Shown here: one piece after another, positions 1 to 64,000 of the stretch
How positions within the stretch are numbered: the first letter of the stretch is position 1
Layout: every line of letters starts with the position of its first letter
Assembly (NCBI RefSeq): GCF_900107195.1
Contig: NZ_FNPB01000014.1
Location: 1 to 64,000 of the forward strand
Direction of reading: 5' to 3'
Source: Halobellus clavatus
Lineage (GTDB): Archaea; Halobacteriota; Halobacteria; Halobacteriales; Haloferacaceae
Length of the DNA stretch: 64,000 bases
The notes under the pieces: generated by a model
The model's database searches: none
The model's input: the letters and a program-made list of their open reading frames with translations, nothing else
What the model was told of the DNA's origin: nothing
Made by a program: the position numbers and the translations under genes

Positions 1-215
1 TGATAGAAGCCACCCGGTGAGATCGTCTCATCAGCCGTGGAGTTGTAACTGCGTCTGAAGCCAGCGAGTGTTCGGCTCTCGCCTGCGGCGAAGCCGAACA
101 CGAGCGCCCACACGAGGACTGGTACCTGTAGCTTGCCCTCTCGCTCGACCACGCCGAGTTCCTCGGCGTGCTCTTCGAGGAACTCGGAAGGAAACAGTGT
201 AGTAAGCCGACGCAT
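1..215 (-). CDS. IS4-type transposase, N-terminal part, cut by window edge
   Basis: Reading leftwards from an ATG at 215, the minus strand encodes a 71-residue N-terminus beginning MRRLTTLFPSEFLEEHAEEL and containing VWALVFGFAAGESRTLAGF. This N-terminus is what I know from the large ISH8-like IS4-family transposases of haloarchaea (DDE enzymes that cut and paste their own element). The catalytic DDE residues would lie beyond the left edge, so activity cannot be judged. The element end lies between this start and the integrase fragment that begins near 318. Family assignment is from recognition of the N-terminal pattern only. Confidence 0.72.
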   Translation of the reverse strand, partial: MRRLTTLFPSEFLEEHAEELGVVEREGKLQVPVLVWALVFGFAAGESRTLAGFRRSYNSTADETISPGGFY

Positions 216-223
216 GATTCTCG

Positions 224-262
224 ATGAGGAGGCTTCTGTGTGCACAGCGGTTGCCTCCTCAT
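224..262. repeat. 10-bp inverted repeat at the 5' end of the IS element
   Basis: ATGAGGAGGC at 224-233 is perfectly complementary to GCCTCCTCAT at 253-262, with a 19-nt loop. It lies directly upstream of the transposase start, in the untranslated end of the IS element. It could be part of the transposase recognition end or an RNA hairpin limiting read-in transcription. The true terminal inverted repeat cannot be identified because the other element end is outside the window. Confidence 0.55.
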
Positions 263-317
263 TCCTCTCGAAAAGAAGCCTCGATAAGCCGTCACTGTCA
301 CGTGGTTCTCCTCTTAG

Positions 318-608
318 CTAAAGACGGATACGCGGCCCTGTATGTACGGTCTGGAGTGTCCTCACGACCGGGATCCAGATACTTGCGAGGCAACACGCCA
401 CGACAAGGCGAGCAGCTGCCCCTCGTCCCGATCTCCTCATATGATTCGGACGGGGTCGCTGACGGCTCACCTCGACGCGGGTACTCCGAAGCCGGTTCTC
501 AGTGATCGGGCCGATGCGACCGAACAGACACTTGATCGACATTATGATCAAGCGTCGAAGCGCGAGCAGATGCTTCGGCGGGAGGACTTCATCGCGGAGG
601 ATCTGTGA
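318..608 (+). pseudogene. tyrosine integrase, C-terminal remnant cut by the IS element
   Basis: After a stop at 315-317 the frame reads into a Cys-containing stretch (PCMYGLECPHDRDPDTCEAT), then SPHMIRTGSLTAHL, LSDRADA and DRHYDQ. In haloarchaeal virus and plasmid integrases this is the C-terminal end: the CPHDRDP-CEAT stretch, the box II H-x-x-R (HMIR) and the nucleophilic Tyr (RHYDQ). The N-terminal arm-binding part and the box I Arg are absent and the IS element lies immediately upstream, so the gene was most likely interrupted and lost its 5' half. It marks the left side of this region as a former integrative element. It is unlikely to be functional. Confidence 0.72.
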
Positions 609-681
609 TGTCTACCGGGATTCCCGTAGCCGCGTCGCATCGAGATGCGGCTTTCCAGTATCCGTGTTGGCCCATCCCCAA

Positions 682-706
682 TCCGGTCGGCGTCTTGCTG
701 ACCGGA
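682..706. repeat. hairpin upstream of the zinc-finger gene chain
   Basis: TCCGGTC (682-688) pairs with GACCGGA (700-706) around an 11-nt loop, with C-runs and G-runs (676-679, 711-714) able to extend the stem imperfectly. It lies in the 237-bp gap after the integrase remnant. It could end transcription from the IS/integrase side, but there is no T-run after it. Confidence 0.4.
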
Positions 707-757
707 ATTCGGGGCCACAACTCCCCAGCCACCTAATTTCGTCCGATAACGAAACTC

Positions 758-794
758 CAGAGAGGCCTCTCTGTTCGAAACAGAAGAAATATTC
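758..794 (+). promoter_or_regulatory. perfect 16-bp palindrome plus TATA-like element before the Cys-rich gene chain
   Basis: CAGAGAGGCCTCTCTG at 758-773 is its own reverse complement. A TATA-like stretch (AAATATTC, 787-794) follows 14 bp later, placing the predicted transcription start near 817, just before the first small gene. A dimeric repressor binding the palindrome would sit directly over the TFB/TBP region, so this is a candidate operator. The regulator is not known; the wHTH protein at the end of the same gene chain is one candidate. Confidence 0.5.
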
Positions 795-845
795 TGACGG
801 CCCCCCGTTCAGTTACTCGATTCTCTCCACAGGTAGGTGGTCCGC

Positions 846-1055
846 GTGACGCTCGAGAGACGCGTCGCCGCCAACGGAGACACTCGGATCGTCACCGTCG
901 AGTGTCCTCTCTGTGGCGAGCCACTCCGCGATCGTCACCCTCTCTCGCTCCACATCCGACGCTCCTGTCCCGCTCGAGATCGCTTCCGTCCGCCGAGAGC
1001 CCTCCGAGACGGCGGCCCAGATCCGGCCGTGACCGACGGAGGTGAGCAGCGGTGA
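846..1055 (+). CDS. small zinc-finger protein (CxxC...H...C)
   Basis: A 69-aa protein with the block CPLCGEPLRDRHPLSLHIRR followed by SCP. The spacing CxxC-x(n)-H-x(4)-C fits a C2HC-type zinc finger. The GTG at 846 is preferred over the GTG at 837 because AGGTGG at 835-840 makes a ribosome-binding site 5 nt upstream of it. Its stop overlaps the next start (GTG at 1052). It is the first of four Cys-rich genes chained by overlapping stop and start codons. Such tiny zinc-finger proteins are common in haloarchaeal plasmids and proviruses, where they are presumed to bind DNA; no function is shown here. Confidence 0.6.
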   Translation: MTLERRVAANGDTRIVTVECPLCGEPLRDRHPLSLHIRRSCPARDRFRPPRALRDGGPDPAVTDGGEQR

Positions 1056-1249
1056 CGCAGTGCTACGAGTGCGGCCGCCGCATCACCCGCCTCGATCAGG
1101 CGCGCAACTGCCTCCTCGCCGACAGCGAGCACCTCGTCGTCCTCTGCTACCAGTGTCGATCGACCAGACCCTCCGAGAAGCAGTACTCGCCATCGAACGG
1201 CCTCCCACCACGGTCGAAGGTCCGGATCCCGGGAGGTGACTCCTCTTGA
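1052..1249 (+). CDS. small Cys-rich (zinc-ribbon-like) protein
   Basis: A 65-aa protein starting with GTG inside the stop of the previous gene. It has CYECGRRI near the N-terminus and CYQC around residue 35, two CxxC knuckles separated by about 28 residues, the layout of a zinc ribbon. The C-terminus (after about residue 45) is short, basic and low in structure. Its stop (1247-1249) overlaps the TTG start of the next gene, so translation of the chain is probably coupled. I do not recognise a family; the genetic context suggests a plasmid or provirus accessory function. Confidence 0.55.
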   Translation: MTQCYECGRRITRLDQARNCLLADSEHLVVLCYQCRSTRPSEKQYSPSNGLPPRSKVRIPGGDSS

Positions 1250-1365
1250 CCGAGGTCTGCTTCGGCCCGTGTGACAACGACGCCGAGGTCGTCGTCCAGG
1301 GGAAGCACGTCTGTCGTTCGTGCGCTGCGCTCCTCGAGGGCGAACCCACGGAGGGATCAGCGTGA
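1246..1365 (+). CDS. 39-aa double-CxxC mini-protein with TTG start
   Basis: A 39-codon frame from TTG at 1246 (inside the stop of the preceding gene) to TGA at 1363-1365. It reads MTEVCFGPCDNDAEVVVQGK, then HVCRSCAALLEGE. The two Cys pairs (CxxxC and CxxC) suggest one small zinc-binding knuckle. Evidence that it is real: the stop-start overlaps on both sides match the pattern of its neighbours (TTGA at its start, GTGA at its end), and the Cys pairs are preserved. It is below the usual size limit of gene finders and may be missed in annotations. Confidence 0.5.
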   Translation: MTEVCFGPCDNDAEVVVQGKHVCRSCAALLEGEPTEGSA

Positions 1366-1571
1366 GTAAGTCCCTCGACCCTGCCGCCGGCGAGTACGGC
1401 GTCGCCGTCGAGGCGATCTGCGTCGGCTGTCGGCAGGTCCGGACGAAGCGCTACCCGAAGGCCGTCCCCGAGGCCGTCTCTCTCGGGCAGTCGTTCAAGC
1501 ACGTCTGTCACCGCTGTCAGAAGGCGACCTACTGGAACGTCCGTGACGTCCTCGAGGAGGAATCGCGGTGA
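1362..1571 (+). CDS. small zinc-ribbon protein
   Basis: A 69-aa protein from GTG at 1362, overlapping the stop of the 39-aa gene by 4 nt. The sequence has CVGCRQVRTKRY and CHRCQKATYWNV, again two CxxC knuckles about 30 residues apart, so a zinc-ribbon fold is likely. A longer frame opens upstream (GTG at 1320), but the GTGA overlap at 1362 fits the rest of the chain. Its own stop (1569-1571) overlaps the GTG of the 547-aa gene. Role unknown; its position directly before the large wHTH protein suggests a shared DNA or RNA transaction. Confidence 0.6.
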   Translation: MSKSLDPAAGEYGVAVEAICVGCRQVRTKRYPKAVPEAVSLGQSFKHVCHRCQKATYWNVRDVLEEESR

Positions 1572-3211
1572 GTCACCAGTCACCCGCCTACCACGAGATC
1601 GACGCCTTCTGGTGGTTCACTGACAACGGACTGAGCCCCTATTGGGCGCTCACCCAGCTCGGGATCCAGAAGCTCGACGGGTACGCCGAGATCCAGCGGG
1701 AGGTCGGCGGCGAGGAGTGGCAGATCCGCTTCAGCTACAACTCCGATACCGGTCTCGCCCCGCGTCCGTCCGATCCAATCAACGGCGAAAAGGTCTACGA
1801 GTGGAAGATTCACGTCGAGAACGTCTTCACCGAGTCGAAGGCCGACTACGTCGTATCCCCCCGCTGGGATGGACTCAAGAAGCCGAACGGAGACGAGGCT
1901 CAGATCCCTTGGTGCGGCGGTGAAGGCTGTCAGATTCACCTCCAAGGATCGAACCTCTCGTTCGACGAGTACCAGTGGCTTCTCCAGCGGTCGCTCCAAG
2001 AACTCGCGGAGCACGCCGACACCGATATCTCCCGGCGCTACTTCAACCGGATCCGAGGCGATTCTAACATCAGCACGCTCGAGCGCTACGTCAGGCTGAA
2101 GCGTGAGTACGCGAAGAAGCTCACGCGGTCCACCGGCGCGTTCTACTCGGTGATGCACCTGCTCGCCGACGAGAAGGGCTCACAGTGGGTCTACAAGGGA
2201 GACAACACCGATATCGTGGGATACCGACACGCGATGGATCTCGATCCCGTTTCGTCGTCGGATCTGATCGATGATCATCACCTCGGGAAGCGACTGAAGA
2301 GCTACCACCCGAAGCACGTCCGTTCAGAGGAGAGCGGCGACGATCCACTCTCCTCACCGAAGTTCGGGGTCGCGTTCCACAAGTCGTTGAACACGACGGA
2401 CAGCTTCACCGGCGAGTACAGCAGTAACGGCCACTCGGTGAAGTGGGCCGATCGGGACGACCTCGTTCGCGAGCTCGACGAGACGCTGGTGAATGTTCTT
2501 CGGTGGGCTGGCGTGCCGATCAAGGCCGACCCGACCGTGTTCGTCGAGGACGATCACTTCGAGCTCGAGGAGTCTGACCGGTCGCTCGGCTACTGGGATG
2601 ATCCCACGCCGGCGCTGGAGGCCGAACAGGAGAACCTGATCACGACGGTCCTGCAAGACCTCTCGCCCAGTGCCCGCGACGTAATGAAGACGCTCGCGAC
2701 TGACGGCGGCGAGGCTCGCTACGACGAGATCGCCGACGAGACGGGCTACTCAGTGAGTCAGATCTACCGCGCCCTCGAGGAGATCGGCGACGTCGTGGTG
2801 AACGACAACGGCCTCGTCCGGTACTACTCGGAGAAGATCCGCCAAGAGATTACTGCGATCGTCGAGCGCGTCGAGGACTTCGTCGGTGACAGTGTCCAGC
2901 GCGTCGCGAAGCTCGCGAACGTCGAGACGCGATCGGCCGCGGACTCGGCGATCCAGCGCTGGATGGACAAGTACGGCGCGCAGTTCGACCTAAACGGCGA
3001 TCGAGGGAAGATTCGGTTCGATACAGTCCTCTCGAAACTGAAGACCGATCCTGAACCGACGCTTCGAGAGGTCCTCCAGAAGGGGCTCGACGCATGGTGT
3101 CGTGCCGGGCGCGACGTCTTGGATTTCGTGGAACTCGAGTTCGAGGCGCGGAAGATCCGCGGCCGGAATCGCGATGACGGTCTCGTGAGGCGCGAGCAGA
3201 TCGACTGGTAG
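1568..3211 (+). CDS. 547-aa winged-helix protein of an integrated plasmid or virus
   Basis: GTG start inside the stop of the previous gene. The N-terminal part (about 1-340) is acidic with many aromatic residues (DAFWWFTDNGLSPYWALTQL) and matches no fold I know; it contains the Cys pair CGGEGC near residue 117. Around residues 365-420 a clear winged-helix DNA-binding unit appears (LSPSARDVMKTLATDGG, then YDEIADETGYSVSQIYRAL), and a second HTH-like unit follows (about 440-490). Proteins of this build sit in haloarchaeal plasmids and proviruses behind small zinc-finger genes. A replication-initiation or regulatory role is an inference from that context; no catalytic motif of a Rep protein is visible. 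Confidence 0.6.
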   Translation: MSHQSPAYHEIDAFWWFTDNGLSPYWALTQLGIQKLDGYAEIQREVGGEEWQIRFSYNSDTGLAPRPSDPINGEKVYEWKIHVENVFTESKADYVVSPRWDGLKKPNGDEAQIPWCGGEGCQIHLQGSNLSFDEYQWLLQRSLQELAEHADTDISRRYFNRIRGDSNISTLERYVRLKREYAKKLTRSTGAFYSVMHLLADEKGSQWVYKGDNTDIVGYRHAMDLDPVSSSDLIDDHHLGKRLKSYHPKHVRSEESGDDPLSSPKFGVAFHKSLNTTDSFTGEYSSNGHSVKWADRDDLVRELDETLVNVLRWAGVPIKADPTVFVEDDHFELEESDRSLGYWDDPTPALEAEQENLITTVLQDLSPSARDVMKTLATDGGEARYDEIADETGYSVSQIYRALEEIGDVVVNDNGLVRYYSEKIRQEITAIVERVEDFVGDSVQRVAKLANVETRSAADSAIQRWMDKYGAQFDLNGDRGKIRFDTVLSKLKTDPEPTLREVLQKGLDAWCRAGRDVLDFVELEFEARKIRGRNRDDGLVRREQIDW

Positions 3212-3385
3212 CGCGGTGACTGCTGAGTGGCAACACCGTCCTGCGCTTCTTTTCTTTAAATACTCACCTGCCTAACCCCCGTTTCGCGTGGACTCGTGTT
3301 CTCGCTGGATTCGTTGGTTTCGGAGTCTTCTGGGATAGAATTTTCTTCGGCGTTCCCGGCGGGTGGGAAGATTCCGTTAGGAAAG

Positions 3386-3402
3386 TGTCCCTAAAAGGGA
3401 CA
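3386..3402. repeat. perfect 7-bp hairpin
   Basis: TGTCCCT (3386-3392) and AGGGACA (3396-3402) pair around an AAA loop. It lies 175 bp after the 547-aa wHTH gene. It could be a transcript-ending hairpin or a protein-binding dyad; the sequence after it is A-rich rather than T-rich. Confidence 0.45.
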
Positions 3403-3484
3403 GAAACAGAAAATACCCCTGCGGCTGCGCAAAAATTCGACCCTCCAGTTGAAACGCGGTGAGAGTGTCATAGGAGATTTATTG

Positions 3485-3537
3485 CGGTGTTTATTTCACG
3501 ATCTCACGGCCGAATCAGCCTTGAGAGCCTGCGTACG
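3485..3537 (+). repeat. direct repeat, left copy (partner 14925-14977)
   Basis: 53 bp starting CGGTGTTTATTTCACG that recur at 14925-14977 with 43 of 53 positions identical by my count. The two copies have the same orientation and bracket about 11.4 kb of accessory genes. They could be remnants of attachment sites, or of a sequence that followed two related replication genes. Confidence 0.6.
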
Positions 3538-3583
3538 AATGTACCGCTGATATTTTACCAGATTGCTTAATGTTCATAGCGGC

Positions 3584-3613
3584 GTGCTGAATACAACGCG
3601 CGAATCTTGTACG
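3584..3613 (+). repeat. 30-bp dispersed motif, copy 1
   Basis: GTGCTGAAT, five variable bases, then GCGCGAATCTTGTACG. Two related copies occur at 5543-5572 and 7664-7693 on the same strand. Each copy lies at a gene boundary in the AT-rich block, which suggests scars or ends of small mobile elements rather than coding sequence. Confidence 0.5.
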
Positions 3614-3793
3614 CAGCGTCATTAAATGAGATCAGTAGAACCGATCAATATAGTGGTTCTATCTGCAGATGATCATACTGTACATCCTCATTCGTTTATG
3701 AGCACGTGTGATATCTCGCTTACTGCCTGGAAAGTCGGATACTTACTTATCAGTTATCTTACTTTTATACGTGTGTGGACACATCTATTCTAT

Positions 3794-5158
3794 ATGCAGA
3801 ATGGATCACAAGAGCAAAAAAGTAATCGTGACACACAATCGAGTCGCCGATCGGTGCTGAAGGGATCACTCGTCGCTATTGGAATGGGTGGTAGCCTTTC
3901 GGGAGTCGCGGCTGGGAAAGGAGGAAAAGGAAAAAAGGGTGGCGGAAACGGCGGCGAAACGGGCTACGCCGGGGCTGGACCCTACGATCCAGCAGGTGAA
4001 GGAGAGTGTAGTGATGGCTACAAATCCCAGGTATTCTCGCTGTGGGCTGGCCAAGACAACGACGCGGGAACCGTCACGCTCAGCAGTGATAAAGACAATA
4101 TCTACGTGACCTACGACACGAACGAGAGTGCCGACCTCAAAGAGGTCCACGTGGATATCTATTCGACGGCGGATGCGGTTCCGGATAAACGACCGGCACC
4201 GGGACAAGCCGATTATAAAGCTGAAAATCTGTATTCGGATGCGTACACGGTTACTGTGCCATTTGCAGATCTGGGCGAAACCGTGGAGTGTGGTGATGAC
4301 TACTACGTCATTGCCCACACAGCGCTTGCGAGCGACGATGGCAGGGATAACGACGAAGACGCGGATTCAGATCTCTCGAACGACGGCGAAACTGCCTATG
4401 CAGGTGGGAGTAAGAGTGCGCTTGAAGACGGCAAGGGCGCTTGGTTCTACGTGGCAGAATACACCATCGTGTGCTGTCTCCACGACATCAAGGGCTCGGT
4501 CTATACTGACACGGATAGTAGCGGCTCGTTCGACGAAGACGAGAGTGGGTGGGGTGGCATTACGGTAACGCTCGAAGATGACGCCGGAAACGTTGTGGCC
4601 ACCACAACTACGAATACTGACGGCACCTACACGTTCGGAGACATTCCTGGTGGCGAGGACTACTCGGTGGTCGTGGCGACCCCGGATGACTATGTGGGAA
4701 CGCAAAACTCGGGCGGCTACGAGATTACGGATCTCGATGCTGACCTAACAGGCGTCGATTTCGGTTACACCGAACAGGCAGATACCGACTTCACGTACAA
4801 CGTCGAGGCCGACTACAAGCAGGAAACCGGCAACATCAAGTTCGAGTCTACCTCTGAACCTGCGCTGGGCGAGGACGGTCGTAGCGAAACGGATACATTC
4901 ACATTCACCGCAGGGAGCGAGGACAGCGAGTTGACAGTCGAGACAAAGAACCAGGATACGGTGTCCGAGATGATCACGCCTGGAGAGACCGTGACGATGA
5001 GTAACGGATTCGACGTGACTTGGGACAGCATCACAGGAAACAATGATGGCACGTATACATACGAGTTCACCGTGACGAGCGACGCCGACAATACTACTGG
5101 CGCGTTGAGCTACGTGGCATTCGACACGGACGCGCCGGAAGGTAGCATTTCAGCATAG
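3794..5158 (+). CDS. Tat-secreted protein with SdrD B-like domain
   Basis: A 454-aa protein. The ATG at 3794 is chosen because TTTTATAC at 3763-3770 lies 27 nt upstream (leaderless start) and because it places a Tat signal at the N-terminus (SRRSVLKGSLVAIGMGG). A Gly/Lys-rich linker follows. Residues about 50-230 form a domain I do not recognise (SLWAGQDNDAGTVTLS). Residues about 235-330 match an SdrD B/Cna-B-type beta sandwich: GSVYTDTDSSGSFDEDE, then TTTNTDGTYTFGDIPGG. A further beta-rich domain ends the protein. There is no C-terminal membrane anchor or PGF-CTERM-like tail, so it is probably released or loosely bound. Codon use is AT-richer than the core genes. Function in adhesion or matrix is an inference. 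Confidence 0.65.
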   Translation: MQNGSQEQKSNRDTQSSRRSVLKGSLVAIGMGGSLSGVAAGKGGKGKKGGGNGGETGYAGAGPYDPAGEGECSDGYKSQVFSLWAGQDNDAGTVTLSSDKDNIYVTYDTNESADLKEVHVDIYSTADAVPDKRPAPGQADYKAENLYSDAYTVTVPFADLGETVECGDDYYVIAHTALASDDGRDNDEDADSDLSNDGETAYAGGSKSALEDGKGAWFYVAEYTIVCCLHDIKGSVYTDTDSSGSFDEDESGWGGITVTLEDDAGNVVATTTTNTDGTYTFGDIPGGEDYSVVVATPDDYVGTQNSGGYEITDLDADLTGVDFGYTEQADTDFTYNVEADYKQETGNIKFESTSEPALGEDGRSETDTFTFTAGSEDSELTVETKNQDTVSEMITPGETVTMSNGFDVTWDSITGNNDGTYTYEFTVTSDADNTTGALSYVAFDTDAPEGSISA

Positions 5159-5660
5159 AGTCTCTCGTAGAATCGGTATCATACCTTCCGTATCAACCGA
5201 TGTTGACATCATTGGAGAGAAGTAAGTCAGATTAGTACGTCCAAGGTGTAAGAGGTTCTCTATCAGTTCAGTTATGTCTATTACCGGAAGTGAAGTCAAG
5301 GGGCTATAAAAATAATATGAGGCTGTTCAGCCCACAAGCCATCCGTATCAATCCCCAGCCGTCAACCAGTTAGATGTAGCAGTTTGGGCTTCTATTGAGA
5401 ACAAGCATCTCTGTTTCTTCAGGAGATTCCGATATAGCGCTCCTGCCTACTCCGATGGTTCCATAGCATACCCCAGTGATAGATGCAGCCTCTGTATCGG
5501 TCACTGACGAGATCTCTATATCGGAACCTTGTCATATAGGGTTGTGCAAGACCGAACGCGCGTATCTTGTGACCTGGTTGTGCCTGTGTACCGTGCTTTT
5601 TGTGTCTTCGTCATTGTCTCGATGTGAACACTATTTTTTGTCTACTGTCAGTACGGTCCG
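5159..5660. other. 502-bp AT-rich intergenic stretch
   Basis: No credible gene seen. There is a strong TATA-like stretch (CTATAAAAATAATATG around 5303-5318) followed only by a 17-codon frame, one copy of the dispersed 30-bp motif (5543-5572), and a T-run (about 5632-5639) about 26 nt before the next gene that can serve as its promoter element. The 62-codon open frame at 5476-5664 has no protein-like composition. The stretch may be a decayed insertion. Confidence 0.5.
5543..5572 (+). repeat. 30-bp dispersed motif, copy 2
   Basis: Related to the motifs at 3584-3613 and 7664-7693. The conserved part is GCGCGTATCTTGT at the 3' side; the 5' side is more diverged (GTTGTGCAAGACCGAAC). It lies between the SdrD-like gene and the CNNM gene. 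Confidence 0.4.
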
Positions 5661-6731
5661 ATGATGGAACCGCTTGAGATCGGACTACGGATTTTCGGTG
5701 GAATCGTTCTTATCGGGGTGAACGCCTACTTTGTTGCAATCGAATTCGCCCTGACCCGTCTCAGGCAGTACCCCAAATCGGAGCTCAACACACCCGGACT
5801 CGAACTCGCATGGGAGATGACTAACGACTTGGAGTTTTACCTGACGACGTGTCAGGTCTGGATCTCCGGGACCAGTATTGCACTGGGGATTATCGCCGAA
5901 CCCGGACTCGCAGCCCTGTTCGAACCGCTGTTCCAAAACACGACCCTGGCATCGATCGGGGCTGGTTCGCTCCTCGGATTTCTTCTTATCAACCTAGTCC
6001 ATCTCACCCACGGCGAACAGACACCGACGTACCTCGGCGTTGAACGCTCCAAACAGGTCGCCCAGTATGGAGCACGACCACTGTACTGGTTTGCCAAAAT
6101 ACTCGCTCCGGCCATTTGGGTCGGTGACTCGGTTGCAAAGGCAACACTCGGCCTGTTCGGCATCGAGATGACCCAATCATGGACAGAAACCGGTGAGGAA
6201 GTCATCAAAACCCGTGCAGACCTCCGGAACCAACTTGGATCGGTACTCAAAGAGGGCGAGGTGGCTGAGGACCGCCGTGAGGAAGTGATGAACGCCTTGA
6301 CCATCGGTGAACAATCGGTAGAAGAGGTCATGATTCCGCCCGAGGATATCGTGGCACTGTCTACTGAAGACGATCTCGAATCGAACTTCGGGAAACTCGA
6401 AGAGCACCCACATACGCGGTATCCGCTGATTGGTGAGAACCTGACCGACTTCCGTGGAGTCGTCTACAGTCCGGCGCTGTTCAACCACCGTGAAGAACTG
6501 TTCGCCGGTGACCGCGAGTTCACTGAATTGGCAGCACCGCCGATGACGCTCTCACCCGATACCGACGTGAGTGATGCGATCGATCAGTTCCAGACGGAAG
6601 GGCAGGAACTCGCGCTCGTCATCGAGGAGGGCGATGTGGTCGGGCAGGTGACTGTCACCGACCTGCTAGAGACCATTATTGGTGAGGTCGAAGACCCACT
6701 TGATCAAGACGACCCCGACATACTCGATTAG
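5661..6731 (+). CDS. CNNM/CBS-pair membrane protein (hemolysin C/CorC type)
   Basis: A 356-aa protein. Residues about 5-180 form a DUF21/CNNM transmembrane domain with three to four hydrophobic spans (IFGGIVLIGVNAYFVAIEFA; ASIGAGSLLGFLLINLV), including the typical FVAIEFALTR and HLTHGEQTPTYLGVER stretches. Residues about 220-345 form a CBS pair (VEEVMIPPEDIVALS; ALVIEEGDVVGQVTVTDLLE). The family is linked to Mg2+/Co2+ export and is often wrongly called hemolysin. The C-terminal CorC_HlyC transporter-associated domain is missing, as in other short haloarchaeal members. It stands alone between intergenic gaps in the island; ATG at 5661 or 5664 is possible. Confidence 0.75.
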   Translation: MMEPLEIGLRIFGGIVLIGVNAYFVAIEFALTRLRQYPKSELNTPGLELAWEMTNDLEFYLTTCQVWISGTSIALGIIAEPGLAALFEPLFQNTTLASIGAGSLLGFLLINLVHLTHGEQTPTYLGVERSKQVAQYGARPLYWFAKILAPAIWVGDSVAKATLGLFGIEMTQSWTETGEEVIKTRADLRNQLGSVLKEGEVAEDRREEVMNALTIGEQSVEEVMIPPEDIVALSTEDDLESNFGKLEEHPHTRYPLIGENLTDFRGVVYSPALFNHREELFAGDREFTELAAPPMTLSPDTDVSDAIDQFQTEGQELALVIEEGDVVGQVTVTDLLETIIGEVEDPLDQDDPDILD

Positions 6732-6926
6732 CGAACACAGACGTGTTCAGGTAGCGGTTTCACTGTACCATCAGGCCAACACTTCGAGGTAATTGAATAG
6801 GGGCTCCTGAGGTTGTATGACTCCCGATGTAGCCGCCAGCCTCTTGCCTCTAATTCAGCGGGCACTCTGTTGAATTGTCACTGATATGCCGCCTTTGAAT
6901 TCGGGGGCGCAGCGTTTTTGTGGTGG
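6732..6926. other. intergenic gap, 195 bp
   Basis: No gene seen. The gap holds a likely TATA element (TTTGAAT, 6894-6900) about 30 nt before the ATG of the recombinase gene. Nothing else stands out. Confidence 0.4.
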
Positions 6927-7631
6927 ATGACGGACAACTATCAGCAGTCGAATGAATGGGCACAGCAGCATCGACAATCCCTGACGACGCGGCACACTCA
7001 CGAGGATGCACTCACAGACCGAGAATTCGAACTCCTGTTGGAAGCGTGTAATTCACTGTCGGAGCCGCGGGACTTGCAGGCTCGGTTCGTCTGTCTGGCT
7101 GCTGGCCGACTCGGACTCCGGGCTGGCGAAATCGCGCACTTCCAAGCAGAGTGGCTTGATTGGGATCGGATGCTGCTTCGCATTCCACAACACGAACCTT
7201 GCGAGTGCGGCTATTGTCGTCGGCAAGCAGCACAAGAAACGACTCACAATGCACAACTCACACAGCAAGAAGCGATGGAAGCTCGCTGGCACCCGAAGAC
7301 GGTTGCTTCCTCTCGGTCGATTCCTGTTGACCTGTCGCTGCGGCTTGAGCTGTGTCTGGAACGATTCACCGACCAATACGACTCGTTCCCTCGATCCCGT
7401 ACTACTGTCAATAGACGTGTGACAGCTGCCGCAGAGGCAGCAGACATTGACGGTCGGGTCTATCCTCATTGTCTCCGTGCGACCGCTGCCAGCTACCACG
7501 CCTACCAAGGGGTTGCGCCGGTGCCACTCCAAGCGCTTATGGGGTGGAGCGACCTAGCAACAGCACAGAAGTACATCCGCATTTCCGGAAGAGCCACGGC
7601 TGACGCTCTTCGACAAATCCACCACCGATGA
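6927..7631 (+). CDS. tyrosine recombinase (integrase/XerC-D-like)
   Basis: A 234-aa site-specific recombinase lacking a separate N-terminal core-binding domain of normal size. The catalytic set is visible: box I Arg in GLRAGEIAH, box II HCLRATAAS (H-x-x-R), MGWSD (Trp in the H/W position) and the Tyr nucleophile in YIRISG. A Cys-rich insertion (CECGYCRRQ) sits in the middle and may bind zinc. The ATG at 6927 is preferred over the TTG at 6918. Short stand-alone recombinases of this type are frequent on haloarchaeal chromosomes and islands. No clear attachment site is adjacent. All catalytic residues are present, so it may be active. Confidence 0.8.
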   Translation: MTDNYQQSNEWAQQHRQSLTTRHTHEDALTDREFELLLEACNSLSEPRDLQARFVCLAAGRLGLRAGEIAHFQAEWLDWDRMLLRIPQHEPCECGYCRRQAAQETTHNAQLTQQEAMEARWHPKTVASSRSIPVDLSLRLELCLERFTDQYDSFPRSRTTVNRRVTAAAEAADIDGRVYPHCLRATAASYHAYQGVAPVPLQALMGWSDLATAQKYIRISGRATADALRQIHHR

Positions 7632-7663
7632 AAGCGGTCTAATATCTATCAGCTCTCATCGTC

Positions 7664-7693
7664 CGTGCTGAATTGAGGGCGCGTATCTCGTAT
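7664..7693 (+). repeat. 30-bp dispersed motif, copy 3
   Basis: GTGCTGAAT, five variable bases, then GCGCGTATCTCGTATG. It agrees with the copy at 3584-3613 at both ends (GTGCTGAAT and GCGCG-ATCT-GTA). It lies 32 bp after the recombinase gene, a position where a former attachment or transposition junction would be expected. Confidence 0.5.
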
Positions 7694-7830
7694 GAAGAGG
7701 GGGCAGATTGCGAACAGCCAATCGGTCGATAAAGGGGACTCACAAATCGATCTGTCTAGACAAACACTGTATTACACCGGGAATCCATTTACGCAGGATA
7801 CAGTCAGCAACTGAAAGATGTGCGAAAACA

Positions 7831-7844
7831 TATGCGTAAGCATA
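7831..7844 (+). promoter_or_regulatory. inverted repeat before the KaiC-like operon
   Basis: TATGC (7831-7835) and GCATA (7840-7844) form a dyad around GTAA, ending directly at the AT-rich stretch ACTAATATC that precedes the ATG at 7861. The position fits an operator for the three-gene signalling operon. The dyad arms are short, so chance cannot be excluded. Confidence 0.35.
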
Positions 7845-7860
7845 CTAATATCTGCGTACT

Positions 7861-9318
7861 ATGTATGAAGATAATCAAAACCGGGTCCCGACCGGTGTTC
7901 CAGGCCTAGACGATATCCTACACGGCGGTTATCTTCCTGAAACTGCTACCCTCGTCCGCGGACCACCTGGGTCGGGCAAGTCGATTTTCTCGTTGCACTT
8001 TCTCGCCGCTGGCATCAACGCTGACAAAATCGGGCTGTACATCAACCTCGGTGAGCCTGAAAACTACATCCGGGATACTGCCCGGGATTTCGAGTTCGAT
8101 ATCGACGCTCTCAATTTCCTCAATCTTTCCGCCTCTGGCGACCAGTTTCAGAGCGAAGAGACGTACACCCTGTTTGAGTCTGGTGAAGTGGAAACACCCT
8201 CACTCGTTGAGAATATTCGTACGGAGATTCAAGAAATCGACCCAGACTACGTAGTCGTCGATCCAGTTACCGAATTTCGGTATCTTGCTCCTGACGACCA
8301 CCAGTTCCGCTCACAGATCCTTGGACTCGTCAATTACCTCAAAAGCGAGGGTGCGACAGTCTTACTGACGTCTCAGGCTGCCGAGTCGATGCCCGACGAC
8401 GACCTCCAATTTCTGGTCGATGCTGTGATTAATCTGGGGGAAGAATCAGACCGTCGGACGCTTCACGTCTCGAAATTCCGCGGATCGTCTGTCAGATCCG
8501 GCCATCACACGCTCCAAATCACCGATGCGGGGATGCAGGTGTGGCCACGACTCAATCCCAACCGCCACGAGCGCGAGCGCACCTCAACAAAACTCTCCTC
8601 AGGGGTTCCTGAACTAGACTCGCTGCTATCGGGAGGGCTCACTACTGGCACGATGACGTTTCTGAGTGGGCCGACAGGCGTTGGCAAGACGACGACTGGC
8701 CTCCAGTTTATGAAGGAAGCTGCGGGACGGGGCCAACGCTCGGTCCTATATAGCTTCGAAGAGGATCGCCAGACGCTCTTCGAGCGTGCGGAAGCCGTCA
8801 ACATTCCCGTGAAAGATCTGATCGATCGGGGAACGCTCAAGGTAGAGGTGATCGGGCCAGAGGAACTCACAATCGACGAATTCACCTCTCAGATCCGATC
8901 GGAAGTCGAAGACAACGACGCGGAGATCGTGATGATCGACGGAACTAGCGGGTTCGAACAGTCGCTGCGGGGCGTCGGCACGGATCCGATGCAGCATCTC
9001 GTCAAGATCGGTCGCTATCTCCGGAATATGGGTGTAACAGGAATTGTCACCAACGAAGTTCACGAGATCACCGGTGAGTTCCGTGCGACCGACCAGGGGA
9101 TGAGTCACCTTGCCGACAGCATCGTCGTCCTACGCCAGGTGGAATACAAAGGATCACTCCGGAAAGTCATCGGCGTCCTCAAGATGCGTACGAGCGACTA
9201 CGAGAACCAACTCAGAGAACTGGAGATCACTGAATATGGGCTACGCGTCGGTGAACCGCTTCCCGAGCTCCGAGGAATTCTCACTGGCACACCAGCGTGG
9301 AACAACAATGAAGACTGA
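7861..9318 (+). CDS. KaiC-like two-lobe RecA-fold ATPase
   Basis: A 485-aa protein made of two RecA-like KaiC domains. Lobe 1 (about 8-235) has Walker A GPPGSGKS and Walker B-like YVVVDPVTE. Lobe 2 (about 245-475) has Walker A GPTGVGKT and EIVMIDGTS. The catalytic Glu pair of KaiC is kept in lobe 2 (LYSFEEDRQ) but altered in lobe 1 (LGEPENY). Archaeal KaiC-like proteins act in signalling rather than a proven clock. It starts an operon: the next gene starts 11 nt before its stop, and a histidine kinase follows with another overlap. A role as an ATP-driven partner of that kinase is an inference. Confidence 0.82.
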   Translation: MYEDNQNRVPTGVPGLDDILHGGYLPETATLVRGPPGSGKSIFSLHFLAAGINADKIGLYINLGEPENYIRDTARDFEFDIDALNFLNLSASGDQFQSEETYTLFESGEVETPSLVENIRTEIQEIDPDYVVVDPVTEFRYLAPDDHQFRSQILGLVNYLKSEGATVLLTSQAAESMPDDDLQFLVDAVINLGEESDRRTLHVSKFRGSSVRSGHHTLQITDAGMQVWPRLNPNRHERERTSTKLSSGVPELDSLLSGGLTTGTMTFLSGPTGVGKTTTGLQFMKEAAGRGQRSVLYSFEEDRQTLFERAEAVNIPVKDLIDRGTLKVEVIGPEELTIDEFTSQIRSEVEDNDAEIVMIDGTSGFEQSLRGVGTDPMQHLVKIGRYLRNMGVTGIVTNEVHEITGEFRATDQGMSHLADSIVVLRQVEYKGSLRKVIGVLKMRTSDYENQLRELEITEYGLRVGEPLPELRGILTGTPAWNNNED

Positions 9319-9544
9319 GCCACCGACGTCTGGACCCGCTGAGCCCCCCGGGGCAGCCTCGTCACCAGCACAAATCCTGCCGCTGCTCTCACAGACGGGA
9401 AGGCTTGCCGATTGGATACAAACACTGGGGCGGTACGGGGGCACACTCCAGATCAGCGATGCTGATATGTGCGAGACCAGCATCGAATTCGAACTCCCGA
9501 GAGCATTATCCACTGAGGTGACTCCTGTTGACAGATACTCCTGA
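9308..9544 (+). CDS. 78-aa protein between KaiC-like ATPase and histidine kinase
   Basis: The ATG at 9308 lies inside the end of the KaiC-like gene, and its stop lies 17 nt inside the following kinase gene, so the three are translationally linked. The N-terminal 20 residues are Pro/Ala-rich; the core reads ILPLLSQTGRLADWIQTLG and ends in a short acidic beta-like stretch. The phrase LPLLSQTG is echoed in the first residues of the downstream kinase (VLPLLSDTGNRKLL), so the two proteins may share a small N-terminal module. I do not recognise a family. The operon position suggests an adaptor between ATPase and kinase. Confidence 0.55.
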   Translation: MKTEPPTSGPAEPPGAASSPAQILPLLSQTGRLADWIQTLGRYGGTLQISDADMCETSIEFELPRALSTEVTPVDRYS

Positions 9545-11717
9545 AGCGGTTCCCAATGCTCGGAGTCGCGTTCTCCCGCTCCTTTCAGATACAGGCAATC
9601 GTAAGTTGCTCGTCAAATGGATCGACGATCACCCCTCGTACGAGGCCGTTGAGTTGGCGGAGAGTATCGACGACACCGATTTTGACGTGTGTGTTGTCGA
9701 TAAAGGAGCCTTTGAGGAACACCTTGCTGCGCTCCGGGCGAAGAAAACGAGATTGGCCCCCGTCTTGCTCCCATATCTTCTCTTGGTTCCGGAGAGTGGG
9801 TCAAAAATCATCGATACGGATGCCGGGCAGTTGACCGACAACGTGGTTACGGAGTCAATCGACGAGATCGTCACATTACCGATTCAGCAATCGGAACTGC
9901 ACTGGCGGTTGGCAGCTCTGCTTCGGCTCCGTGAGCAATCGCTCACATTACGAGAACGGGAACAGGAACTCGAACGGCAAGTCGATCTCTTCGAGAAGGC
10001 CCAAGATATTGCGAACGTCGGTGCTTGGGAGTATGATATTGAGGCTGAAAGCGGATGGTGGACTACCGAGGTGTCTCGTATCCACGCGCTCCCAGAGGAC
10101 ACAACGGCGTCTCCGGAGTTGAGCTTCCAGTATTACCATCCTGAGGACCGACCAATTCTCGAAGATGCATTTGAGAAAGCTGTTGAGCAAGGTGAGCCGT
10201 ACGATCTCGAAGTTCGACTCATCGATGCTGATGGCAGCCAACGATGGGTCCGAACGCGCGCTGAACCACAGCACGAGGACGGAGAACTGACCCGGGTTCG
10301 TGGGACAATGCAGGATATTACCGATCGCAAAGAGCGCGAACGCGACCTCCAGCGGATTAAGCGGGCGGTCGAATCTGCGGGCCACGCGATCTTCATCACC
10401 GACACGGATGGGACAATCGAGTACGTTAACCCGGCGTTCGAAGAGATGACCGGATACACCCAGTCAGAAGCCGTCGGGAAAACACCACACATATTGAACT
10501 CCGGCGAAATGTCAGACGAATATTTCGATGAGCTTTGGGAGACCATTCGTTCGGGCGACGTGTGGGAAGAAGAGATTGTTGACCGCCGGAAAAACGGTGA
10601 AAGGTACATCGTAATGCAGACCATTGCGCCGGTAACCGACGGTGATGACATCCACGCGTTCGTCGGAATCCAAGATGAGATCACAGAGCGCAAAGAACGA
10701 GAGGAGGCGCTCGCACGGCGGAGGCAGGCGATTGACGACGCGCCAGTTGGGATCAGTATCTCGGATCCCGACCAGGAAGAGAATCCGATGATTTACGTGA
10801 ACGATACGTTCGTGGACATAACGGGATACCCACGCGATGAGGTTCTCGGGAAGAATTGTCGATTCCTCCAAGGCGAGAACACTGACCCGGACACAGTCAC
10901 CAGAATCCGAGAGGCGATTGACGCCGAAGAGCCAGTCTCGGTCGAGATCCGCAATTATCGGAAGAATGGCTCGGAGTTTTGGAACCATCTCGAAATTGCG
11001 CCCGTGAGAAACGATGCCGGTGAGGTGATCAACTACGTCGGCTTCCAACAGGACGTGACCGAGCGGAAACAACGCCAAGAGCAGATAGCGGTTCTTGACC
11101 GGGTGCTCCGCCACAATCTGCGCAACGAAATGAACGTGATTCAAGGACAGGCCGAACTGATTCAGTCTGGAACCACGAGTGAGATTGGTGCCTCCGCTGG
11201 GAAGATTGTCGAAAAGAGCGACCAACTGCTCGGGCTGGCTGAAAAGGAACGGAAGATAACGGAGCTATTGCGTGATGAACCGATCCAGAAAGAGATTGAG
11301 ATCTGTGACCTGCTCCAGCAGATTACTTCCCGCTTAGAATCGGAGTACCCGGAAGCGACGATCGACGTTGACTGTTCTAAAGAAGTGACTACCAGGGCAA
11401 CAACAGAATTTGGACAAGCGATCAAGGAACTTGTTACGAACGCTGTCGTTCACGACGACTCGTCGTCGCCAGAGGTCACCCTCACTGTCAGCGAGGCCAA
11501 TGAGACTGTTCGGATCGATATAGAAGATACTGGGCCCAGGATCCCTGAAATTGAACGAAACGTATTGGTGGGCGAAACAGAGCAAACACCGCTGTACCAC
11601 GGTGGTGGCCTGGGATTGTGGCTGGTTAACCTGATCATCGCTCAGTCAGAGGGTGCGATTACTGTTGAGGAGAATTCGCCAACCGGTAATATCGTCAGCA
11701 TTGAACTGTCAAAGTGA
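9528..11717 (+). CDS. histidine kinase with receiver-like domain and three PAS domains
   Basis: A 729-aa protein with TTG start overlapping the previous gene by 17 nt. Residues 1-125 look like a degenerate receiver domain (FDVCVVDKGAFEEHL). Three PAS domains follow, at about 155-270, 275-395 and 400-520, each ending in a DITDRKERE-like linker. The H-box is LDRVLRHNLRNEMNVIQG (phosphoacceptor His in RHNLRN), typical of haloarchaeal soluble kinases. The ATPase domain has the N-box KELVTNAVVHDD and GGGLGLWLV. No membrane span is seen, so it senses in the cytoplasm; PAS 3 contains NCRFLQG, close to the flavin-binding LOV motif NCRFLQ. The output partner is unknown; the KaiC-like ATPase in the same operon is the obvious candidate. 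Confidence 0.82.
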   Translation: MTDTPEAVPNARSRVLPLLSDTGNRKLLVKWIDDHPSYEAVELAESIDDTDFDVCVVDKGAFEEHLAALRAKKTRLAPVLLPYLLLVPESGSKIIDTDAGQLTDNVVTESIDEIVTLPIQQSELHWRLAALLRLREQSLTLREREQELERQVDLFEKAQDIANVGAWEYDIEAESGWWTTEVSRIHALPEDTTASPELSFQYYHPEDRPILEDAFEKAVEQGEPYDLEVRLIDADGSQRWVRTRAEPQHEDGELTRVRGTMQDITDRKERERDLQRIKRAVESAGHAIFITDTDGTIEYVNPAFEEMTGYTQSEAVGKTPHILNSGEMSDEYFDELWETIRSGDVWEEEIVDRRKNGERYIVMQTIAPVTDGDDIHAFVGIQDEITERKEREEALARRRQAIDDAPVGISISDPDQEENPMIYVNDTFVDITGYPRDEVLGKNCRFLQGENTDPDTVTRIREAIDAEEPVSVEIRNYRKNGSEFWNHLEIAPVRNDAGEVINYVGFQQDVTERKQRQEQIAVLDRVLRHNLRNEMNVIQGQAELIQSGTTSEIGASAGKIVEKSDQLLGLAEKERKITELLRDEPIQKEIEICDLLQQITSRLESEYPEATIDVDCSKEVTTRATTEFGQAIKELVTNAVVHDDSSSPEVTLTVSEANETVRIDIEDTGPRIPEIERNVLVGETEQTPLYHGGGLGLWLVNLIIAQSEGAITVEENSPTGNIVSIELSK

Positions 11718-11819
11718 CAGTTTCTTGTTTGCTCAATACGCAGGCAAATTCTATCGGTTGGTTCAGGATTCATTTTGAGAAAATAACGCGGTCCCCGTGC
11801 TGACTACATCCTCTATATT

Positions 11820-11875
11820 CAGCAGTTCGTTCTTGACAGACTCCAAGCAGATGACGGCCCGGTGTGATACAGCAT
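11820..11875 (+). repeat. hicB leader, copy A of a 56-bp repeat
   Basis: 56 bp running into the first codons of hicB. They recur at 14509-14564 with 44 of 56 positions identical by my count. The opposite strand of both copies reads a similar peptide (AVSHRAVICLESVKNELL against AVSDRPVIYARSVRNELL), so the repeat may instead be the tail of an unknown gene on the minus strand. Confidence 0.5.
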
Positions 11876-12058
11876 TCGTTTGAAGTGACTGCCCAAGGTA
11901 AAACTCGAGACGTAGCACTTGATAATCTTGATGCCGTCTTTGAGACGGTAAAAGGCGATGGCGGGCGGTCTCCAACCGACGAGGAGATACGTGACCTCGG
12001 TGTTGATCCTGAAGTCGCTCGGTCACAGAGCGATGATCTTCCGGATGTCTTGCAGTAG
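11864..12058 (+). CDS. hicB: HicB-family antitoxin
   Basis: A 64-aa protein from GTG at 11864. The sequence (HSFEVTAQGKTRDVALDNLD, then PTDEEIRDLGVDPEVARSQ) matches the small HicB-like antitoxins of haloarchaea, which bind and neutralise the HicA ribonuclease and usually repress their own operon. The partner hicA starts 2 nt after its stop. The gene lies between two histidine kinase genes on the accessory island. Confidence 0.7.
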   Translation: MIQHSFEVTAQGKTRDVALDNLDAVFETVKGDGGRSPTDEEIRDLGVDPEVARSQSDDLPDVLQ

Positions 12059-12060
12059 CG

Positions 12061-12234
12061 ATGATGTCACGGAACTTTTCCGGTGAAGACGTGTATAAAA
12101 TGCTGGTGAACGTTGGGGTATTTCGGCACGTTCGTACCACAGGTGATCACCTGATTCTACGATGGGATCCACCAGAAAGCCACGAGAACACAGATCCGCG
12201 TACTGTGACTGTCCCGGCCCACGTATTGATCTGA
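12061..12234 (+). CDS. hicA: HicA-family toxin, apparently shortened
   Basis: A 57-aa protein (ATG at 12061 or 12064) 2 nt after hicB. MSRNFSGEDVYKMLVNVG and VRTTGDHLILRWDPPE match the double-stranded-RNA-binding-like HicA fold, with the catalytic His in TGDHLIL. Haloarchaeal HicA proteins that I know continue past VTVPAH with a further helix of some 20-30 residues; here the frame stops at VPAHVLI. The final beta strand and helix are therefore missing, and the toxin may be inactive or weakened. HicA cleaves mRNA at ribosome-free sites when not bound by HicB. Confidence 0.68.
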   Translation: MMSRNFSGEDVYKMLVNVGVFRHVRTTGDHLILRWDPPESHENTDPRTVTVPAHVLI

Positions 12235-12297
12235 GTTCATTCTCTTCGAAAGATAGCTTTCAAAACGATTTTGACGAGACCATCTCAATTGAATATA

Positions 12298-14496
12298 ATG
12301 GACAATTGCGATGGATCTATGAGAATTCTATATGTGGATGATGATCCGGAATTCGCAGAGATGGCGACGACGTTTCTTGAACGTAAAAATGACCGATTCG
12401 ACGTCGAGATCGAAACGTGCACAGATGAGGCGCTTGATCGGTTGGACAGCGAACTGTTCGACTGTATCGTCTCCGATTACGAGATGCCAGCACGGAATGG
12501 CCTCGAATTCTTGCAGGCCGTCCGAGAGGAGTATCCTGACCTCCCTTTCATTCTCTATACCGGCAAGGGTAGCGAGGAAGTCGCCAGCGACGCCATTTCG
12601 GCAGGTGTCACTGACTACCTGCAGAAGAAAACTGGGACCAGCCAGTACACCGTCCTTGCAAACCGGATCAGGAACGCGGTAGATAATTACTACGCCCAGA
12701 TCGAACTCGCCGAGCGAGAGAAGCGTCTCAACTTCTTTTTCGAGCAGTCACCGCTCGGCGTCATCGAGTGGGACGAACAGTTCGACTTCGTCCGTATGAA
12801 CGATGTCGCCGAAGATATCCTCGGATATACTCAGACTGATTTGCTCGGCCAGTCGTGGGAGAAGATCGTTCCTGATTCTGACCGGGATGCGGTAGCCGAT
12901 GTCGTGTCCGACCTTCTCGAAAACCAAGGGGGATACCGAAGCGTCAACAAGAACGTCCGAAAGGACGGCGATCGAATCACCTGCGAATGGCACAACCGCG
13001 TCGTAACCGATGAGGACGAAGCGGTCGTCGCCGTCTTCTCCCAGTTTCAGGACATCACCGAACGAAAGAGGCGCGAACAAGAACTTCAGGAGGAGCAGGC
13101 ATTAATTGAGCGAAGTCTCGATACGCTGGAAGACATCTTCTATTTCGTCGACACCGACGGCAACTTCCAACGGTGGAACAGTAAGTTGCCGGAACTAACC
13201 GGCTACACTGACGAGCAGATCGGATCGATGAACGCTCTTGAGTTCTTCGAAGGCGAGCACCGCGAGGCAATCAACCACTCGATCCACGAGATATTAGAGA
13301 CCGGCTCACACGTAACCGAAGCCGAGATTACGACTGCAGACGGGCGACAAGTCCCACACGAGTTCAGAGGAGTTCGGATGACGAACGACGAGGGAGAGCC
13401 GACGGGGATCATCGGTATCGCCCGCGACATCACTGAACGGAGGGAACGCGAGCGCCAGCTGGAACAACAAACCGAGGAACTGGATCAACTGGCGACGAAG
13501 TACGAAGTCCAGTACCGGACGCTGTTCGAGGAAGCCCCAGTGATGACGATTCTCACGCGATCCGAAAACGGACAGCCGATCATCGAGGACTGCAACAGCC
13601 AGTTCGTCGAGACGCTTGGTTACGATGAGGATGCGATCATCGGCAGCGAGCTCGCGGAGTTTTACACGCGCGAGTCAGCGGAGATACTGCTATCGGGAGG
13701 ATATAGCCGCTCGCTTGACGGACAGTTCACGAGAGAGAAACGCGGCCTCGTGACTATCGACGGTGAGGTTATTGAGACGGTCCTGCGTGCGGTTCCGCGC
13801 CGGACCGCTGAGGACGAAATCATCGGAACGGTAGCGATGTATATCGACATCACCGAACGTGAGTCGGTCAAGCGTGCGAACGAACGGCTCGAAGAGTTCG
13901 CGAGTGTCGTCTCACACGACCTGCGGAATCCGCTGAACGTCGCTACCGGGCGGCTCGAACTGGCCGCCAAGGAGTGTGACAGCGAACATCTCGACCGCCT
14001 CGAACAGGCACTTGGCCGGATGGCGGCGCTGATTGATAATCTCCTGACGCTAACCCGGGAAGGGAGAGAGGTGACCGACACTCAGCCGGTTGACCTCGCC
14101 ACGATGATCGATGGTTGCTGGGAGAACGTCGAGACGAACGAGGCGGTACTGATCACGAACATCGATCGAGGCGTTCGGGCCGACAGAAGTCGCCTCAAGC
14201 AGGTGTTTGAGAACCTGTTTCGGAACGCAGTCGAACACGGCGGGACGGACGTGACTGTGACGGTCGGGGAACTAGACGACGGGTTCTACATTGAGGACGA
14301 CGGGCCGGGGATTCCGTCCGGCGAGCGTGATGAGGTGTTCGAGGCCGGGTATTCGAGGTCATCGGAAGGAACTGGGTTCGGACTGAGTATCGTCGAACAG
14401 GTCGTCACTGCCCACAATTGGCAGATCCGTGTCACAGACGGGCCAGATGGCGGGGCCCGGTTCGAGATCACGGATGTCGAGTTCGTCGCTGCATAG
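12298..14496 (+). CDS. hybrid histidine kinase REC-PAS-PAS-PAS-HisKA-HATPase
   Basis: A 732-aa protein from ATG 12298 (ATG 12319 or TTG 12271 are alternatives; ATGs at 12298 and 12319 both precede RILYVDDDPEF). REC domain about 8-125: acidic pocket DDD, phosphoacceptor Asp in CIVSDYEMP and conserved Lys in YLQKKTG. Three PAS domains follow (about 145-265, 275-395 and 415-520). The HisKA H-box is FASVVSHDLRNPLNVATG, and the HATPase has FRNAVEHGG, EDDGPGIP and GTGFGLSIV. No transmembrane segment. Its catalytic half closely resembles the chromosomal kinase at 56019-57059. No response regulator is adjacent, so its own REC domain may take part in the relay. Confidence 0.85.
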   Translation: MDNCDGSMRILYVDDDPEFAEMATTFLERKNDRFDVEIETCTDEALDRLDSELFDCIVSDYEMPARNGLEFLQAVREEYPDLPFILYTGKGSEEVASDAISAGVTDYLQKKTGTSQYTVLANRIRNAVDNYYAQIELAEREKRLNFFFEQSPLGVIEWDEQFDFVRMNDVAEDILGYTQTDLLGQSWEKIVPDSDRDAVADVVSDLLENQGGYRSVNKNVRKDGDRITCEWHNRVVTDEDEAVVAVFSQFQDITERKRREQELQEEQALIERSLDTLEDIFYFVDTDGNFQRWNSKLPELTGYTDEQIGSMNALEFFEGEHREAINHSIHEILETGSHVTEAEITTADGRQVPHEFRGVRMTNDEGEPTGIIGIARDITERRERERQLEQQTEELDQLATKYEVQYRTLFEEAPVMTILTRSENGQPIIEDCNSQFVETLGYDEDAIIGSELAEFYTRESAEILLSGGYSRSLDGQFTREKRGLVTIDGEVIETVLRAVPRRTAEDEIIGTVAMYIDITERESVKRANERLEEFASVVSHDLRNPLNVATGRLELAAKECDSEHLDRLEQALGRMAALIDNLLTLTREGREVTDTQPVDLATMIDGCWENVETNEAVLITNIDRGVRADRSRLKQVFENLFRNAVEHGGTDVTVTVGELDDGFYIEDDGPGIPSGERDEVFEAGYSRSSEGTGFGLSIVEQVVTAHNWQIRVTDGPDGGARFEITDVEFVAA

Positions 14497-14508
14497 GTTC
14501 TCTCCGTC

Positions 14509-14564
14509 CAGCAGCTCGTTCCTGACAGATCTCGCGTAGATGACGGGGCGATCTGATACAGCAT
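14509..14564 (+). repeat. hicB leader, copy B, joined to an Orc1/Cdc6 scrap
   Basis: Second copy of the 56-bp sequence found before hicB (11820-11875). It starts 13 nt after the kinase stop and ends with the equivalent of the first hicB codons (ATACAGCAT), after which the sequence changes abruptly into an Orc1/Cdc6-like fragment. It looks like a lost second hicB locus with a recombination joint near 14565. Confidence 0.5.
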
Positions 14565-14568
14565 CTGT

Positions 14569-14895
14569 CTGCGCCGTGCGATCCGTGACGCCGTCGAGAG
14601 CGGTGCGGAGACCCTGACCACCGAGCGCGTCCAAGCCGTCCGAGAGGACGCCCGTGAGGAGATCCACGAGCGGAACGTCGACACGCTCGGGACCCATCAG
14701 CGCCACCTCTACGAGATCATCAGCGAAGCCGGCGAAATCTGCGCGGAAGATCTTCACGCTCGGTATGAGGGCCGCGTCGCCGGGCCGCGGGCGAAGTCCA
14801 CCCGTCGGAACTACCTCCAGTCGCTGGAGCACTACGACCTGATCGAGTCCGCGGGCTCGACGAGGGCGCGGCGCTATCGACACCGAGCACCCTGA
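14569..14895 (+). pseudogene. Orc1/Cdc6-like replication initiator, C-terminal fragment
   Basis: An open frame of 108 codons without a start, ending at TGA 14893-14895. It reads LRRAIRDAVESGAETLTTER, later THQRHLYEIISEAGEICAED and RNYLQSLEHYDLIESAGS. This is the winged-helix C-terminus of haloarchaeal Orc1/Cdc6 proteins (the origin-recognition domain); the AAA+ ATPase part is missing. The upstream joint follows a copy of the hicB leader. No origin repeats were recognised nearby. The fragment suggests that a replicon with its own initiator once sat here. Confidence 0.7.
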
Positions 14896-14924
14896 CCTTC
14901 TGCGGTGTCAAAGAACCCTCATTT

Positions 14925-14977
14925 CGGTGTTTATTTCACGGTTTCACGGCTGAACCAGCTGTGAGACTCTGCTTGCG
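14925..14977 (+). repeat. direct repeat, right copy (partner 3485-3537)
   Basis: Starts CGGTGTTTATTTCACG, 30 bp after the stop of the Orc1/Cdc6 fragment. It has 43 of 53 positions in common with 3485-3537. TTCACGG occurs twice in a row here (TTCACGGTTTCACGG). Confidence 0.6.
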
Positions 14978-15009
14978 TCTTGACAGAGTTCCTGCTCAAT
15001 TCCCGGTTC

Positions 15010-15162
15010 CTAGCCGTGGTAAGTCACACCCAGAACCGCCCCACACTCGGTACAACACCACGTGTCGTGCTCGGCACTGCTTGTCGGATCGTCATATGGC
15101 GTTCCCAGTCCGGACCCCTCATTGAATTGCGTCTCACAACTTGGACAGTGAGGTGTTTCCAT
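15010..15162 (-). CDS. 50-aa zinc-ribbon protein
   Basis: ATG at 15162, stop at 15010-15012. The protein reads METPHCPSCETQFNEG at the start and CCTECGAVLGVTYHG at the end: CxxC, about 27 residues, then CxxC, a compact zinc ribbon. A TATA-like run (AAAATATAAG on the minus strand, about 15195-15204) lies some 35 nt upstream. Too short for common gene finders. Similar micro zinc-ribbon proteins are abundant in haloarchaea; no function is assigned. Confidence 0.6.
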   Translation of the reverse strand: METPHCPSCETQFNEGSGLGTPYDDPTSSAEHDTWCCTECGAVLGVTYHG

Positions 15163-15302
15163 AGTCAATAGTACGGTTCAACCATTGAATCTTATATTTT
15201 GTGTCGGTAGTTGGTAATCTATGTCGACAAGTAGATAACATTTGAAATCAGTTAGATCGTGCGTCCTAAGCACTGTACTGAGCGAATAGCCCTTGGGGAC
15301 GT
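15163..15302. other. intergenic gap, 140 bp
   Basis: Contains the promoter region of the 50-aa zinc-ribbon gene and otherwise nothing I can identify. Confidence 0.4.
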
Positions 15303-15701
15303 CTATCGATATTCCTCGACGTCGACGACGCGCTTGGTCTCCTCGTGGGTCAAATCCCCGTCAGCGGAGACGACCGGCGCGCCCCACTCGCGACCGACGG
15401 CGGCCACGAGACCGTCGACACCATCAAGGTACGGTCCACCGGGTTCGATCTCGTCGGCGATCCTTGCGGCCGTCTCGGCGAGTTCCTCATTTACCGAGAC
15501 GACCTCACCCCAGCCAAAGGCCTCGATGGCCTCGTTGACCTCACCATCGGGGTGGTTTCCGACGCCGACTATGGTCTCGGCGTAGGCTGGTGTCGGGATA
15601 ATCCAGGTCTCGTCGTCGCCGCCGTTAGCCTCGTAGTACTCTTTCGTCGCTGGGACACCGCTGAGATAGTCGATAAGAAAGTTCGCGTCGAGGACCTTCA
15701 T
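15303..15701 (-). CDS. vapC: VapC-type PIN-domain toxin
   Basis: A 132-aa PIN-domain ribonuclease. The start at 15701 is chosen because it yields the canonical N-terminus MKVLDANFLIDYL and overlaps the antitoxin stop by 4 nt. The acidic active-site residues are visible: Asp in LDANFLIDYL, Glu in AYAETIVG, Asp in LDGVDGLVAA and Asp in VSADGDLTH. VapC toxins cut tRNA or rRNA when free of VapB. The gene follows its antitoxin in a two-gene operon on the island. Confidence 0.85.
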   Translation of the reverse strand: MKVLDANFLIDYLSGVPATKEYYEANGGDDETWIIPTPAYAETIVGVGNHPDGEVNEAIEAFGWGEVVSVNEELAETAARIADEIEPGGPYLDGVDGLVAAVGREWGAPVVSADGDLTHEETKRVVDVEEYR

Positions 15702-15940
15702 ACGTCCCCGAGTCCGCGCATCCGCTCTTTCCGCTCGTCTTTCGCGTCGGCGCGCTGATCGCGAATCCACTCACCTTCGGCCTCCGACAACAACCCGAAT
15801 CCGCCCTCGAAGTCGCTATCAGCCGTCTCTCCAAGCAGCCGATCGAGGACGTCGTTGTAGGACTCGCCCTCCCGTCGCCGGCTGTCGAGTCGCTTTTTTA
15901 CCCGGTCACTGATCCGGATCTGCTCGTCTGCGGTGGCCAT
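15698..15940 (-). CDS. vapB: VapB-type antitoxin
   Basis: An 80-aa protein from ATG 15940 (a TTG at 15952 would add four residues). N-terminus MATADEQIRISDRVKKRLDS is a ribbon-helix-helix type DNA-binding region with a basic stretch, and the C-terminal half is charged and probably disordered (SEAEGEWIRDQRADAKDERK), where it would wrap around VapC. It overlaps vapC by 4 nt. The palindrome at 15948-15959, just upstream of the start, is the likely autoregulatory operator. Confidence 0.8.
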   Translation of the reverse strand: MATADEQIRISDRVKKRLDSRRREGESYNDVLDRLLGETADSDFEGGFGLLSEAEGEWIRDQRADAKDERKERMRGLGDV

Positions 15941-15947
15941 CTCTCTT

Positions 15948-15978
15948 GTCAACGTTGACGTTGACAGCGTAAAATCGT
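15948..15978 (-). promoter_or_regulatory. vapBC promoter with palindromic operator
   Basis: GTCAACGTTGAC at 15948-15959 is a perfect 12-bp palindrome, followed at 15960-15965 by a further GTTGAC half-site. The AT-rich ATTTTACG on the minus strand (about 15968-15977) acts as TATA element, so the palindrome covers the expected transcription start. This is the classical layout for repression of a toxin-antitoxin operon by its antitoxin complex. Confidence 0.65.
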
Positions 15979-16112
15979 TTGGCTGACTCGATCAGACACG
16001 CTGTCGATCACGTCCACACGCCGGGTAGACGCGTGGCAGTTCAGCGAGCGGGTGCATAGCCGCCACCGCGTACCGGACGCACGAACCCGAGGGACGGCCT
16101 TGTTGATCGTGC
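15979..16112. other. intergenic gap between surface module and vapBC
   Basis: No credible gene or repeat seen. Both flanking operons run on the minus strand, so this holds the 3' end of the surface module transcript. Confidence 0.35.
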
Positions 16113-16607
16113 TCAGGGATCTTCCTCGAGGATGCGCTCCTCGGCCGTCGTCTGTCGGAGATACCAGTACTCCGAGATCCACTCGATGCCGAGGACCACG
16201 AGGTACGCCGTTCCGAGGACGATCCCTGCGTTCCCGACCGACGGTGCCGCAGCCCACGTCAGTTGTCCCACGAGTGTCTCGTGGTACCAGTACGTCGGCC
16301 CCAGACCCGGCGACGTCACGAGGCCGACCGCGACGAGTCCGAACACCAAGACGAGCAGCGCACCGAGTTCTTTCACCCGCTTGTGGAGTTCCCGCCGGGA
16401 GTTGATCAGCAGGGCGACGAATCCCGTCCAGAAGGCGGCAGCCCACCCGACAGTGTCGTTCATCCACCCGAGTCCCAGCACGCCGACGAGATCGAGGTAG
16501 TTCACCAGCGCTAGGATCCCGAGCCCTGCGAACAGCACGATCCCACGGATCCTCGGGCCCCCAAGCGTTAGCAGGTCCTCGAGACTCAGATCAGCGAGGC
16601 GGCTCAT
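16113..16607 (-). CDS. 164-aa membrane protein, third gene of surface module
   Basis: A protein with about four hydrophobic segments (IVLFAGLGILALVNYLDLVG; AAAFWTGFVALLI; LLVLVFGLVAVGLV; GIVLGTAYLVVLGIEW) separated by short loops and a charged C-terminus. Its ATG overlaps the stop of the 102-aa gene (ATGA). No family recognised. The tight coupling to a lectin-like surface protein suggests a virion membrane or secretion/anchoring partner, which is inference. Confidence 0.6.
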   Translation of the reverse strand: MSRLADLSLEDLLTLGGPRIRGIVLFAGLGILALVNYLDLVGVLGLGWMNDTVGWAAAFWTGFVALLINSRRELHKRVKELGALLVLVFGLVAVGLVTSPGLGPTYWYHETLVGQLTWAAAPSVGNAGIVLGTAYLVVLGIEWISEYWYLRQTTAEERILEEDP

Positions 16608-16912
16608 CGTACCATCCCTACGAGTCGATCGACGATCCCCGAGCGCCGGAGTTCCTCGAGGCCGGCCTGGAGTAGTTCCTGTCCCCGCTGGACATCCAGC
16701 GTCGCTACCCCGAGGACGAGCAAAACTGTCAGCACGATTGCGACCATTTTCAGGTCGTGCTGAAGCGTTGAACCCACGTAGACGACCTTCTGCCCCGCTG
16801 AGGCAGCCTTGTGAGCGTACAGCGCGATCGAGACCAACAACACCAGCGCGACCGTGCTCACGCCCTTGATCCCGAGCGCCGTGACCGCCTGCCGAGCGAG
16901 GTCCGCGAACAT
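16604..16912 (-). CDS. 102-aa membrane protein, second gene of surface module
   Basis: Two hydrophobic segments (about residues 17-34, STVALVLLVSIALYA; and about 54-72, MVAIVLTVLLVLGVATL) with a short polar loop and an amphipathic C-terminal helix. The ATG at 16912 lies 1 nt after the stop of the LamG-like gene and its own stop overlaps the next start, so the three genes form one translational unit. No family recognised. Confidence 0.6.
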   Translation of the reverse strand: MFADLARQAVTALGIKGVSTVALVLLVSIALYAHKAASAGQKVVYVGSTLQHDLKMVAIVLTVLLVLGVATLDVQRGQELLQAGLEELRRSGIVDRLVGMVR

Positions 16913-16913
16913 C

Positions 16914-19241
16914 TCACTCGTTCCCTCTCAGATTGAAGCTCACCGACGTCTCTGGCGTGGCGGCCTCTTTCTGACGCGATTGCCACCACGAGACGATCGA
17001 GTAGCCTGCGACGCCGATCGCCGCGAGCCCGGCTAGCGGGACGACGTCCTGGAGTCCCGTCCCGATCGCCGTCGAAATCGTGCCCGGCCGGAGCACCTCG
17101 ATCGAGAGCAGGCCCGTACCGATCCCGATCGTGCCGACGAGGATCCAACGCCGGCGGCCGGCGATTTCCGAGCGCCCCGTCGCCGCGACCAATAGCACCA
17201 CGAGCGCCGCCCACGCGACGACGACGCCGATCTCCTGGAGCGTCGTGCCCGGATCGGGTTGCGGCCACGAGCCTACGCTGATCGAGGAGGAGTCCCCACC
17301 ACTGCCGCCGGAATCGCTCCCGGCGAGCTGGAGGCGGATCGTCTCCTCGCTATCGTCGATCGAGAACACTGCGGCGCCGTTCTCCGCCGTATCCTTCGAG
17401 ACCGGACGCTCTCGGCTGACCGAATACGCCTCGTAGGTCTTGCCGTCCGTGACCGCGTAGTAGCGGATCTGGACGTCGTCACCGAGCGCACTCGGTCCGC
17501 CGCTGATCTTGATCGTCGGCCCGTCCGGATCCGTCACGCGAACGCGAGCGTCACCGGACTGCGGGATGACCTCGATCGGCGCGGTCGTGATCCACGCGGT
17601 GTCTCCCGCGTCGGCGTTCGGCAGGTAGATCTGCTGGGAACCATCGGCGGCGACCACGCTCGAGTCCTCGGTCGTATCCCAACTCTCCTTGTAAGCGTAG
17701 TGGATTCGCTCACCGGACTCGATGCCGATGCTGAAATCGCTCGAGCGGCTCTCGATCTGGATCTTGCTGTCAATCTGGGCCGCATCGGGATCGGTCGGTT
17801 CGGGCACCGAGATCGCGCCGTTCGCCACGTCGACCATCCGGCCCTCGGTGCGAACTTCGATCTTTGTGCCCGCGTCGACGTCACCGTCCGTATCGCCGTC
17901 TTTCAGATCAACGACGAGGGTGTTGTTCGACCACGAGTACCGGCTGTCCGGGACGCTGCTCCAAGAGCCGTCGTTGATCGACCACTCGAGTTCGGCAAGG
18001 CGGTAGACCGTCGAGGAGAACGGCACCTCGAGTGTGGCGTCGGTTTGTGTCGCCGAGAACGTATTCGAGACATTGTAGCGCTCGACGAGGCCGTTACTGA
18101 AATACTCGGTCGAGATCGAACTCGACGCCTCGTGGGAGTACTCGAGATAGACGACTGGATCGGGAGCGTCTGCGGAGAGCGTTCCGTCGCCGACCGAGAC
18201 GTTCAGCCGGTTCGTCTCGTCCTTGAGGACCGACGAGTCGAAGGTGAACGACATAGTCTCCCCGCCGGCGAGCGTGCCGCTGTAGCTCTTCGAGACGTTG
18301 TTAAGTTCAGCCGTGGGATCCGTTGTTTGGGTCTCTTCGCGGATGTCTGCCGAGACGTTTATCCACCCGCCGACATCTGCGGCAGTCGAGAAATCGAGTT
18401 TCGACGATGACGTGCTCAGGTCGCTCCACTCTTTCGTGGCTGTGTTGCCAACGCTCAGGCCGGTGAATGATTTTGATGCGCCGTTCCCGTCTGAGACGGT
18501 AAGATCAACTGAGTCTACGGACTCTCCGGCCGACACATCGTCGATATAGTGGTCAATCGTCGCGGATCCTCCGTCTGCGTCCGGGTTGATCGATACGGCC
18601 CCGAGTCCACTCGGAGAGTTTTCGAGTTGGACAGTGCCTTCTTCGACACCATTTATATATATCGTCGCTTGGCCGTTGGCGAAATCCCACCCGAATCGAA
18701 TCTCGTAGACGGTATCAGCATTCCAGGAGTCCCTGAGCGTGGTGCTTGATGAACCCGTCCGCCATTCGATGATATCACCGTGCTTGAACTGGATGAACCC
18801 GAAGCGATCTCCGTTTCCAGTTTCGGGCCTGATTTTGAAGTAATCGTTCGAGTTGCCGGTGTTTTGGGAGATCCTCGTTTTTAGCGATAAGTTCGATTGC
18901 GTCTCGGAGGACCGCGTTACTAATATCTCTGCTTCGGCCCCCTCAGTCCGTATGCGGCCCGAGTGTTCTCCCGAGATCGGATCGGTGGAAACCGCGGAGA
19001 AATCCGACGACGTTCCTGCGAGGTGGGAGTGCGACCACCCGTCCCAGTCAGTCGCTGAGACGGTCGTATCCCCGTCGCCGAAATCGTCGACTGGCGAGGA
19101 GTACGCGTCGGTAAGCGTGACGCTTAGCTCCGGGTCGCCGTTCGGACTTGGCCCCCCGATCGATGTGCCTGTGAGAGAAATAGATCGAGAACCGGACGGT
19201 TCAATCTGTCCGTTAGTCCGAGTGTCCGGAGAGTGACGTGC
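16914..19241 (-). pseudogene. LamG/lectin-fold surface protein lacking a start codon (5' truncated)
   Basis: The minus strand is open from the ppcA stop codon (19242-19244) to TGA at 16914-16916, about 775 codons, but no ATG, GTG or TTG occurs in frame before GTG 18536. The upstream 235 codons are clearly protein-like: a LamG/concanavalin-type domain with GNSNDYFKIRPETGNGDRFG, VYEIRFGWDFANGQATIYIN and DADGGSATIDHYIDDV. Downstream come beta-rich domains, a Ser/Gly linker and three C-terminal hydrophobic spans (VVAWAALVVLLVAA first). No signal peptide exists in the preserved part. The gene therefore lost its 5' end at the joint with ppcA. Translation from GTG 18536 would give a 540-aa protein without export signal. 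Virus fibre, spike or cell-surface adhesin are all possible origins. Confidence 0.65.
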
Positions 19242-20750
19242 TCACCCCAGGAACTGTCGGCACCGGGCGGCACGCACGATGCCGGATCGAACGTCGCCAC
19301 CCGTGTCGAGTGCGTCGATCACCTCGTCGGTCGCAGCGCGGTGGTCGGGATCAGGGGTAACGTCCACACGGTCCAGTGCGGGTCGCACCTCGTCCTCGTC
19401 CAGGGGCAGCACCGACAGCGAGCGGGGGTTGTAGTACCGGGCAGCGCTCGCTAGGAGTTCGCGGAACCCCGGCAGGCAGTCGTCGACGACGGCCCAGTCG
19501 TCCGCTTCCAGGCCAGCGAGGCCCATCAGCGTGGGCGGGAAGCCGATGCTGTACAGCGCGGCGGTGTAGGTGATCGCCCGCGGTAGTTCGATCTCGCCCA
19601 CCTCGCGGGAGTAGCCGAACAGGCCGACGTGCAGTTTGCGGTCGCGACGCTGAGGCACGTATTCCGCGAGCCGATTCACTGTCGGGGCCACCTCGCTCAC
19701 CTGCTCGGAGTAGCGCTCGGCCGAGCGATCGGCGACAGCGAGCAACCGCGATTCGTCCACCTCCGGGGCGGTACGGTCACGCTCGGCGGTGCGCAGCCGC
19801 TCGATGGCTGCCTGGACGTCCTGCGGCGGGTAGTCGTACTTGAAGCCGGACTGGACGGTGAACGTCTCCACCTCGGGGTAGGTGTCCAGCACGCGGTCGA
19901 CGGTGTCCGGAGTGAGTCCGCCGCGGAACGGCGCGGGGCCGGCGCCGAGGATCGGATAGAGCTCCACGTCGAGGTCCGCAGCCGCGTGGTACAGGCGGCG
20001 AAGCGACACCTTGTTGACGAGGTCGGCCGCGAGAGAGCCGTAGTTCAGCGCGGGATCCGAGCGGGCGAGGAAGACTCGCTGGGCGTCGCGGTCTCGCCCC
20101 TCTAGGTAGCCCCGAAGGATCTCGTCGGCGTTCAGGAGGTACTCGCGGTCCTCGATGAGTGGAATGACCGCGATTTCCTCGGGGCGGAAGGGGCCGACCC
20201 AGTCGGCGACGGTGCGGCCGTCGATCGCGCGGTCGGCCTTGCCAACGACGAAGTCCTCGTAGTAGTCGTGGACGGCGTTGACCTGGCTCGCGGAGGTCAC
20301 CATTGGAACGATCACTTCGTGGATGGGAGCGACCGTCCTGTGTTCGCCCTCGCCGTCGATATTGCGCAGGTTCCGGTAGAACGCCTCAGCAGCGTCATAC
20401 GACCGGGGGATCGACTCCAGAATCTCGAGGAGGATCTTCGCCTCGGACTCCTCGAGGTCGGGGTTGGGTCCGCGCAGCGTGAGCCGGTTCTCGGCGCCGA
20501 GTCGCTCGTCGGCGAAGTAGTCGTCGAACCGCGAGAGCAACTTCTTGACCGCGTACTCGTCGCCCTCTTTGCCCTCGAAGTCCCACATCTGTTCGTCACA
20601 GCCGAGGTGAGAGTAGGCGTAGTACGCTTCTCGCACTTCGGTTTCACCCTCGATTACATCCCCTTCCGCAAAGAACGGCACCGTTGCGTTGTCGGGGTGT
20701 TGAGTACTCATCACCCGCGGCGGGTCGTGCGGATCCGGGGCGCCGGTCAT
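19242..20750 (-). CDS. ppcA: phosphoenolpyruvate carboxylase, archaeal type
   Basis: A 502-aa archaeal-type PEP carboxylase, which makes oxaloacetate from PEP and bicarbonate to refill the TCA cycle. Diagnostic stretches are MSTQHPDNATVPFFAEG at the N-terminus, EVIVPMVTSASQ, FLARSDPALNYG and VQSGFKYDYP. Family members usually have PRxMSTQHPDN, and here PPRVMSTQHPDN follows a Met at 20750, which I take as start; a strong TATA (TTTATATA, minus strand 20758-20751) would instead favour the Met at 20711. The stop is followed in the same frame by the start-less LamG gene, marking the edge of the accessory island. Confidence 0.88.
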   Translation of the reverse strand: MTGAPDPHDPPRVMSTQHPDNATVPFFAEGDVIEGETEVREAYYAYSHLGCDEQMWDFEGKEGDEYAVKKLLSRFDDYFADERLGAENRLTLRGPNPDLEESEAKILLEILESIPRSYDAAEAFYRNLRNIDGEGEHRTVAPIHEVIVPMVTSASQVNAVHDYYEDFVVGKADRAIDGRTVADWVGPFRPEEIAVIPLIEDREYLLNADEILRGYLEGRDRDAQRVFLARSDPALNYGSLAADLVNKVSLRRLYHAAADLDVELYPILGAGPAPFRGGLTPDTVDRVLDTYPEVETFTVQSGFKYDYPPQDVQAAIERLRTAERDRTAPEVDESRLLAVADRSAERYSEQVSEVAPTVNRLAEYVPQRRDRKLHVGLFGYSREVGEIELPRAITYTAALYSIGFPPTLMGLAGLEADDWAVVDDCLPGFRELLASAARYYNPRSLSVLPLDEDEVRPALDRVDVTPDPDHRAATDEVIDALDTGGDVRSGIVRAARCRQFLG

Positions 20751-20758
20751 ATATAAAC
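20750..20758 (-). promoter_or_regulatory. TATA element of ppcA
   Basis: GGTTTATAT on the minus strand. A transcription start about 27 nt downstream (near 20727) would give a short leader to the ATG at 20711 and exclude the ATG at 20750. This conflicts with the family N-terminus, so the start of ppcA remains open. Confidence 0.45.
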
Positions 20759-20855
20759 CGTTGGCCGCGCCGCTCAAAAGGCCTCCTATCAGAACCCCGT
20801 TATGTTCCCGTCGGCGAGGTCGTCGTGCCACGGACGATCAGACGCATCGATGTTC

Positions 20856-22790
20856 TCACCGGTACGAGCGCAGCGACTGCGTGTCGGAGTCGCGGTCATC
20901 GCTCGCCGGATCGACACGGGCGAGCGCTTGCTGGAAATCCGCGCGCGTGATACTCGGTGTCTCATCCATCTGTGTCTCGCTGTCTGCGGCCATCGTCTCG
21001 GGAGCACTGCCGTCGTCGATAGCGCCCCTGAGTGCAGTCATCGCGGCTTCGTCGCACAGCGCGGCGATGTCCGCACCGGAGTATCTGTCGTCAGTCACGC
21101 GGGCCAACCACTCGGGGCCGACCTCGTCAGCCAGCCGTCGATCCTGGAGGTGGGTCTGGAAGATCTCCTCACGGCCCGCTTCGTCGGGACGGGAGACGGG
21201 TATCTCGATGCTGAATCGACCCGGGCGGCGCACCGCCGGATCGAGCATATCGACCCGGTTCGTCGCCGCGATCACGATGACATCTCCGAGCGGATCCATC
21301 CCGTCGAGCTCCGCTAGCAGTTGGTTGACGATGCTGTCGGTGACGTCACTCCCGGCGCTGTACCCGCCCCGCTGGGCAGCGATGCTATCGAACTCGTCGA
21401 AGAATATCAGCGCCGGCGCGACCCCTCGGGCATTGCGGAAGAGGTCCCGTACTGCTTGTTCGGATTCGCCGAAGTGCTTGTCGAATATTTCCGGCCCCTT
21501 CACCGACAGAAAGCTGTGATCGCTCTCGTTCGCCACTGCCTTGGCCAGCATCGTCTTTCCGGTTCCTGGCGGCCCGTGGAGCAGCACTCCCGTAGGGGGG
21601 TCGATGTCGAGTGCGTCGAACTGCTCGGGGTACTTTTTGGGCCAGACCACAGACTCCCGCAGGCGTCGTTTTGCTGCGTCGAGGCCGCCGATATCGTCGT
21701 ACGTGACGTCGGGAATCGACGGGGACCCGACCAGATGTGGGACGTGCCCTTCGATGCCACGGGAGTTGTCGTCCGAGTCCTTCTGTGCTTCCGCGACGTC
21801 GTTCTGGCTCCCCGGTCGAGCGTCGCTCGACGACGCCTCGGGGCTGTCCTGCTGAGCCTCGCGGTCGGTCGAGTGCGCCACCGCCTCGTCGTCTGGGGCC
21901 CCGGTCGTGGAATCTCTCACACTGTGCTCACGGCGACCCTTGCGTTGGCCGATCTCTTCGAGTGCCGTCCGGAGTGCAGTCTGGTCGATCCGGGCCTGTT
22001 CCGACGCCGCGTCGGCGATCGCGATCTGGCCGGCGCGTTCCACCGCGGCGACGATCTCCGCCGTCACAAACCCACTCGTGAGTTCGACACAGCGCTCGAA
22101 GTCGATGTCGGCTTCGACGGCGTCGAGCGCGTCGGCGTGGGTGGTGACCGAGCGAACCTCCGTCGCGAGGATTTGCCGACGACGGCTCTCCTCCGGAGTG
22201 TCTACCCCCATCACGATGTCGATCCGGCCTGACCGGCGGACCGTGCGTTCGACGTCACTCAGGTGCGTCGCCGTCGCAACGACGATGACGTTCTCTTCCG
22301 CGGCGTCGATCGTATCCAGAGTAGATTTGAGAGCGGCTCCGACCTGGCTTGGCCGTCCGTACTGGTCTTCGTCGTCAGTCGGTGCGATAGCGTCGAACTC
22401 GTCGAAGAACAGGACGCACGGGGCCCGAGATCGAACGAACTGAGCCAGATCGACGAGGAGTTGTGCTGTCTCGTCAGGCGACTCGAGCGGGAGATCCGTC
22501 GGCGTGATCGTGATCTGATCGAATCCCAGTTCGCCGATGAGTGCCCGGGCGAGATGGGTCTTCCCGACCCCGGAGGGTCCGTGTATCAGGATCCCGCTGG
22601 CACCGATCGTTTCGTGACGGTCGGTGACTGCCGGATCGACGACTGACTCTCGAAGCCGACGCTTTCGCTCTTCTAACCCTTCGATATCACAGAATTGGAG
22701 CTCGGACGACGGTTCGACGTCCACAGACTCGTCCAGATCAATATCGCCTCCGTGATGTCTCGCCGGTGATTCCTCGCCAGCACCAGTCAT
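20856..22790 (-). CDS. tandem AAA ATPase, Cdc48-like without N-domain
   Basis: A 644-aa protein with two AAA modules. D1 (about 35-270): Walker A GPSGVGKT, Walker B VLFFDEFD, and a diverged second region of homology (RRSGRID). D2 (about 365-620): [19 protein letters not shown], sensor [19 protein letters not shown] and arginine fingers. The Cdc48 N-domain is replaced by about 35 acidic residues, and a 90-residue acidic, Ser-rich linker joins D1 and D2. Cdc48 relatives unfold substrates or disassemble complexes as hexamers; without the N-domain, adaptor choice must differ. It is the next gene upstream of ppcA on the same strand, about 100 bp away, with no obvious functional link. Confidence 0.82.
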
Positions 22791-23078
22791 ACTGATGCCT
22801 TCCTTCTCACCCTACAATAATAAGATGCCGAACGGGTATCGATTGGGAACTGTCGTCAGATCGCCGCAGTGGGCTATGTCGTATCGCGAACTTGTGGCAC
22901 AGACAGTTCCCTTCGATAGGGAACTAGACCGTCCGCTCCGAGCGATCGTCCGTGGCAGACGTCCGCTGGATCAGCCGTCCGGTTCGCTTCGGTGCCACAC
23001 TCTCTCCGACGGCGAATCGTCTCGCCGCTGTTTCACGCCCACCACCACACTGACAACCACCCCACTCGCGCGAAGAAC
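22791..23078. other. intergenic gap, 288 bp
   Basis: No credible gene. Short AT-rich stretch ACAATAATAAG near 22813-22823 can serve as promoter for the AAA gene on the minus strand. The rest shows nothing I can interpret. Confidence 0.4.
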
Positions 23079-23924
23079 TCACACCACTGACGAGTACCCG
23101 TCTTCGGCAGCGACGACCTCGCCATCGAAGACGGCACCGGCTTTGGCCTCAATCTCCTCTCGGTCAGGATAGGGGGTGAAGTGTGTGAGAACGAGTGTAT
23201 CAACGTTCGCCTCGTCCGCGATCGTACCGGCCTGTGTCGGTGTGACGTGATAGTTCATCAGCACGTTCCGTTGGTCTTCCGGGTAGGGTTCCGTGTACTT
23301 CTCCCAGATGAACCCATCGTCGGGAACGTCACCGACCGGCGTGATCCCGCAAGTCATCACCAGAACGTCAGCGTCAGCAGCGAACTCCGACAGGCCATCG
23401 AATTGAGCCGTATCCGAAGAGAGAACCACGGTTGAGTCGGTCGATTTCTCCGTGAATTTGTACCCGTAGGTCTCGATCGAGTGTTCGACCGGGAGTGCTT
23501 CGACCGCCATCGACTCAGTTTCGAGTTCGAAGTCCGACGTGACGCGATCCCAGCTGATGTTTTCGATCCCTTCGGCGGGATAGCCAGCCTCAATACGGTA
23601 TTCCAGGTCCTCCGCCCATACTTCATACAGGCCATCGATGAGGGCATCAGTCCCCGTCGGACCATATATCTGGAGTGACTCTCGACCGGCCGTCCAGCCG
23701 ACGATCGCGAGGTGGAAGAACGAGAGGTTGTGGTCCATATGATGATGGGTGAAAAAGAGCTGGTCGATCGCCCCCGGATCGACCTCGTTCCGCAGCAGTT
23801 CGTACACCGTCCGGGGACCACAGTCGATCAGATACGGGTGATCGTCGATCTCGAGGAGGATCGCGTTGCCCGCACGGTCCAGTGTCGGGATCGGGTTTGC
23901 GGTCCCCAAGAGCGTCACTTCCAT
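23079..23924 (-). CDS. MBL-fold metallohydrolase (RNase Z/arylsulfatase-like)
   Basis: A 281-aa metallo-beta-lactamase-fold protein. The dinuclear zinc motif THHHMDHN (H-x-H-x-D-H) lies near residue 60, with further ligands in VEHSIETYG, VLSSDTAQFDG and the final VLTHFTPYP. The order GTANPIPTLDRAGNAILLE at the start is typical of RNase Z-like and AtsA-like members. The lack of the RNase Z exosite arm and the position next to an IclR regulator and a TRAP transporter suggest a small-molecule hydrolase rather than tRNA processing. Substrate unknown. Confidence 0.8.
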   Translation of the reverse strand: MEVTLLGTANPIPTLDRAGNAILLEIDDHPYLIDCGPRTVYELLRNEVDPGAIDQLFFTHHHMDHNLSFFHLAIVGWTAGRESLQIYGPTGTDALIDGLYEVWAEDLEYRIEAGYPAEGIENISWDRVTSDFELETESMAVEALPVEHSIETYGYKFTEKSTDSTVVLSSDTAQFDGLSEFAADADVLVMTCGITPVGDVPDDGFIWEKYTEPYPEDQRNVLMNYHVTPTQAGTIADEANVDTLVLTHFTPYPDREEIEAKAGAVFDGEVVAAEDGYSSVV

Positions 23925-24086
23925 ACGCCACTCACCATCCCGCGATCAACGCTACGAGTCATAGGTAGCCATTGCCGATTTGCGGATTATACCTTCCGGC
24001 TGAGCCCCGATAACGTACGTACAAGTAGGATATTCGATCCTGTTCGCGAGAGTGAAACTTTTCTGTGACGGGTGAGAGGAACTCGT

Positions 24087-24929
24087 ATGACAGACCAGAG
24101 CGGGGAGTCGTCGACGGGTGACAGTGCAAAGCACGTCGATGCGACCCGAAAATCGCTCGACATTCTCCGGTATCTCAAGGAGAACGGTCCGGCGTCCCTC
24201 TCTGCAGTCGCGAGCGATCTCGACCGCGCGAAGAGCACGGTGTACCGACATCTGAATACGCTCGAAGAGGCCGGATACATCGCCGAATACAACGGCGGAT
24301 ACCGAATCGGTCAACTGTATCTCGACTACGGAATTCAGGCCCAACGAAGCCATCCGCTGTACTACGCTGCGAAGCCTAAGGTGGATGCGCTGGCTGACCA
24401 GGTCGGCGAGAAAGTCTGGTGTGTCGTCGAAGAGAACGGATTCGCGGTGTACATCTATCTCAAGTCGGGTGACGAGCTCTACCGCTCCTTCACCCGCGTC
24501 GGCTTCAGAGGCTATCTTCACGCATTTTCGGCCGGGAAAGCGATCCTCGCGCAGATGGCTCCGGAACGCGTCGAATCGATCATCACCAGTCGGGGGCTCC
24601 CCGCGTACACGGAGCAGACGATCACAGCGGAGGACGCACTGTACGAGGAGCTAGAAGAGATCCGCGAGCGCGGATTCGCCGTCCATCTCGAAGAGGCGGT
24701 CAGTGGCGGTAACGCGGTGAGCGTTCCCATCCAACTGGACGACGGGTCCCCGATCGGCTCAATCTGTATCGCCGGACCGGCTCACCGCCTTGACGAGGAA
24801 ACGCTCGTCGATGACTATTCAGACCGGTTACTGGGCGTCAAGAACGAGATCGAACTCAGCCTTAAATACGAATCTGCACCCGTCGAAGACCGGACTGAAC
24901 GTCCGCATAACTTAGAGCGAAAAAATTAG
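24087..24929 (+). CDS. IclR-family transcription regulator
   Basis: A 280-aa regulator. The N-terminal winged helix spans about residues 12-75 (KSLDILRYLKENGPASLS, then DRAKSTVYRHLNTLEEAGYI); the IclR effector domain follows (about 90-260: FSAGKAILAQMAPERVE; SVPIQLDDGSPIGSICIAG). The ATG at 24087 lies 26 nt after a TATA-like CTTTTCTG (24058-24065), so the mRNA is probably leaderless. It is divergent from the MBL hydrolase and upstream of a TAXI-TRAP transporter, which it likely controls together with the hydrolase. The effector is unknown. Confidence 0.85.
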   Translation: MTDQSGESSTGDSAKHVDATRKSLDILRYLKENGPASLSAVASDLDRAKSTVYRHLNTLEEAGYIAEYNGGYRIGQLYLDYGIQAQRSHPLYYAAKPKVDALADQVGEKVWCVVEENGFAVYIYLKSGDELYRSFTRVGFRGYLHAFSAGKAILAQMAPERVESIITSRGLPAYTEQTITAEDALYEELEEIRERGFAVHLEEAVSGGNAVSVPIQLDDGSPIGSICIAGPAHRLDEETLVDDYSDRLLGVKNEIELSLKYESAPVEDRTERPHNLERKN

Positions 24930-25248
24930 TAGCATTTTTATACTGTACTTGTTGGATCGATAACTAATTTTATGATCGACTGAGCCGCTGTTTCGCTCTT
25001 GCGAACCGTTCACATTCGCCATAGAATTTCATATGATACGTGATATATCTTCGGCCAATATTGGGAGAAGTGACGGTAGCCTCTCGGTACCCGGAGAGGG
25101 TAAATAGTAGCACATTTAGATAATTTTTCTTATAGAATTTCTAAGGCGTGATTTTTACGTCTTGAAGGCAACAAACGGCATTCACACAGACGAAACATAA
25201 GATTTCAGAAACAATTATAATGGTCGAATAACACACGAAGAATGAATT
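24930..25248. other. 319-bp regulatory gap between IclR gene and TRAP operon
   Basis: AT-rich, no gene. It begins with a T-rich stretch after the IclR stop (TAGTAGCATTTTTATACTG, a plausible terminator), holds an inverted repeat CCTCTC (25080-25085) / GAGAGG (25094-25099), and near its end the TATA-like ACAATTATAATGG (about 25210-25222) for the binding-protein gene. The inverted repeat is a candidate IclR site, not demonstrated. Confidence 0.45.
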
Positions 25249-26367
25249 ATGATGAACAACGGGCCGACACGCCGGGAGACGATCAAGTACCTCAGTGGAA
25301 CGGCCGCAGTGACAGCACTCGCTGGATGTATGGGAGGCGGTACTGGTGGCGACAGTGACTCCAGTGGTGACGATAGCTCCGGCGACACCGGCGGAGAGAC
25401 CGAGACGACGCAGAGTGGACCCGAGCCTGAGGACTTCTCGACGTTTCGACTCATCTCTGGGCCACAAAACGGCGTCACCTTCCTGATGCACAACGCGGCG
25501 GCTGGCGTCCTCGATCGAGAAACCGACCTCAGCCTCGACGTGGTCTCCGGGACGAGTGGTGAATCGATGTCGCGACTCGTCGGCGGACAGAGCGAGTTGG
25601 CTTTCGGTACGGCGAAGGCCGGGCTCGACGCTGTCGAGCGTGCAGGACCCTTCGGTAGCGTCGATTTCAACCACGACCTCTATCAGATGTCGACGCAGAC
25701 GACGCTCATCGAACCGGTGGTGGTGCCGACCGGCTCCGACTACCAGAACTGGTCGGACCTGGAGGGGGCATCCATCGCAACCGGTCCCCAGGGATCGACG
25801 TACCAAGCGTACTACCGAGAGGCGCTCGACAACATTGTCGGTGAGGAGAACTACGAACTAGTACATCAAGGCGTCACTGAGATCGCCCAGGAGTTCAGCG
25901 CTGGCCGCGTCGACGCTGCCGGTGGTCCGGGTATCGTGAGCGGACTTACTCCCGGCTTTATGCAACAAATGTACTCCGACAACGAGATCCGGCTACTCGG
26001 GCTGTCCGAGGAGTCACAGGGGATGATCGAAGAGCACCCGTGGCTCTCCCTGCAGACGCTGTCGAACGACGCCTTCGGTGACAGCATCGAGGAGTACACC
26101 CAAGAATCCGAGACGACGACCGTTCGTGTCGACTATCCCCACTTTACCACTGACAAAGTGTCCGCCGACAGTATCTACAACCTCCTGAGCGCGCTTTGGG
26201 ACAACAGACAGGGTCTGGTCGACGCGCATCCAGCCTGGGAACTGTTCTCTGACGACTCGTTGTGGACGGCGGCGCTTCACGCTGAAGTGCCAGTCCACCC
26301 CGGTGCTGTACAATTCTTCAAGGAGAACGATCTGTGGGATGAAAGCCTCACAGAAGGGAGCTTCTGA
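25249..26367 (+). CDS. TAXI-type TRAP transporter substrate-binding lipoprotein
   Basis: A 372-aa protein with a Tat-type lipoprotein signal (TRRETIKYLSGTAAV... AGC) followed by a Gly/Ser/Asp/Thr linker typical of haloarchaeal lipoproteins. The mature part has the TAXI family layout (TAGTSGES-like VVSGTSGESMSRLVGGQ, ELAFGTAKAGLD, GASIATGPQGSTYQ). It would bind the substrate outside the cell and hand it to the membrane protein encoded 11 nt downstream. TAXI proteins bind glutamate, other carboxylates or unknown compounds; the substrate cannot be told from sequence. ATG 25249 and 25252 are equally possible. Confidence 0.85.
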   Translation: MMNNGPTRRETIKYLSGTAAVTALAGCMGGGTGGDSDSSGDDSSGDTGGETETTQSGPEPEDFSTFRLISGPQNGVTFLMHNAAAGVLDRETDLSLDVVSGTSGESMSRLVGGQSELAFGTAKAGLDAVERAGPFGSVDFNHDLYQMSTQTTLIEPVVVPTGSDYQNWSDLEGASIATGPQGSTYQAYYREALDNIVGEENYELVHQGVTEIAQEFSAGRVDAAGGPGIVSGLTPGFMQQMYSDNEIRLLGLSEESQGMIEEHPWLSLQTLSNDAFGDSIEEYTQESETTTVRVDYPHFTTDKVSADSIYNLLSALWDNRQGLVDAHPAWELFSDDSLWTAALHAEVPVHPGAVQFFKENDLWDESLTEGSF

Positions 26368-26378
26368 GCCCTAACATT

Positions 26379-28388
26379 ATGGAGCGGTTCCGAGACGCAG
26401 CGGGGTTCGACGACGTTCAATCTTTCCTCGTCGGCGTGCCAGCGCTGCTGCTCTCTGTCGCGGTGATCGCCTACGCTGTCGACTCGTATCTCCCGAAGCA
26501 ACTGTTCACGAACCTCGTCCTCGGACTGTCGCTGACGGCGTATTTCCTCGCCCGCGCTCGACGGACGTGGGACGGAAAGACTGGGGCCTCCTATCCCCGC
26601 GTGCTCGCACTCGTTATGCTGAGTTTAGCGGCGCTCTCGGTCGTCTCGGTAGGATACGTCCAAGTCGTCTTCGACCGATGGCTTGAGACCGGCGCGTTCG
26701 TCGTCTACAACAATGTCGACATCATCATCGGTGCGTCGTTGATCGTCCTCGTGACGATCGTCACCGCCGATAAGTTCGGCTGGATCCTCGGTGCACTCGT
26801 CGTAGTGACGGTCATCTACGGCGTGGGCGGCCCGCAGCTCCCGAGTATCCTGGCTCACGGCGGCATCTCGTTGGAGACGATAATTTTCAAGAACACCATC
26901 TCCTTACAGGGGGTCTACGGGTTCCTCACCCAGATCGCAGCGACGTGGGTCGCGATATTCGTCATCTTCGCTGGGATCGTCCGAATGTTCGGCGGCTTCG
27001 ATCTCATCCTCCAGCTCACCGAGCGACTCGAAGGTGCATTCAGTGGTGCCGTTCCGCAGACTGCTGTCGTCTCCAGTATGTTTATGGGAACGATGATGGG
27101 CGGTGCGGGCGTCAACGTGGCCGCCACCGGATCGTTCACCATCCCGCTGATGCAAGAGCGCGGTATTCTCGGGAAGCACTCGGGTGCGATCGAATCCGTC
27201 GCCAGCACCGCCGGACAGGTGCTGCCGCCGATTATGGGATCGGCAGCGTTCATTATGTCTGATATCCTCGGAATTCCCTTCGCCGACGTTGCGATCGCCG
27301 CGACCATTCCAGCGATACTGTACTACTCGGTGACGAGCTACGGCGTCTATCAGTGGTCGCTATGGTACGACTGGTCGGAGCGCGACGAGGCAAACGAAGA
27401 ACAATCCGCCTCGGCGTCGGACACGGGAGTCGATATGGACGACACGTCCGAGGAACCCCGTTCCGTGTTCCTGCTCAAGAGCGCGCAGTTTCTCGTGCCG
27501 CTCGTTGTCCTGATTTACCTCCTGATCGTTCTGCGGTTCGGGCCACTGTACAGCGGGATGTACACGATCCTGACGCTGTTTGGGACACGGCTCCTCTATC
27601 TGCTCTGGCGCGAAGGGGCGGGGGCCGGTGCCGTTCGTCAATACCTCGGCGAAATCGCCGCTGGACTCAGAGAAGGCGGTGCCTCGGCCGCCCCGTTCGT
27701 CGCGCTGCTCGCGGCGCTGGCAGTCGTCATCAACATCTTCAGTGCGACAGGTCTCACCAACCGGATCACGTTCGCACTGTCGGCGCTCACGGGGACCTCA
27801 TTCGTCGGCATCCTCGTCATCAGTATGATCCTGGCCTTACTGTTTGGACTCGGGATTCCGACGCCCGCGGCGTACCTGCTCGTCGCGACGATTATCGCGC
27901 CCGTCATCGTCGAACTCGCAACGCTCCAGGGCTTCGTCGTCGAACCGATCGTCGCCCATATGTTCGTCTTCTACTATGCGCTGCTCTCGGCGATCACCCC
28001 ACCGGTGGCGCTCGCTGTGGCGATGGCGATCACCATCTCGGGAGCCGAATTCATCGAGACCGCCATCGAGTCACTGCGTCTCGGTGGTCCAACGTTCCTG
28101 ATTCCGTTTATGTTCGTATTCAATCCAGAGTTGATCTTCTGGAGTTTCCCGGAAACGCCGATCGCGCTGGTCGTCCAGTTCGTCGCCCTGATGGTCGCGC
28201 TCTCGGTGACGATGGGAATCGAATTCGGACGGAAGCTCCCCAGTTACGAACGGGCCTTTCGGGCGCTCCTGTTCCTGATCATCGCCTTCGGCCCGAGTCT
28301 CTTGGTACAGGTCGCAGGAGTTGGTGTATTCGCACTGACGGTCGCGATCCGTGGAGCCCTTCCCAAGGTCCGCTCGGCGCGGCAGTAA
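26379..28388 (+). CDS. TRAP transporter fused permease (DctQ-DctM type)
   Basis: A 669-aa membrane protein with about 16-18 hydrophobic segments. The N-terminal four spans correspond to the small TRAP subunit and the remainder to the large DctM subunit (IFVIFAGIVRMFGGFDLILQ; NVAATGSFTIPLMQERG; GILVISMILALLFGLGIPTP). Such fused permeases accompany TAXI binding proteins and import substrate using a Na+ gradient. An acidic cytoplasmic loop (about 335-360) joins two halves of the large subunit. It starts 11 nt after the binding protein gene, so they form one operon. Confidence 0.88.
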   Translation: MERFRDAAGFDDVQSFLVGVPALLLSVAVIAYAVDSYLPKQLFTNLVLGLSLTAYFLARARRTWDGKTGASYPRVLALVMLSLAALSVVSVGYVQVVFDRWLETGAFVVYNNVDIIIGASLIVLVTIVTADKFGWILGALVVVTVIYGVGGPQLPSILAHGGISLETIIFKNTISLQGVYGFLTQIAATWVAIFVIFAGIVRMFGGFDLILQLTERLEGAFSGAVPQTAVVSSMFMGTMMGGAGVNVAATGSFTIPLMQERGILGKHSGAIESVASTAGQVLPPIMGSAAFIMSDILGIPFADVAIAATIPAILYYSVTSYGVYQWSLWYDWSERDEANEEQSASASDTGVDMDDTSEEPRSVFLLKSAQFLVPLVVLIYLLIVLRFGPLYSGMYTILTLFGTRLLYLLWREGAGAGAVRQYLGEIAAGLREGGASAAPFVALLAALAVVINIFSATGLTNRITFALSALTGTSFVGILVISMILALLFGLGIPTPAAYLLVATIIAPVIVELATLQGFVVEPIVAHMFVFYYALLSAITPPVALAVAMAITISGAEFIETAIESLRLGGPTFLIPFMFVFNPELIFWSFPETPIALVVQFVALMVALSVTMGIEFGRKLPSYERAFRALLFLIIAFGPSLLVQVAGVGVFALTVAIRGALPKVRSARQ

Positions 28389-28423
28389 GTACGTTTACCC
28401 CGCTGCTGACCCATTTTCCGGCG

Positions 28424-29722
28424 ATGCCACAGCGCCGAACGGTTCTGAGAGCCAGCCCTGCCGCCCTGCTGTGGCTCGCGGGCTGTGGGGGTCGCCGCGG
28501 CGAGTCGACGTCCACGGTCGAGTCGACCCCCGAAGAAGCGACCGAGCCCGCCTCGGGGCCCTACTGGTACACCCACCCCCAGCCGACTGGCAACCGGTTC
28601 GTGTCTGGGTCCGCGGACCTTCGGGACAGCGAGCCCGTTCGGTTCGCGGTCGACGCTCGCCCGGAGTGGCTGGTCGCCCATCCGGCACCGCGGGGGAGCT
28701 ACTGGACCGTGAGTACAGCGGCTGGGACCGCGACCCGGTTCCAGGTCACCGGTGGGAGGGTCGCCGACGAGATGCGCCTGCACCACCAGTCGCCCGAACG
28801 CCCGCCAGTCGTCGCCAGCGGTGGCGCAGCGCCGACGGTGCTCGACCATCCTTCGAGTATGAGCCGGAATGGCGGCCAGATCGTCGCGTCCGGACCGGCG
28901 GGGACGCACAGACTGTACGTGGCTGCCAACGGGGACCTCGTCGTCGACGGCGACGAGCGCCATCGGCTGCCCGTCGAGGCCCCGACCGATGCCCGACCGG
29001 CCGCGGTCGGAGACGGCAGGTACGTCGTCTACGGGGACGTGACGGATCGCTACAGACACGGCGCACTCGGTGACCAACTGGAACCGTCGTCTCTGGTCGT
29101 GGTCGATCCGACGGACTCGAGGATAGTCGCTCGAACTGAACTCGATGCCCCGCTCGTCTTCGAGGGGCTCCAGCCGCTCGTGGCTGATCTCGACGGCGAT
29201 GGCGAACCGGAGATCGTTACCACGATTGCCGACGCGGAACGCGGCGCACGCATCGCCGTCTACTCGGTGGCCGGCGAGCGCATCGCGACCGGTCCCGTCG
29301 ACGGCCCCGGCTGGCGACACCAGCTCGCGGTCGGCCCCTTCGGTCCCGACGGCTCCACAGAACTCGCCGCCGTGTTGAAGCCGCACGTCACGCACAGACT
29401 GGAGTACTACCGGCTCGAGGACGGAGATCTGAGCGTTCGGGCAACCCTCGATGGAGTGTCTTCGCACGTGTACGGATCCCGCACTCTCGGTGGCGCCCTC
29501 GCGGCCGATCTCGACGGCGACGGGCGGGTGGAACTCCTCGTGCCAACGACCGACCGTCGCCGGCTCGTGGCCGTGGCTCGCACGTCCGACGGAGCGCGGA
29601 GTCGATGGGAATGGGACCTCGAGACCTCGCTGACCAGCAACCTCACCGGCGTGGGCCTCGACGGCGGCGGTCTCGCGGTGGGTGCGGCCACGGCCACCGA
29701 CGTCTTCGTCTGGTCAGCGTGA
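28424..29722 (+). CDS. putative lipoprotein with FG-GAP/VCBS-like propeller repeats
   Basis: A 432-aa protein; start ATG 28424 (35 nt after the permease stop) gives an export signal MPQRRTVLRASPAALLWLAG ending at CGG, a probable Tat lipoprotein site. The mature protein has repeated Asp-rich motifs (VADLDGDGEPEIVTTI and AADLDGDGRVELLVPT), the calcium-binding signature of FG-GAP/VCBS beta propellers. It is likely attached to the outer membrane face. No enzyme signature is visible. It may be co-transcribed with the TRAP genes, but a functional link is not evident. Confidence 0.65.
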   Translation: MPQRRTVLRASPAALLWLAGCGGRRGESTSTVESTPEEATEPASGPYWYTHPQPTGNRFVSGSADLRDSEPVRFAVDARPEWLVAHPAPRGSYWTVSTAAGTATRFQVTGGRVADEMRLHHQSPERPPVVASGGAAPTVLDHPSSMSRNGGQIVASGPAGTHRLYVAANGDLVVDGDERHRLPVEAPTDARPAAVGDGRYVVYGDVTDRYRHGALGDQLEPSSLVVVDPTDSRIVARTELDAPLVFEGLQPLVADLDGDGEPEIVTTIADAERGARIAVYSVAGERIATGPVDGPGWRHQLAVGPFGPDGSTELAAVLKPHVTHRLEYYRLEDGDLSVRATLDGVSSHVYGSRTLGGALAADLDGDGRVELLVPTTDRRRLVAVARTSDGARSRWEWDLETSLTSNLTGVGLDGGGLAVGAATATDVFVWSA

Positions 29723-29914
29723 CGCGGTCCCGCCGAGAGCGGCGTGACGAGACCGGGTCTCGCGGGTCGCGTGGTGTCATCGACGCCTTCGTGCCGGTGA
29801 GGTCCGGCGGGAGCGTCCATTCCCCGATTTCCGAAGCGAGAGAGGCGATTCCTGACCTGAATGCACCCGGCCGCCGCCACACAGCCCAAGGCCCTCGATG
29901 CCGTATTCAGTAAT

Positions 29915-30241
29915 ATGCCGACTGTCGAGTACGACGGGGAGGAGATCGACTGTGCGTCCGGCGAGCGGCTGCGGGACGTGTTACTGGCGGCCGACGCGTC
30001 CGTCCACAACGGCCCTCGGGCGGTCTCGTGTCACGGACACGGGAGCTGTGGCACGTGTGCGGTCGAGATCCGCGGCGACGCCGGCGAACCGACGCGTCGG
30101 GAACGGCTGCGGCTGTCGATCCCGCCCCACGACCCCGACTCGGGCTTGCGGCTGGCGTGTCAGGTGCGCGTGACCGACGACCTCGCTGTCGAGAAGCACG
30201 ACGGATTCTGGGGCGAGCAGAAACGAACGACGGAGTCCTGA
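29915..30241 (+). CDS. 2Fe-2S ferredoxin-like protein
   Basis: A 108-aa plant-type [2Fe-2S] ferredoxin. The cluster ligands are visible as VSCHGHGSCGTC (three Cys) and LRLACQ (the fourth). The ATG at 29915 gives the normal N-terminus MPTVEYDGEEIDC; an upstream ATG at 29861 is less likely. The C-terminus FWGEQKR is a short tail. It would carry single electrons to an unidentified partner. A small conserved haloarchaeal gene begins 3 nt downstream. Confidence 0.82.
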   Translation: MPTVEYDGEEIDCASGERLRDVLLAADASVHNGPRAVSCHGHGSCGTCAVEIRGDAGEPTRRERLRLSIPPHDPDSGLRLACQVRVTDDLAVEKHDGFWGEQKRTTES

Positions 30242-30243
30242 AG

Positions 30244-30516
30244 ATGGCGTCATCGCCGCCGCTGCCGCCGGATGTTCAGGCCGCGCTCACACAACTCCTC
30301 GACGCCGCGGCGACCCACGTCGCCGAGGGTGAACCCGAGCGCGCCGACGAGCTGCTGGATACCGTCGAGTCGGTCACGGCGAACAAGGTTCCCACGGACG
30401 CGGAGCGGGAGCGATTATTGCGTGGGTGTGAGACGGTTCGAGCGACGCTCGAAGTCGACGACGAGACAGCCGAAGGGTATCTCCGGGCGATGCGACGGCG
30501 AGTCGACGGCGAGTGA
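30244..30516 (+). CDS. 90-aa helical protein, conserved in haloarchaea
   Basis: A small, almost entirely helical acidic protein (VQAALTQLLDAAATHVAEGE, then ADELLDTVESVTANKV). It starts 3 nt after the ferredoxin stop, so both are co-transcribed. I recall similar short proteins in many haloarchaeal genomes without known function. No catalytic motif is seen. Confidence 0.6.
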   Translation: MASSPPLPPDVQAALTQLLDAAATHVAEGEPERADELLDTVESVTANKVPTDAERERLLRGCETVRATLEVDDETAEGYLRAMRRRVDGE

Positions 30517-30525
30517 TCGGTCGGC

Positions 30526-31467
30526 TCACCGGGGGTACGGCTCATCCAGCGACTGGGCCCGTCGGAGTTCCGATTGGACTTCGCCCCATGCGACGGGGGG
30601 GTCCGCCGCCTCGATCACGTCTCGAAACGACGCGATGCGGTCCGCGTATTGCGCACGCCACGCTGACTCGGCACCGCCTTCGAGCCGCTCGCGGATCGCG
30701 CCCGCCCGTGACTCGATCTCCGTGAGGCGCCGCTCGATCTCGCTCCCGTACGCCTCACCGACGCCGTCCCGCGTGGCCATCGTCTGGAGCTCAGCGAGTT
30801 CGCTCCGGAGATCCGCCACCAGAAGCGAGAGCAGTTCCAGTCGAAGCACGCCGTCGACCCACGCCTCGGCGCTCTCGACGTCCTCACCCGCAACGGTGTC
30901 GAGCGTGTCTTCGACGACATCGACATCCTCTTCGATGCCCCGCCGCCGGCGGTCGGGGTCGGCGAGCCAGGCCTCGAAGTCGTCGAGGTCCAATTGTAGT
31001 TGATCGGCCTGCTGTTGCGCCTCTCGGGCGTCGGCGGCGATCTCGCGGAGTTCGACGACCGATTCGTAGACCGACTCGACGGTGTCCGCGGGGGTCGAAA
31101 CGCTCGCGAGGGCCGATCCGAGTCGGTCCACCCGAGACGCGGCCGCGTCGAGCGTCGAGCGATACTGTTCGAGGCGTGCCGCGACGACGTCGATGTCGTC
31201 GTACGCGGCCGCGGCCGCCATCGCGTCGTCGAGTGCCGACGCTGCCAGTTCGACGCGGGTCTCCGCTGTCGCCAGGCGTTTCGCGACGTCCGAAACGGTC
31301 GCTTCGATGCCCGCTTGCGTCACGTGGCCGTCCTCGGTGACGTGGTCGAGTGCTGATCGGACGTCCTCGGGATCGCGTGTCGGGTCGGCCGCGACGATCG
31401 CGTCTACCGCCTCCTCCGTCGACTGCCCGATCACCGCGCGCCGACGCTCGTCTCGGTTCGTCGTCAT
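30526..31467 (-). CDS. coiled-coil protein of the haloarchaeal transducer-like type
   Basis: A 313-aa protein, almost all alpha-helical, with long heptad-like Ala/Leu/Glu repeats (residues about 55-240), for example ATAETRVELAASALDDAMA and LREIAADAREAQQQADQLQ. No membrane span, no methyl-accepting signature. Homologous proteins are often labelled halo transducer protein, but evidence for signalling is thin. It converges on the small gene ending at 30516, and its start faces the pstS promoter region. I regard the function as unknown. Confidence 0.6.
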   Translation of the reverse strand: MTTNRDERRRAVIGQSTEEAVDAIVAADPTRDPEDVRSALDHVTEDGHVTQAGIEATVSDVAKRLATAETRVELAASALDDAMAAAAAYDDIDVVAARLEQYRSTLDAAASRVDRLGSALASVSTPADTVESVYESVVELREIAADAREAQQQADQLQLDLDDFEAWLADPDRRRRGIEEDVDVVEDTLDTVAGEDVESAEAWVDGVLRLELLSLLVADLRSELAELQTMATRDGVGEAYGSEIERRLTEIESRAGAIRERLEGGAESAWRAQYADRIASFRDVIEAADPPVAWGEVQSELRRAQSLDEPYPR

Positions 31468-31655
31468 CGGTGGGTCGGTCTCGGCGGGAGGGTTTCGGTC
31501 CTGCTATGAGGCGTACGGGGGGATATATAGCGATATCGAGCGGTCTGTGGAGATACGTCTTGGAGGGGAGCGATCCGGACGGGAACCGTCGGGACCCGAC
31601 TGCTGGATATCCCTATTATAAACCACTTTTGCGTGAAGTCGGATGCATCCAGGTG
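31468..31655. promoter_or_regulatory. divergent promoter region before pstS
   Basis: Two AT boxes occur: GATATATAG (31523-31531), usable on either strand and well placed for the coiled-coil gene, and CTATTATAAACC (about 31612-31623) 35-40 nt before the pstS ATG. Phosphate-responsive control of haloarchaeal pst promoters is known; I could not recognise a P-box by eye. Confidence 0.45.
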
Positions 31656-32855
31656 ATGACGCGCGAATCAGAGCGCTTCGGAGACCGCGTATCACGTCGG
31701 AAATTCCTCGTCGCGTCCGGGGCTATCGGAGTGACCGGCATCGCCGGTTGTTCCTCTCAGTCGGGGTCGGAGACCGAGACTGAGGGATCGTCGGGAGAAG
31801 ACGCATCGACGTCGGGATCGACCCAGTCTCAGTCCGGGTCCTCGAGTTCGAGCGACGGCCCGTCGATGCTTACCGCCGAGGGATCGTCGACGGTCTATCC
31901 CATCGCGAACAAGGGGAGTTCCTACTGGAACTCGAACGCGCCGCCGAGCGACGGGGAGTACTGGGGGTCGAACCCCGAAGAGGGTAATACGGTCCCGGGC
32001 TGGGAGGCGCTCGGCGAACCGGATATGCGGCTGGCCGACTACTTCGCGAGCCTCTACGGCTTCGAGCCGAGCGGCGAGCAGGCGACGCCGCCGTTCCCGA
32101 CGAGCATCGGGCTGAGCCACTCGGGGACCGGGTGTCAGTCCGTCGTCGACGGCCTCGTCGACATCGGCAACTCCTCGGGCCCGATCACGGCCGAACTGGG
32201 GTGGAGTGAGAGCAAAGCCGAAGAGGAGGTCGTCGACCACGTGCTGGGCCGCGACGGCCAGCCGGTCGTCGTCAGCGGCGACGTCTACGACAACGGCGTC
32301 CAGCAGCTCACCGGTGAGGAGGTCAGGCAGATCTACCAAGACGAGATCACCAACTGGAGCGAGGTCGGCGGCCCCGACCAGGAGATCTACGTTATCGGCC
32401 GCGCGGAGGGCTCCGGCACAGACACCTCGTTCCGCCTGAATATGCTCGGCAGCGCCGACGCGCCGATGCCGGGTGTCAACACCCGTTTCGGCCAGAACCA
32501 GCAGGTCGCGACGGCCGTCGCCCAGAACGAGGGCGCGATCGCGTATATGGCGCTGGCGTTCACGAGCGAGTCGGCGCCGCCGATCGCGATCAACTTCGAG
32601 GGAACTGTGTACGAGCCCGACCGCGACGCCGAGAACACGATCTTCGACTCCGATTACCCCCTCAACCGCGATCTCCACCAGTACACGAAGATCACCGACG
32701 AAACGCCGGAGGGGACCGATATGCGCGAAGCAGCGTTTATGAATATGTTCCTGACTGACTTCGGTCAGCAGGTGTTCGTCGAGGCGAACAACTACATCCC
32801 GCTGCCGACGAGCGACATCGAGTCCGAGAAGGCGAAACTGCCCGAGCAGATGTAG
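31656..32855 (+). CDS. pstS: phosphate ABC transporter substrate-binding lipoprotein
   Basis: A 399-aa PstS. N-terminal Tat lipoprotein signal VSRRKFLVASGAIGVTG with lipobox Cys in AGCSS, then a Ser/Glu/Thr linker. The phosphate-binding part shows TAEGSSTVYPIANKG, VDIGNSSGPITA and IGRAEGSGTDTSFRLNM, the usual ligand loops. It captures phosphate outside the membrane for PstCAB. It is the first gene of an operon pstS-pstC-pstA-pstB-phoU on the plus strand. ATG 31656 is chosen because GGTG precedes it and the TATA lies about 40 nt upstream. Confidence 0.92.
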   Translation: MTRESERFGDRVSRRKFLVASGAIGVTGIAGCSSQSGSETETEGSSGEDASTSGSTQSQSGSSSSSDGPSMLTAEGSSTVYPIANKGSSYWNSNAPPSDGEYWGSNPEEGNTVPGWEALGEPDMRLADYFASLYGFEPSGEQATPPFPTSIGLSHSGTGCQSVVDGLVDIGNSSGPITAELGWSESKAEEEVVDHVLGRDGQPVVVSGDVYDNGVQQLTGEEVRQIYQDEITNWSEVGGPDQEIYVIGRAEGSGTDTSFRLNMLGSADAPMPGVNTRFGQNQQVATAVAQNEGAIAYMALAFTSESAPPIAINFEGTVYEPDRDAENTIFDSDYPLNRDLHQYTKITDETPEGTDMREAAFMNMFLTDFGQQVFVEANNYIPLPTSDIESEKAKLPEQM

Positions 32856-32932
32856 GGTCGCTCGGTTCGACTGCGGACACACTCCACCGCCTCGTCCCTT
32901 CACCATTCATTCAATGCATACACAGAGCAACG

Positions 32933-34060
32933 ATGGCACAAGCGGCTGAGACAGAGACGGGCGCTGAGACGCTCGCACGGCACGTCCGACGGTTCCGCGA
33001 GTTCCTCGCGACGACTGATCGAGAAGCGCTCGCCGTCGTCGGTGTGATGTCGCTCGCGCTCCTGAGCGCGTTCGTCGGATTCCTCCTCGTATCGGCCTAC
33101 ACGATTGTCCCCTTCGCAGTCTTTCTGGGGGCGGCGGGGTACGGCTGGATCCGCTATCAAGGACTCACGGCGAGACTGCTTATGCTGACGATGACGGTCT
33201 CGACGATCGTCATCCTGCTGTTGATCATCACGTTCATCTTCTACGAGTCGGTCCCCGTTCTCGTCTACGAGAGCACGACGGTCCTCGGTGTCTCCGTGCC
33301 GGGCCTCAGGATGTTCACCCAGCCCAACTGGGACGCGGTTTCGTCGCCGATCCGGTACTCGATGGTCCCGATGATCCACGGGACGGTGATGGTCACCGTC
33401 ATCGCGACAGTCGTCGCCGCCCCGCTCGGGATCGCTGCGGCGCTGTTCCTCTCGGAGATCGCTCCCGCGCCCGTTCGCGAGTTCGTCAAGCCCGGAGTCG
33501 AGATCCTCGCTGGGATCCCCTCGATCGTCTACGGGTTCATCGGCTTCACGGTCCTGAGTCCGTGGGCCTCCGATCAGTTCCGGATCCTCGGACAGGGGAC
33601 GTACCTGTTCGTCGGCGTCGTCGTCGGGCTGATGGCGCTCCCGACGATCGTCTCCGTTGCGGAGGATGCGCTCAACACCGTGCCTGAGTCGATGAAGAGC
33701 GGGTCGCTCGCGGTCGGAACGACCGACTGGCAGACGATGACCTCGATCACGCTCCCGGCGGCCTTCTCGGGCGTGTCGGCCGCGGTCCTGCTCGGGGTGG
33801 GCCGAGCGATCGGGGAGACGATGGCCGCGACGGTGATGCTCCGCGGCGTTCCTCGGATCACCGACCCGCTGTACAACGTCTTCTACGGCCAGGAGACGCT
33901 CACGTCGCTGATCGCGCGGAACTACGGCGAGGCCGACGGCCTCCAGATGGACGCGCTGTTCGTCGCCGGCGTGATCCTCTTCGTCACCGTCCTCGTCATC
34001 TCGATCGGATCGCAGTACATCGAGTGGCGGATGCGAAAGAAGTTCGGAGGCGACGTCTGA
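32933..34060 (+). CDS. pstC: phosphate ABC transporter permease
   Basis: A 375-aa permease. The core of six spans (about 120-370) contains the ABC permease EAA-like loop AVGTTDWQTMTSITLPAAFS and ends GSQYIEWRMRKKFG. About 100 N-terminal residues with two or three extra hydrophobic spans (VVGVMSLALLSAFVGFLLVS) precede the core. It pairs with PstA to form the channel. The stop overlaps the start of pstA by one nt (TGATG). Confidence 0.9.
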   Translation: MAQAAETETGAETLARHVRRFREFLATTDREALAVVGVMSLALLSAFVGFLLVSAYTIVPFAVFLGAAGYGWIRYQGLTARLLMLTMTVSTIVILLLIITFIFYESVPVLVYESTTVLGVSVPGLRMFTQPNWDAVSSPIRYSMVPMIHGTVMVTVIATVVAAPLGIAAALFLSEIAPAPVREFVKPGVEILAGIPSIVYGFIGFTVLSPWASDQFRILGQGTYLFVGVVVGLMALPTIVSVAEDALNTVPESMKSGSLAVGTTDWQTMTSITLPAAFSGVSAAVLLGVGRAIGETMAATVMLRGVPRITDPLYNVFYGQETLTSLIARNYGEADGLQMDALFVAGVILFVTVLVISIGSQYIEWRMRKKFGGDV

Positions 34061-35694
34061 TGTCGGGCGCCACGCGGACGCGACTGATCCGCTCGAACAC
34101 CACCACCGCGGTCGCCGTCGCAGCGATTTCGATCGGCATCGCGGCAGTGCTCTTCGGACTCGGATTCGCCGCGATGTTCGAGCTGATCGCGCTCACGGGG
34201 ACGCTCGTTGGATTCCCGACGCTGACGCTGCTCGGCGCGCTCCTCGTCGTGCAGGGCGGCGCAGTCGTGACGTTCGGTCTCGGCTCTCGGTTCAGTGTGG
34301 TAGAGACGAACCCGCGGCCGGACGCGGGCGCGGTCGCCGCCGTGGTGTTCGCGCTCGTGTGGTTCGTCGGCGGCGGAATCGTCGCGTCGCAACTGTTCGG
34401 CCTCGGGCTCGTCGGCTGGCTACCCGCCGCCCTCCTCACCGGCGGGGTCGGGTTCGCCGTCACGGTGCTCCCCGGCGAGGATATCGGCTCGACGGCACCC
34501 GCGGGCGCGGTGGCGGTCCTCACGGGACTCGTGTTCCTGAGCGACCTCGTCGGCGCCCAGTCGGTGTGGGGCCTCGGCTGGGAACAGCAGGCGTCGCTGA
34601 CGGCCGAGTTCATGATCCCGGTGCTGACGGTCTTCTGCGCGCTGCTCACTGGGTGGGCGGCCGCGAAGGCTTACGGCGGGTTCGGCGCTCGCGGCCGGCG
34701 CGCCGGTGCCTACCTCCTGATATATCTCAACGCCGGCGCGATCGTGACAGTGCTGTTTTCCCTCGTCGCGTTCACCCTGTTCAAGGGGCTCCCCGGCCTG
34801 TTCCGGGGCGTCGCGGTCGGCGCGGGCGTCGGCCCGCAGTCGACGATCTCGCTGTTCGGCTTCGGGTTCTCGTTCTCGCTGCCGGTCGCCTGGCCGTTCG
34901 TGATGAACGGCGTCGGCCTCCTCAACGAATTCAACGGCGTCCTCCCGGCGATCGTAGGGACGTTCTGGCTCGTCGTGGGGGCAGTGCTGTTCGCCGTGCC
35001 CCTCGGCGTCGGCGCGGCGATCTTCCTCACCGAATACGCCGAACGCGGCCGCTTCACGCAGGTCGTCGAGGTGGCGACCAACGGGCTGTGGAGCACCCCG
35101 AGCATCGTCTTCGGCCTGTTCGGGTTCGCGTTCCTCATCCCGCGGTTCGGCAACGGGAAATCACTGCTCTCTGGGATGCTGACGCTCGGGTTCATGCTCT
35201 TGCCGCTGGTCGTCATCACCAGCCGCGAGGCGATGCTCGCGGTGCCCGACGAGTACCGCGACGCGAGCGCGGCGCTCGGCGTGACCAAGTGGCAGACGAT
35301 CCGCAGCGTCGTGCTCCCGGCCGCACTTCCCGGCGTCGTCACCGGCGTCATCCTCGGCGTCGGCCGGATCGCCGGCGAAACCGCCCCCATCCTCCTGACG
35401 ATGGCCGGCGGAGTGTTCGTTCCCGGGAGCCAGACCGCGAACGTCCTCGGCGGCTTCCAGTTCACCGCGTCGCCGCCGTTCGTGGCGAACCCCCAACTCT
35501 TAGAAGCGACTTCGGCCCTCCCCTATCAACTCTATGCGCTCATCACTGCAGGCGTCGGCGCATCCGGGAACGTCGGCAACCCCGACGAGTTCCGGTGGGC
35601 GACGGCGCTCGTCCTGCTCGCTGTCGTGCTGTCGTTCTACGCGGTCGGAATCGTGACGCGGTACTACTTCCGGAGGAGACTGAACTATGAGTGA
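34060..35694 (+). CDS. pstA: phosphate ABC transporter permease, long form
   Basis: A 544-aa permease; ATG 34060 overlaps the pstC stop. The last 280 residues are the standard PstA core ([37 protein letters not shown]). The first 220-260 residues form an extra hydrophobic region of about seven spans ([40 protein letters not shown]) not present in bacterial PstA. This extended form is usual in haloarchaea; the role of the extra spans is unknown. pstB starts 8 nt before its stop. Confidence 0.88.
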
Positions 35695-36595
35695 AATCGA
35701 ATCCCCACAGAAAGGGGCTGAGACGGCGCAGCCACGCCAGACGACGACCGGCGAATCGGACGAACAGCTACGCGCGGAGTGGACCGACTACGACTTCGAC
35801 GGCGAGGCGAAACTCGCCGTCGAGGACCTGGACGTTCATTACGGCGACGAGCACGCGCTCAAAGGCGTCTCGATGGACATTCCCGAACGGAGCGTCACGG
35901 CGCTCATCGGCCCCTCCGGCTGCGGGAAATCGACGTACCTGCGCTGTCTCAACCGGATGAACGACCGGATCAACTCGGCCCGCGTCGATGGCTCGGTTCA
36001 GTTGGACGAGAACGAACTCTACCAGGAGGGCGTCGATCTGGTCGAACTCCGCAAGCGCGTCGGGATGGTGTTCCAGTCACCGAACCCGTTCCCGAAGTCG
36101 ATCCGGGAGAACATCTCGTACGGGCCGCGCAAGCACGGGACCATCGACACCGGACTCCTCGCACGACTGTTCGGACGGAGCGACGAGGAGAGTGAGGAGC
36201 GACTCGTCGAGCGCTCGCTCAGGCAGGCGGCGCTGTGGGACGAAGTCAAGGATCGACTCGACGACAACGCGCTCGGTCTCTCGGGTGGTCAACAGCAGCG
36301 ACTCTGTATCGCCCGCGCGCTGGCGACGGATCCAGAAGTCCTGCTGATGGACGAGCCTGCGTCGGCGCTGGATCCGATCGCGACCTCGAAGATCGAGGAA
36401 CTCATACACGAACTCTCCCGCGAGTACACGGTCGTCATCGTCACGCACAACATGCAGCAGGCCGAGCGGATCTCCGATCAGACTGCGGTGTTTCTCACCG
36501 GCGGCAGGCTTGCGGAATACGGCCGCACCGAGCAGATTTTCGCGGATCCACAGAGCCAGCGCGTCGACGACTACATCAGTGGGAAGTTCGGCTGA
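35687..36595 (+). CDS. pstB: phosphate ABC transporter ATPase
   Basis: A 302-aa ABC ATPase. Walker [10 protein letters not shown], signature LSGGQQQRL, Walker [13 protein letters not shown] and switch His in [14 protein letters not shown] are all present. About 40 acidic N-terminal residues precede the fold. It powers phosphate uptake by PstCA. The start overlaps pstA by 8 nt. Confidence 0.93.
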
Positions 36596-36663
36596 GACGT
36601 CCGCAGCACCGCAGGGTCGGAGTCGAACAGGCCGACGAGCGCGCCACGTCTATCCGCACACAG

Positions 36664-37740
36664 ATGGAAACCCGAAAGATCCAGCAAGTAAGCAACGGAA
36701 CGTTCACCGTGTCGCTGCCGCGAGAGTGGGCGACAGAGCAGGGGCTCTCTGCGGGCGACGTCGTCGACCTGCACGCCCACCTCGATGGCGTGCTCGTGAT
36801 CCAGACGGACGACGCCGAGATCGACGAACTCCGCGTGTCGCTGTCGTGCGATGAGCGGCCCGGCCGGCTCCGACGAGTCCTGGAGGCCGCGTACGCCACC
36901 GGCGCACGCGAGATCCGGCTGGAGGGCGACGGGCAGTTACCCAGCGATCACCGGACGGCGATCCGATCGGCCGTGCGGGCGATGGCCGGCGTCACCATCG
37001 GTGCGGAGACCGACGAGCACGTCCTCGTGCAGAGCGTCTTGGACGCCGACGCGGTGTCCGTCCGGCAGTCGCTTCGACAACTCCAGTTCGTCGCCCTCTC
37101 ACGACACCGGACGGCGACCAGCGCGCTCTGCGATCCCGACCAGAGCCTCGACAGCGTGGGCGGGGGGACGAGCGCCGAGCGGTGTTCCGCGATGATCGAA
37201 CGGTACTTCGTCCGGAGCCTCACGCGGTTGGACGAAGTCGACACCCTCGGAGAGAGCCGCCTGGATCTGTTTCGGTTCTACCGGACTGCGCGGGAACTCG
37301 CGAACGTGGCCGCACACGCCGAGCAGATCGCGAACATCGCCGTCGAGGTCGACGCGGACGCGTTCGGACGCGAGGACCCGTCCGACACCACGGCGGCGAT
37401 CGAGGCGGCCGCAGCGGACGCCCGCGAGGCAGTCGAAGTCGCCGCCGACGCCGTCGCCGGTCCGAGTCCAGGAGATCTCTGGTCGGTGTTCGAGCGACGG
37501 GACGCGGTCCGGCAGTCGGTCGACGCCATCGAGCGAAGGCTCTTCGAGACCGCCGGCGCAGACTATCGCGTCGCTCAGGCAGTCGCGGCGATCCGTCAGA
37601 CCGCAGACTGCGCGGCGTCGATCGCAGAAGTCGGGGTCCGCCGCGCCGTTCGTGAGGGCGTCCGTGGCGACGATCCGGCCGCCGCCATCGGTCCGGACGG
37701 CGATACGGGATCACGCGTCGCGGACGGTGCCGAAGAGTGA
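36664..37740 (+). CDS. phoU: PhoU-family regulator with AbrB-like N-terminus
   Basis: A 358-aa protein starting METRKIQQVSNGTFTVSLPR. Residues 1-45 form an AbrB/SpoVT-type swapped-hairpin DNA-binding domain (FTVSLPREWATEQGLSAGD), followed by an unrelated middle part and a PhoU helical repeat region (about 170-335, LFRFYRTARELANVAAHAEQ). Archaeal PhoU proteins of this build are thought to join phosphate transport to gene control. It lies 68 nt after pstB in the same direction, the fifth gene of the operon. The second half is alanine/aspartate-rich. Confidence 0.85.
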   Translation: METRKIQQVSNGTFTVSLPREWATEQGLSAGDVVDLHAHLDGVLVIQTDDAEIDELRVSLSCDERPGRLRRVLEAAYATGAREIRLEGDGQLPSDHRTAIRSAVRAMAGVTIGAETDEHVLVQSVLDADAVSVRQSLRQLQFVALSRHRTATSALCDPDQSLDSVGGGTSAERCSAMIERYFVRSLTRLDEVDTLGESRLDLFRFYRTARELANVAAHAEQIANIAVEVDADAFGREDPSDTTAAIEAAAADAREAVEVAADAVAGPSPGDLWSVFERRDAVRQSVDAIERRLFETAGADYRVAQAVAAIRQTADCAASIAEVGVRRAVREGVRGDDPAAAIGPDGDTGSRVADGAEE

Positions 37741-38055
37741 ACGGGTCCCCGGCGGACCGATCACTGGAGCGTGCTCGTCGCACCGCTCGTCCCCACGAGC
37801 GCGCCAGCGGCCGTCTGCTGTTAGATCCGAACAGTGGCGAGTGCGATCCGAGCAGTGGCAAGTCGGATCCGAGCAGTGGCGAGTCGTCGTCGGTCCGGTC
37901 CCGGATCAGTTCGCACAACCTCGCTGCTGGATCGACTCGTCGGGTGCTGCTCGACGTCGTTCGTGGCGGGCAGTACCCCGTACCGGGGACGCGCGGCGGG
38001 TGAAACCCGAACGCGGACCGAGTCATTCAGGAGTCTGCAGGTCCAATCGAAGCCG
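37741..38055. other. 315-bp intergenic stretch with tandem repeat
   Basis: No credible gene. The centre holds three tandem 21-bp units (37824-37886). The rest is GC-rich and featureless. Confidence 0.5.
37824..37886 (+). repeat. tandem repeat, 21 bp x 3
   Basis: Units at 37824-37844, 37845-37865 and 37866-37886, each beginning GATCCGA-CAGTGGC. They differ at a few positions. The unit is a multiple of three, but no credible reading frame uses it. Confidence 0.75.
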
Positions 38056-38301
38056 ATGGCCGAAGACGATCCCGATACGGACTCCGGCAACGGACAACTC
38101 TTCGCACTCACGCGGGACAAGGTGCTCTTGCTCGTGATTCTGCTCGTCGGCATCGCCGGCTCGGGGATCGTCCGTCGGTCTCTGGGTGAACTCGGCTACA
38201 ACGCGCTCGGCGAACTCGTGTTCGTCCTCGGGTACGGCGGGATGGTGTTCGCCGTCTGGTACGGCTGGATCAGACCGATGGACATCTCCGGTCCGAACTG
38301 A
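38056..38301 (+). CDS. 81-aa membrane protein
   Basis: A small protein with two hydrophobic segments (VLLLVILLVGIAGSGIVR about 23-40 and ALGELVFVLGYGGMVFAVWY about 50-69) and an acidic N-terminus. ATG 38056 fits the acidic N-terminus MAEDDPDTDSG typical of haloarchaeal proteins. No family recognised. Confidence 0.6.
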   Translation: MAEDDPDTDSGNGQLFALTRDKVLLLVILLVGIAGSGIVRRSLGELGYNALGELVFVLGYGGMVFAVWYGWIRPMDISGPN

Positions 38302-38369
38302 CGCCGGCGAGTCGGGACGAATGCCGCCGGAACCCCACCATTGACCCCCCTGCCGGGCGACCGACGAGT

Positions 38370-39587
38370 GTGTCGAGGAGACGCCGCTACGCGCTCGTGG
38401 GACTCGGTGCGATCGCGTACGCCTCGCTGACGTTCGTCTGGTTCTCGCTCCCGGCGTGGCTCGACGCCATCGTCGCCGATTTCGGGCTGACGAGTACGCA
38501 GGCCGGGGTCCTCACGGGCGCGATCCCGCTCACGTACGTGCCAGTCTCGCTCTTCTCGGGGGTCGTGACCGACTACGTCGGACCGTACAGGGCGATCGGC
38601 GCGGGCGTCACGTTGTTCGGTGGCGCACAGATCGGGCGCGCGGCCGCTGAGACCTTCCCGGCGCTGCTCGCACTCACGGTGGTCGTTGGCGTCGGCGGGA
38701 CAGCCATCACGTTCGGCCTGCCGAAACTCGTCTCCGAGTTGTTCCCGCCCGAGCGGTCGGGCACCCCCTCGTCGATGTACGTCGTCGGGTCACTGGCCGG
38801 GACGGCCGCCGCCTTCAGCATCGGGCGCGCCGTGCTGGGCGGTCCCCTCGGCGGGTGGCGGCCGCTGTTTCGGTACACCGGCGTCGCGGTGCTCGCGTAC
38901 GCGCTCCTCTGGTGGGTGATCGTCCGGCAGGCACCGCTCGACGCCATCGGACACACCGCGGGCGCGAGGGGAACCGACGACCGCCCGACGCTCTCGATGG
39001 CTGCGCTCACGCAGGACCTCGGTCGGGTGTTCTCGAACCGGCCGATGCGGCTCCTCGTCGTCGTCGGTGGCGTCTACCTGCTCGTCACGCACGGACTGCA
39101 GAACTGGCTCGCGACCGTCCTCCAGTCGCGCGGCGTCGGTGCGGCGCTCGCGGCCTCACTGGTGAGCGGGTTCGTGGTCGCACAGGCCGTCGGGACGCTC
39201 GTCGTTCCCGCGGCGTCGGACCGCCTCGGCCAGCGGGGGTCGGTGCTCGCCGGTTGTGCGGGTCTCTGTTCGCTCGGAACCGCCACGCTGCTGTTCGCGC
39301 CGGTTCCGCTCGCGATCCCCGTCGGCGGCGCGCTCGCCGTCGGGTTCGGAGTCGGCGGACTGTCGCCCCTAGTCCGGATGGTCCCCGCGGAGATCGACGG
39401 TGTCGGCCCCGAACTCACGGGAACGGCCGTCGGACTCGTCTTCGCTGTCGGCGAGGTCGGCGGCTTCCTCGGGCCGTTCCTCATCGGTGCCCTCTACGAT
39501 CTCACGGGGACCTACGCCGCCGGCTTGGCGGTCGTCTGCCTGGGGTGTCTCAGCGCCGTGATCGCTGGACGACGGCTGCCGGTCTGA
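38370..39587 (+). CDS. major facilitator superfamily transporter (CynX/NarK-like)
   Basis: A 405-aa membrane protein from GTG 38370 with 12 hydrophobic spans. The loop after span 2 (VVTDYVGPYRAIG) and the central cytoplasmic loop (about 190-215) fit the MFS fold, and GLPKLVSELFPPERSG is close to the NarK/CynX group. The substrate cannot be predicted. It stands alone between two small membrane protein genes. Confidence 0.8.
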   Translation: MSRRRRYALVGLGAIAYASLTFVWFSLPAWLDAIVADFGLTSTQAGVLTGAIPLTYVPVSLFSGVVTDYVGPYRAIGAGVTLFGGAQIGRAAAETFPALLALTVVVGVGGTAITFGLPKLVSELFPPERSGTPSSMYVVGSLAGTAAAFSIGRAVLGGPLGGWRPLFRYTGVAVLAYALLWWVIVRQAPLDAIGHTAGARGTDDRPTLSMAALTQDLGRVFSNRPMRLLVVVGGVYLLVTHGLQNWLATVLQSRGVGAALAASLVSGFVVAQAVGTLVVPAASDRLGQRGSVLAGCAGLCSLGTATLLFAPVPLAIPVGGALAVGFGVGGLSPLVRMVPAEIDGVGPELTGTAVGLVFAVGEVGGFLGPFLIGALYDLTGTYAAGLAVVCLGCLSAVIAGRRLPV

Positions 39588-39679
39588 GCGCTTCCGGGAG
39601 GGCCCCGGTGCTGCAGGCGCCAACGTGCCGCGGAGAACGGAACTTTAATACTCGATTCGCGCCGAACTCCCGAGTAAGG

Positions 39680-39931
39680 ATGCTCCCCCTACAGCTCGTC
39701 GACAGCTTTCTGCTCAATTACAACGTGGGGCAGGCGCTGCTGCTCGTCTTCGCGTTCGCGACGGTGGGCGTACTCCCCCTGCGATCGCAGAAGCTCGTCG
39801 CGCTCAACGCGATCGTATTCGGGCTCGTCTTCGCACTGACGCCACAGTCGCTCGTGCCGGTCCACTATCTCTTCCTCGGTATCGCACTGCTCGTCGTCGG
39901 TCCGCTCCTGTACGCCACGGCGAGCGACTGA
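39680..39931 (+). CDS. 83-aa membrane protein
   Basis: A very hydrophobic protein with two to three spans (ALLLVFAFATVGVLPL; LNAIVFGLVFALTP; LFLGIALLVVGPLLYA). ATG 39680 lies 33 nt after the TATA-like ACTTTAATAC (39642-39650). Similar short membrane proteins are common in haloarchaea; function unknown. Confidence 0.65.
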   Translation: MLPLQLVDSFLLNYNVGQALLLVFAFATVGVLPLRSQKLVALNAIVFGLVFALTPQSLVPVHYLFLGIALLVVGPLLYATASD

Positions 39932-40016
39932 CCGCGTCTCGCGATCGAGGCAGCCTGGAGTCCCCTCTCCCACGTTCGAACGCGACGTTTAACCGCAGGC
40001 GTCGACAACGCAGCCT

Positions 40017-40550
40017 ATGACGCGACCGCAGCCCTCGGGCGGTGGTGAGACGCTCGATCTGCCCTGTGGCGAGGCGAAGGGCGTCCGCTCGCTCGATCTG
40101 GGAATGCGCGAGTTCGAGTGCGGGTGCGGGGAGCGCCACGCCGTCGTGATGGACGCGCACCCCGCGGAACGGTTCCTACCCGACTTTCTGGTGTCGGTTC
40201 TGCGAGAGGCCGTCGAGACGACGAGCGAGGAGATGCCCGAGTTCGGGACCGCACACCTGATGGGAATCGTCCTCGAGGAGTTCCCCGAACAGGTGGCCTC
40301 CGCGGACGTCTCCGACGACGGCGACGTCGGCGCGGGGATCGTCTGGGTGACCGACTTCGACTCACGGCGGTTACACGAGGTCGTGGTCGAACTCGTAGTG
40401 GAGCTGATGGAACACGCCGTCAGCCACGCCGACGACGAGTCCGCAGTCTCAGAGTTCGAGCGGCAGATGCTAGATTTCGACGTGAGTGAGTTCGTTGCGG
40501 AGTACCGCGCCGAGCGCGACCTCGACGGCGACGACGTCTACGCGCAGTAG
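40017..40550 (+). CDS. conserved haloarchaeal protein (DUF5815-like)
   Basis: A 177-aa acidic protein. An N-terminal zinc-like Cys group is visible (LPCGEAKG, then FECGCGERHAVV). The remainder is helical, with WVTDFDSRRLHEVVVELVVE as a conserved stretch. I recall this pattern as DUF5815, a family widespread in haloarchaea with no known function. ATG 40017 lies 27 nt after GTTTAAC (39987-39993), fitting leaderless transcription. Confidence 0.65.
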   Translation: MTRPQPSGGGETLDLPCGEAKGVRSLDLGMREFECGCGERHAVVMDAHPAERFLPDFLVSVLREAVETTSEEMPEFGTAHLMGIVLEEFPEQVASADVSDDGDVGAGIVWVTDFDSRRLHEVVVELVVELMEHAVSHADDESAVSEFERQMLDFDVSEFVAEYRAERDLDGDDVYAQ

Positions 40551-40569
40551 GACCGCCCGCGGGACTCAC

Positions 40570-40606
40570 AGGGATCCGATCGGAATCACGACGGTCTCGG
40601 ATCCCT
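40570..40606. repeat. 10-bp hairpin, first of two
   Basis: AGGGATCCGA (40570-40579) pairs perfectly with TCGGATCCCT (40597-40606), 17-nt loop. It starts 20 bp after the DUF5815-like gene and is followed 23 bp later by a second perfect hairpin. Confidence 0.65.
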
Positions 40607-40629
40607 CAGCCCGTCGGACCGCCGTCTCA

Positions 40630-40678
40630 CACGTCTGACGCGAAGATCGGCCGACTGCTTCCGGGCCCGTCAGACGTG
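40630..40678. repeat. 11-bp hairpin, second of two
   Basis: CACGTCTGACG (40630-40640) pairs perfectly with CGTCAGACGTG (40668-40678), 27-nt loop. It ends 11 bp before the TATA-like element of the next gene (AACATAAG, 40689-40696). Confidence 0.65.
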
Positions 40679-40721
40679 CGTCACACTGAAACATAAGCCG
40701 TTAGCGGTCCTGTATGCGGAT

Positions 40722-40946
40722 ATGAGTACGATTCGGCCGTCCGGGTTCGAGGACATCCGCGACGTCCTCGCCGCCGCCGACGAGCCGCTGACCGCGAGCC
40801 AGATCCTCGGCCGGTTACGCGAGCGCGGCGTGGACGCGTTCGACTCCTCCTATCGCGTCGCGACGGTCCTCGGCCAGGCCGCAGACCGCGGCGAACCCAT
40901 CGAGGTCGTCGAGGGGAGTCCGTACCGCTACCGACTCGCCGAGTAG
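40722..40946 (+). CDS. 74-aa winged-helix-like protein
   Basis: A small basic-acidic protein with one winged-helix-like domain: IRDVLAAADEPLTASQILGR, then FDSSYRVATVLGQAADRGEP and a C-terminal wing SPYRYRL. It could bind DNA as a single-domain regulator, or be one of the small nucleic-acid-binding wHTH proteins frequent in haloarchaea. ATG 40722 lies 29 nt after a TATA-like AACATAAG. Confidence 0.6.
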   Translation: MSTIRPSGFEDIRDVLAAADEPLTASQILGRLRERGVDAFDSSYRVATVLGQAADRGEPIEVVEGSPYRYRLAE

Positions 40947-41273
40947 CGCTCCACGCCACGCCGTTCGTGCCGGCCCCCGGACCGGGGACGGATATTCTCG
41001 CGTCTCCAGTCGCCCGATGGCGATGCTCTCAACCGTGTGCGCCGTACGCCCACTCACAGCGGTGCGTCGGGCGCTCGGGGTCCTGCGTCGCTCCCACTCC
41101 CAGTCTGCTGTCGGCGTCGGATTTCGCTCGCCCGTGTCCGTCCCGGACGAGACGGAGGGACCCGCATCGACCGCTGTGGCGTCCCTCCGAGGTTGTTACG
41201 AATTTCGAAATCCAACTTCGCATCTCGTAGTGTTTCGCCGGGCTTATTACGATGTGCGGACTCACTCGGAGTG
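40947..41273. other. 327-bp gap before carB
   Basis: No convincing gene. A GC-rich inverted stretch (CCCCGGACCGGGG, about 40975-40987) follows the wHTH gene and may end its transcript. The TATA-like CTTATTA (41243-41249) lies 27 nt before the carB ATG. An 85-codon frame (41017-41274) ends with its stop overlapping the carB ATG, but its composition is not protein-like and the promoter lies inside it. Confidence 0.45.
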
Positions 41274-44513
<3,240 letters not shown>

Positions 44514-44851
44514 TCAGCCCGGAAACAGGACGAGACTCGCTCTCCCGATCGTTTGTGGCCCCTCGGAGTTCGCCCGCACGAAGCGTTTTATACTAACCCG
44601 GGGCCAGAACGCGCGTGACCTGATGAGAGTCCCGCGTCGGGCAGCGGTCGTTCGGCACGTCGACGCGGGGAGAAGCGACGCTCATACGACGTCGCTACGC
44701 GCGGTGTGCCGACTGTTCGCCACGCACCTGGGCCCTGTCGCACCAGAGCGGGTTCCTCGTCCGCGGAGACGCCGGATCAGACGGCGGTCACCGGACGCAG
44801 CGGCTCGGAAACGCGTGTCATTCAAGGCCGACCGGTCCCTACGCGGACTCG
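44514..44851. other. 338-bp gap with an unassigned promoter
   Basis: No credible gene. A strong TATA (GTTTTATACT, 44584-44593) predicts a transcript from about 44615, yet the next gene has its own element (ATTCAAG, about 44820-44826) 29 nt before its ATG. The frame from ATG 44623 is Arg-rich and runs on into the next gene in another frame, typical of a false frame. A short RNA is possible. Confidence 0.45.
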
Positions 44852-45457
44852 ATGAAACTCCGCCAGAACATCCGCCACTTTGCGGCAAAGAAAGCGCTGA
44901 CGATGCCGGTCGTCGGCGACATCGCGACGGACAAACTCGTCGACCTCCACGTGCGCGTCTTCGGCGAGAAGGCCGATCCGTCACACCGCGAGGAACGCGA
45001 GCCGCATATGGCGGCGTTCTTCGAGTGCACCTTCGACACCTACGTCAGAGCCCTCGAAGAGGGCTTCTCTGAGGCCGAAGCCCGCGAGATCACCCACATC
45101 CAGGCCAACTTCGACTTCTACAACCACGGCTGGACCGAGATGATGGAGTTCCCGGCCGAGGAACTCGAAGAACACTACGAGCGCTACGAGGCGTTCTTCG
45201 AGCGCTACGACATCGACATCGCGAATCCCCTCGGCGACTTCCACACCCAGGAGATTCCCGCCGCCGACTCGACGCCCGAGCGGCTCGAGGAGCCCGAGCA
45301 CCCGCACGCAGTCGGCGGCTTCGCCGACGACGTCTACGTCGAAGACGACGACGGCGAGATCCACGTCGGCGGGCAGGAAGCCCCCGAGGACGTCGACGTC
45401 GAGGTCGCCCCGGGAATGCAGAACGTCGACGGCGAGACTGACGAGTCAGAGGCCTGA
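44852..45457 (+). CDS. conserved haloarchaeal protein (DUF6149-like)
   Basis: A 201-aa acidic protein, helical in the first 130 residues (MKLRQNIRHFAAKKALTMPV; FDFYNHGWTEMMEFPAEELE) with an acidic disordered C-terminus. I recall the N-terminal pattern as DUF6149, restricted to haloarchaea, function unknown. ATG 44852. Confidence 0.65.
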   Translation: MKLRQNIRHFAAKKALTMPVVGDIATDKLVDLHVRVFGEKADPSHREEREPHMAAFFECTFDTYVRALEEGFSEAEAREITHIQANFDFYNHGWTEMMEFPAEELEEHYERYEAFFERYDIDIANPLGDFHTQEIPAADSTPERLEEPEHPHAVGGFADDVYVEDDDGEIHVGGQEAPEDVDVEVAPGMQNVDGETDESEA

Positions 45458-45490
45458 ACGCGCACGTGCTGGGTTTGCCCGCGTTCTCGG

Positions 45491-46933
45491 CTAGGACGTC
45501 GTCTCAGACTCGACGTCGTCTGCCGACGGCGCGTCCCGTTCGCCCGCGGGCTGGTGCTCCGGCGTCGCTGTCGCATCACTTCCAGTGGTTCCAGCGAGTC
45601 GATCGTCGATCCGGTCCGCCACCTCGTAGCCGGCGACGACGCCGCCGTTGAGCGATCGCTCGGGATACTGCGCCGCGGAGGCCATCCCGGCGTAGTAGAC
45701 GCCCTCGCCGACGTCCTCGTCGAGGTGGTACGGGATCACGAGATCGAGATAGCCGCGTTCGTAGATCGGTGCGGCGCGGGGGTTGCGAGCGATGCGGAAC
45801 TGCGAGACCACCTCGCGATCGAAGTCGGGGAACATCGACTCGATCTCTGCGAGCCACGTCTCCCGGACCTCGTCGTCGTCCAGCTGCCAGAGTTCCTCCT
45901 CGCTGTCCTGGACGTAGGCGGCGACGTACAGCAGGTGATCGCCGCCGTACCGCTCGCGCTCGACGAAGTTCGTGTGTTCGATGAGCGCCCCGAAGGGGGC
46001 GTCGTGTGCGACGTTCAGCCAGTAGGTGTCGAGGAGCGACTCCTCCATCGTGACCAGTCCGCAGACCGCACCCTGGAAGTCGATGTCGCAGGCGTACCCC
46101 GTGAGGGATTCGAGCACGTTCGGCATCGTCGCGACCACCGCGGCGTCGACATCGTGGGTTTCGGTGGCCACGTCGCCGGCGGGACCGTCGCCTCTGCCCT
46201 CGGTCGCCACCGTCAGTGACTGGACCGCCCCGTCGTCGACCGTGAGGTCGGTGACCGGTGCGTTCGTCGTGATGTTCGCCCGGCCGACCGCGTCGACGAG
46301 CGCGTCCAACAGACGTCCGAAGCCGCCGTCGAAGTAGCCGAGGATCTCCCCGCGCAGGAGGTCGCGCTCGCCGCGGAAGCGGACCCGACCCAGGAACCAC
46401 GCCGCGGAGATGTCGTCTTTCCGATCGCCGTACTTCCCATCCAAGAGCGGGTCCACGAAGTTCTCGTAGACGCTCTCGGTGGTGTGTTCCTCGACGAACT
46501 CCCGGACGGTGTCGTGTTCGTACTCCGAGAGGTCGTCGTAGGCGTCGAAGTTGGGGACGAGCCCGCGGACGTCGATCCCCTGGGTGAGCATCCCGAGCCG
46601 GAACTTGTCGTAGAGGCTCATATGCGGGTACGCGAGGATCTCCCAGGGAGTGTCCAGCGGATGGACCACGCCGTCGACGTAGTAGCCGTTGGTGCCGACG
46701 CGCCACTCGATCCGGTCACCCAACCCGAGTTCCTCGGCGAGTTCGACGATGGTCTCTTCGGATTTAGACAGGTGATGGTAGAACTGCTCGATCTGGTCAC
46801 CGGCCGTCTCGTAGGTCGCTGCCAGGCCGCCGATCTGGTCCGTTGCCTCGAACACCTGGATATCGTGGCCCTGCTGCTGCAGCCGATGGGCGGCCGCGAG
46901 TCCGGCGATCCCGCCGCCGACGACGCCGATCAT
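45491..46933 (-). CDS. FAD-dependent oxidoreductase, protoporphyrinogen-oxidase-like
   Basis: A 480-aa flavoprotein. ATG 46933 puts the dinucleotide-binding loop at the very N-terminus (MIGVVGGGIAGLAAAHRLQQ), followed by FEATDQIGGLAATYE. The middle and C-terminus match amine-oxidase/HemY-like enzymes (YYAGMASAAQYPERSLNGG). Such proteins are often annotated as protoporphyrinogen oxidase, but the family also contains carotenoid and sugar-nucleotide enzymes (UDP-galactopyranose mutase-like). The substrate is open. It ends in an acidic tail of about 40 residues. Confidence 0.78.
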   Translation of the reverse strand: MIGVVGGGIAGLAAAHRLQQQGHDIQVFEATDQIGGLAATYETAGDQIEQFYHHLSKSEETIVELAEELGLGDRIEWRVGTNGYYVDGVVHPLDTPWEILAYPHMSLYDKFRLGMLTQGIDVRGLVPNFDAYDDLSEYEHDTVREFVEEHTTESVYENFVDPLLDGKYGDRKDDISAAWFLGRVRFRGERDLLRGEILGYFDGGFGRLLDALVDAVGRANITTNAPVTDLTVDDGAVQSLTVATEGRGDGPAGDVATETHDVDAAVVATMPNVLESLTGYACDIDFQGAVCGLVTMEESLLDTYWLNVAHDAPFGALIEHTNFVERERYGGDHLLYVAAYVQDSEEELWQLDDDEVRETWLAEIESMFPDFDREVVSQFRIARNPRAAPIYERGYLDLVIPYHLDEDVGEGVYYAGMASAAQYPERSLNGGVVAGYEVADRIDDRLAGTTGSDATATPEHQPAGERDAPSADDVESETTS

Positions 46934-47058
46934 ACGTCCACTATCGCGGCGGCCCAAAAGTGTATTCCGCTCCACGGCGGTCACGGCGGGCCACGAGACG
47001 ACTGCCGTCCGCTGATCGTTCGCTACCTTTTTACCCGGTGTTGGGCAATCTGACGCGT

Positions 47059-47934
47059 ATGCAGACGGTCAGGGCCCCCGCGACGAGCGCGAATCTCGGC
47101 AGCGGGTTCGACGTCTTCGGCGTGGCCCTGGACCGTCCCGCCGACGTCGTCCGCGTCGAGAAGGCCGACCGGACGACGATCGAGATGACCGGGGTCGGCA
47201 GCCAGTACATCCCCGAGGACCCGGAGAAGAACGTCGTCGGCGCGGTCGCAGAGGCCCTCGACGCCCCGGCGCACATCCAGATCGACAAGGGCGTTCGCCC
47301 CTCTTCGGGACTCGGCTCCTCAGCGGCGAGTTCCGCCGCGGCGGCTGTCGCGCTGAACGCCCTCTACGACCGCGGCCGGTCGCGACGGGAACTGGTCTCC
47401 GTCGCCGCCGAGGGCGAGGCGGTCGTGTCGGGCGAGGCCCACGCGGACAACGTCGCACCGGCGCTACTCGGCGGCTTCACCGTCGCCCGTGACGGCGCGG
47501 TCACGACCGTCGACGCGTCAATCCCGCTGGTCGCGTGCCTCCCGGAGATCGCCGTCTCCACACGGGACGCGCGGGCCGTCGTCCCCGAGTCGGCGTCGAT
47601 GGCCGACGTCGTCCACACCGTGGGGGCGGCCGCGACGCTCTCGGTCGGGATGTGTCGCGACGATCCCGAACTCGTGGGGACCGGGATGGACGAGCGGGTC
47701 GTCACGCCGGCGCGGGCGGACCTCATCACCGGCTACGACGCCGTCAGAGCGGCCGCACTCGACGCCGGTGCCACGGGCGTCACCGTCTCCGGGGCGGGCC
47801 CGGCGGTGATCGCGGCCTGCCGTGAGGCCGATCAGCGACACGTCGCCGCAGCGATGGTCGACGCCTTCGCCGGCGTCGACGTCGACTCGCGGGCGTACCA
47901 GACACGCGTCAGCGAGGGCGCGACGCTGTACTGA
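47059..47934 (+). CDS. thrB: homoserine kinase
   Basis: A 291-aa GHMP kinase that phosphorylates homoserine for threonine synthesis. N-terminus MQTVRAPATSANLGSGFDVF and the ATP loop RPSSGLGSSAASSAAA are diagnostic, with VTVSGAGPAVIAAC as the C-terminal GHMP motif. A TATA-like CTTTTTACC (47027-47034) lies 28 nt before ATG 47059 (leaderless). Divergent from the flavoprotein gene. Confidence 0.92.
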   Translation: MQTVRAPATSANLGSGFDVFGVALDRPADVVRVEKADRTTIEMTGVGSQYIPEDPEKNVVGAVAEALDAPAHIQIDKGVRPSSGLGSSAASSAAAAVALNALYDRGRSRRELVSVAAEGEAVVSGEAHADNVAPALLGGFTVARDGAVTTVDASIPLVACLPEIAVSTRDARAVVPESASMADVVHTVGAAATLSVGMCRDDPELVGTGMDERVVTPARADLITGYDAVRAAALDAGATGVTVSGAGPAVIAACREADQRHVAAAMVDAFAGVDVDSRAYQTRVSEGATLY

Positions 47935-48021
47935 TCGGGATTCGATTCTGTTGCTGCTCGGGCGCTGCTTCGAGAGTCGATACGGAGATACGGACTAGAA
48001 AGAGTGCGGAACGGAAACCGA

Positions 48022-48930
48022 TCAGACGCCGCGGCCCTGGAGTTTCTCTTCTTCGGGCATCGAGGCGTTGGCCTCGCCCTTCATCCCCTTGCCGAGGTTC
48101 GAGGCGATCTCGGCGAGCGTGTCCGGATCGTCCCAGTTGTTGACGGCCTCGACGATGGCCCGGCCCATCGCGGGCGGGTTCTCCGCGCCGAAGATTCCCG
48201 ATCCGACGAAGATGCCGTCGCAGCCGTGATGCATCATCAGCGCCGCGTCGGCGGGCGTCGCGATGCCGCCCGCAGCGAAGTTGACGACCGGGAGCCGGCC
48301 CATCTCGGCGGTCTCGTGGACCAGGTCGGCGGGCGCTTCGTGCTCGCGTGCCCACTTCTCGCGCTCCTCGTGCGTCTTGCCGACGAGTTCGCGGATCGAG
48401 CTCTTGATGTTGCGCTGGTGGTGGACGGCCTGATTCACGTCGCCAGTGCCGGCCTCACCCTTGGTGCGGATCATCGCCGCGCCCTCGTCGATCCGGCGGA
48501 GCGCCTCTTGGAGGTTGCGCGCGCCGCAGACGAACGGAGCGGTGAAGTCTCGCTTGTCGATGTGGTAGCGATCGTCGGCGGGGGTCAGCACCTCGCTCTC
48601 GTCGATCATATCGACGCCCACGGACTGGAGGATCTCGGCCTCCTTCGTGTGGCCGATCCGGGATTTGCCCATCGCCGGAATCGACACCGACTCGACGATG
48701 TCTTTCACGTCGGCGGGGTCGGGCATCCGCGCGACGCCGCCGCGCTTGCGGATGTCTGCGGGCACAGCCTCCAGCGCCATCACCGCAACCGCTCCGGCCT
48801 CTTCGGCGATCTTCGCCTGTTCAGCGTCGACGACGTCCATAATGACGCCGCCCTTCTGCATCTGCGCGAACCCGCGTTTGACGAGTTCAGTCCCACGGCG
48901 GAGTTCGGACAGATCGGTCTCCTCAGCCAT
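48022..48930 (-). CDS. pdxS: pyridoxal 5'-phosphate synthase PdxS
   Basis: A 302-aa PdxS subunit, which builds the vitamin B6 cofactor PLP from ribose 5-phosphate, glyceraldehyde 3-phosphate and ammonia. Diagnostic stretches: [45 protein letters not shown] and the catalytic Lys region [12 protein letters not shown] 48930 lies 27 nt from TTTAAG on the minus strand (48960-48955). The glutaminase partner gene pdxT is not adjacent. Confidence 0.95.
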
Positions 48931-49066
48931 ACACTTCAGTTGCGGTCGGACGTACTTAAACGGATCACTCACGCCCGCGTCCGCGGGCACGCGACCAGCC
49001 GTGATCCGGTCGCGACGAGGTTCCGGAACCGGCACGGCTTTTTCGCCGCGCGCCGAGCGGTCGATA

Positions 49067-49834
49067 ATGGCATCGTCTCCCGCGCCGTCCTCGCGGTTGG
49101 AGCGGCTCGTCTCGGACGTCGGCCTCCCCGCTGGAGACGCCCTCCCGCGGTGGCTCGCACCGCTTCCCCGGTGGCTCGAGAACCTCGGCCTCCGCATCGC
49201 GTGGGTCGTCGTCGCGATCAACCTCCTCGGCACGGCGTTCGGGTTCTGGTACTACGGCTTCCATCCGCTGCCGCTGTCGGACCCGCTCGTCACGTGGCAG
49301 TTCGCCGCCGAACCGGTCGCGATGTGGCCGTTCGTCCCTGACAGCCCGATGGCGACGCTGTTCATCGCCCTGGCGTTCGCGAGCTGGAAGCTGGGTCGGA
49401 CCAACGAGTACCTCGCCGCGCTCGCGTTCTTCGGCTGCTGGAAGCTTGGGTTGTGGACGCCGTACGTCCTCGCGGTCTTCGCGGGGCCGTTCCTCGAGAC
49501 GACCTGGCTCCCGCTCTACGTCTTCCTGTTCGTGAGCCATCTCGCGATGGTACTCGAGGCGTTCGTCCTCCACCGGATCGCCGACTTCCCGGTCCGCGCA
49601 GTCGGGGTCGCGCTCGCGTGGTACGGCCTCAACGACGTCGTCGACTACTTCGTCCCGATCGTCGGCGACCCGCATCACACGGCCCTCCCGGTGGCCGACA
49701 GCGCGGTGATCGGCGGATCGACCGCTCTCCAACTCGCAGCGGCCGGCGCGGTCGTGCTCACCTTCCTCGCGACGTTCGCCGCCCTGGCCACGCGAGCGAA
49801 GAAGCTCGAGGCGCGGCTCGAACGGGGGTCGTAG
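49067..49834 (+). CDS. DUF1405 membrane protein
   Basis: A 255-aa protein with about six hydrophobic spans ([54 protein letters not shown]) and the motif [20 protein letters not shown]. This pattern is DUF1405, a membrane family of bacteria and haloarchaea without known function. ATG 49067 is the first start after the pdxS promoter; both genes share the divergent gap. Confidence 0.78.
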
Positions 49835-49891
49835 TCCGGGCGTCGCGGGCCGACCCGTCGCTTTTCACTCCGCTCCACCAACAGTCGCTGG

Positions 49892-50959
49892 ATGAACGAC
49901 CTCTTCGACGCCGTCGCGGATCTCCCGCTCACGATCGAGTCGACCGATCGGACGCGTCGCGACCGCGATACTTCGAGCGGATTCGTCCGGACGACCACCA
50001 CGTTCCACCTCTCGGGTCCGGACGGGGACGGAGCGGCGCACACCGGTCGGGGCGAGGACGTCACCTACGACACCGAGGACCACGACGCGCTGGCGGACGT
50101 GCCGCCGTTCGACCTCACCGGCGAGTACACGGTCGCGTCGTTCTCGGCCCACCTCGACGACCTGGAACTGTTCCCGACGAAGGCACCCGAGCGGGAGACC
50201 GGATACCCCTACCGGCGCTGGGCGCTCGAATCGGCGGCGCTGGATCTAGCGCTGCGTCAGAACGGGCTCTCACTGGGCGAGGTAATCGGCCGCGAGCCCC
50301 GGCCGCTTCGCTTCGTCGTCTCGATGCGACTGGGTGAGCCGCCGAGCACCGACAGGCTCGCTGCGGTCCGTGAGGCGTATCCGGACAGCGAGTTCAAACT
50401 CGATCCGACTCCCGAGTGGACCGAGGCGGTGATCGAGTACGTGGCGGCGACGGACGCGGTCCGGATTCTGGACCTGAAAGGGCTCTATGAGGACACCGAG
50501 GTCGACACCGAACCGGACCCGGCGCTCTACGAGCGGTTGCTGGATACCTTCCCCGAGGCCGTGTTCGAGGATCCCGCCTTCACCGACGAGACGCGGCCGC
50601 TCTTCGACGGCGCGGACCGCCGCGTCTCGTGGGACTACCCGATCACCGGGGTGGCGTCCGTCGAGGCGCTGCCGTTCGAGCCGGAGTGGCTGAACATCAA
50701 ACCGTCGCGATTCGGCAGTATCGAGTCGCTGTTCGCGACGATCGAGTGGGCCGAAGCGCACGACGTACAGCTGTACGGCGGCGGCCAGTTCGAGTTGGGC
50801 GTGGGGCGCGAGCAGATCCAGTTGCTCGCGTCACTGTTCTACCCGGACGGGCCGAACGACGTCGCGCCCGGCGGCTACAACGACCCCGACGTGCAGGCGG
50901 ATCTTCCGACGAGCCCGCTCGATGCGCCCACGCACTCAGTCGGCCTGTCGTGGGACTAA
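49892..50959 (+). CDS. enolase-superfamily-like protein
   Basis: A 355-aa protein. The barrel part carries FKLDPTPEWTEAVIE, RILDLKGLYEDTEVD, VFEDPAF and LNIKPSRFGSIES, which correspond to the strand ends bearing Lys, Asp, Glu and Lys in muconate-lactonizing-enzyme/o-succinylbenzoate-synthase-like enzymes. The N-terminal capping domain is shortened and starts with a haloarchaeal-type segment. Reaction unknown; the barrel Lys residues support a real enzyme. Confidence 0.65.
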   Translation: MNDLFDAVADLPLTIESTDRTRRDRDTSSGFVRTTTTFHLSGPDGDGAAHTGRGEDVTYDTEDHDALADVPPFDLTGEYTVASFSAHLDDLELFPTKAPERETGYPYRRWALESAALDLALRQNGLSLGEVIGREPRPLRFVVSMRLGEPPSTDRLAAVREAYPDSEFKLDPTPEWTEAVIEYVAATDAVRILDLKGLYEDTEVDTEPDPALYERLLDTFPEAVFEDPAFTDETRPLFDGADRRVSWDYPITGVASVEALPFEPEWLNIKPSRFGSIESLFATIEWAEAHDVQLYGGGQFELGVGREQIQLLASLFYPDGPNDVAPGGYNDPDVQADLPTSPLDAPTHSVGLSWD

Positions 50960-50992
50960 GCGGCGTCGACAGCGGAGCACTGCGAGGAGCGA

Positions 50993-51616
50993 CTACGGTG
51001 ACCAGTCCCGCTCGCCCGCGCGAACGGCGACCTCCAGCCAGTTTTCCTCGGGCGGGAGCGGACAGGAGAACGTCTCGCTGAACGCGCAGAACGGCGTGTA
51101 CGCGAGGTTGAAATCGATGGTGACCGTCTCGCCATCGGCGAGGTCGCCTTCGGGGTGGAGTTCGATGTAGCGCCCGCCGCGGTAGGTCTCCTGACCGGTC
51201 GTCTTGTCACGGAACGGGACGAAGACCGGTTCCTCATCGTCGTCGGGGCGCTGTTTGTACCCGTGGAGTTCGTGGGACTCACCGTCGAGTTCGAAGGCGA
51301 ACGTCACGACGCGGACGTAGCGGACCTCGTTGCCGGCGGTCGTCTCCATCGGCACGGGCTCCGGGTCCTCGTGAACCGTCGCGGTGGTCTCGACTCGAAG
51401 ATCGGGGGCCGGAGCGAAGTAGTCGAGTCCCTCGAAGTCGTCGCGGTGTTCCGGCGGGATCGGTGACTGCGGGTGCGAGCCGAAGAACTCGTCTTTCTCG
51501 GCGCGGTTCGCCCGGAGCGTTTCGACGTACTCGTCGTCGGTCGGTGCGTCGGCGGCAGTGCCGTCAGCGTCGGTGGCACCGCTGTCACTGTCGCTGGCGT
51601 CGGCGTCGTCGGTCAT
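50993..51616 (-). CDS. DUF1684 protein
   Basis: A 207-aa protein. After about 30 acidic disordered residues the DUF1684 core follows: LRANRAEKDEFFGSHPQSPI, LDYFAPAPDLRVE, TGQETYRGGRYIELHP and FNLAYTPFCAFSETFSCPLP. The family occurs in bacteria and haloarchaea with unknown function. ATG 51616. It converges with the enolase-like gene. Confidence 0.8.
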   Translation of the reverse strand: MTDDADASDSDSGATDADGTAADAPTDDEYVETLRANRAEKDEFFGSHPQSPIPPEHRDDFEGLDYFAPAPDLRVETTATVHEDPEPVPMETTAGNEVRYVRVVTFAFELDGESHELHGYKQRPDDDEEPVFVPFRDKTTGQETYRGGRYIELHPEGDLADGETVTIDFNLAYTPFCAFSETFSCPLPPEENWLEVAVRAGERDWSP

Positions 51617-51678
51617 ACGTGAGCAAGAACCGCCGCGCCGTAACCGTTGGCGGTTCGAAGGAGTGCGTGTGAAGTGGT

Positions 51679-51749
51679 GACAGCCGTCGGGAGGGCGCTG
51701 CGTTGACGGCCGTCGGGAGGGCGCTGCGTTGACGGCCGTCGGGAGGGCG
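51679..51749 (+). repeat. tandem repeat, 26 bp x 2.7
   Basis: Units at 51679-51704 and 51705-51730 plus a partial unit 51731-51749, core GCCGTCGGGAGGGCG. It lies between two genes on the minus strand, directly after the stop of the small membrane protein gene (51760). Confidence 0.75.
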
Positions 51750-51759
51750 GGCGCAGGCC

Positions 51760-52053
51760 TCAGGCGCGGTCGGCGTCGGAGTGGTAGTCGTGACCCAGGA
51801 CGAGCGCAGCGACGTTCGCGAACAGCAGTGCGCCGAATACCGTGGGTTCGCCGCCCGTGAGCCCCCCGACTAAGAGCGGGAGGTACAGGAACGGGAGAGC
51901 GATTGCGGCCCAGAAGGCGACGAACCTGAGCGGGGCGACGAGCGTTTCGCTGGGGCGGACGGCCGTCGAGCGCGAACTGACGGCGTCGCGGACGCGACTG
52001 AGGCGTTCTGAACCGAACGGGGGGAGAGCGGTTGACATCGTGGGGAACCTCAT
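51760..52053 (-). CDS. small membrane protein
   Basis: A 97-aa protein with two hydrophobic spans (FVAFWAAIALPFLYLPLLVG and VFGALLFANVAALVLG) and a C-terminal HDYHSDADRA. I choose ATG 52053 because TTATAT on the minus strand (52082-52077) lies 26 nt upstream, fitting a leaderless start; ATG 52038 and 52062 are alternatives. No family recognised. Confidence 0.6.
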   Translation of the reverse strand: MRFPTMSTALPPFGSERLSRVRDAVSSRSTAVRPSETLVAPLRFVAFWAAIALPFLYLPLLVGGLTGGEPTVFGALLFANVAALVLGHDYHSDADRA

Positions 52054-52350
52054 TCCATTCATACACGGGGAGAGGCATATAACTGCGCGAGCGTTGCGGT
52101 GTGTTCAGTTCGCTTCATCGGCGAACATGAGGGTGGCTCGACGTTTTACGAACGCCTGAGATCCGCGTAGAACGTTTATACTGGGCGCTGATCTTTCTTC
52201 GTTGCTGTGGAGTCCCAGAGCCGATCGGGCGCGGATGAGCCGGCACTCGCACTCGTCCGCAGTCGCGATGGCACGTCACACAGTTCCGTGGACCAGCGAC
52301 GAGCCCACTCCAGCGGCTTTTTGTGCTCCCGTGATAAGTCCGGGATATCT

Positions 52351-52965
52351 ATGACAGACGACGACGTCCCGACGGCGCGGTCGGTCGACAGCAACCTCTT
52401 CATCACGGTCTCGGGACCGCCGGGTTGCGGGGCGACGACGCTCTGTGAGGGACTGTCGGCGGCGCTGGACTGCGGATACGTCTCCGGTGGCGACATCTTC
52501 CGACAGCTCGCCGAGGACCGCGACCTCTCGCTGTCCCAACTCATCGCGAAGACCGACGAGACCGACGAGATCGATCGCGCGCTCGACCGTCGGCTCCGGA
52601 CGATCGCCGAGAAGTGGGGCGCTTCGAGCAAGCCGTTCATCCTCGAATCTCGGCTCGCCGGATGGCTCGCCGGCAACCGCGCCGACCTCCGGATCTGGCT
52701 CGACGCCCCCGCGGAGGTCCGCGTCGACCGGACCCGTCACCGCGACGAGATGGAGGCGGAGATGCGCGTCCGGGAAGTCAGTGAAGCCGGCCGCTATGAC
52801 TCCTACTACGACATCGACATCACCGATCAGTCGTTCTACGACCTGACGGTCAACACGGCCCGGTGGACCCCCGAAGCTACCCTCGAGATGATCCTCACCG
52901 CGATCGAAGAGTACGACGCCGAAGTCGACGAAGGGGCGTTCCACACCGACGACATCGAACTGTAG
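52351..52965 (+). CDS. cmk: cytidylate kinase, archaeal type
   Basis: A 204-aa nucleotide kinase phosphorylating CMP/dCMP. P-loop region is ITVSGPPGCGATTLCEGL, in which the usual Lys of GxxGxGK[ST] is replaced by Ala (GCGATT), a feature I recall for haloarchaeal cytidylate kinases. YVSGGDIFRQLAEDRD and LESRLAGWLAG are further family stretches, and DRTRHRDEMEAEM gives the Arg-rich lid. ATG 52351 with TATA-like CTTTTTGTG (52317-52325) upstream. Confidence 0.82.
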   Translation: MTDDDVPTARSVDSNLFITVSGPPGCGATTLCEGLSAALDCGYVSGGDIFRQLAEDRDLSLSQLIAKTDETDEIDRALDRRLRTIAEKWGASSKPFILESRLAGWLAGNRADLRIWLDAPAEVRVDRTRHRDEMEAEMRVREVSEAGRYDSYYDIDITDQSFYDLTVNTARWTPEATLEMILTAIEEYDAEVDEGAFHTDDIEL

Positions 52966-52990
52966 CGGACTCGCCGCCGCGTTCGTCGTT

Positions 52991-53075
52991 CTCGCTGCTC
53001 TCGTCTCCTTTTTCGCCTTCATCGCTCTCGCTGCTCTCGTCTCCTTTTCAGCCTTCATCGCTCTGGCTGTCCTCG
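52991..53075 (+). repeat. tandem repeat, 36 bp x 2.4
   Basis: Units at 52991-53026 and 53027-53062 and a partial unit from 53063, core CTCTCGTCTCC followed by GCCTTCATCGCT. It lies in the 227-bp gap between the convergent cmk and EamA genes, starting 26 bp after the cmk stop. Confidence 0.7.
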
Positions 53076-53192
53076 CCGCCGCTCGGCGCATTCGCCACCG
53101 CTCACCGCTCTCGGCTCTTGACGCCCCGAATCGCTGTGGTTCGGTGACTCGGTGCGATTCCGCACCGCCCGGGAGGACACGCAACGGGCGGC

Positions 53193-54122
53193 TCAGGATC
53201 GAGAGACCAGCCGCCGGAGCCGGGGCAGTTCCGAGCGGATGGCGCGGCGTTTCAACAGCAGAAAGCCGGCGAAGATGATCACAAAGCCGGCGACGGTGTT
53301 GACCGTCGGCACCTCCGCGAGAAACGCCCAGCCGGCGAGCGCCGCAGCGATCGGGGCGACGTAGGAGACGAGGTTGATCTCGATCGGTCCGAGGCGATCG
53401 AGGAGGTCGAAGTAGATCAGGAAGCCGAGCGCGCTCGCGACGAGCGAGAGGTACGACAGCGCCGCGAGCGATTCGACTGACCAGACGGCGTCGGCGAGGG
53501 ACTCACCGAGCCCGAGACTGATGCCGTGCATAATGAGTGCGCCGAAGACCATCGACCACGCTTCCATCGTCTCGATCGGGAGTTCGGCTTCGATGCGCCG
53601 GGTGAGCACCGACCCGAGCGCGAACGCGGCCGCGGCCCCGAAGACGAGCAGTTTCGCGGCCGCGCCGCCCGCGAGGAGGTTCTGCGGGTCGGGATTCGAG
53701 AGCACGACGACGCCGACGAGGCCGAGGAGTAGCCCGGCGATTCCGAGGGCCGTGAGACGTTCGTCGGGCAGGAACAGGCGAGCGAATCCAGTCGTCAGGA
53801 CGGGGCTGAGACTGACGATGACGGCCGCGGCGGCGGAGGTGACTGCGGGGTCGGCCTCGCCGACGAAGAGCAGCGTGTGGTAGCCGGCGATGAGGAGCGT
53901 AGCCCCGACAGCGACGAGCGCCCACTGGCCACGGCCCCGCGGGATCGGGCGGTCGGTGGCGTAGAACGCGTACGCGAGCATCAACACGCCGGCGACGTCG
54001 TAGCGAAGGGCCGCGAAGAGAACGGGAGGGATGTACGCCAGACCGGCCTTGATGGCCATAAACGCCGAGCCCCACGCGGCCGCGAGAAGGACGAACAGCA
54101 GCACGTTCCGATAGCGTGTCAC
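53193..54122 (-). CDS. EamA-family (DMT) transporter
   Basis: A 309-aa membrane protein with ten hydrophobic spans arranged as two EamA units (LAAAWGSAFMAIKAGLAYIP; SLVASALGFLIYFDLLDRLG). The drug/metabolite transporter superfamily exports amino acids or other small molecules; the substrate cannot be read from sequence. It converges with cmk. Confidence 0.82.
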   Translation of the reverse strand: MTRYRNVLLFVLLAAAWGSAFMAIKAGLAYIPPVLFAALRYDVAGVLMLAYAFYATDRPIPRGRGQWALVAVGATLLIAGYHTLLFVGEADPAVTSAAAAVIVSLSPVLTTGFARLFLPDERLTALGIAGLLLGLVGVVVLSNPDPQNLLAGGAAAKLLVFGAAAAFALGSVLTRRIEAELPIETMEAWSMVFGALIMHGISLGLGESLADAVWSVESLAALSYLSLVASALGFLIYFDLLDRLGPIEINLVSYVAPIAAALAGWAFLAEVPTVNTVAGFVIIFAGFLLLKRRAIRSELPRLRRLVSRS

Positions 54123-54200
54123 AGCGGAACTGAGACAGGGCCGGCCCTCAACGTTTCGTTCTCACGATGCTTTTTTACCCGAGAGGGTGACGACCCGCCT

Positions 54201-54476
54201 GTGACTGAGAGTTACCGAGAGCCGACCGACGAAGAACTGGCGGCGGTCGAGACCGCGTTCAACGATCACTACGCCTACGGTGGCCCCTGGTCGATCGACG
54301 AATACGACGTCGTCGTCATCGACGAGTACGAGGCGGACGACGACACCTACGCCGGGCGGCTGGCGATCGTGGTTGACGGGGGCGCCAACGCGACGACGTA
54401 CGGCTTCACCGAGGCCGGAGAGGCCGTCCTGATCAGTGATGCGCTCAACGAGAAACAGGGAGCCGACGCGCTGTAA
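54201..54476 (+). CDS. 91-aa acidic protein
   Basis: A small acidic protein (VTESYREPTDEELAAVETAF; ANATTYGFTEAGEAVLISDA). GTG 54201 is the start because TTTTTACC (about 54171-54179) lies 27 nt upstream. No family recognised; it seems folded (alternating strands). Conserved short proteins of this size are frequent in haloarchaea. Confidence 0.55.
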   Translation: MTESYREPTDEELAAVETAFNDHYAYGGPWSIDEYDVVVIDEYEADDDTYAGRLAIVVDGGANATTYGFTEAGEAVLISDALNEKQGADAL

Positions 54477-54537
54477 CCTCGGAATTCCCGCGGTGTACAG
54501 ACAGGGCGTGCTGTGGCGGGTCCCCCTGTCTCAGCGC

Positions 54538-54602
54538 GGCAGATCCCTCGGTGCCTCGGCGTGGCAGATCCCTCGGTGCCTCGGCGTGGCAGATCACTCG
54601 GC
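54538..54602 (+). repeat. tandem repeat, 25 bp x 2.6
   Basis: Units at 54538-54562, 54563-54587 and a partial one from 54588, core GGCAGATCCCTCGGTGCCTC. The last unit runs into the final codons of the CBS gene (stop at 54594), so repeat growth has reached the gene end. Confidence 0.75.
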
Positions 54603-55112
54603 GTCGCGCCGTCGTTCGTCGCGGATCGCCCGGAGGACGTCCTGACGGGCGACGATACCGACGACTGCGCCGTCCTCGACCACTGGGAGGCGGTTGATGT
54701 CGCGGTCGTCGTCCGCGAGCAGGTCGATGATCTCGTCGAGCGCGGTGTCGGGTGCGACCGAGACCACGTCTTCGGTCATCACCTCACGGATCGGTTTGTC
54801 CGCGTTCTGCAGGAGGTCGACGCCCAGATCGAGATCGTCCCAGGAGACGTCGATGGCGTAGGTGAGCGTCTCTATGAACGGCGGAAAGCCGACCGGAATC
54901 CACAGCGTCCGGTCCTGGGTCTCGAAGAGGCCGACGAGGTCGTGCTGGGTCACGATTCCCACCAGCGTCCCCGCGTCGTCGACGACGGGGAAGCCGTTGA
55001 AACCGACTGTGGCGAGTCGTCCGAGGACCTCGCTCACGTCGTCGTCGGGGGAGGCGGTCTCGACGTCTTCGGTCATCAGATCGCGTGCCAGCAGGGTCGG
55101 AGTTGCGGTCAT
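54594..55112 (-). CDS. CBS-pair protein
   Basis: A 172-aa protein consisting of two CBS domains (VEDVETASPDDDVSEVLGRL-like MTEDVETASPDDDVSEVLGR; PVVDDAGTLVGIVTQHDLVG; MTEDVVSVAPDTALDEIIDL; PVVEDGAVVGIVARQDVLRA). Such stand-alone pairs bind adenine nucleotides and may control other proteins. ATG 55112. The gene end touches a tandem repeat. Confidence 0.85.
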   Translation of the reverse strand: MTATPTLLARDLMTEDVETASPDDDVSEVLGRLATVGFNGFPVVDDAGTLVGIVTQHDLVGLFETQDRTLWIPVGFPPFIETLTYAIDVSWDDLDLGVDLLQNADKPIREVMTEDVVSVAPDTALDEIIDLLADDDRDINRLPVVEDGAVVGIVARQDVLRAIRDERRRDAE

Positions 55113-55231
55113 ACCCGGACGGTTCGTCGGCCCCCGGTCTAACTATTCCGGAGACGCGATGCGACGACCGGTCTGGTCGCGGCGGCTCTGACCTGAGATA
55201 TCTTTAACAATCAGCGGGCGATAGTGAGCGT

Positions 55232-55906
55232 ATGGCCGCTCACGGCCGGTCGACGCTGCGTGACCTGTTCGACGACTCCCCGACGCCACACATCGCGCAC
55301 CCGCCGCGAACGCACCACCGACACTTCTACGTCGCCACCGACGGTTCGTATCGTCGCGACGGCGACGGCGGCGGCCTCGGGGTTGTGATCGAAGCGCACG
55401 ACGGCACCCGCGTCGCGCGACTCTCGGTGCCGGATGCCGCGCCGAACAACAACGTCGCCGAGTATCGCGCACTGCACCTCGGACTCGACGTGCTGGCGGC
55501 GCGGACGCCTGACGACGCCCGAATCGGCGTGTTAGTCGATCACGACAACCTCGCCGGAGCGGTCAACGGCGAGGTGCTCGCGGGCGCCGGCGACGGCACC
55601 GAGTGGCGGCCGACCGGCGGCGAGCGGATCCCGCCCGGCAGCGAGTCCCACTGGCGGGGCATCTGTGCGCGGATTGCGGGCTTCGACGAACTGCGGGCAG
55701 CGCGACTCGACGGTCGTGAGAACCCGGCTCACCCGCTCGCGAACGCACCGCGTGAATACGCACACGTGAATCGGCGGGCCGATCGCTGCGTCGTCCCCGA
55801 ACCCCTCGGGGGGAGCGAACCGCCCCGTGGGAGCGCTGGCGGCGAAGCGAACGCCGAACCGCAGTACCCGCCGCCCTCGCGATTCGAGGGGCGCGCGAGC
55901 GACTGA
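55232..55906 (+). CDS. RNase H-like protein
   Basis: A 224-aa protein of the reverse-transcriptase-like RNase HI family. Catalytic acids: Asp in YVATDGSYR, Glu in NNVAEYRAL, Asp in VLVDHDNLAG and probably Asp in HVNRRADRCV. A disordered N-terminus of 30 residues and a C-terminal Pro/Gly/Glu tail flank the domain. ATG 55232 lies 28 nt after CTTTAAC (55202-55208). It may remove RNA from RNA-DNA hybrids or act on other nucleic acids. Confidence 0.78.
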   Translation: MAAHGRSTLRDLFDDSPTPHIAHPPRTHHRHFYVATDGSYRRDGDGGGLGVVIEAHDGTRVARLSVPDAAPNNNVAEYRALHLGLDVLAARTPDDARIGVLVDHDNLAGAVNGEVLAGAGDGTEWRPTGGERIPPGSESHWRGICARIAGFDELRAARLDGRENPAHPLANAPREYAHVNRRADRCVVPEPLGGSEPPRGSAGGEANAEPQYPPPSRFEGRASD

Positions 55907-56018
55907 ACGGTCCGGCGGGACGGCCCGGAGCCCGAGAGAGAGTCCGTCCTCGCGATAGTGGCAGCGGCCTCCCAGAACGGGGAGAAAGAGCCATATCGGC
56001 CCGCTCGCATAGGTGTGT

Positions 56019-57059
56019 ATGAATCGCGACAGACGGACGGATTCGTCCGCGTCGCCGGGTTCCGGGCCGGGGGTCGCGCTCGATGCGCTGCCGTTACACT
56101 CGACGAATCTCCTGACCGTCCTCGACAGCGACGGCATCGTTCAGTACGAGAGCCCCGCGATCGAGCGCATTTTCGGATTCGAACAGGACGAACTCGTGGG
56201 CGAACAGGTCGCCGAGTACTTCCATCCGGACGACCGCGAGCGGGTCGTCGCCGCGTTTCTGTCTGTCGTTAGCGACGAATCCACCGTCGAGGAGGTCGAA
56301 TACCGACACGAACAGGCCGACGGGTCCTACACCTGGGTGGAGTCCATCGCCTCGGGCAATCCAACCCCGAACGGCTATTACGTCGTCAACACGCGAGACA
56401 TTTCGACCCAGAAAGCCCGTGAACAGCGACTGCGGGCGACGAACGAGCGCCTCGAGGAGTTCGCGAGCATCGTCAGCCACGACCTCCGAAACCCACTGAA
56501 CGTCGCACAGGGCCGAATCCAACTGCTGAGCGACGCCTGTGACAGCGACCATCTCGCCGAGGTGGTCACCGCGCACGACCGGATGGAAGCACTGATCGAG
56601 GACCTCCTGACGCTGTCGCGAGTCGGCAAGCGGGTGTCAGGGATGGAATCCGTCGCCCTCGCTTCGGTCGCCGAGACCTGCTGGCGAACGGTGCCGACGG
56701 CCGACGGGACCCTCGTGACCGACACCGACCGGCACATCCTGGCCGACCGGAGCCGTCTCCGACAACTGCTTGAGAACCTCGCTCGAAACGCCGTCGAGCA
56801 CGGCGGCGACCAGGTCACCGTGACGGTGGGCGATTTCGAGGGAGGATTCTACGTCGAAGACGACGGACCGGGTGTGTCATCGAACGACCGCGCGGCGATT
56901 TTCGAGGCGGGCACGTCGACGACACGCACCGGGACGGGACTGGGGTTGAACATCGCCAAGCAGGTCGCCGATGCGCACGGCTGGTGGATCCGCTGTACGG
57001 ACGGCGAGGCCGGTGGCGCGCGATTCGAGATCGGCGGTGTCGAATTCGTGTCGCCCTGA
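56019..57059 (+). CDS. PAS histidine kinase
   Basis: A 346-aa soluble kinase. One PAS domain (about 28-145: LLTVLDSDGIVQYESPAIER), H-box FASIVSHDLRNPLNVAQG (about 150-170) and ATPase domain (LARNAVEHGGDQ, EDDGPGVSS, GTGLGLNIAKQV). Its catalytic half aligns closely with that of the island kinase at 12298-14496 (RLEEFASIVSHDLRNPLNV against RLEEFASVVSHDLRNPLNV). No response regulator is nearby. ATG 56019. Confidence 0.85.
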   Translation: MNRDRRTDSSASPGSGPGVALDALPLHSTNLLTVLDSDGIVQYESPAIERIFGFEQDELVGEQVAEYFHPDDRERVVAAFLSVVSDESTVEEVEYRHEQADGSYTWVESIASGNPTPNGYYVVNTRDISTQKAREQRLRATNERLEEFASIVSHDLRNPLNVAQGRIQLLSDACDSDHLAEVVTAHDRMEALIEDLLTLSRVGKRVSGMESVALASVAETCWRTVPTADGTLVTDTDRHILADRSRLRQLLENLARNAVEHGGDQVTVTVGDFEGGFYVEDDGPGVSSNDRAAIFEAGTSTTRTGTGLGLNIAKQVADAHGWWIRCTDGEAGGARFEIGGVEFVSP

Positions 57060-57154
57060 GCGCGCGTTCGCGCCCCGGTTGCTGGGCGGAACCGGTGGAC
57101 AAACGCCGTCTCGGTCACCGGGGAGTGACCGGGAGTGACCGCGGTCGCGACTCG

Positions 57155-59398
57155 CTACTCTTGCGCGTCGACGACAGCGACCCCGGCGAGGTTGACGATG
57201 TCTTTCACCTCGTCGCCGCGCTGGAGGACGTGCACCGGCTTGTCCATCCCGACGAGCATCGGCCCGATCGCCTCTGCACCGCCGAGGCGCTGTAGCAGTT
57301 TGTAGCCGATGTTCCCCGACTCGAGGTTCGGGAAGACGAGCACGTTCGCGGGGTCCTCGAGATCGGAGAACTCGTAGGTGCCGTTCAGGATGTCTTCGAC
57401 GACCGCGGTGTCGGCCTGCATCTCTCCGTCGACCGGGAAGTCGACGTCCGCGTCGGCGTGGAGTGATTCGACGGCGTCGCGGATCTTTCTGGTCCCCTCG
57501 TTGTCGACGCTACCGAAGTTCGAGTACGACAGCATCGCCGCGCGCGGTTCGACGTTGAACCGCCGGGCGAGTTCGCCCGTGTGTTTCGTGATCTCCGCCA
57601 GCACGTCGGCGTTGGGATCGAGGTTGACCGTCGTGTCGGCGGCGAAGATGACGCGGTTCTTGAACGTCAGCATATAGACGCCGGCCGCGTACTCCGCGTC
57701 GGGCGCGGTGCCGATGATCGACAGGGGCGGACGGAGTGCCGACGGGTAGTGGTGAGTCAGTCCCGTCAGCATCGCGTCAGCGTCGCCCTGTTCGACCATC
57801 ACGCTCGCGAGGTAGTTGCTGTCGCCGCGGATCAGTTCGTGGGCCTCGCGCTTGGTGATGCCCTCGCGCTGCCGGAGTTCGTACAGGCGGTCGGCGTAGT
57901 GGTCCCAGTCGCCCTTCCAGGGGTCGGCGATCTCCGGATCGAACTCCAGGCCGAGGTCCGTCGCCGTCTGTCTGATCTCGTCGGTGTCACCGACCAGGAT
58001 GGGGTGAGCGATGCCCTGTTCGCGCATCTGGTAGGCCGCGCGAATCATTTTCTCGTCGCCGCCCTCCGCGAGCGCGACCCGCTTGGGGTCGGACTTCGCC
58101 TTGTTGAGGACGACGCGCATCATCTCACGCGACTTGCCCAGGCGGGCCTCGAGGCGCTCCTCGTAGGCTTCGAGATCGACGTCCGTCCGGGCACAGCCCG
58201 ATTCCATCGCTGCCTCCGCGACCGCGGGCGCGACCTCGAAGAGCACGCGGGGATCGAGCGGCTTCGGAATGACGTAATCGGGACCGAACTGCAGCGGTTG
58301 GTCGCCGTAGGCCTTGACGACGGCGTCGGGGACGTCCTGGCGTGCGAGGTCGGCGAGCGCTTCCGCCGCAGCGCGCTTCATCTCCTCGTTGATCTCGGTC
58401 GCACGGACGTCGAGCGCACCGCGGAAGATGAAGGGGAAGCCGAGGACGTTGTTGACCTGATTGGGATAGTCCGAGCGGCCAGTGGCCATAATGACCGTGT
58501 CGTCGCGGGCGGCCTTCGCCGCCTCGTAATCGATCTCGGGATCGGGATTCGCCATCGCGAAGACGATCGGGTTCTCCGCCATCGACGCCACCATCTCCTG
58601 GGAGACGATCCCGCCGACGGAGAGACCGACGAACACGTCGGCACCCGCCATCGCCTCCGCGAGGGTGTCGTCGTCCGTGTCGGACGCGAACTCCGCTTTG
58701 AACTCGTTGAGTTCCGCGCGGTCGGTCCCGATGACCCCCGAGGAGTCACACATCACGATGTTCTCGTGTTGGACGCCCAGCGAGGTGTAGAACCGCGCTG
58801 TCGCGATCGCTGACGCGCCCGCACCGGAGAAGACGACCCGCAGATCCTCGAGATCCTTGTCGACGACGTCGGCGGCGTTCAGCAGCGCCGCGCCCGAGAT
58901 GATCGCCGTGCCGTGCTGGTCGTCGTGGAAGATCGGGATGTCGACCGCCTCGCGCAGGCGGGACTCGACCTCGAAGCATTCGGGGGCTTTGATATCTTCG
59001 AGGTTGATGCCGCCGAAGGTCGGCTCCATCGCCCGAACGGTGTCGACGATCTTGCTCGGTTCCTCGAGGTCGAGTTCCACGTCGAAGACGTCGATGTCGG
59101 CGAACCGCTTGAACAGGACGCCTTTCCCCTCCATCACCGGCTTGGAGGCTTGCGCGCCGATGTCGCCCAGACCGAGGACGGCACTGCCGTTCGAGACGAC
59201 GCCGACGAGGTTCCCCTTCGCGGTGTACTCATAAGAGCGGCTCGCGTCCGCGTCGATGTCGCGACACGGGGCAGCGACGCCCGGCGAGTACGCCAACGAG
59301 AGATCCCGCTGGGTGTTCGTCGGCTTCGTCGTCGAAATCTCGATCTTGCCGGGAGGATCCTCACGGTGATACTCCCGCGCGTCGTCGTCAAGTCCCAT
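57155..59398 (-). CDS. maeB: malic enzyme fused to phosphotransacetylase-like domain
   Basis: A 747-aa enzyme. Residues 1-425 are NADP-type malic enzyme ([52 protein letters not shown]), converting malate to pyruvate and CO2. Residues about 430-747 resemble phosphate acetyltransferase ([38 protein letters not shown]), in this MaeB type a regulatory acetyl-CoA-sensing domain rather than an enzyme. ATG 59398 gives [13 protein letters not shown] and lies 29 nt from a T-rich TATA-like run on the minus strand. With ppcA it controls flow between C3 and C4 acids. Confidence 0.93.
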
Positions 59399-59500
59399 AG
59401 CGGCGGCGAGGATACCGGCACAAAAAAAGATACCTGTCGAAGGCCGATTCGACAGACAACGAATCACAACTCGGGGGCGAGTCGTGTTTTCCGGCTCCGG

Positions 59501-60721
59501 TCACGCGTCGTCGAGTCGGCGGACCGCGTGACGCTCGATCGCGAAGTCGCTGCCCTCGATCGCGGATTCGACGCGCTGCGTCGGCCAGCGTTCGCCCCCC
59601 GTCAGCACTTCGACGTCGTCCCCGGTGAGGAGCACGGTGTCCTCGGATTTCGTGCCCCGAACGCTGGGGTTGTAGGCGTACGCGAGCGGCGCCTCGACCG
59701 ATTCGTCGCTCTCAGGGGTCGCGAGCCACTCGCGCCCCGCGTACCCCGTCGCGCCGCCCTGGTGGTGCGCTCGCCACTCCTCGGGTTCGCCGAGCGTGTC
59801 GTACGCGTCGGCGACGGCGTCGAAGACGTCGCCCGCGGTCTCGACTGACGGCATCGTGGGGTCGTCCGTCCCCTCACGCACAGCGCGGCGAGTGGCATCG
59901 AGCGCGGTGGCCTCGACGCGCATCGCGGTCTCGTGGCGGTCCGTCAGCCACTCGGGCGCGTCCGCGAACGCGACCGTCCGCGTCGCGCTGGCGTAGAGTC
60001 CGCCGCGCTCGGCCGTCACCGAGAGGAGCGCGTACGAGCCGAGTTCGGCACCGGTCGGCGTGAAATGTCGGTACTGCTGTACGCGCTCGTCGCCGCCGAC
60101 GAGGACGACCGGCGCTTCGATGCCCTGACTCGCGAGCGTGATCCGGAGGCCGGCGGCCGCCTCGCGTTCGGTGTCGGCGGGCTGAAGTTCGCGCGCGACG
60201 CGTTCGATTGCCGCCGCGACCTCGCGGCCGAGCGTGCGGTAGCGCTCGATGTCTGTGGGAGAGAGCGGGCGACGCAGTGGGCTCGCATCGACCGCTTCGA
60301 ACCCGGGGACGTCGAAGTCGGCAGCGCCGTCCCCGTCGGTCGCATCGGCGACGGCCTCAGCGAGCGAAGACTCGTACCAGGGCGTCGCAGTGAGGGAGAA
60401 CGGCTCCGGAAGCTGCTCGCGCGCGAGCCGGTCGGCCTCGATGGTATCCGTGACGGCGACGAACCCGTCCGCCCGGGTGTACCCCGCGGCCGCGACCCCG
60501 ACGTCGGCGTCGCGGTCGACGACGTTGCTGCCGCCGGTGAGCCACGCGAACGAGTTCGGCCGGGCGAACCAGACGGCGTCGAGTCCCTCGCGGTCGAGGT
60601 GGGCCGACAGCCGCTCGCGTCGGTGTTCGAGGTGTTCGTCCGTCCGATCGACCACGCGCCGGGCGTCGTCGTCGCCGTCAGCCGCCGTCGCGCGATCCTC
60701 CGGCGGCGTCTCGTCACTCAT
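59501..60721 (-). CDS. M24-like (aminopeptidase P-type) protein with missing metal ligands
   Basis: A 406-aa protein with creatinase-like N-domain (about 30-150, LDAVWFARPNSFAWLTGGSN) and a C-terminal pita-bread fold (about 170-395). The position of the two metal-binding Asp of M24 peptidases (normally D-x10-D before TRT) reads SVTAERGGLYASATRT: both Asp are absent. The later His (HHQGGATGY) and Glu (GTKSEDTVLL) are kept. So a dinuclear metal site as in Xaa-Pro dipeptidase cannot form in the normal way. Peptidase activity is doubtful; a different hydrolase or a binding role is possible. Confidence 0.75.
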   Translation of the reverse strand: MSDETPPEDRATAADGDDDARRVVDRTDEHLEHRRERLSAHLDREGLDAVWFARPNSFAWLTGGSNVVDRDADVGVAAAGYTRADGFVAVTDTIEADRLAREQLPEPFSLTATPWYESSLAEAVADATDGDGAADFDVPGFEAVDASPLRRPLSPTDIERYRTLGREVAAAIERVARELQPADTEREAAAGLRITLASQGIEAPVVLVGGDERVQQYRHFTPTGAELGSYALLSVTAERGGLYASATRTVAFADAPEWLTDRHETAMRVEATALDATRRAVREGTDDPTMPSVETAGDVFDAVADAYDTLGEPEEWRAHHQGGATGYAGREWLATPESDESVEAPLAYAYNPSVRGTKSEDTVLLTGDDVEVLTGGERWPTQRVESAIEGSDFAIERHAVRRLDDA

Positions 60722-60820
60722 ACGCGCACGTTCCCGCGGAACCCACTGAAACGTGTCGAATCGACACGGCGAGGCCCGCCGAAAGAGCGATTCAAGTGTC
60801 TCCGGATCCGACGGTCGAGT

Positions 60821-61639
60821 ATGGACGTGCGTCTTCGTCGTCTCGTCGGGGTCTCGGCGGCGCTCACGGGAATCCTGATGGTTCTCGGCGTGTACACTGC
60901 CGCGTCCGGCGCGGGGCTGACGTGCGCCGGGCGCTGGCCGCTCTGTGACGGCTTCCTCGGCCTGTTCCCGGCGAACTGGAGCAGTTTCATCGAGTGGTTC
61001 CACCGCTTCGTCGCGATGATCACCGGCTTCGTCGTCCTCGGGACGACGATCCTCGCGTGGCGGCGCGGCGCAGACCGGCGGATCCGCCTCGCGCTCGCCG
61101 GCTCGACGGTCCTGCTGCCGTCCCAGATCATCCTCGGCGCGCTCACGGTGACGACCTACCAGTGGGTGGTACTGCTCGCGCACTTCGGCACGGCGTCGAT
61201 CATCTTCTCCGGCGTCGCGCTCGCGGCCGCGCTGGCGTACGCGCCGTTCGCTCAGTCGCGACAGGCGCTCGGCGTCGCGGGCGTACTACTCCCGGTGTTG
61301 CTGCTGTTGGCCCCGCACACATTCCTCACGTTCGGGCCGCCGGTCCAGGCCGCCTACTACTTCCTCGGGCTGAGCGCCTACGCGGCGCTGCTCGCCGCGG
61401 CGGTGTGGGCGACGCCGGACCGGTCCGCCGGGGTCCGGCGCGTCCGGCGGCTATCGGCGACGGCCGGACTGGTCGTCGTCTCGCTCCTCGTCGTGGGACG
61501 GCTGGTCTACGGCGGAACGCTCCAGTACGTCTCGATCGGGGGCAGCCTGCTCGCGCTCGCCCTCGTCGCGACCGCGTGGCTCACTGCCCGCCGGGGCGGC
61601 GTCGGTTCGGACGCTCGGGGCGTCCCGGGCGGCGATTGA
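60821..61639 (+). CDS. ctaA: heme A synthase (CtaA/Cox15)
   Basis: A 272-aa membrane protein with eight hydrophobic spans. The heme-binding EWFHRFVAMITG (E-x-x-H-R) and LLAHFGTASIIF (His) and a Cys pair in LTCAGRWPLCDGF fit the CtaA family, which oxidises the C8 methyl of heme O to heme A for cytochrome oxidase. ATG 60821 with TATA-like ATTCAAG about 27 nt upstream. Divergent from the M24-like gene. Confidence 0.88.
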   Translation: MDVRLRRLVGVSAALTGILMVLGVYTAASGAGLTCAGRWPLCDGFLGLFPANWSSFIEWFHRFVAMITGFVVLGTTILAWRRGADRRIRLALAGSTVLLPSQIILGALTVTTYQWVVLLAHFGTASIIFSGVALAAALAYAPFAQSRQALGVAGVLLPVLLLLAPHTFLTFGPPVQAAYYFLGLSAYAALLAAAVWATPDRSAGVRRVRRLSATAGLVVVSLLVVGRLVYGGTLQYVSIGGSLLALALVATAWLTARRGGVGSDARGVPGGD

Positions 61640-61810
61640 GGACCGACCGAACGGGTCGGTGGAGTGGGGACCGTCTCCCACTGGAGTCGTTAATCTGTTC
61701 GAGTCGCTGCTTGCTCTCCATTCGGTCGGTCGAAAACGTGTCCGATAGGTGAACGGACGTGGTGCCAAAGCGACACGTTGTTATATTCCTCTATATAATG
61801 CAACCTTGCT

Positions 61811-62713
61811 ATGGACAGACGGACGTACCTGAAGACCGGAACGGGTCTTCTGGCCGGCGGCCTCGTCGCCGGGTGTACTGGCGGCGGATCGGGCGGAGAC
61901 TCGACGGAGACAGCGACCGAGACGCCGACCGAGGGCGGCGATTCGATGACCGAATCGACGACCGAGGCGGAGACGACGGAGTCCGTCGTTCCCGAGACGG
62001 TCGTGATCGGTTCGGACATCCCCTACCGTCCCTTCGAGTACGAGACGACCTCGGGCGAACTGACGGGCTTCGACGTCGACATCGCGGCGGCAGTCTTCGA
62101 GGAGCAACTGGGCGTCGACTACGAGTTCAAGCCCACGAGTTTCGACTCGATCATCCCCTCGTTGAACAACAACAACTTCCGGATCATCATGTCCGCGATG
62201 ACGATCAACGAGACCCGGGCCGAGGAGGTCGACTTCTCGGATCCGTACTTCACCGCGTACCAGACCGTCATCGTCCGCGACGACGGTGAGATCACCTCCC
62301 GCGAGGACCTCCGCGGCCGGCCAGTCGGCGTCCAGAAGGGGACGACCGGCGCCGGGGCGGCCGAACAGCTGCAGGAGGAGTTCGACGGCGAACTGGAACT
62401 CAACCGGTACGACCAGATCAACGGCGCGTTCCAGGCGCTCATCAACGGGCAGGTCGACGCCGTCATCAACGACAACACCGTCAACGCCGAGTTCGCCAAC
62501 GGACGCGACGACGTCGTCTTCCTCGAGGGCGAGGGCGTCGCCGCCGAGAGCGATCAGGAGGCCCCGCCGTACCTGACACTCACGATCGAGAACTACGGTA
62601 TCGCGTTCCGGCAGGACGACGACGCCTTCCGTCAGCGCGTCAACGAGGCGCTCGCGGCGATCAAGGAAGACGGCACGTACGACGAGATCTACTCGGAGTA
62701 CTTCTCGGGTTAA
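61811..62713 (+). CDS. amino-acid ABC transporter substrate-binding lipoprotein
   Basis: A 300-aa family-3 binding protein. Lipoprotein signal MDRRTYLKTGTGLLAGGLVA with Cys in AGCTGG, Thr/Glu/Ser linker, then the SBP_bac_3 fold (GSDIPYRPFEYETTSGELTG, FDVDIAAAVFEEQ, EEVDFSDPYFTAYQ, LRGRPVGVQKGTTG). It would bind a polar amino acid outside the membrane. TTATAT (61781-61786) lies 27 nt before ATG 61811. First gene of an operon with permease and ATPase. Confidence 0.9.
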   Translation: MDRRTYLKTGTGLLAGGLVAGCTGGGSGGDSTETATETPTEGGDSMTESTTEAETTESVVPETVVIGSDIPYRPFEYETTSGELTGFDVDIAAAVFEEQLGVDYEFKPTSFDSIIPSLNNNNFRIIMSAMTINETRAEEVDFSDPYFTAYQTVIVRDDGEITSREDLRGRPVGVQKGTTGAGAAEQLQEEFDGELELNRYDQINGAFQALINGQVDAVINDNTVNAEFANGRDDVVFLEGEGVAAESDQEAPPYLTLTIENYGIAFRQDDDAFRQRVNEALAAIKEDGTYDEIYSEYFSG

Positions 62714-62744
62714 TCTCAACTGGCTCCGCTTTCTTACCCCACCT

Positions 62745-63575
62745 ATGGCAGACTCATACTCGAGCGCATCGCCGGAAGCCAACGCTGTCGCCGACGGGTT
62801 TCTCGACGACCGGACGCTGAAGTACCTCGGCGTCGCCGTGTCGAGTTTCTTCGCACTGGGCGTCGTTCTCTTAGTGCTCTACATTCTCGCTTCGCAGGTC
62901 CAGTTCGGGTTGGTCCCGACGATTCTTCCGCAGTTCATCAGCGCGTACGGCCTGGTACTCAGCATCGTCGGTATCAGCAGCGTGCTCTCGGTGTCGAGCG
63001 GCATCTTCGTCGGACTCGCCCGGGTCTCGAAGACCCGGATCACGAGTGGGATCTCCGCGGCCTACGTCCAGTTCTTCCGCGGGACACCGCTGCTGTTTCA
63101 GATCTTCGTCATTTACTTCGGGGTCCCGACGCTGTGGCCGGGGACGTTCCCGGTGCAGAACTGGGGCTTCCCGACGGCGATCATCGCACTGACACTGAAC
63201 CACGCCGCGTACGTCGGCGAAGCGGTCCGCGGAGGCATCGGGGCCGTTCCGGACGGACAGATGGAAGCCGCCCGGTCGCTGGGGATGGGCTACGTGCAGG
63301 CGATGCGGGAGATCGTCATCCCGCAAGCGTGGCGCAATGCCCTGGCAGCGGTCGGTAACGACCAGATCATTCTCGTGAAAGACACCTCGCTCCTGACGGT
63401 GATCGCGATCCCCGAACTGATCCAGCAGTTCCGCGACGTGAACAGCGCGACCTTCGACCCGTGGACGCCGCTGGTGCTGGTCGCGATCGCGTACCTCTCG
63501 ATCACGATCCCGATGGGGCGACTCGTCACGTATCTCGAAGACCGCGCCGACTGGGGTGGTGAGACGAATGAGTGA
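62745..63575 (+). CDS. amino-acid ABC transporter permease
   Basis: A 276-aa permease of the HisM/GlnP type with five to six spans and the EAA loop EAARSLGMGYVQAMREIVIP. The stretch FRGTPLLFQIFVIYFGVPTL is family-typical. It starts 31 nt after the binding protein gene and overlaps the ATPase gene by 8 nt. Confidence 0.9.
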   Translation: MADSYSSASPEANAVADGFLDDRTLKYLGVAVSSFFALGVVLLVLYILASQVQFGLVPTILPQFISAYGLVLSIVGISSVLSVSSGIFVGLARVSKTRITSGISAAYVQFFRGTPLLFQIFVIYFGVPTLWPGTFPVQNWGFPTAIIALTLNHAAYVGEAVRGGIGAVPDGQMEAARSLGMGYVQAMREIVIPQAWRNALAAVGNDQIILVKDTSLLTVIAIPELIQQFRDVNSATFDPWTPLVLVAIAYLSITIPMGRLVTYLEDRADWGGETNE

Positions 63576-64000
63576 CGACGTCATCTTAGAGTTCGACCAC
63601 ATTGACAAGTACTTCGGCGACACGCACGTCCTCAAGGAGATTTCGCTGGACGTCACCGACGGCGACGTGTGCGTCGTCGTGGGCCCCTCGGGGTCGGGGA
63701 AGTCGACGCTGCTCCGGTGTGCGAATCGGCTCGAAGAGATCCAGGCGGGCGAGATCCGCCTCGATGGGCAGTCCATCTCCGACCCCGACGGCGACATCAA
63801 CCGGCTCCGCCAGCGCATCGGGATGGTCTTTCAGTCCTTCAACCTCTTCCCCCACAAGACGGCGCTGGAGAACGTCACGCTCGCGCCGCGGAAAGTGCGC
63901 GGGATCGACGCGGACACCGCCCGGCAGCGAGGCGAGGAACTACTCGAAGACGTCGGACTGCTCGAACAGGCGACATCGTATCCGAATCAGCTCTCCGGCG
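63568..64000 (+). CDS. amino-acid ABC transporter ATPase, cut by window end
   Basis: The first 144 residues of a GlnQ-type ATPase: N-terminus MSDDVILEFDHIDKYFGDTH, Walker A GPSGSGKSTLL, Q-loop MVFQSFNLFPHKTALENV; the window ends at the beginning of the signature (NQLSG). ATG 63568 lies inside the end of the permease gene. It energises import by the two upstream gene products. Confidence 0.92.
   Translation, partial: MSDDVILEFDHIDKYFGDTHVLKEISLDVTDGDVCVVVGPSGSGKSTLLRCANRLEEIQAGEIRLDGQSISDPDGDINRLRQRIGMVFQSFNLFPHKTALENVTLAPRKVRGIDADTARQRGEELLEDVGLLEQATSYPNQLSG

Follow-up and report, generated by a model that had tools for sequence, protein, structure and literature searches.

The long minus-strand frame that lies directly behind ppcA in Halobellus clavatus is most probably (at roughly 87%) a 5'-truncated pseudogene fragment: a surface-protein gene of a virus-like element, cut by a rearrangement beside ppcA. 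Other genes of the same element lie in the window (the whole 64,000-nucleotide stretch analysed here), and an intact relative of the element is integrated in Halobellus inordinatus.

The start-less frame and its full-length relatives

At the sequence level, translation of 16914-19244 on the minus strand gives 775 open codons (16914-19241) directly behind the ppcA TGA (19242-19244), closed by a TGA at 16914-16916. The earliest ATG, GTG or TTG is codon 236, a GTG at 18536-18534. Such an opening is far beyond chance, because the longest open run in simulated DNA (first-order Markov, same DNA, 500 runs) averaged 211 codons and reached 443 at most. If start codons were as frequent as in seven other genes of the window, finding none in 235 codons would have a probability of about 5e-5, a value that mainly reflects the composition of the lectin-like domain, with no Met and few Val and Leu. 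A reading of the letters alone (the sequence-only reading) had reported the long opening, its missing starts and its improbability by chance, and all three hold. The features of the frame and its downstream neighbours are as follows.

16914-19241, minus strand: start-less frame of 775 open codons, read as a 5'-truncated surface-protein gene (translation and homology)
18516-19106, minus strand: lectin-like (LamG/concanavalin-like) domain, residues about 46-242 (homology to Hafunaviridae tail-fibre proteins)
17322-18506, minus strand: conserved beta-rich C-part, residues about 246-640 (alignment; AlphaFold2 mean pLDDT 75)
16962-17240, minus strand: three predicted C-terminal helices, a presumed membrane anchor (structure model)
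16604-16912, minus strand: 102-aa gene downstream of the surface gene (68% identity to H. inordinatus, 48% to Haloarcula argentinensis)
16113-16607, minus strand: 164-aa membrane-protein-like gene, a downstream partner (49% to H. inordinatus)

Homology identifies the frame as coding: residues 265-771 are 70% identical to a 1,042-aa protein of another Halobellus species, dN is 0.22 against a dS of 1.0 for the frame and its homologue (dN/dS about 0.2), and halovirus tail fibres share homology with the N-terminal third of the frame. Neither an internal stop nor a frameshift interrupts the 775 codons.

Back-translated patterns of the window protein alone returned no close relatives from the genome and viral collections; with the protein-family alignment as query, relatives were recovered in genomes, among them those of H. 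inordinatus, H. captivus, H. rarus and Halobellus sp. Atlit-31R, and none in viral contigs. Family members occur in 40 of the 171 genomes and 9 of the 28 genera of the taxonomic family of Halobellus, most as open frames of about 880-1,280 codons. The full-length architecture consists of a signal peptide, a conserved N-domain of about 150 aa, a variable middle, a conserved beta-rich C-part, and C-terminal membrane helices. All full-length relatives with a readable 5' end start with a hydrophobic, signal-peptide-like stretch and the N-domain, which typically reads 'PSGMVTVPDSNVSEDVP...DLEGSVMASDHA...FSSNTVTFSG' in the relatives. The middle part differs strongly among them in length and sequence (91-407 residues in one relative set).

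The window frame is the back three-quarters of such a gene. It has neither signal peptide nor N-domain and begins just before the middle part. The same lectin-like middle domain is found in a full-length homologue of 1,234 aa in Halorubrum kocurii JCM 14978, where residues 313-655 match window residues 26-384 at 36% identity (E 4e-54) and the N-domain precedes them. Depending on the relative compared, about 215-300 residues would have been lost from the window copy.

We searched all contigs of this genome for the missing part with the H. inordinatus N-domain, a query sensitive enough to pick up relatives in other genera at 33-57% identity, and found it nowhere; the ATPase gene located upstream of the surface gene in relatives was also not found on any contig. 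A 5' part that the homologues share is thus missing from the frame and absent from the rest of the genome. The sequence-only reading had proposed that the 5' end and signal peptide of a gene were lost here, and had pointed to full-length homologues with a signal peptide as the check. Such homologues exist (the LamG-type version in H. kocurii is one), and the proposal stands. A shufflon or silent-cassette arrangement was considered and set aside, as the genome holds neither another copy of the N-domain nor a further member of the family.

From its anatomy, the intact protein is most likely exported and membrane-anchored, with an exchangeable outer domain for target contact. It would be displayed on the cell or particle surface, where the middle domain would meet the target. 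Fold matches of the C-part model (pLDDT 75), mostly to pilin-like or other beta-sandwich structures, had query-normalised TM-scores below 0.2, too low for use.

The junction with ppcA

Three features describe the junction and the genes on its far side.

19166-19241: interval containing the break (H. kocurii homology from residue 26, at 19166; weaker family-profile alignment from residue 7, at 19223)
19242-20831, minus strand: ppcA, archaeal-type PEP carboxylase with a complete 3' end (PF14010, E 2.5e-176)
20856-22790, minus strand: CDC48-like AAA gene, 25 bases upstream of ppcA

The break had been placed exactly at the ppcA stop, which is more precise than the evidence permits: it may lie anywhere in 19166-19241. 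The profile of the N-domain end matches window residues 7-61 (conditional E 3e-4), at the place expected just behind the N-domain, and this alignment starts about 20 bases past the stop. No repeats pointing to site-specific recombination and no target duplication were found at the 19.2-kb junction, only chance 12-15-mers. A terminator hairpin behind ppcA is not claimed, as the folding was no better than that of shuffled sequences.

ppcA itself ends with the normal '..R.FLG' C-terminus at the window stop. PEP carboxylase ends at the equivalent residue in four relatives, with TGA, TAA or TAG as the stop and unrelated sequence behind. Because the enzyme ends normally in these relatives, the phase that ppcA shares with the start-less frame is a coincidence, at about 1 in 3.

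The ppcA side had been taken for a sharp right boundary of an accessory island, and this did not survive comparison across the genus. None of the other 16 Halobellus genomes searched carries ppcA, only 5 of the 171 genomes of the taxonomic family do, and synteny common to the genus resumes only near 30.5 kb. For these reasons the 19.2-kb junction reads as the boundary between two accessory segments, not as an island edge against the core chromosome. With one of 17 Halobellus genomes carrying it, ppcA looks horizontally acquired.

The CDC48-like AAA gene recurs in one relative (G004) at about 80% DNA identity, some 18 kb from the same conserved locus, with neither ppcA nor element genes adjoining it there. 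Genes of this type have been listed as virus- or plasmid-associated in archaeal dark-matter islands (PMC4158269). Further along, 23091-28378 is a patchy block with an IclR regulator, an NMT1-like binding protein and a metallo-beta-lactamase-fold gene, and it occurs as a unit at 71-75% DNA identity in H. captivus and two further genomes (G008, G009).

We suggest the following course of events. The original gene, part of a haloarchaeal virus-like integrative element, would have encoded a large surface protein that was secreted and anchored in the membrane. A non-homologous rearrangement would have cut the gene just before its exchangeable middle domain and fused the rest to a segment with ppcA and the CDC48-like AAA ATPase gene. 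Promoter and start codon would have been lost in this way, as would the signal peptide, the N-domain and the upstream element genes. The product could no longer be exported, and the frame is probably a dead or dying fragment; a fairly recent break would account for its still being intact. Two points weigh against the truncated pseudogene. Its 775 intact codons and a dN/dS of about 0.2 would also be expected of a functional gene, a signal that mostly predates the break, and the rearrangement has left neither repeat nor target duplication at a junction known from a draft of 30 contigs.

The draft state is also what speaks for an assembly chimera, in which the cell would have an intact surface gene and the ppcA stop would mark a misjoin in the contig. 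Genes of this family do disturb assemblies, as two H. rarus contigs break inside near-identical stretches of them. We regard a misjoin as improbable: the missing N-domain and ATPase gene are on no other contig of an assembly that is 99% complete, sequences closely related to either side of the junction occur within Halobellus, and the element's orc1/cdc6 gene is truncated as well.

The sequence-only reading had offered a non-canonical start and read-through of ppcA as alternatives, and neither is needed or supported. A working gene could begin near the 5' end of the frame, where early codons such as ATT and ATC are present, or at the codon-236 GTG to give a 540-aa protein, and the frame is intact and looks conserved. 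Yet the full-length relatives with a readable 5' end begin with the signal peptide and N-domain, any product of the frame would have no signal peptide, and the codon-236 start would also lose the lectin-like domain, which makes a functional start very improbable. Least credible of all is read-through of the TGA into a PpcA-LamG fusion. The frame does stay in phase after the stop, but one in three would by chance, the normal enzyme ends of the four relatives have unrelated sequence behind them, and a cytoplasmic enzyme would be joined to a member of an exported family. A 5'-truncated fragment thus remains our preferred reading.

An integrative element in Halobellus inordinatus and pieces of such an element in the window

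In H. inordinatus, the surface gene lies within an integrative element of about 21.6 kb (contig C16). It is bounded at 396570 and 418122 by a 17-bp repeat that copies the 3' end of tRNA-Ala, and a tyrosine integrase (417002-418054) adjoins the far repeat, so that integrase and direct att repeats occur together at a tRNA gene. The interval between the repeats holds the genes for the DUF7845 protein, the small proteins, the surface protein, an ATPase, two proteins of 140 and 616 aa, Orc1/Cdc6 and additional proteins. DUF7845 proteins are the Rep-Arvir replication initiators of betapleolipoviruses, lemon-shaped viruses, plasmids, and integrative elements (PMC13107129), and our own searches gave hits as well. 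The H. inordinatus copy is 85% identical to the one in the window, where the following features belong to the element or interrupt it.

330-584, plus strand: integrase fragment, the C-terminal 86 residues of the element tyrosine integrase (46%)
1547-3211, plus strand: Rep-Arvir (DUF7845) replication initiator (PF25227, E 4e-113; 85% aa identity to H. inordinatus, 88% to H. rarus)
3220-3462, plus strand: small ORF after the replicase, conserved with the element
3463-16112: 12.6 kb between the replicase side and the surface operon, absent from H. inordinatus
6885-7631, plus strand: short tyrosine recombinase of 248 aa, distinct from the H. inordinatus element integrase
14569-14895, plus strand: second start-less remnant, the C-terminal part (about 108 aa) of an Orc1/Cdc6 initiator (84% nt identity to the H. 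inordinatus element orc1/cdc6)

The element has decayed in the window genome, because a second of its genes is truncated at 14569-14895. This orc1/cdc6 remnant has lost its 5' part, and in H. inordinatus the corresponding gene is found on the opposite side of the surface operon. The window copy is not a complete element: the 17-bp att repeat of tRNA-Ala was not found on the window contig, and the integrase and orc1/cdc6 are present as fragments only. Upstream of the fragment at 330-584 the rest of the integrase was not found, and the contig ends there.

From the small ORF to the surface operon, the distance is about 0.3 kb in H. inordinatus against 12.6 kb in the window. The additional DNA holds an SdrD-type surface protein, a CNNM/CBS protein, the tyrosine recombinase, a KaiC-like ATPase, two histidine kinases, the orc1/cdc6 remnant, and a VapBC pair. 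The remnant sits about 70 bases behind a histidine-kinase stop, a layout of the same kind as that of ppcA and the surface-gene fragment.

The gene order 527-aa protein, 616-aa protein, ATPase and surface protein recurs in many of about 20 haloarchaeal loci, some of which lack one or more members or have them beyond the fetched flank. These loci come from Haloarcula, Halorubrum, Halorhabdus, Halorussus, Haladaptatus, and other genera. The element ATPase has weak Zot/AAA matches only, and BLASTP detected no relation to the R6 ATPase of pL6.

Two side observations concern this family. In Haloarcula argentinensis (L100:5475-7070), the ATPase stretch matched by tblastn has two in-frame stops, which points to possible decay of this copy as well, unless the match spans a frameshift. 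The first 300 or so bases of H. rarus contigs C1 and C8 are near-identical stretches of two surface-protein genes that diverge further on, which suggests exchange between paralogues or a collapsed repeat.

The lectin-like domain and related mobile elements

The lectin-like domain is homologous to the tail fibres of Hafunaviridae, at 30-34% identity over about 190 residues. The N-terminal third of the frame matches halovirus tail fibres with E 2e-23 to the PHROG family phrog_15260, significant over the domain, and 2e-15 by tblastn. The sequence-only reading had called this a LamG-type lectin domain. The domain homology is real, whereas the LamG label is weakly supported, since Pfam Laminin_G_3 gives E 0.0027 and 18.3 bits against a curated cut-off of 27.6. 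A single-sequence AlphaFold2 model was all-beta at low confidence (pLDDT 46), and its fold matches are meaningless at that level. GC3 is about 0.58-0.74 in the lectin-like domain against 0.82-0.90 in the C-part, which fits a separate origin.

In HF1/HRTV-type haloviruses (Hafunaviridae), the homologous domain belongs to a soluble tail protein whose gene follows those of the baseplate, after baseplate J and gpI, whereas the element carries it in a membrane-anchored surface protein. The tail-fibre region of the HF1 group is a candidate determinant of host specificity (PMC7230728).

The element shares its replication-initiator type (window 1547-3211) with the Rep-Arvir elements, which include betapleolipoviruses such as SNJ2 and HRPV-3, pL6-family plasmids, and the lemon-shaped virus LSV-48N (PMC13107129, PMC11431627, PMC12714723); a further likeness of the H. 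inordinatus copy is its integrase, with att repeats located at a tRNA gene. It differs by adding Orc1/Cdc6 and the conserved module of 527-aa protein, 616-aa protein, ATPase and surface protein. The surface protein and ATPase had no homologue in the collected phage records.

The apHPV plasmids (pR1SE type), which spread in plasmid vesicles, are described as coding for an ATPase and for a large protein whose N-terminal part varies while its C-terminal part is conserved, as integrating, and as carrying host DNA (PMC10818511). These described traits are the points of likeness to the studied element. In contrast to the pR1SE type, again going by the description, no S8 peptidase gene turned up among those genes of the H. 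inordinatus element that were scanned.

Surface proteins of the same N- and C-part family, with an ATPase relative on the same plasmids, occur on pNG300 of Haloarcula marismortui and on a Halosegnis marinus plasmid. Those copies are plasmid-borne, uncharacterised and annotated as hypothetical, whereas the window copy is chromosomal and decayed.

We tentatively suggest, as a possibility on the unlikely side, that the intact relatives represent an undescribed kind of haloarchaeal virus-like integrative element (with Rep-Arvir, Orc1/Cdc6, ATPase, and integrase) that builds a particle or surface structure of its own. The surface protein, anchored in the membrane, would swap the target-binding middle domain by recombination, also with the tail fibres of unrelated tailed viruses, and one adhesion domain would circulate between two unrelated types of virus.

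Taken as such, the start-less gene is an ordinary truncated mobile-element gene, and an annotation trap is corrected: there is no fusion and no odd start, and the ppcA side is itself accessory. Its relatives form a conserved surface-protein module in many haloarchaea, with a variable domain in common with tailed-virus tail fibres. This sharing of a domain can be tested as an instance in which parts that bind the target are passed between unrelated mobile elements.
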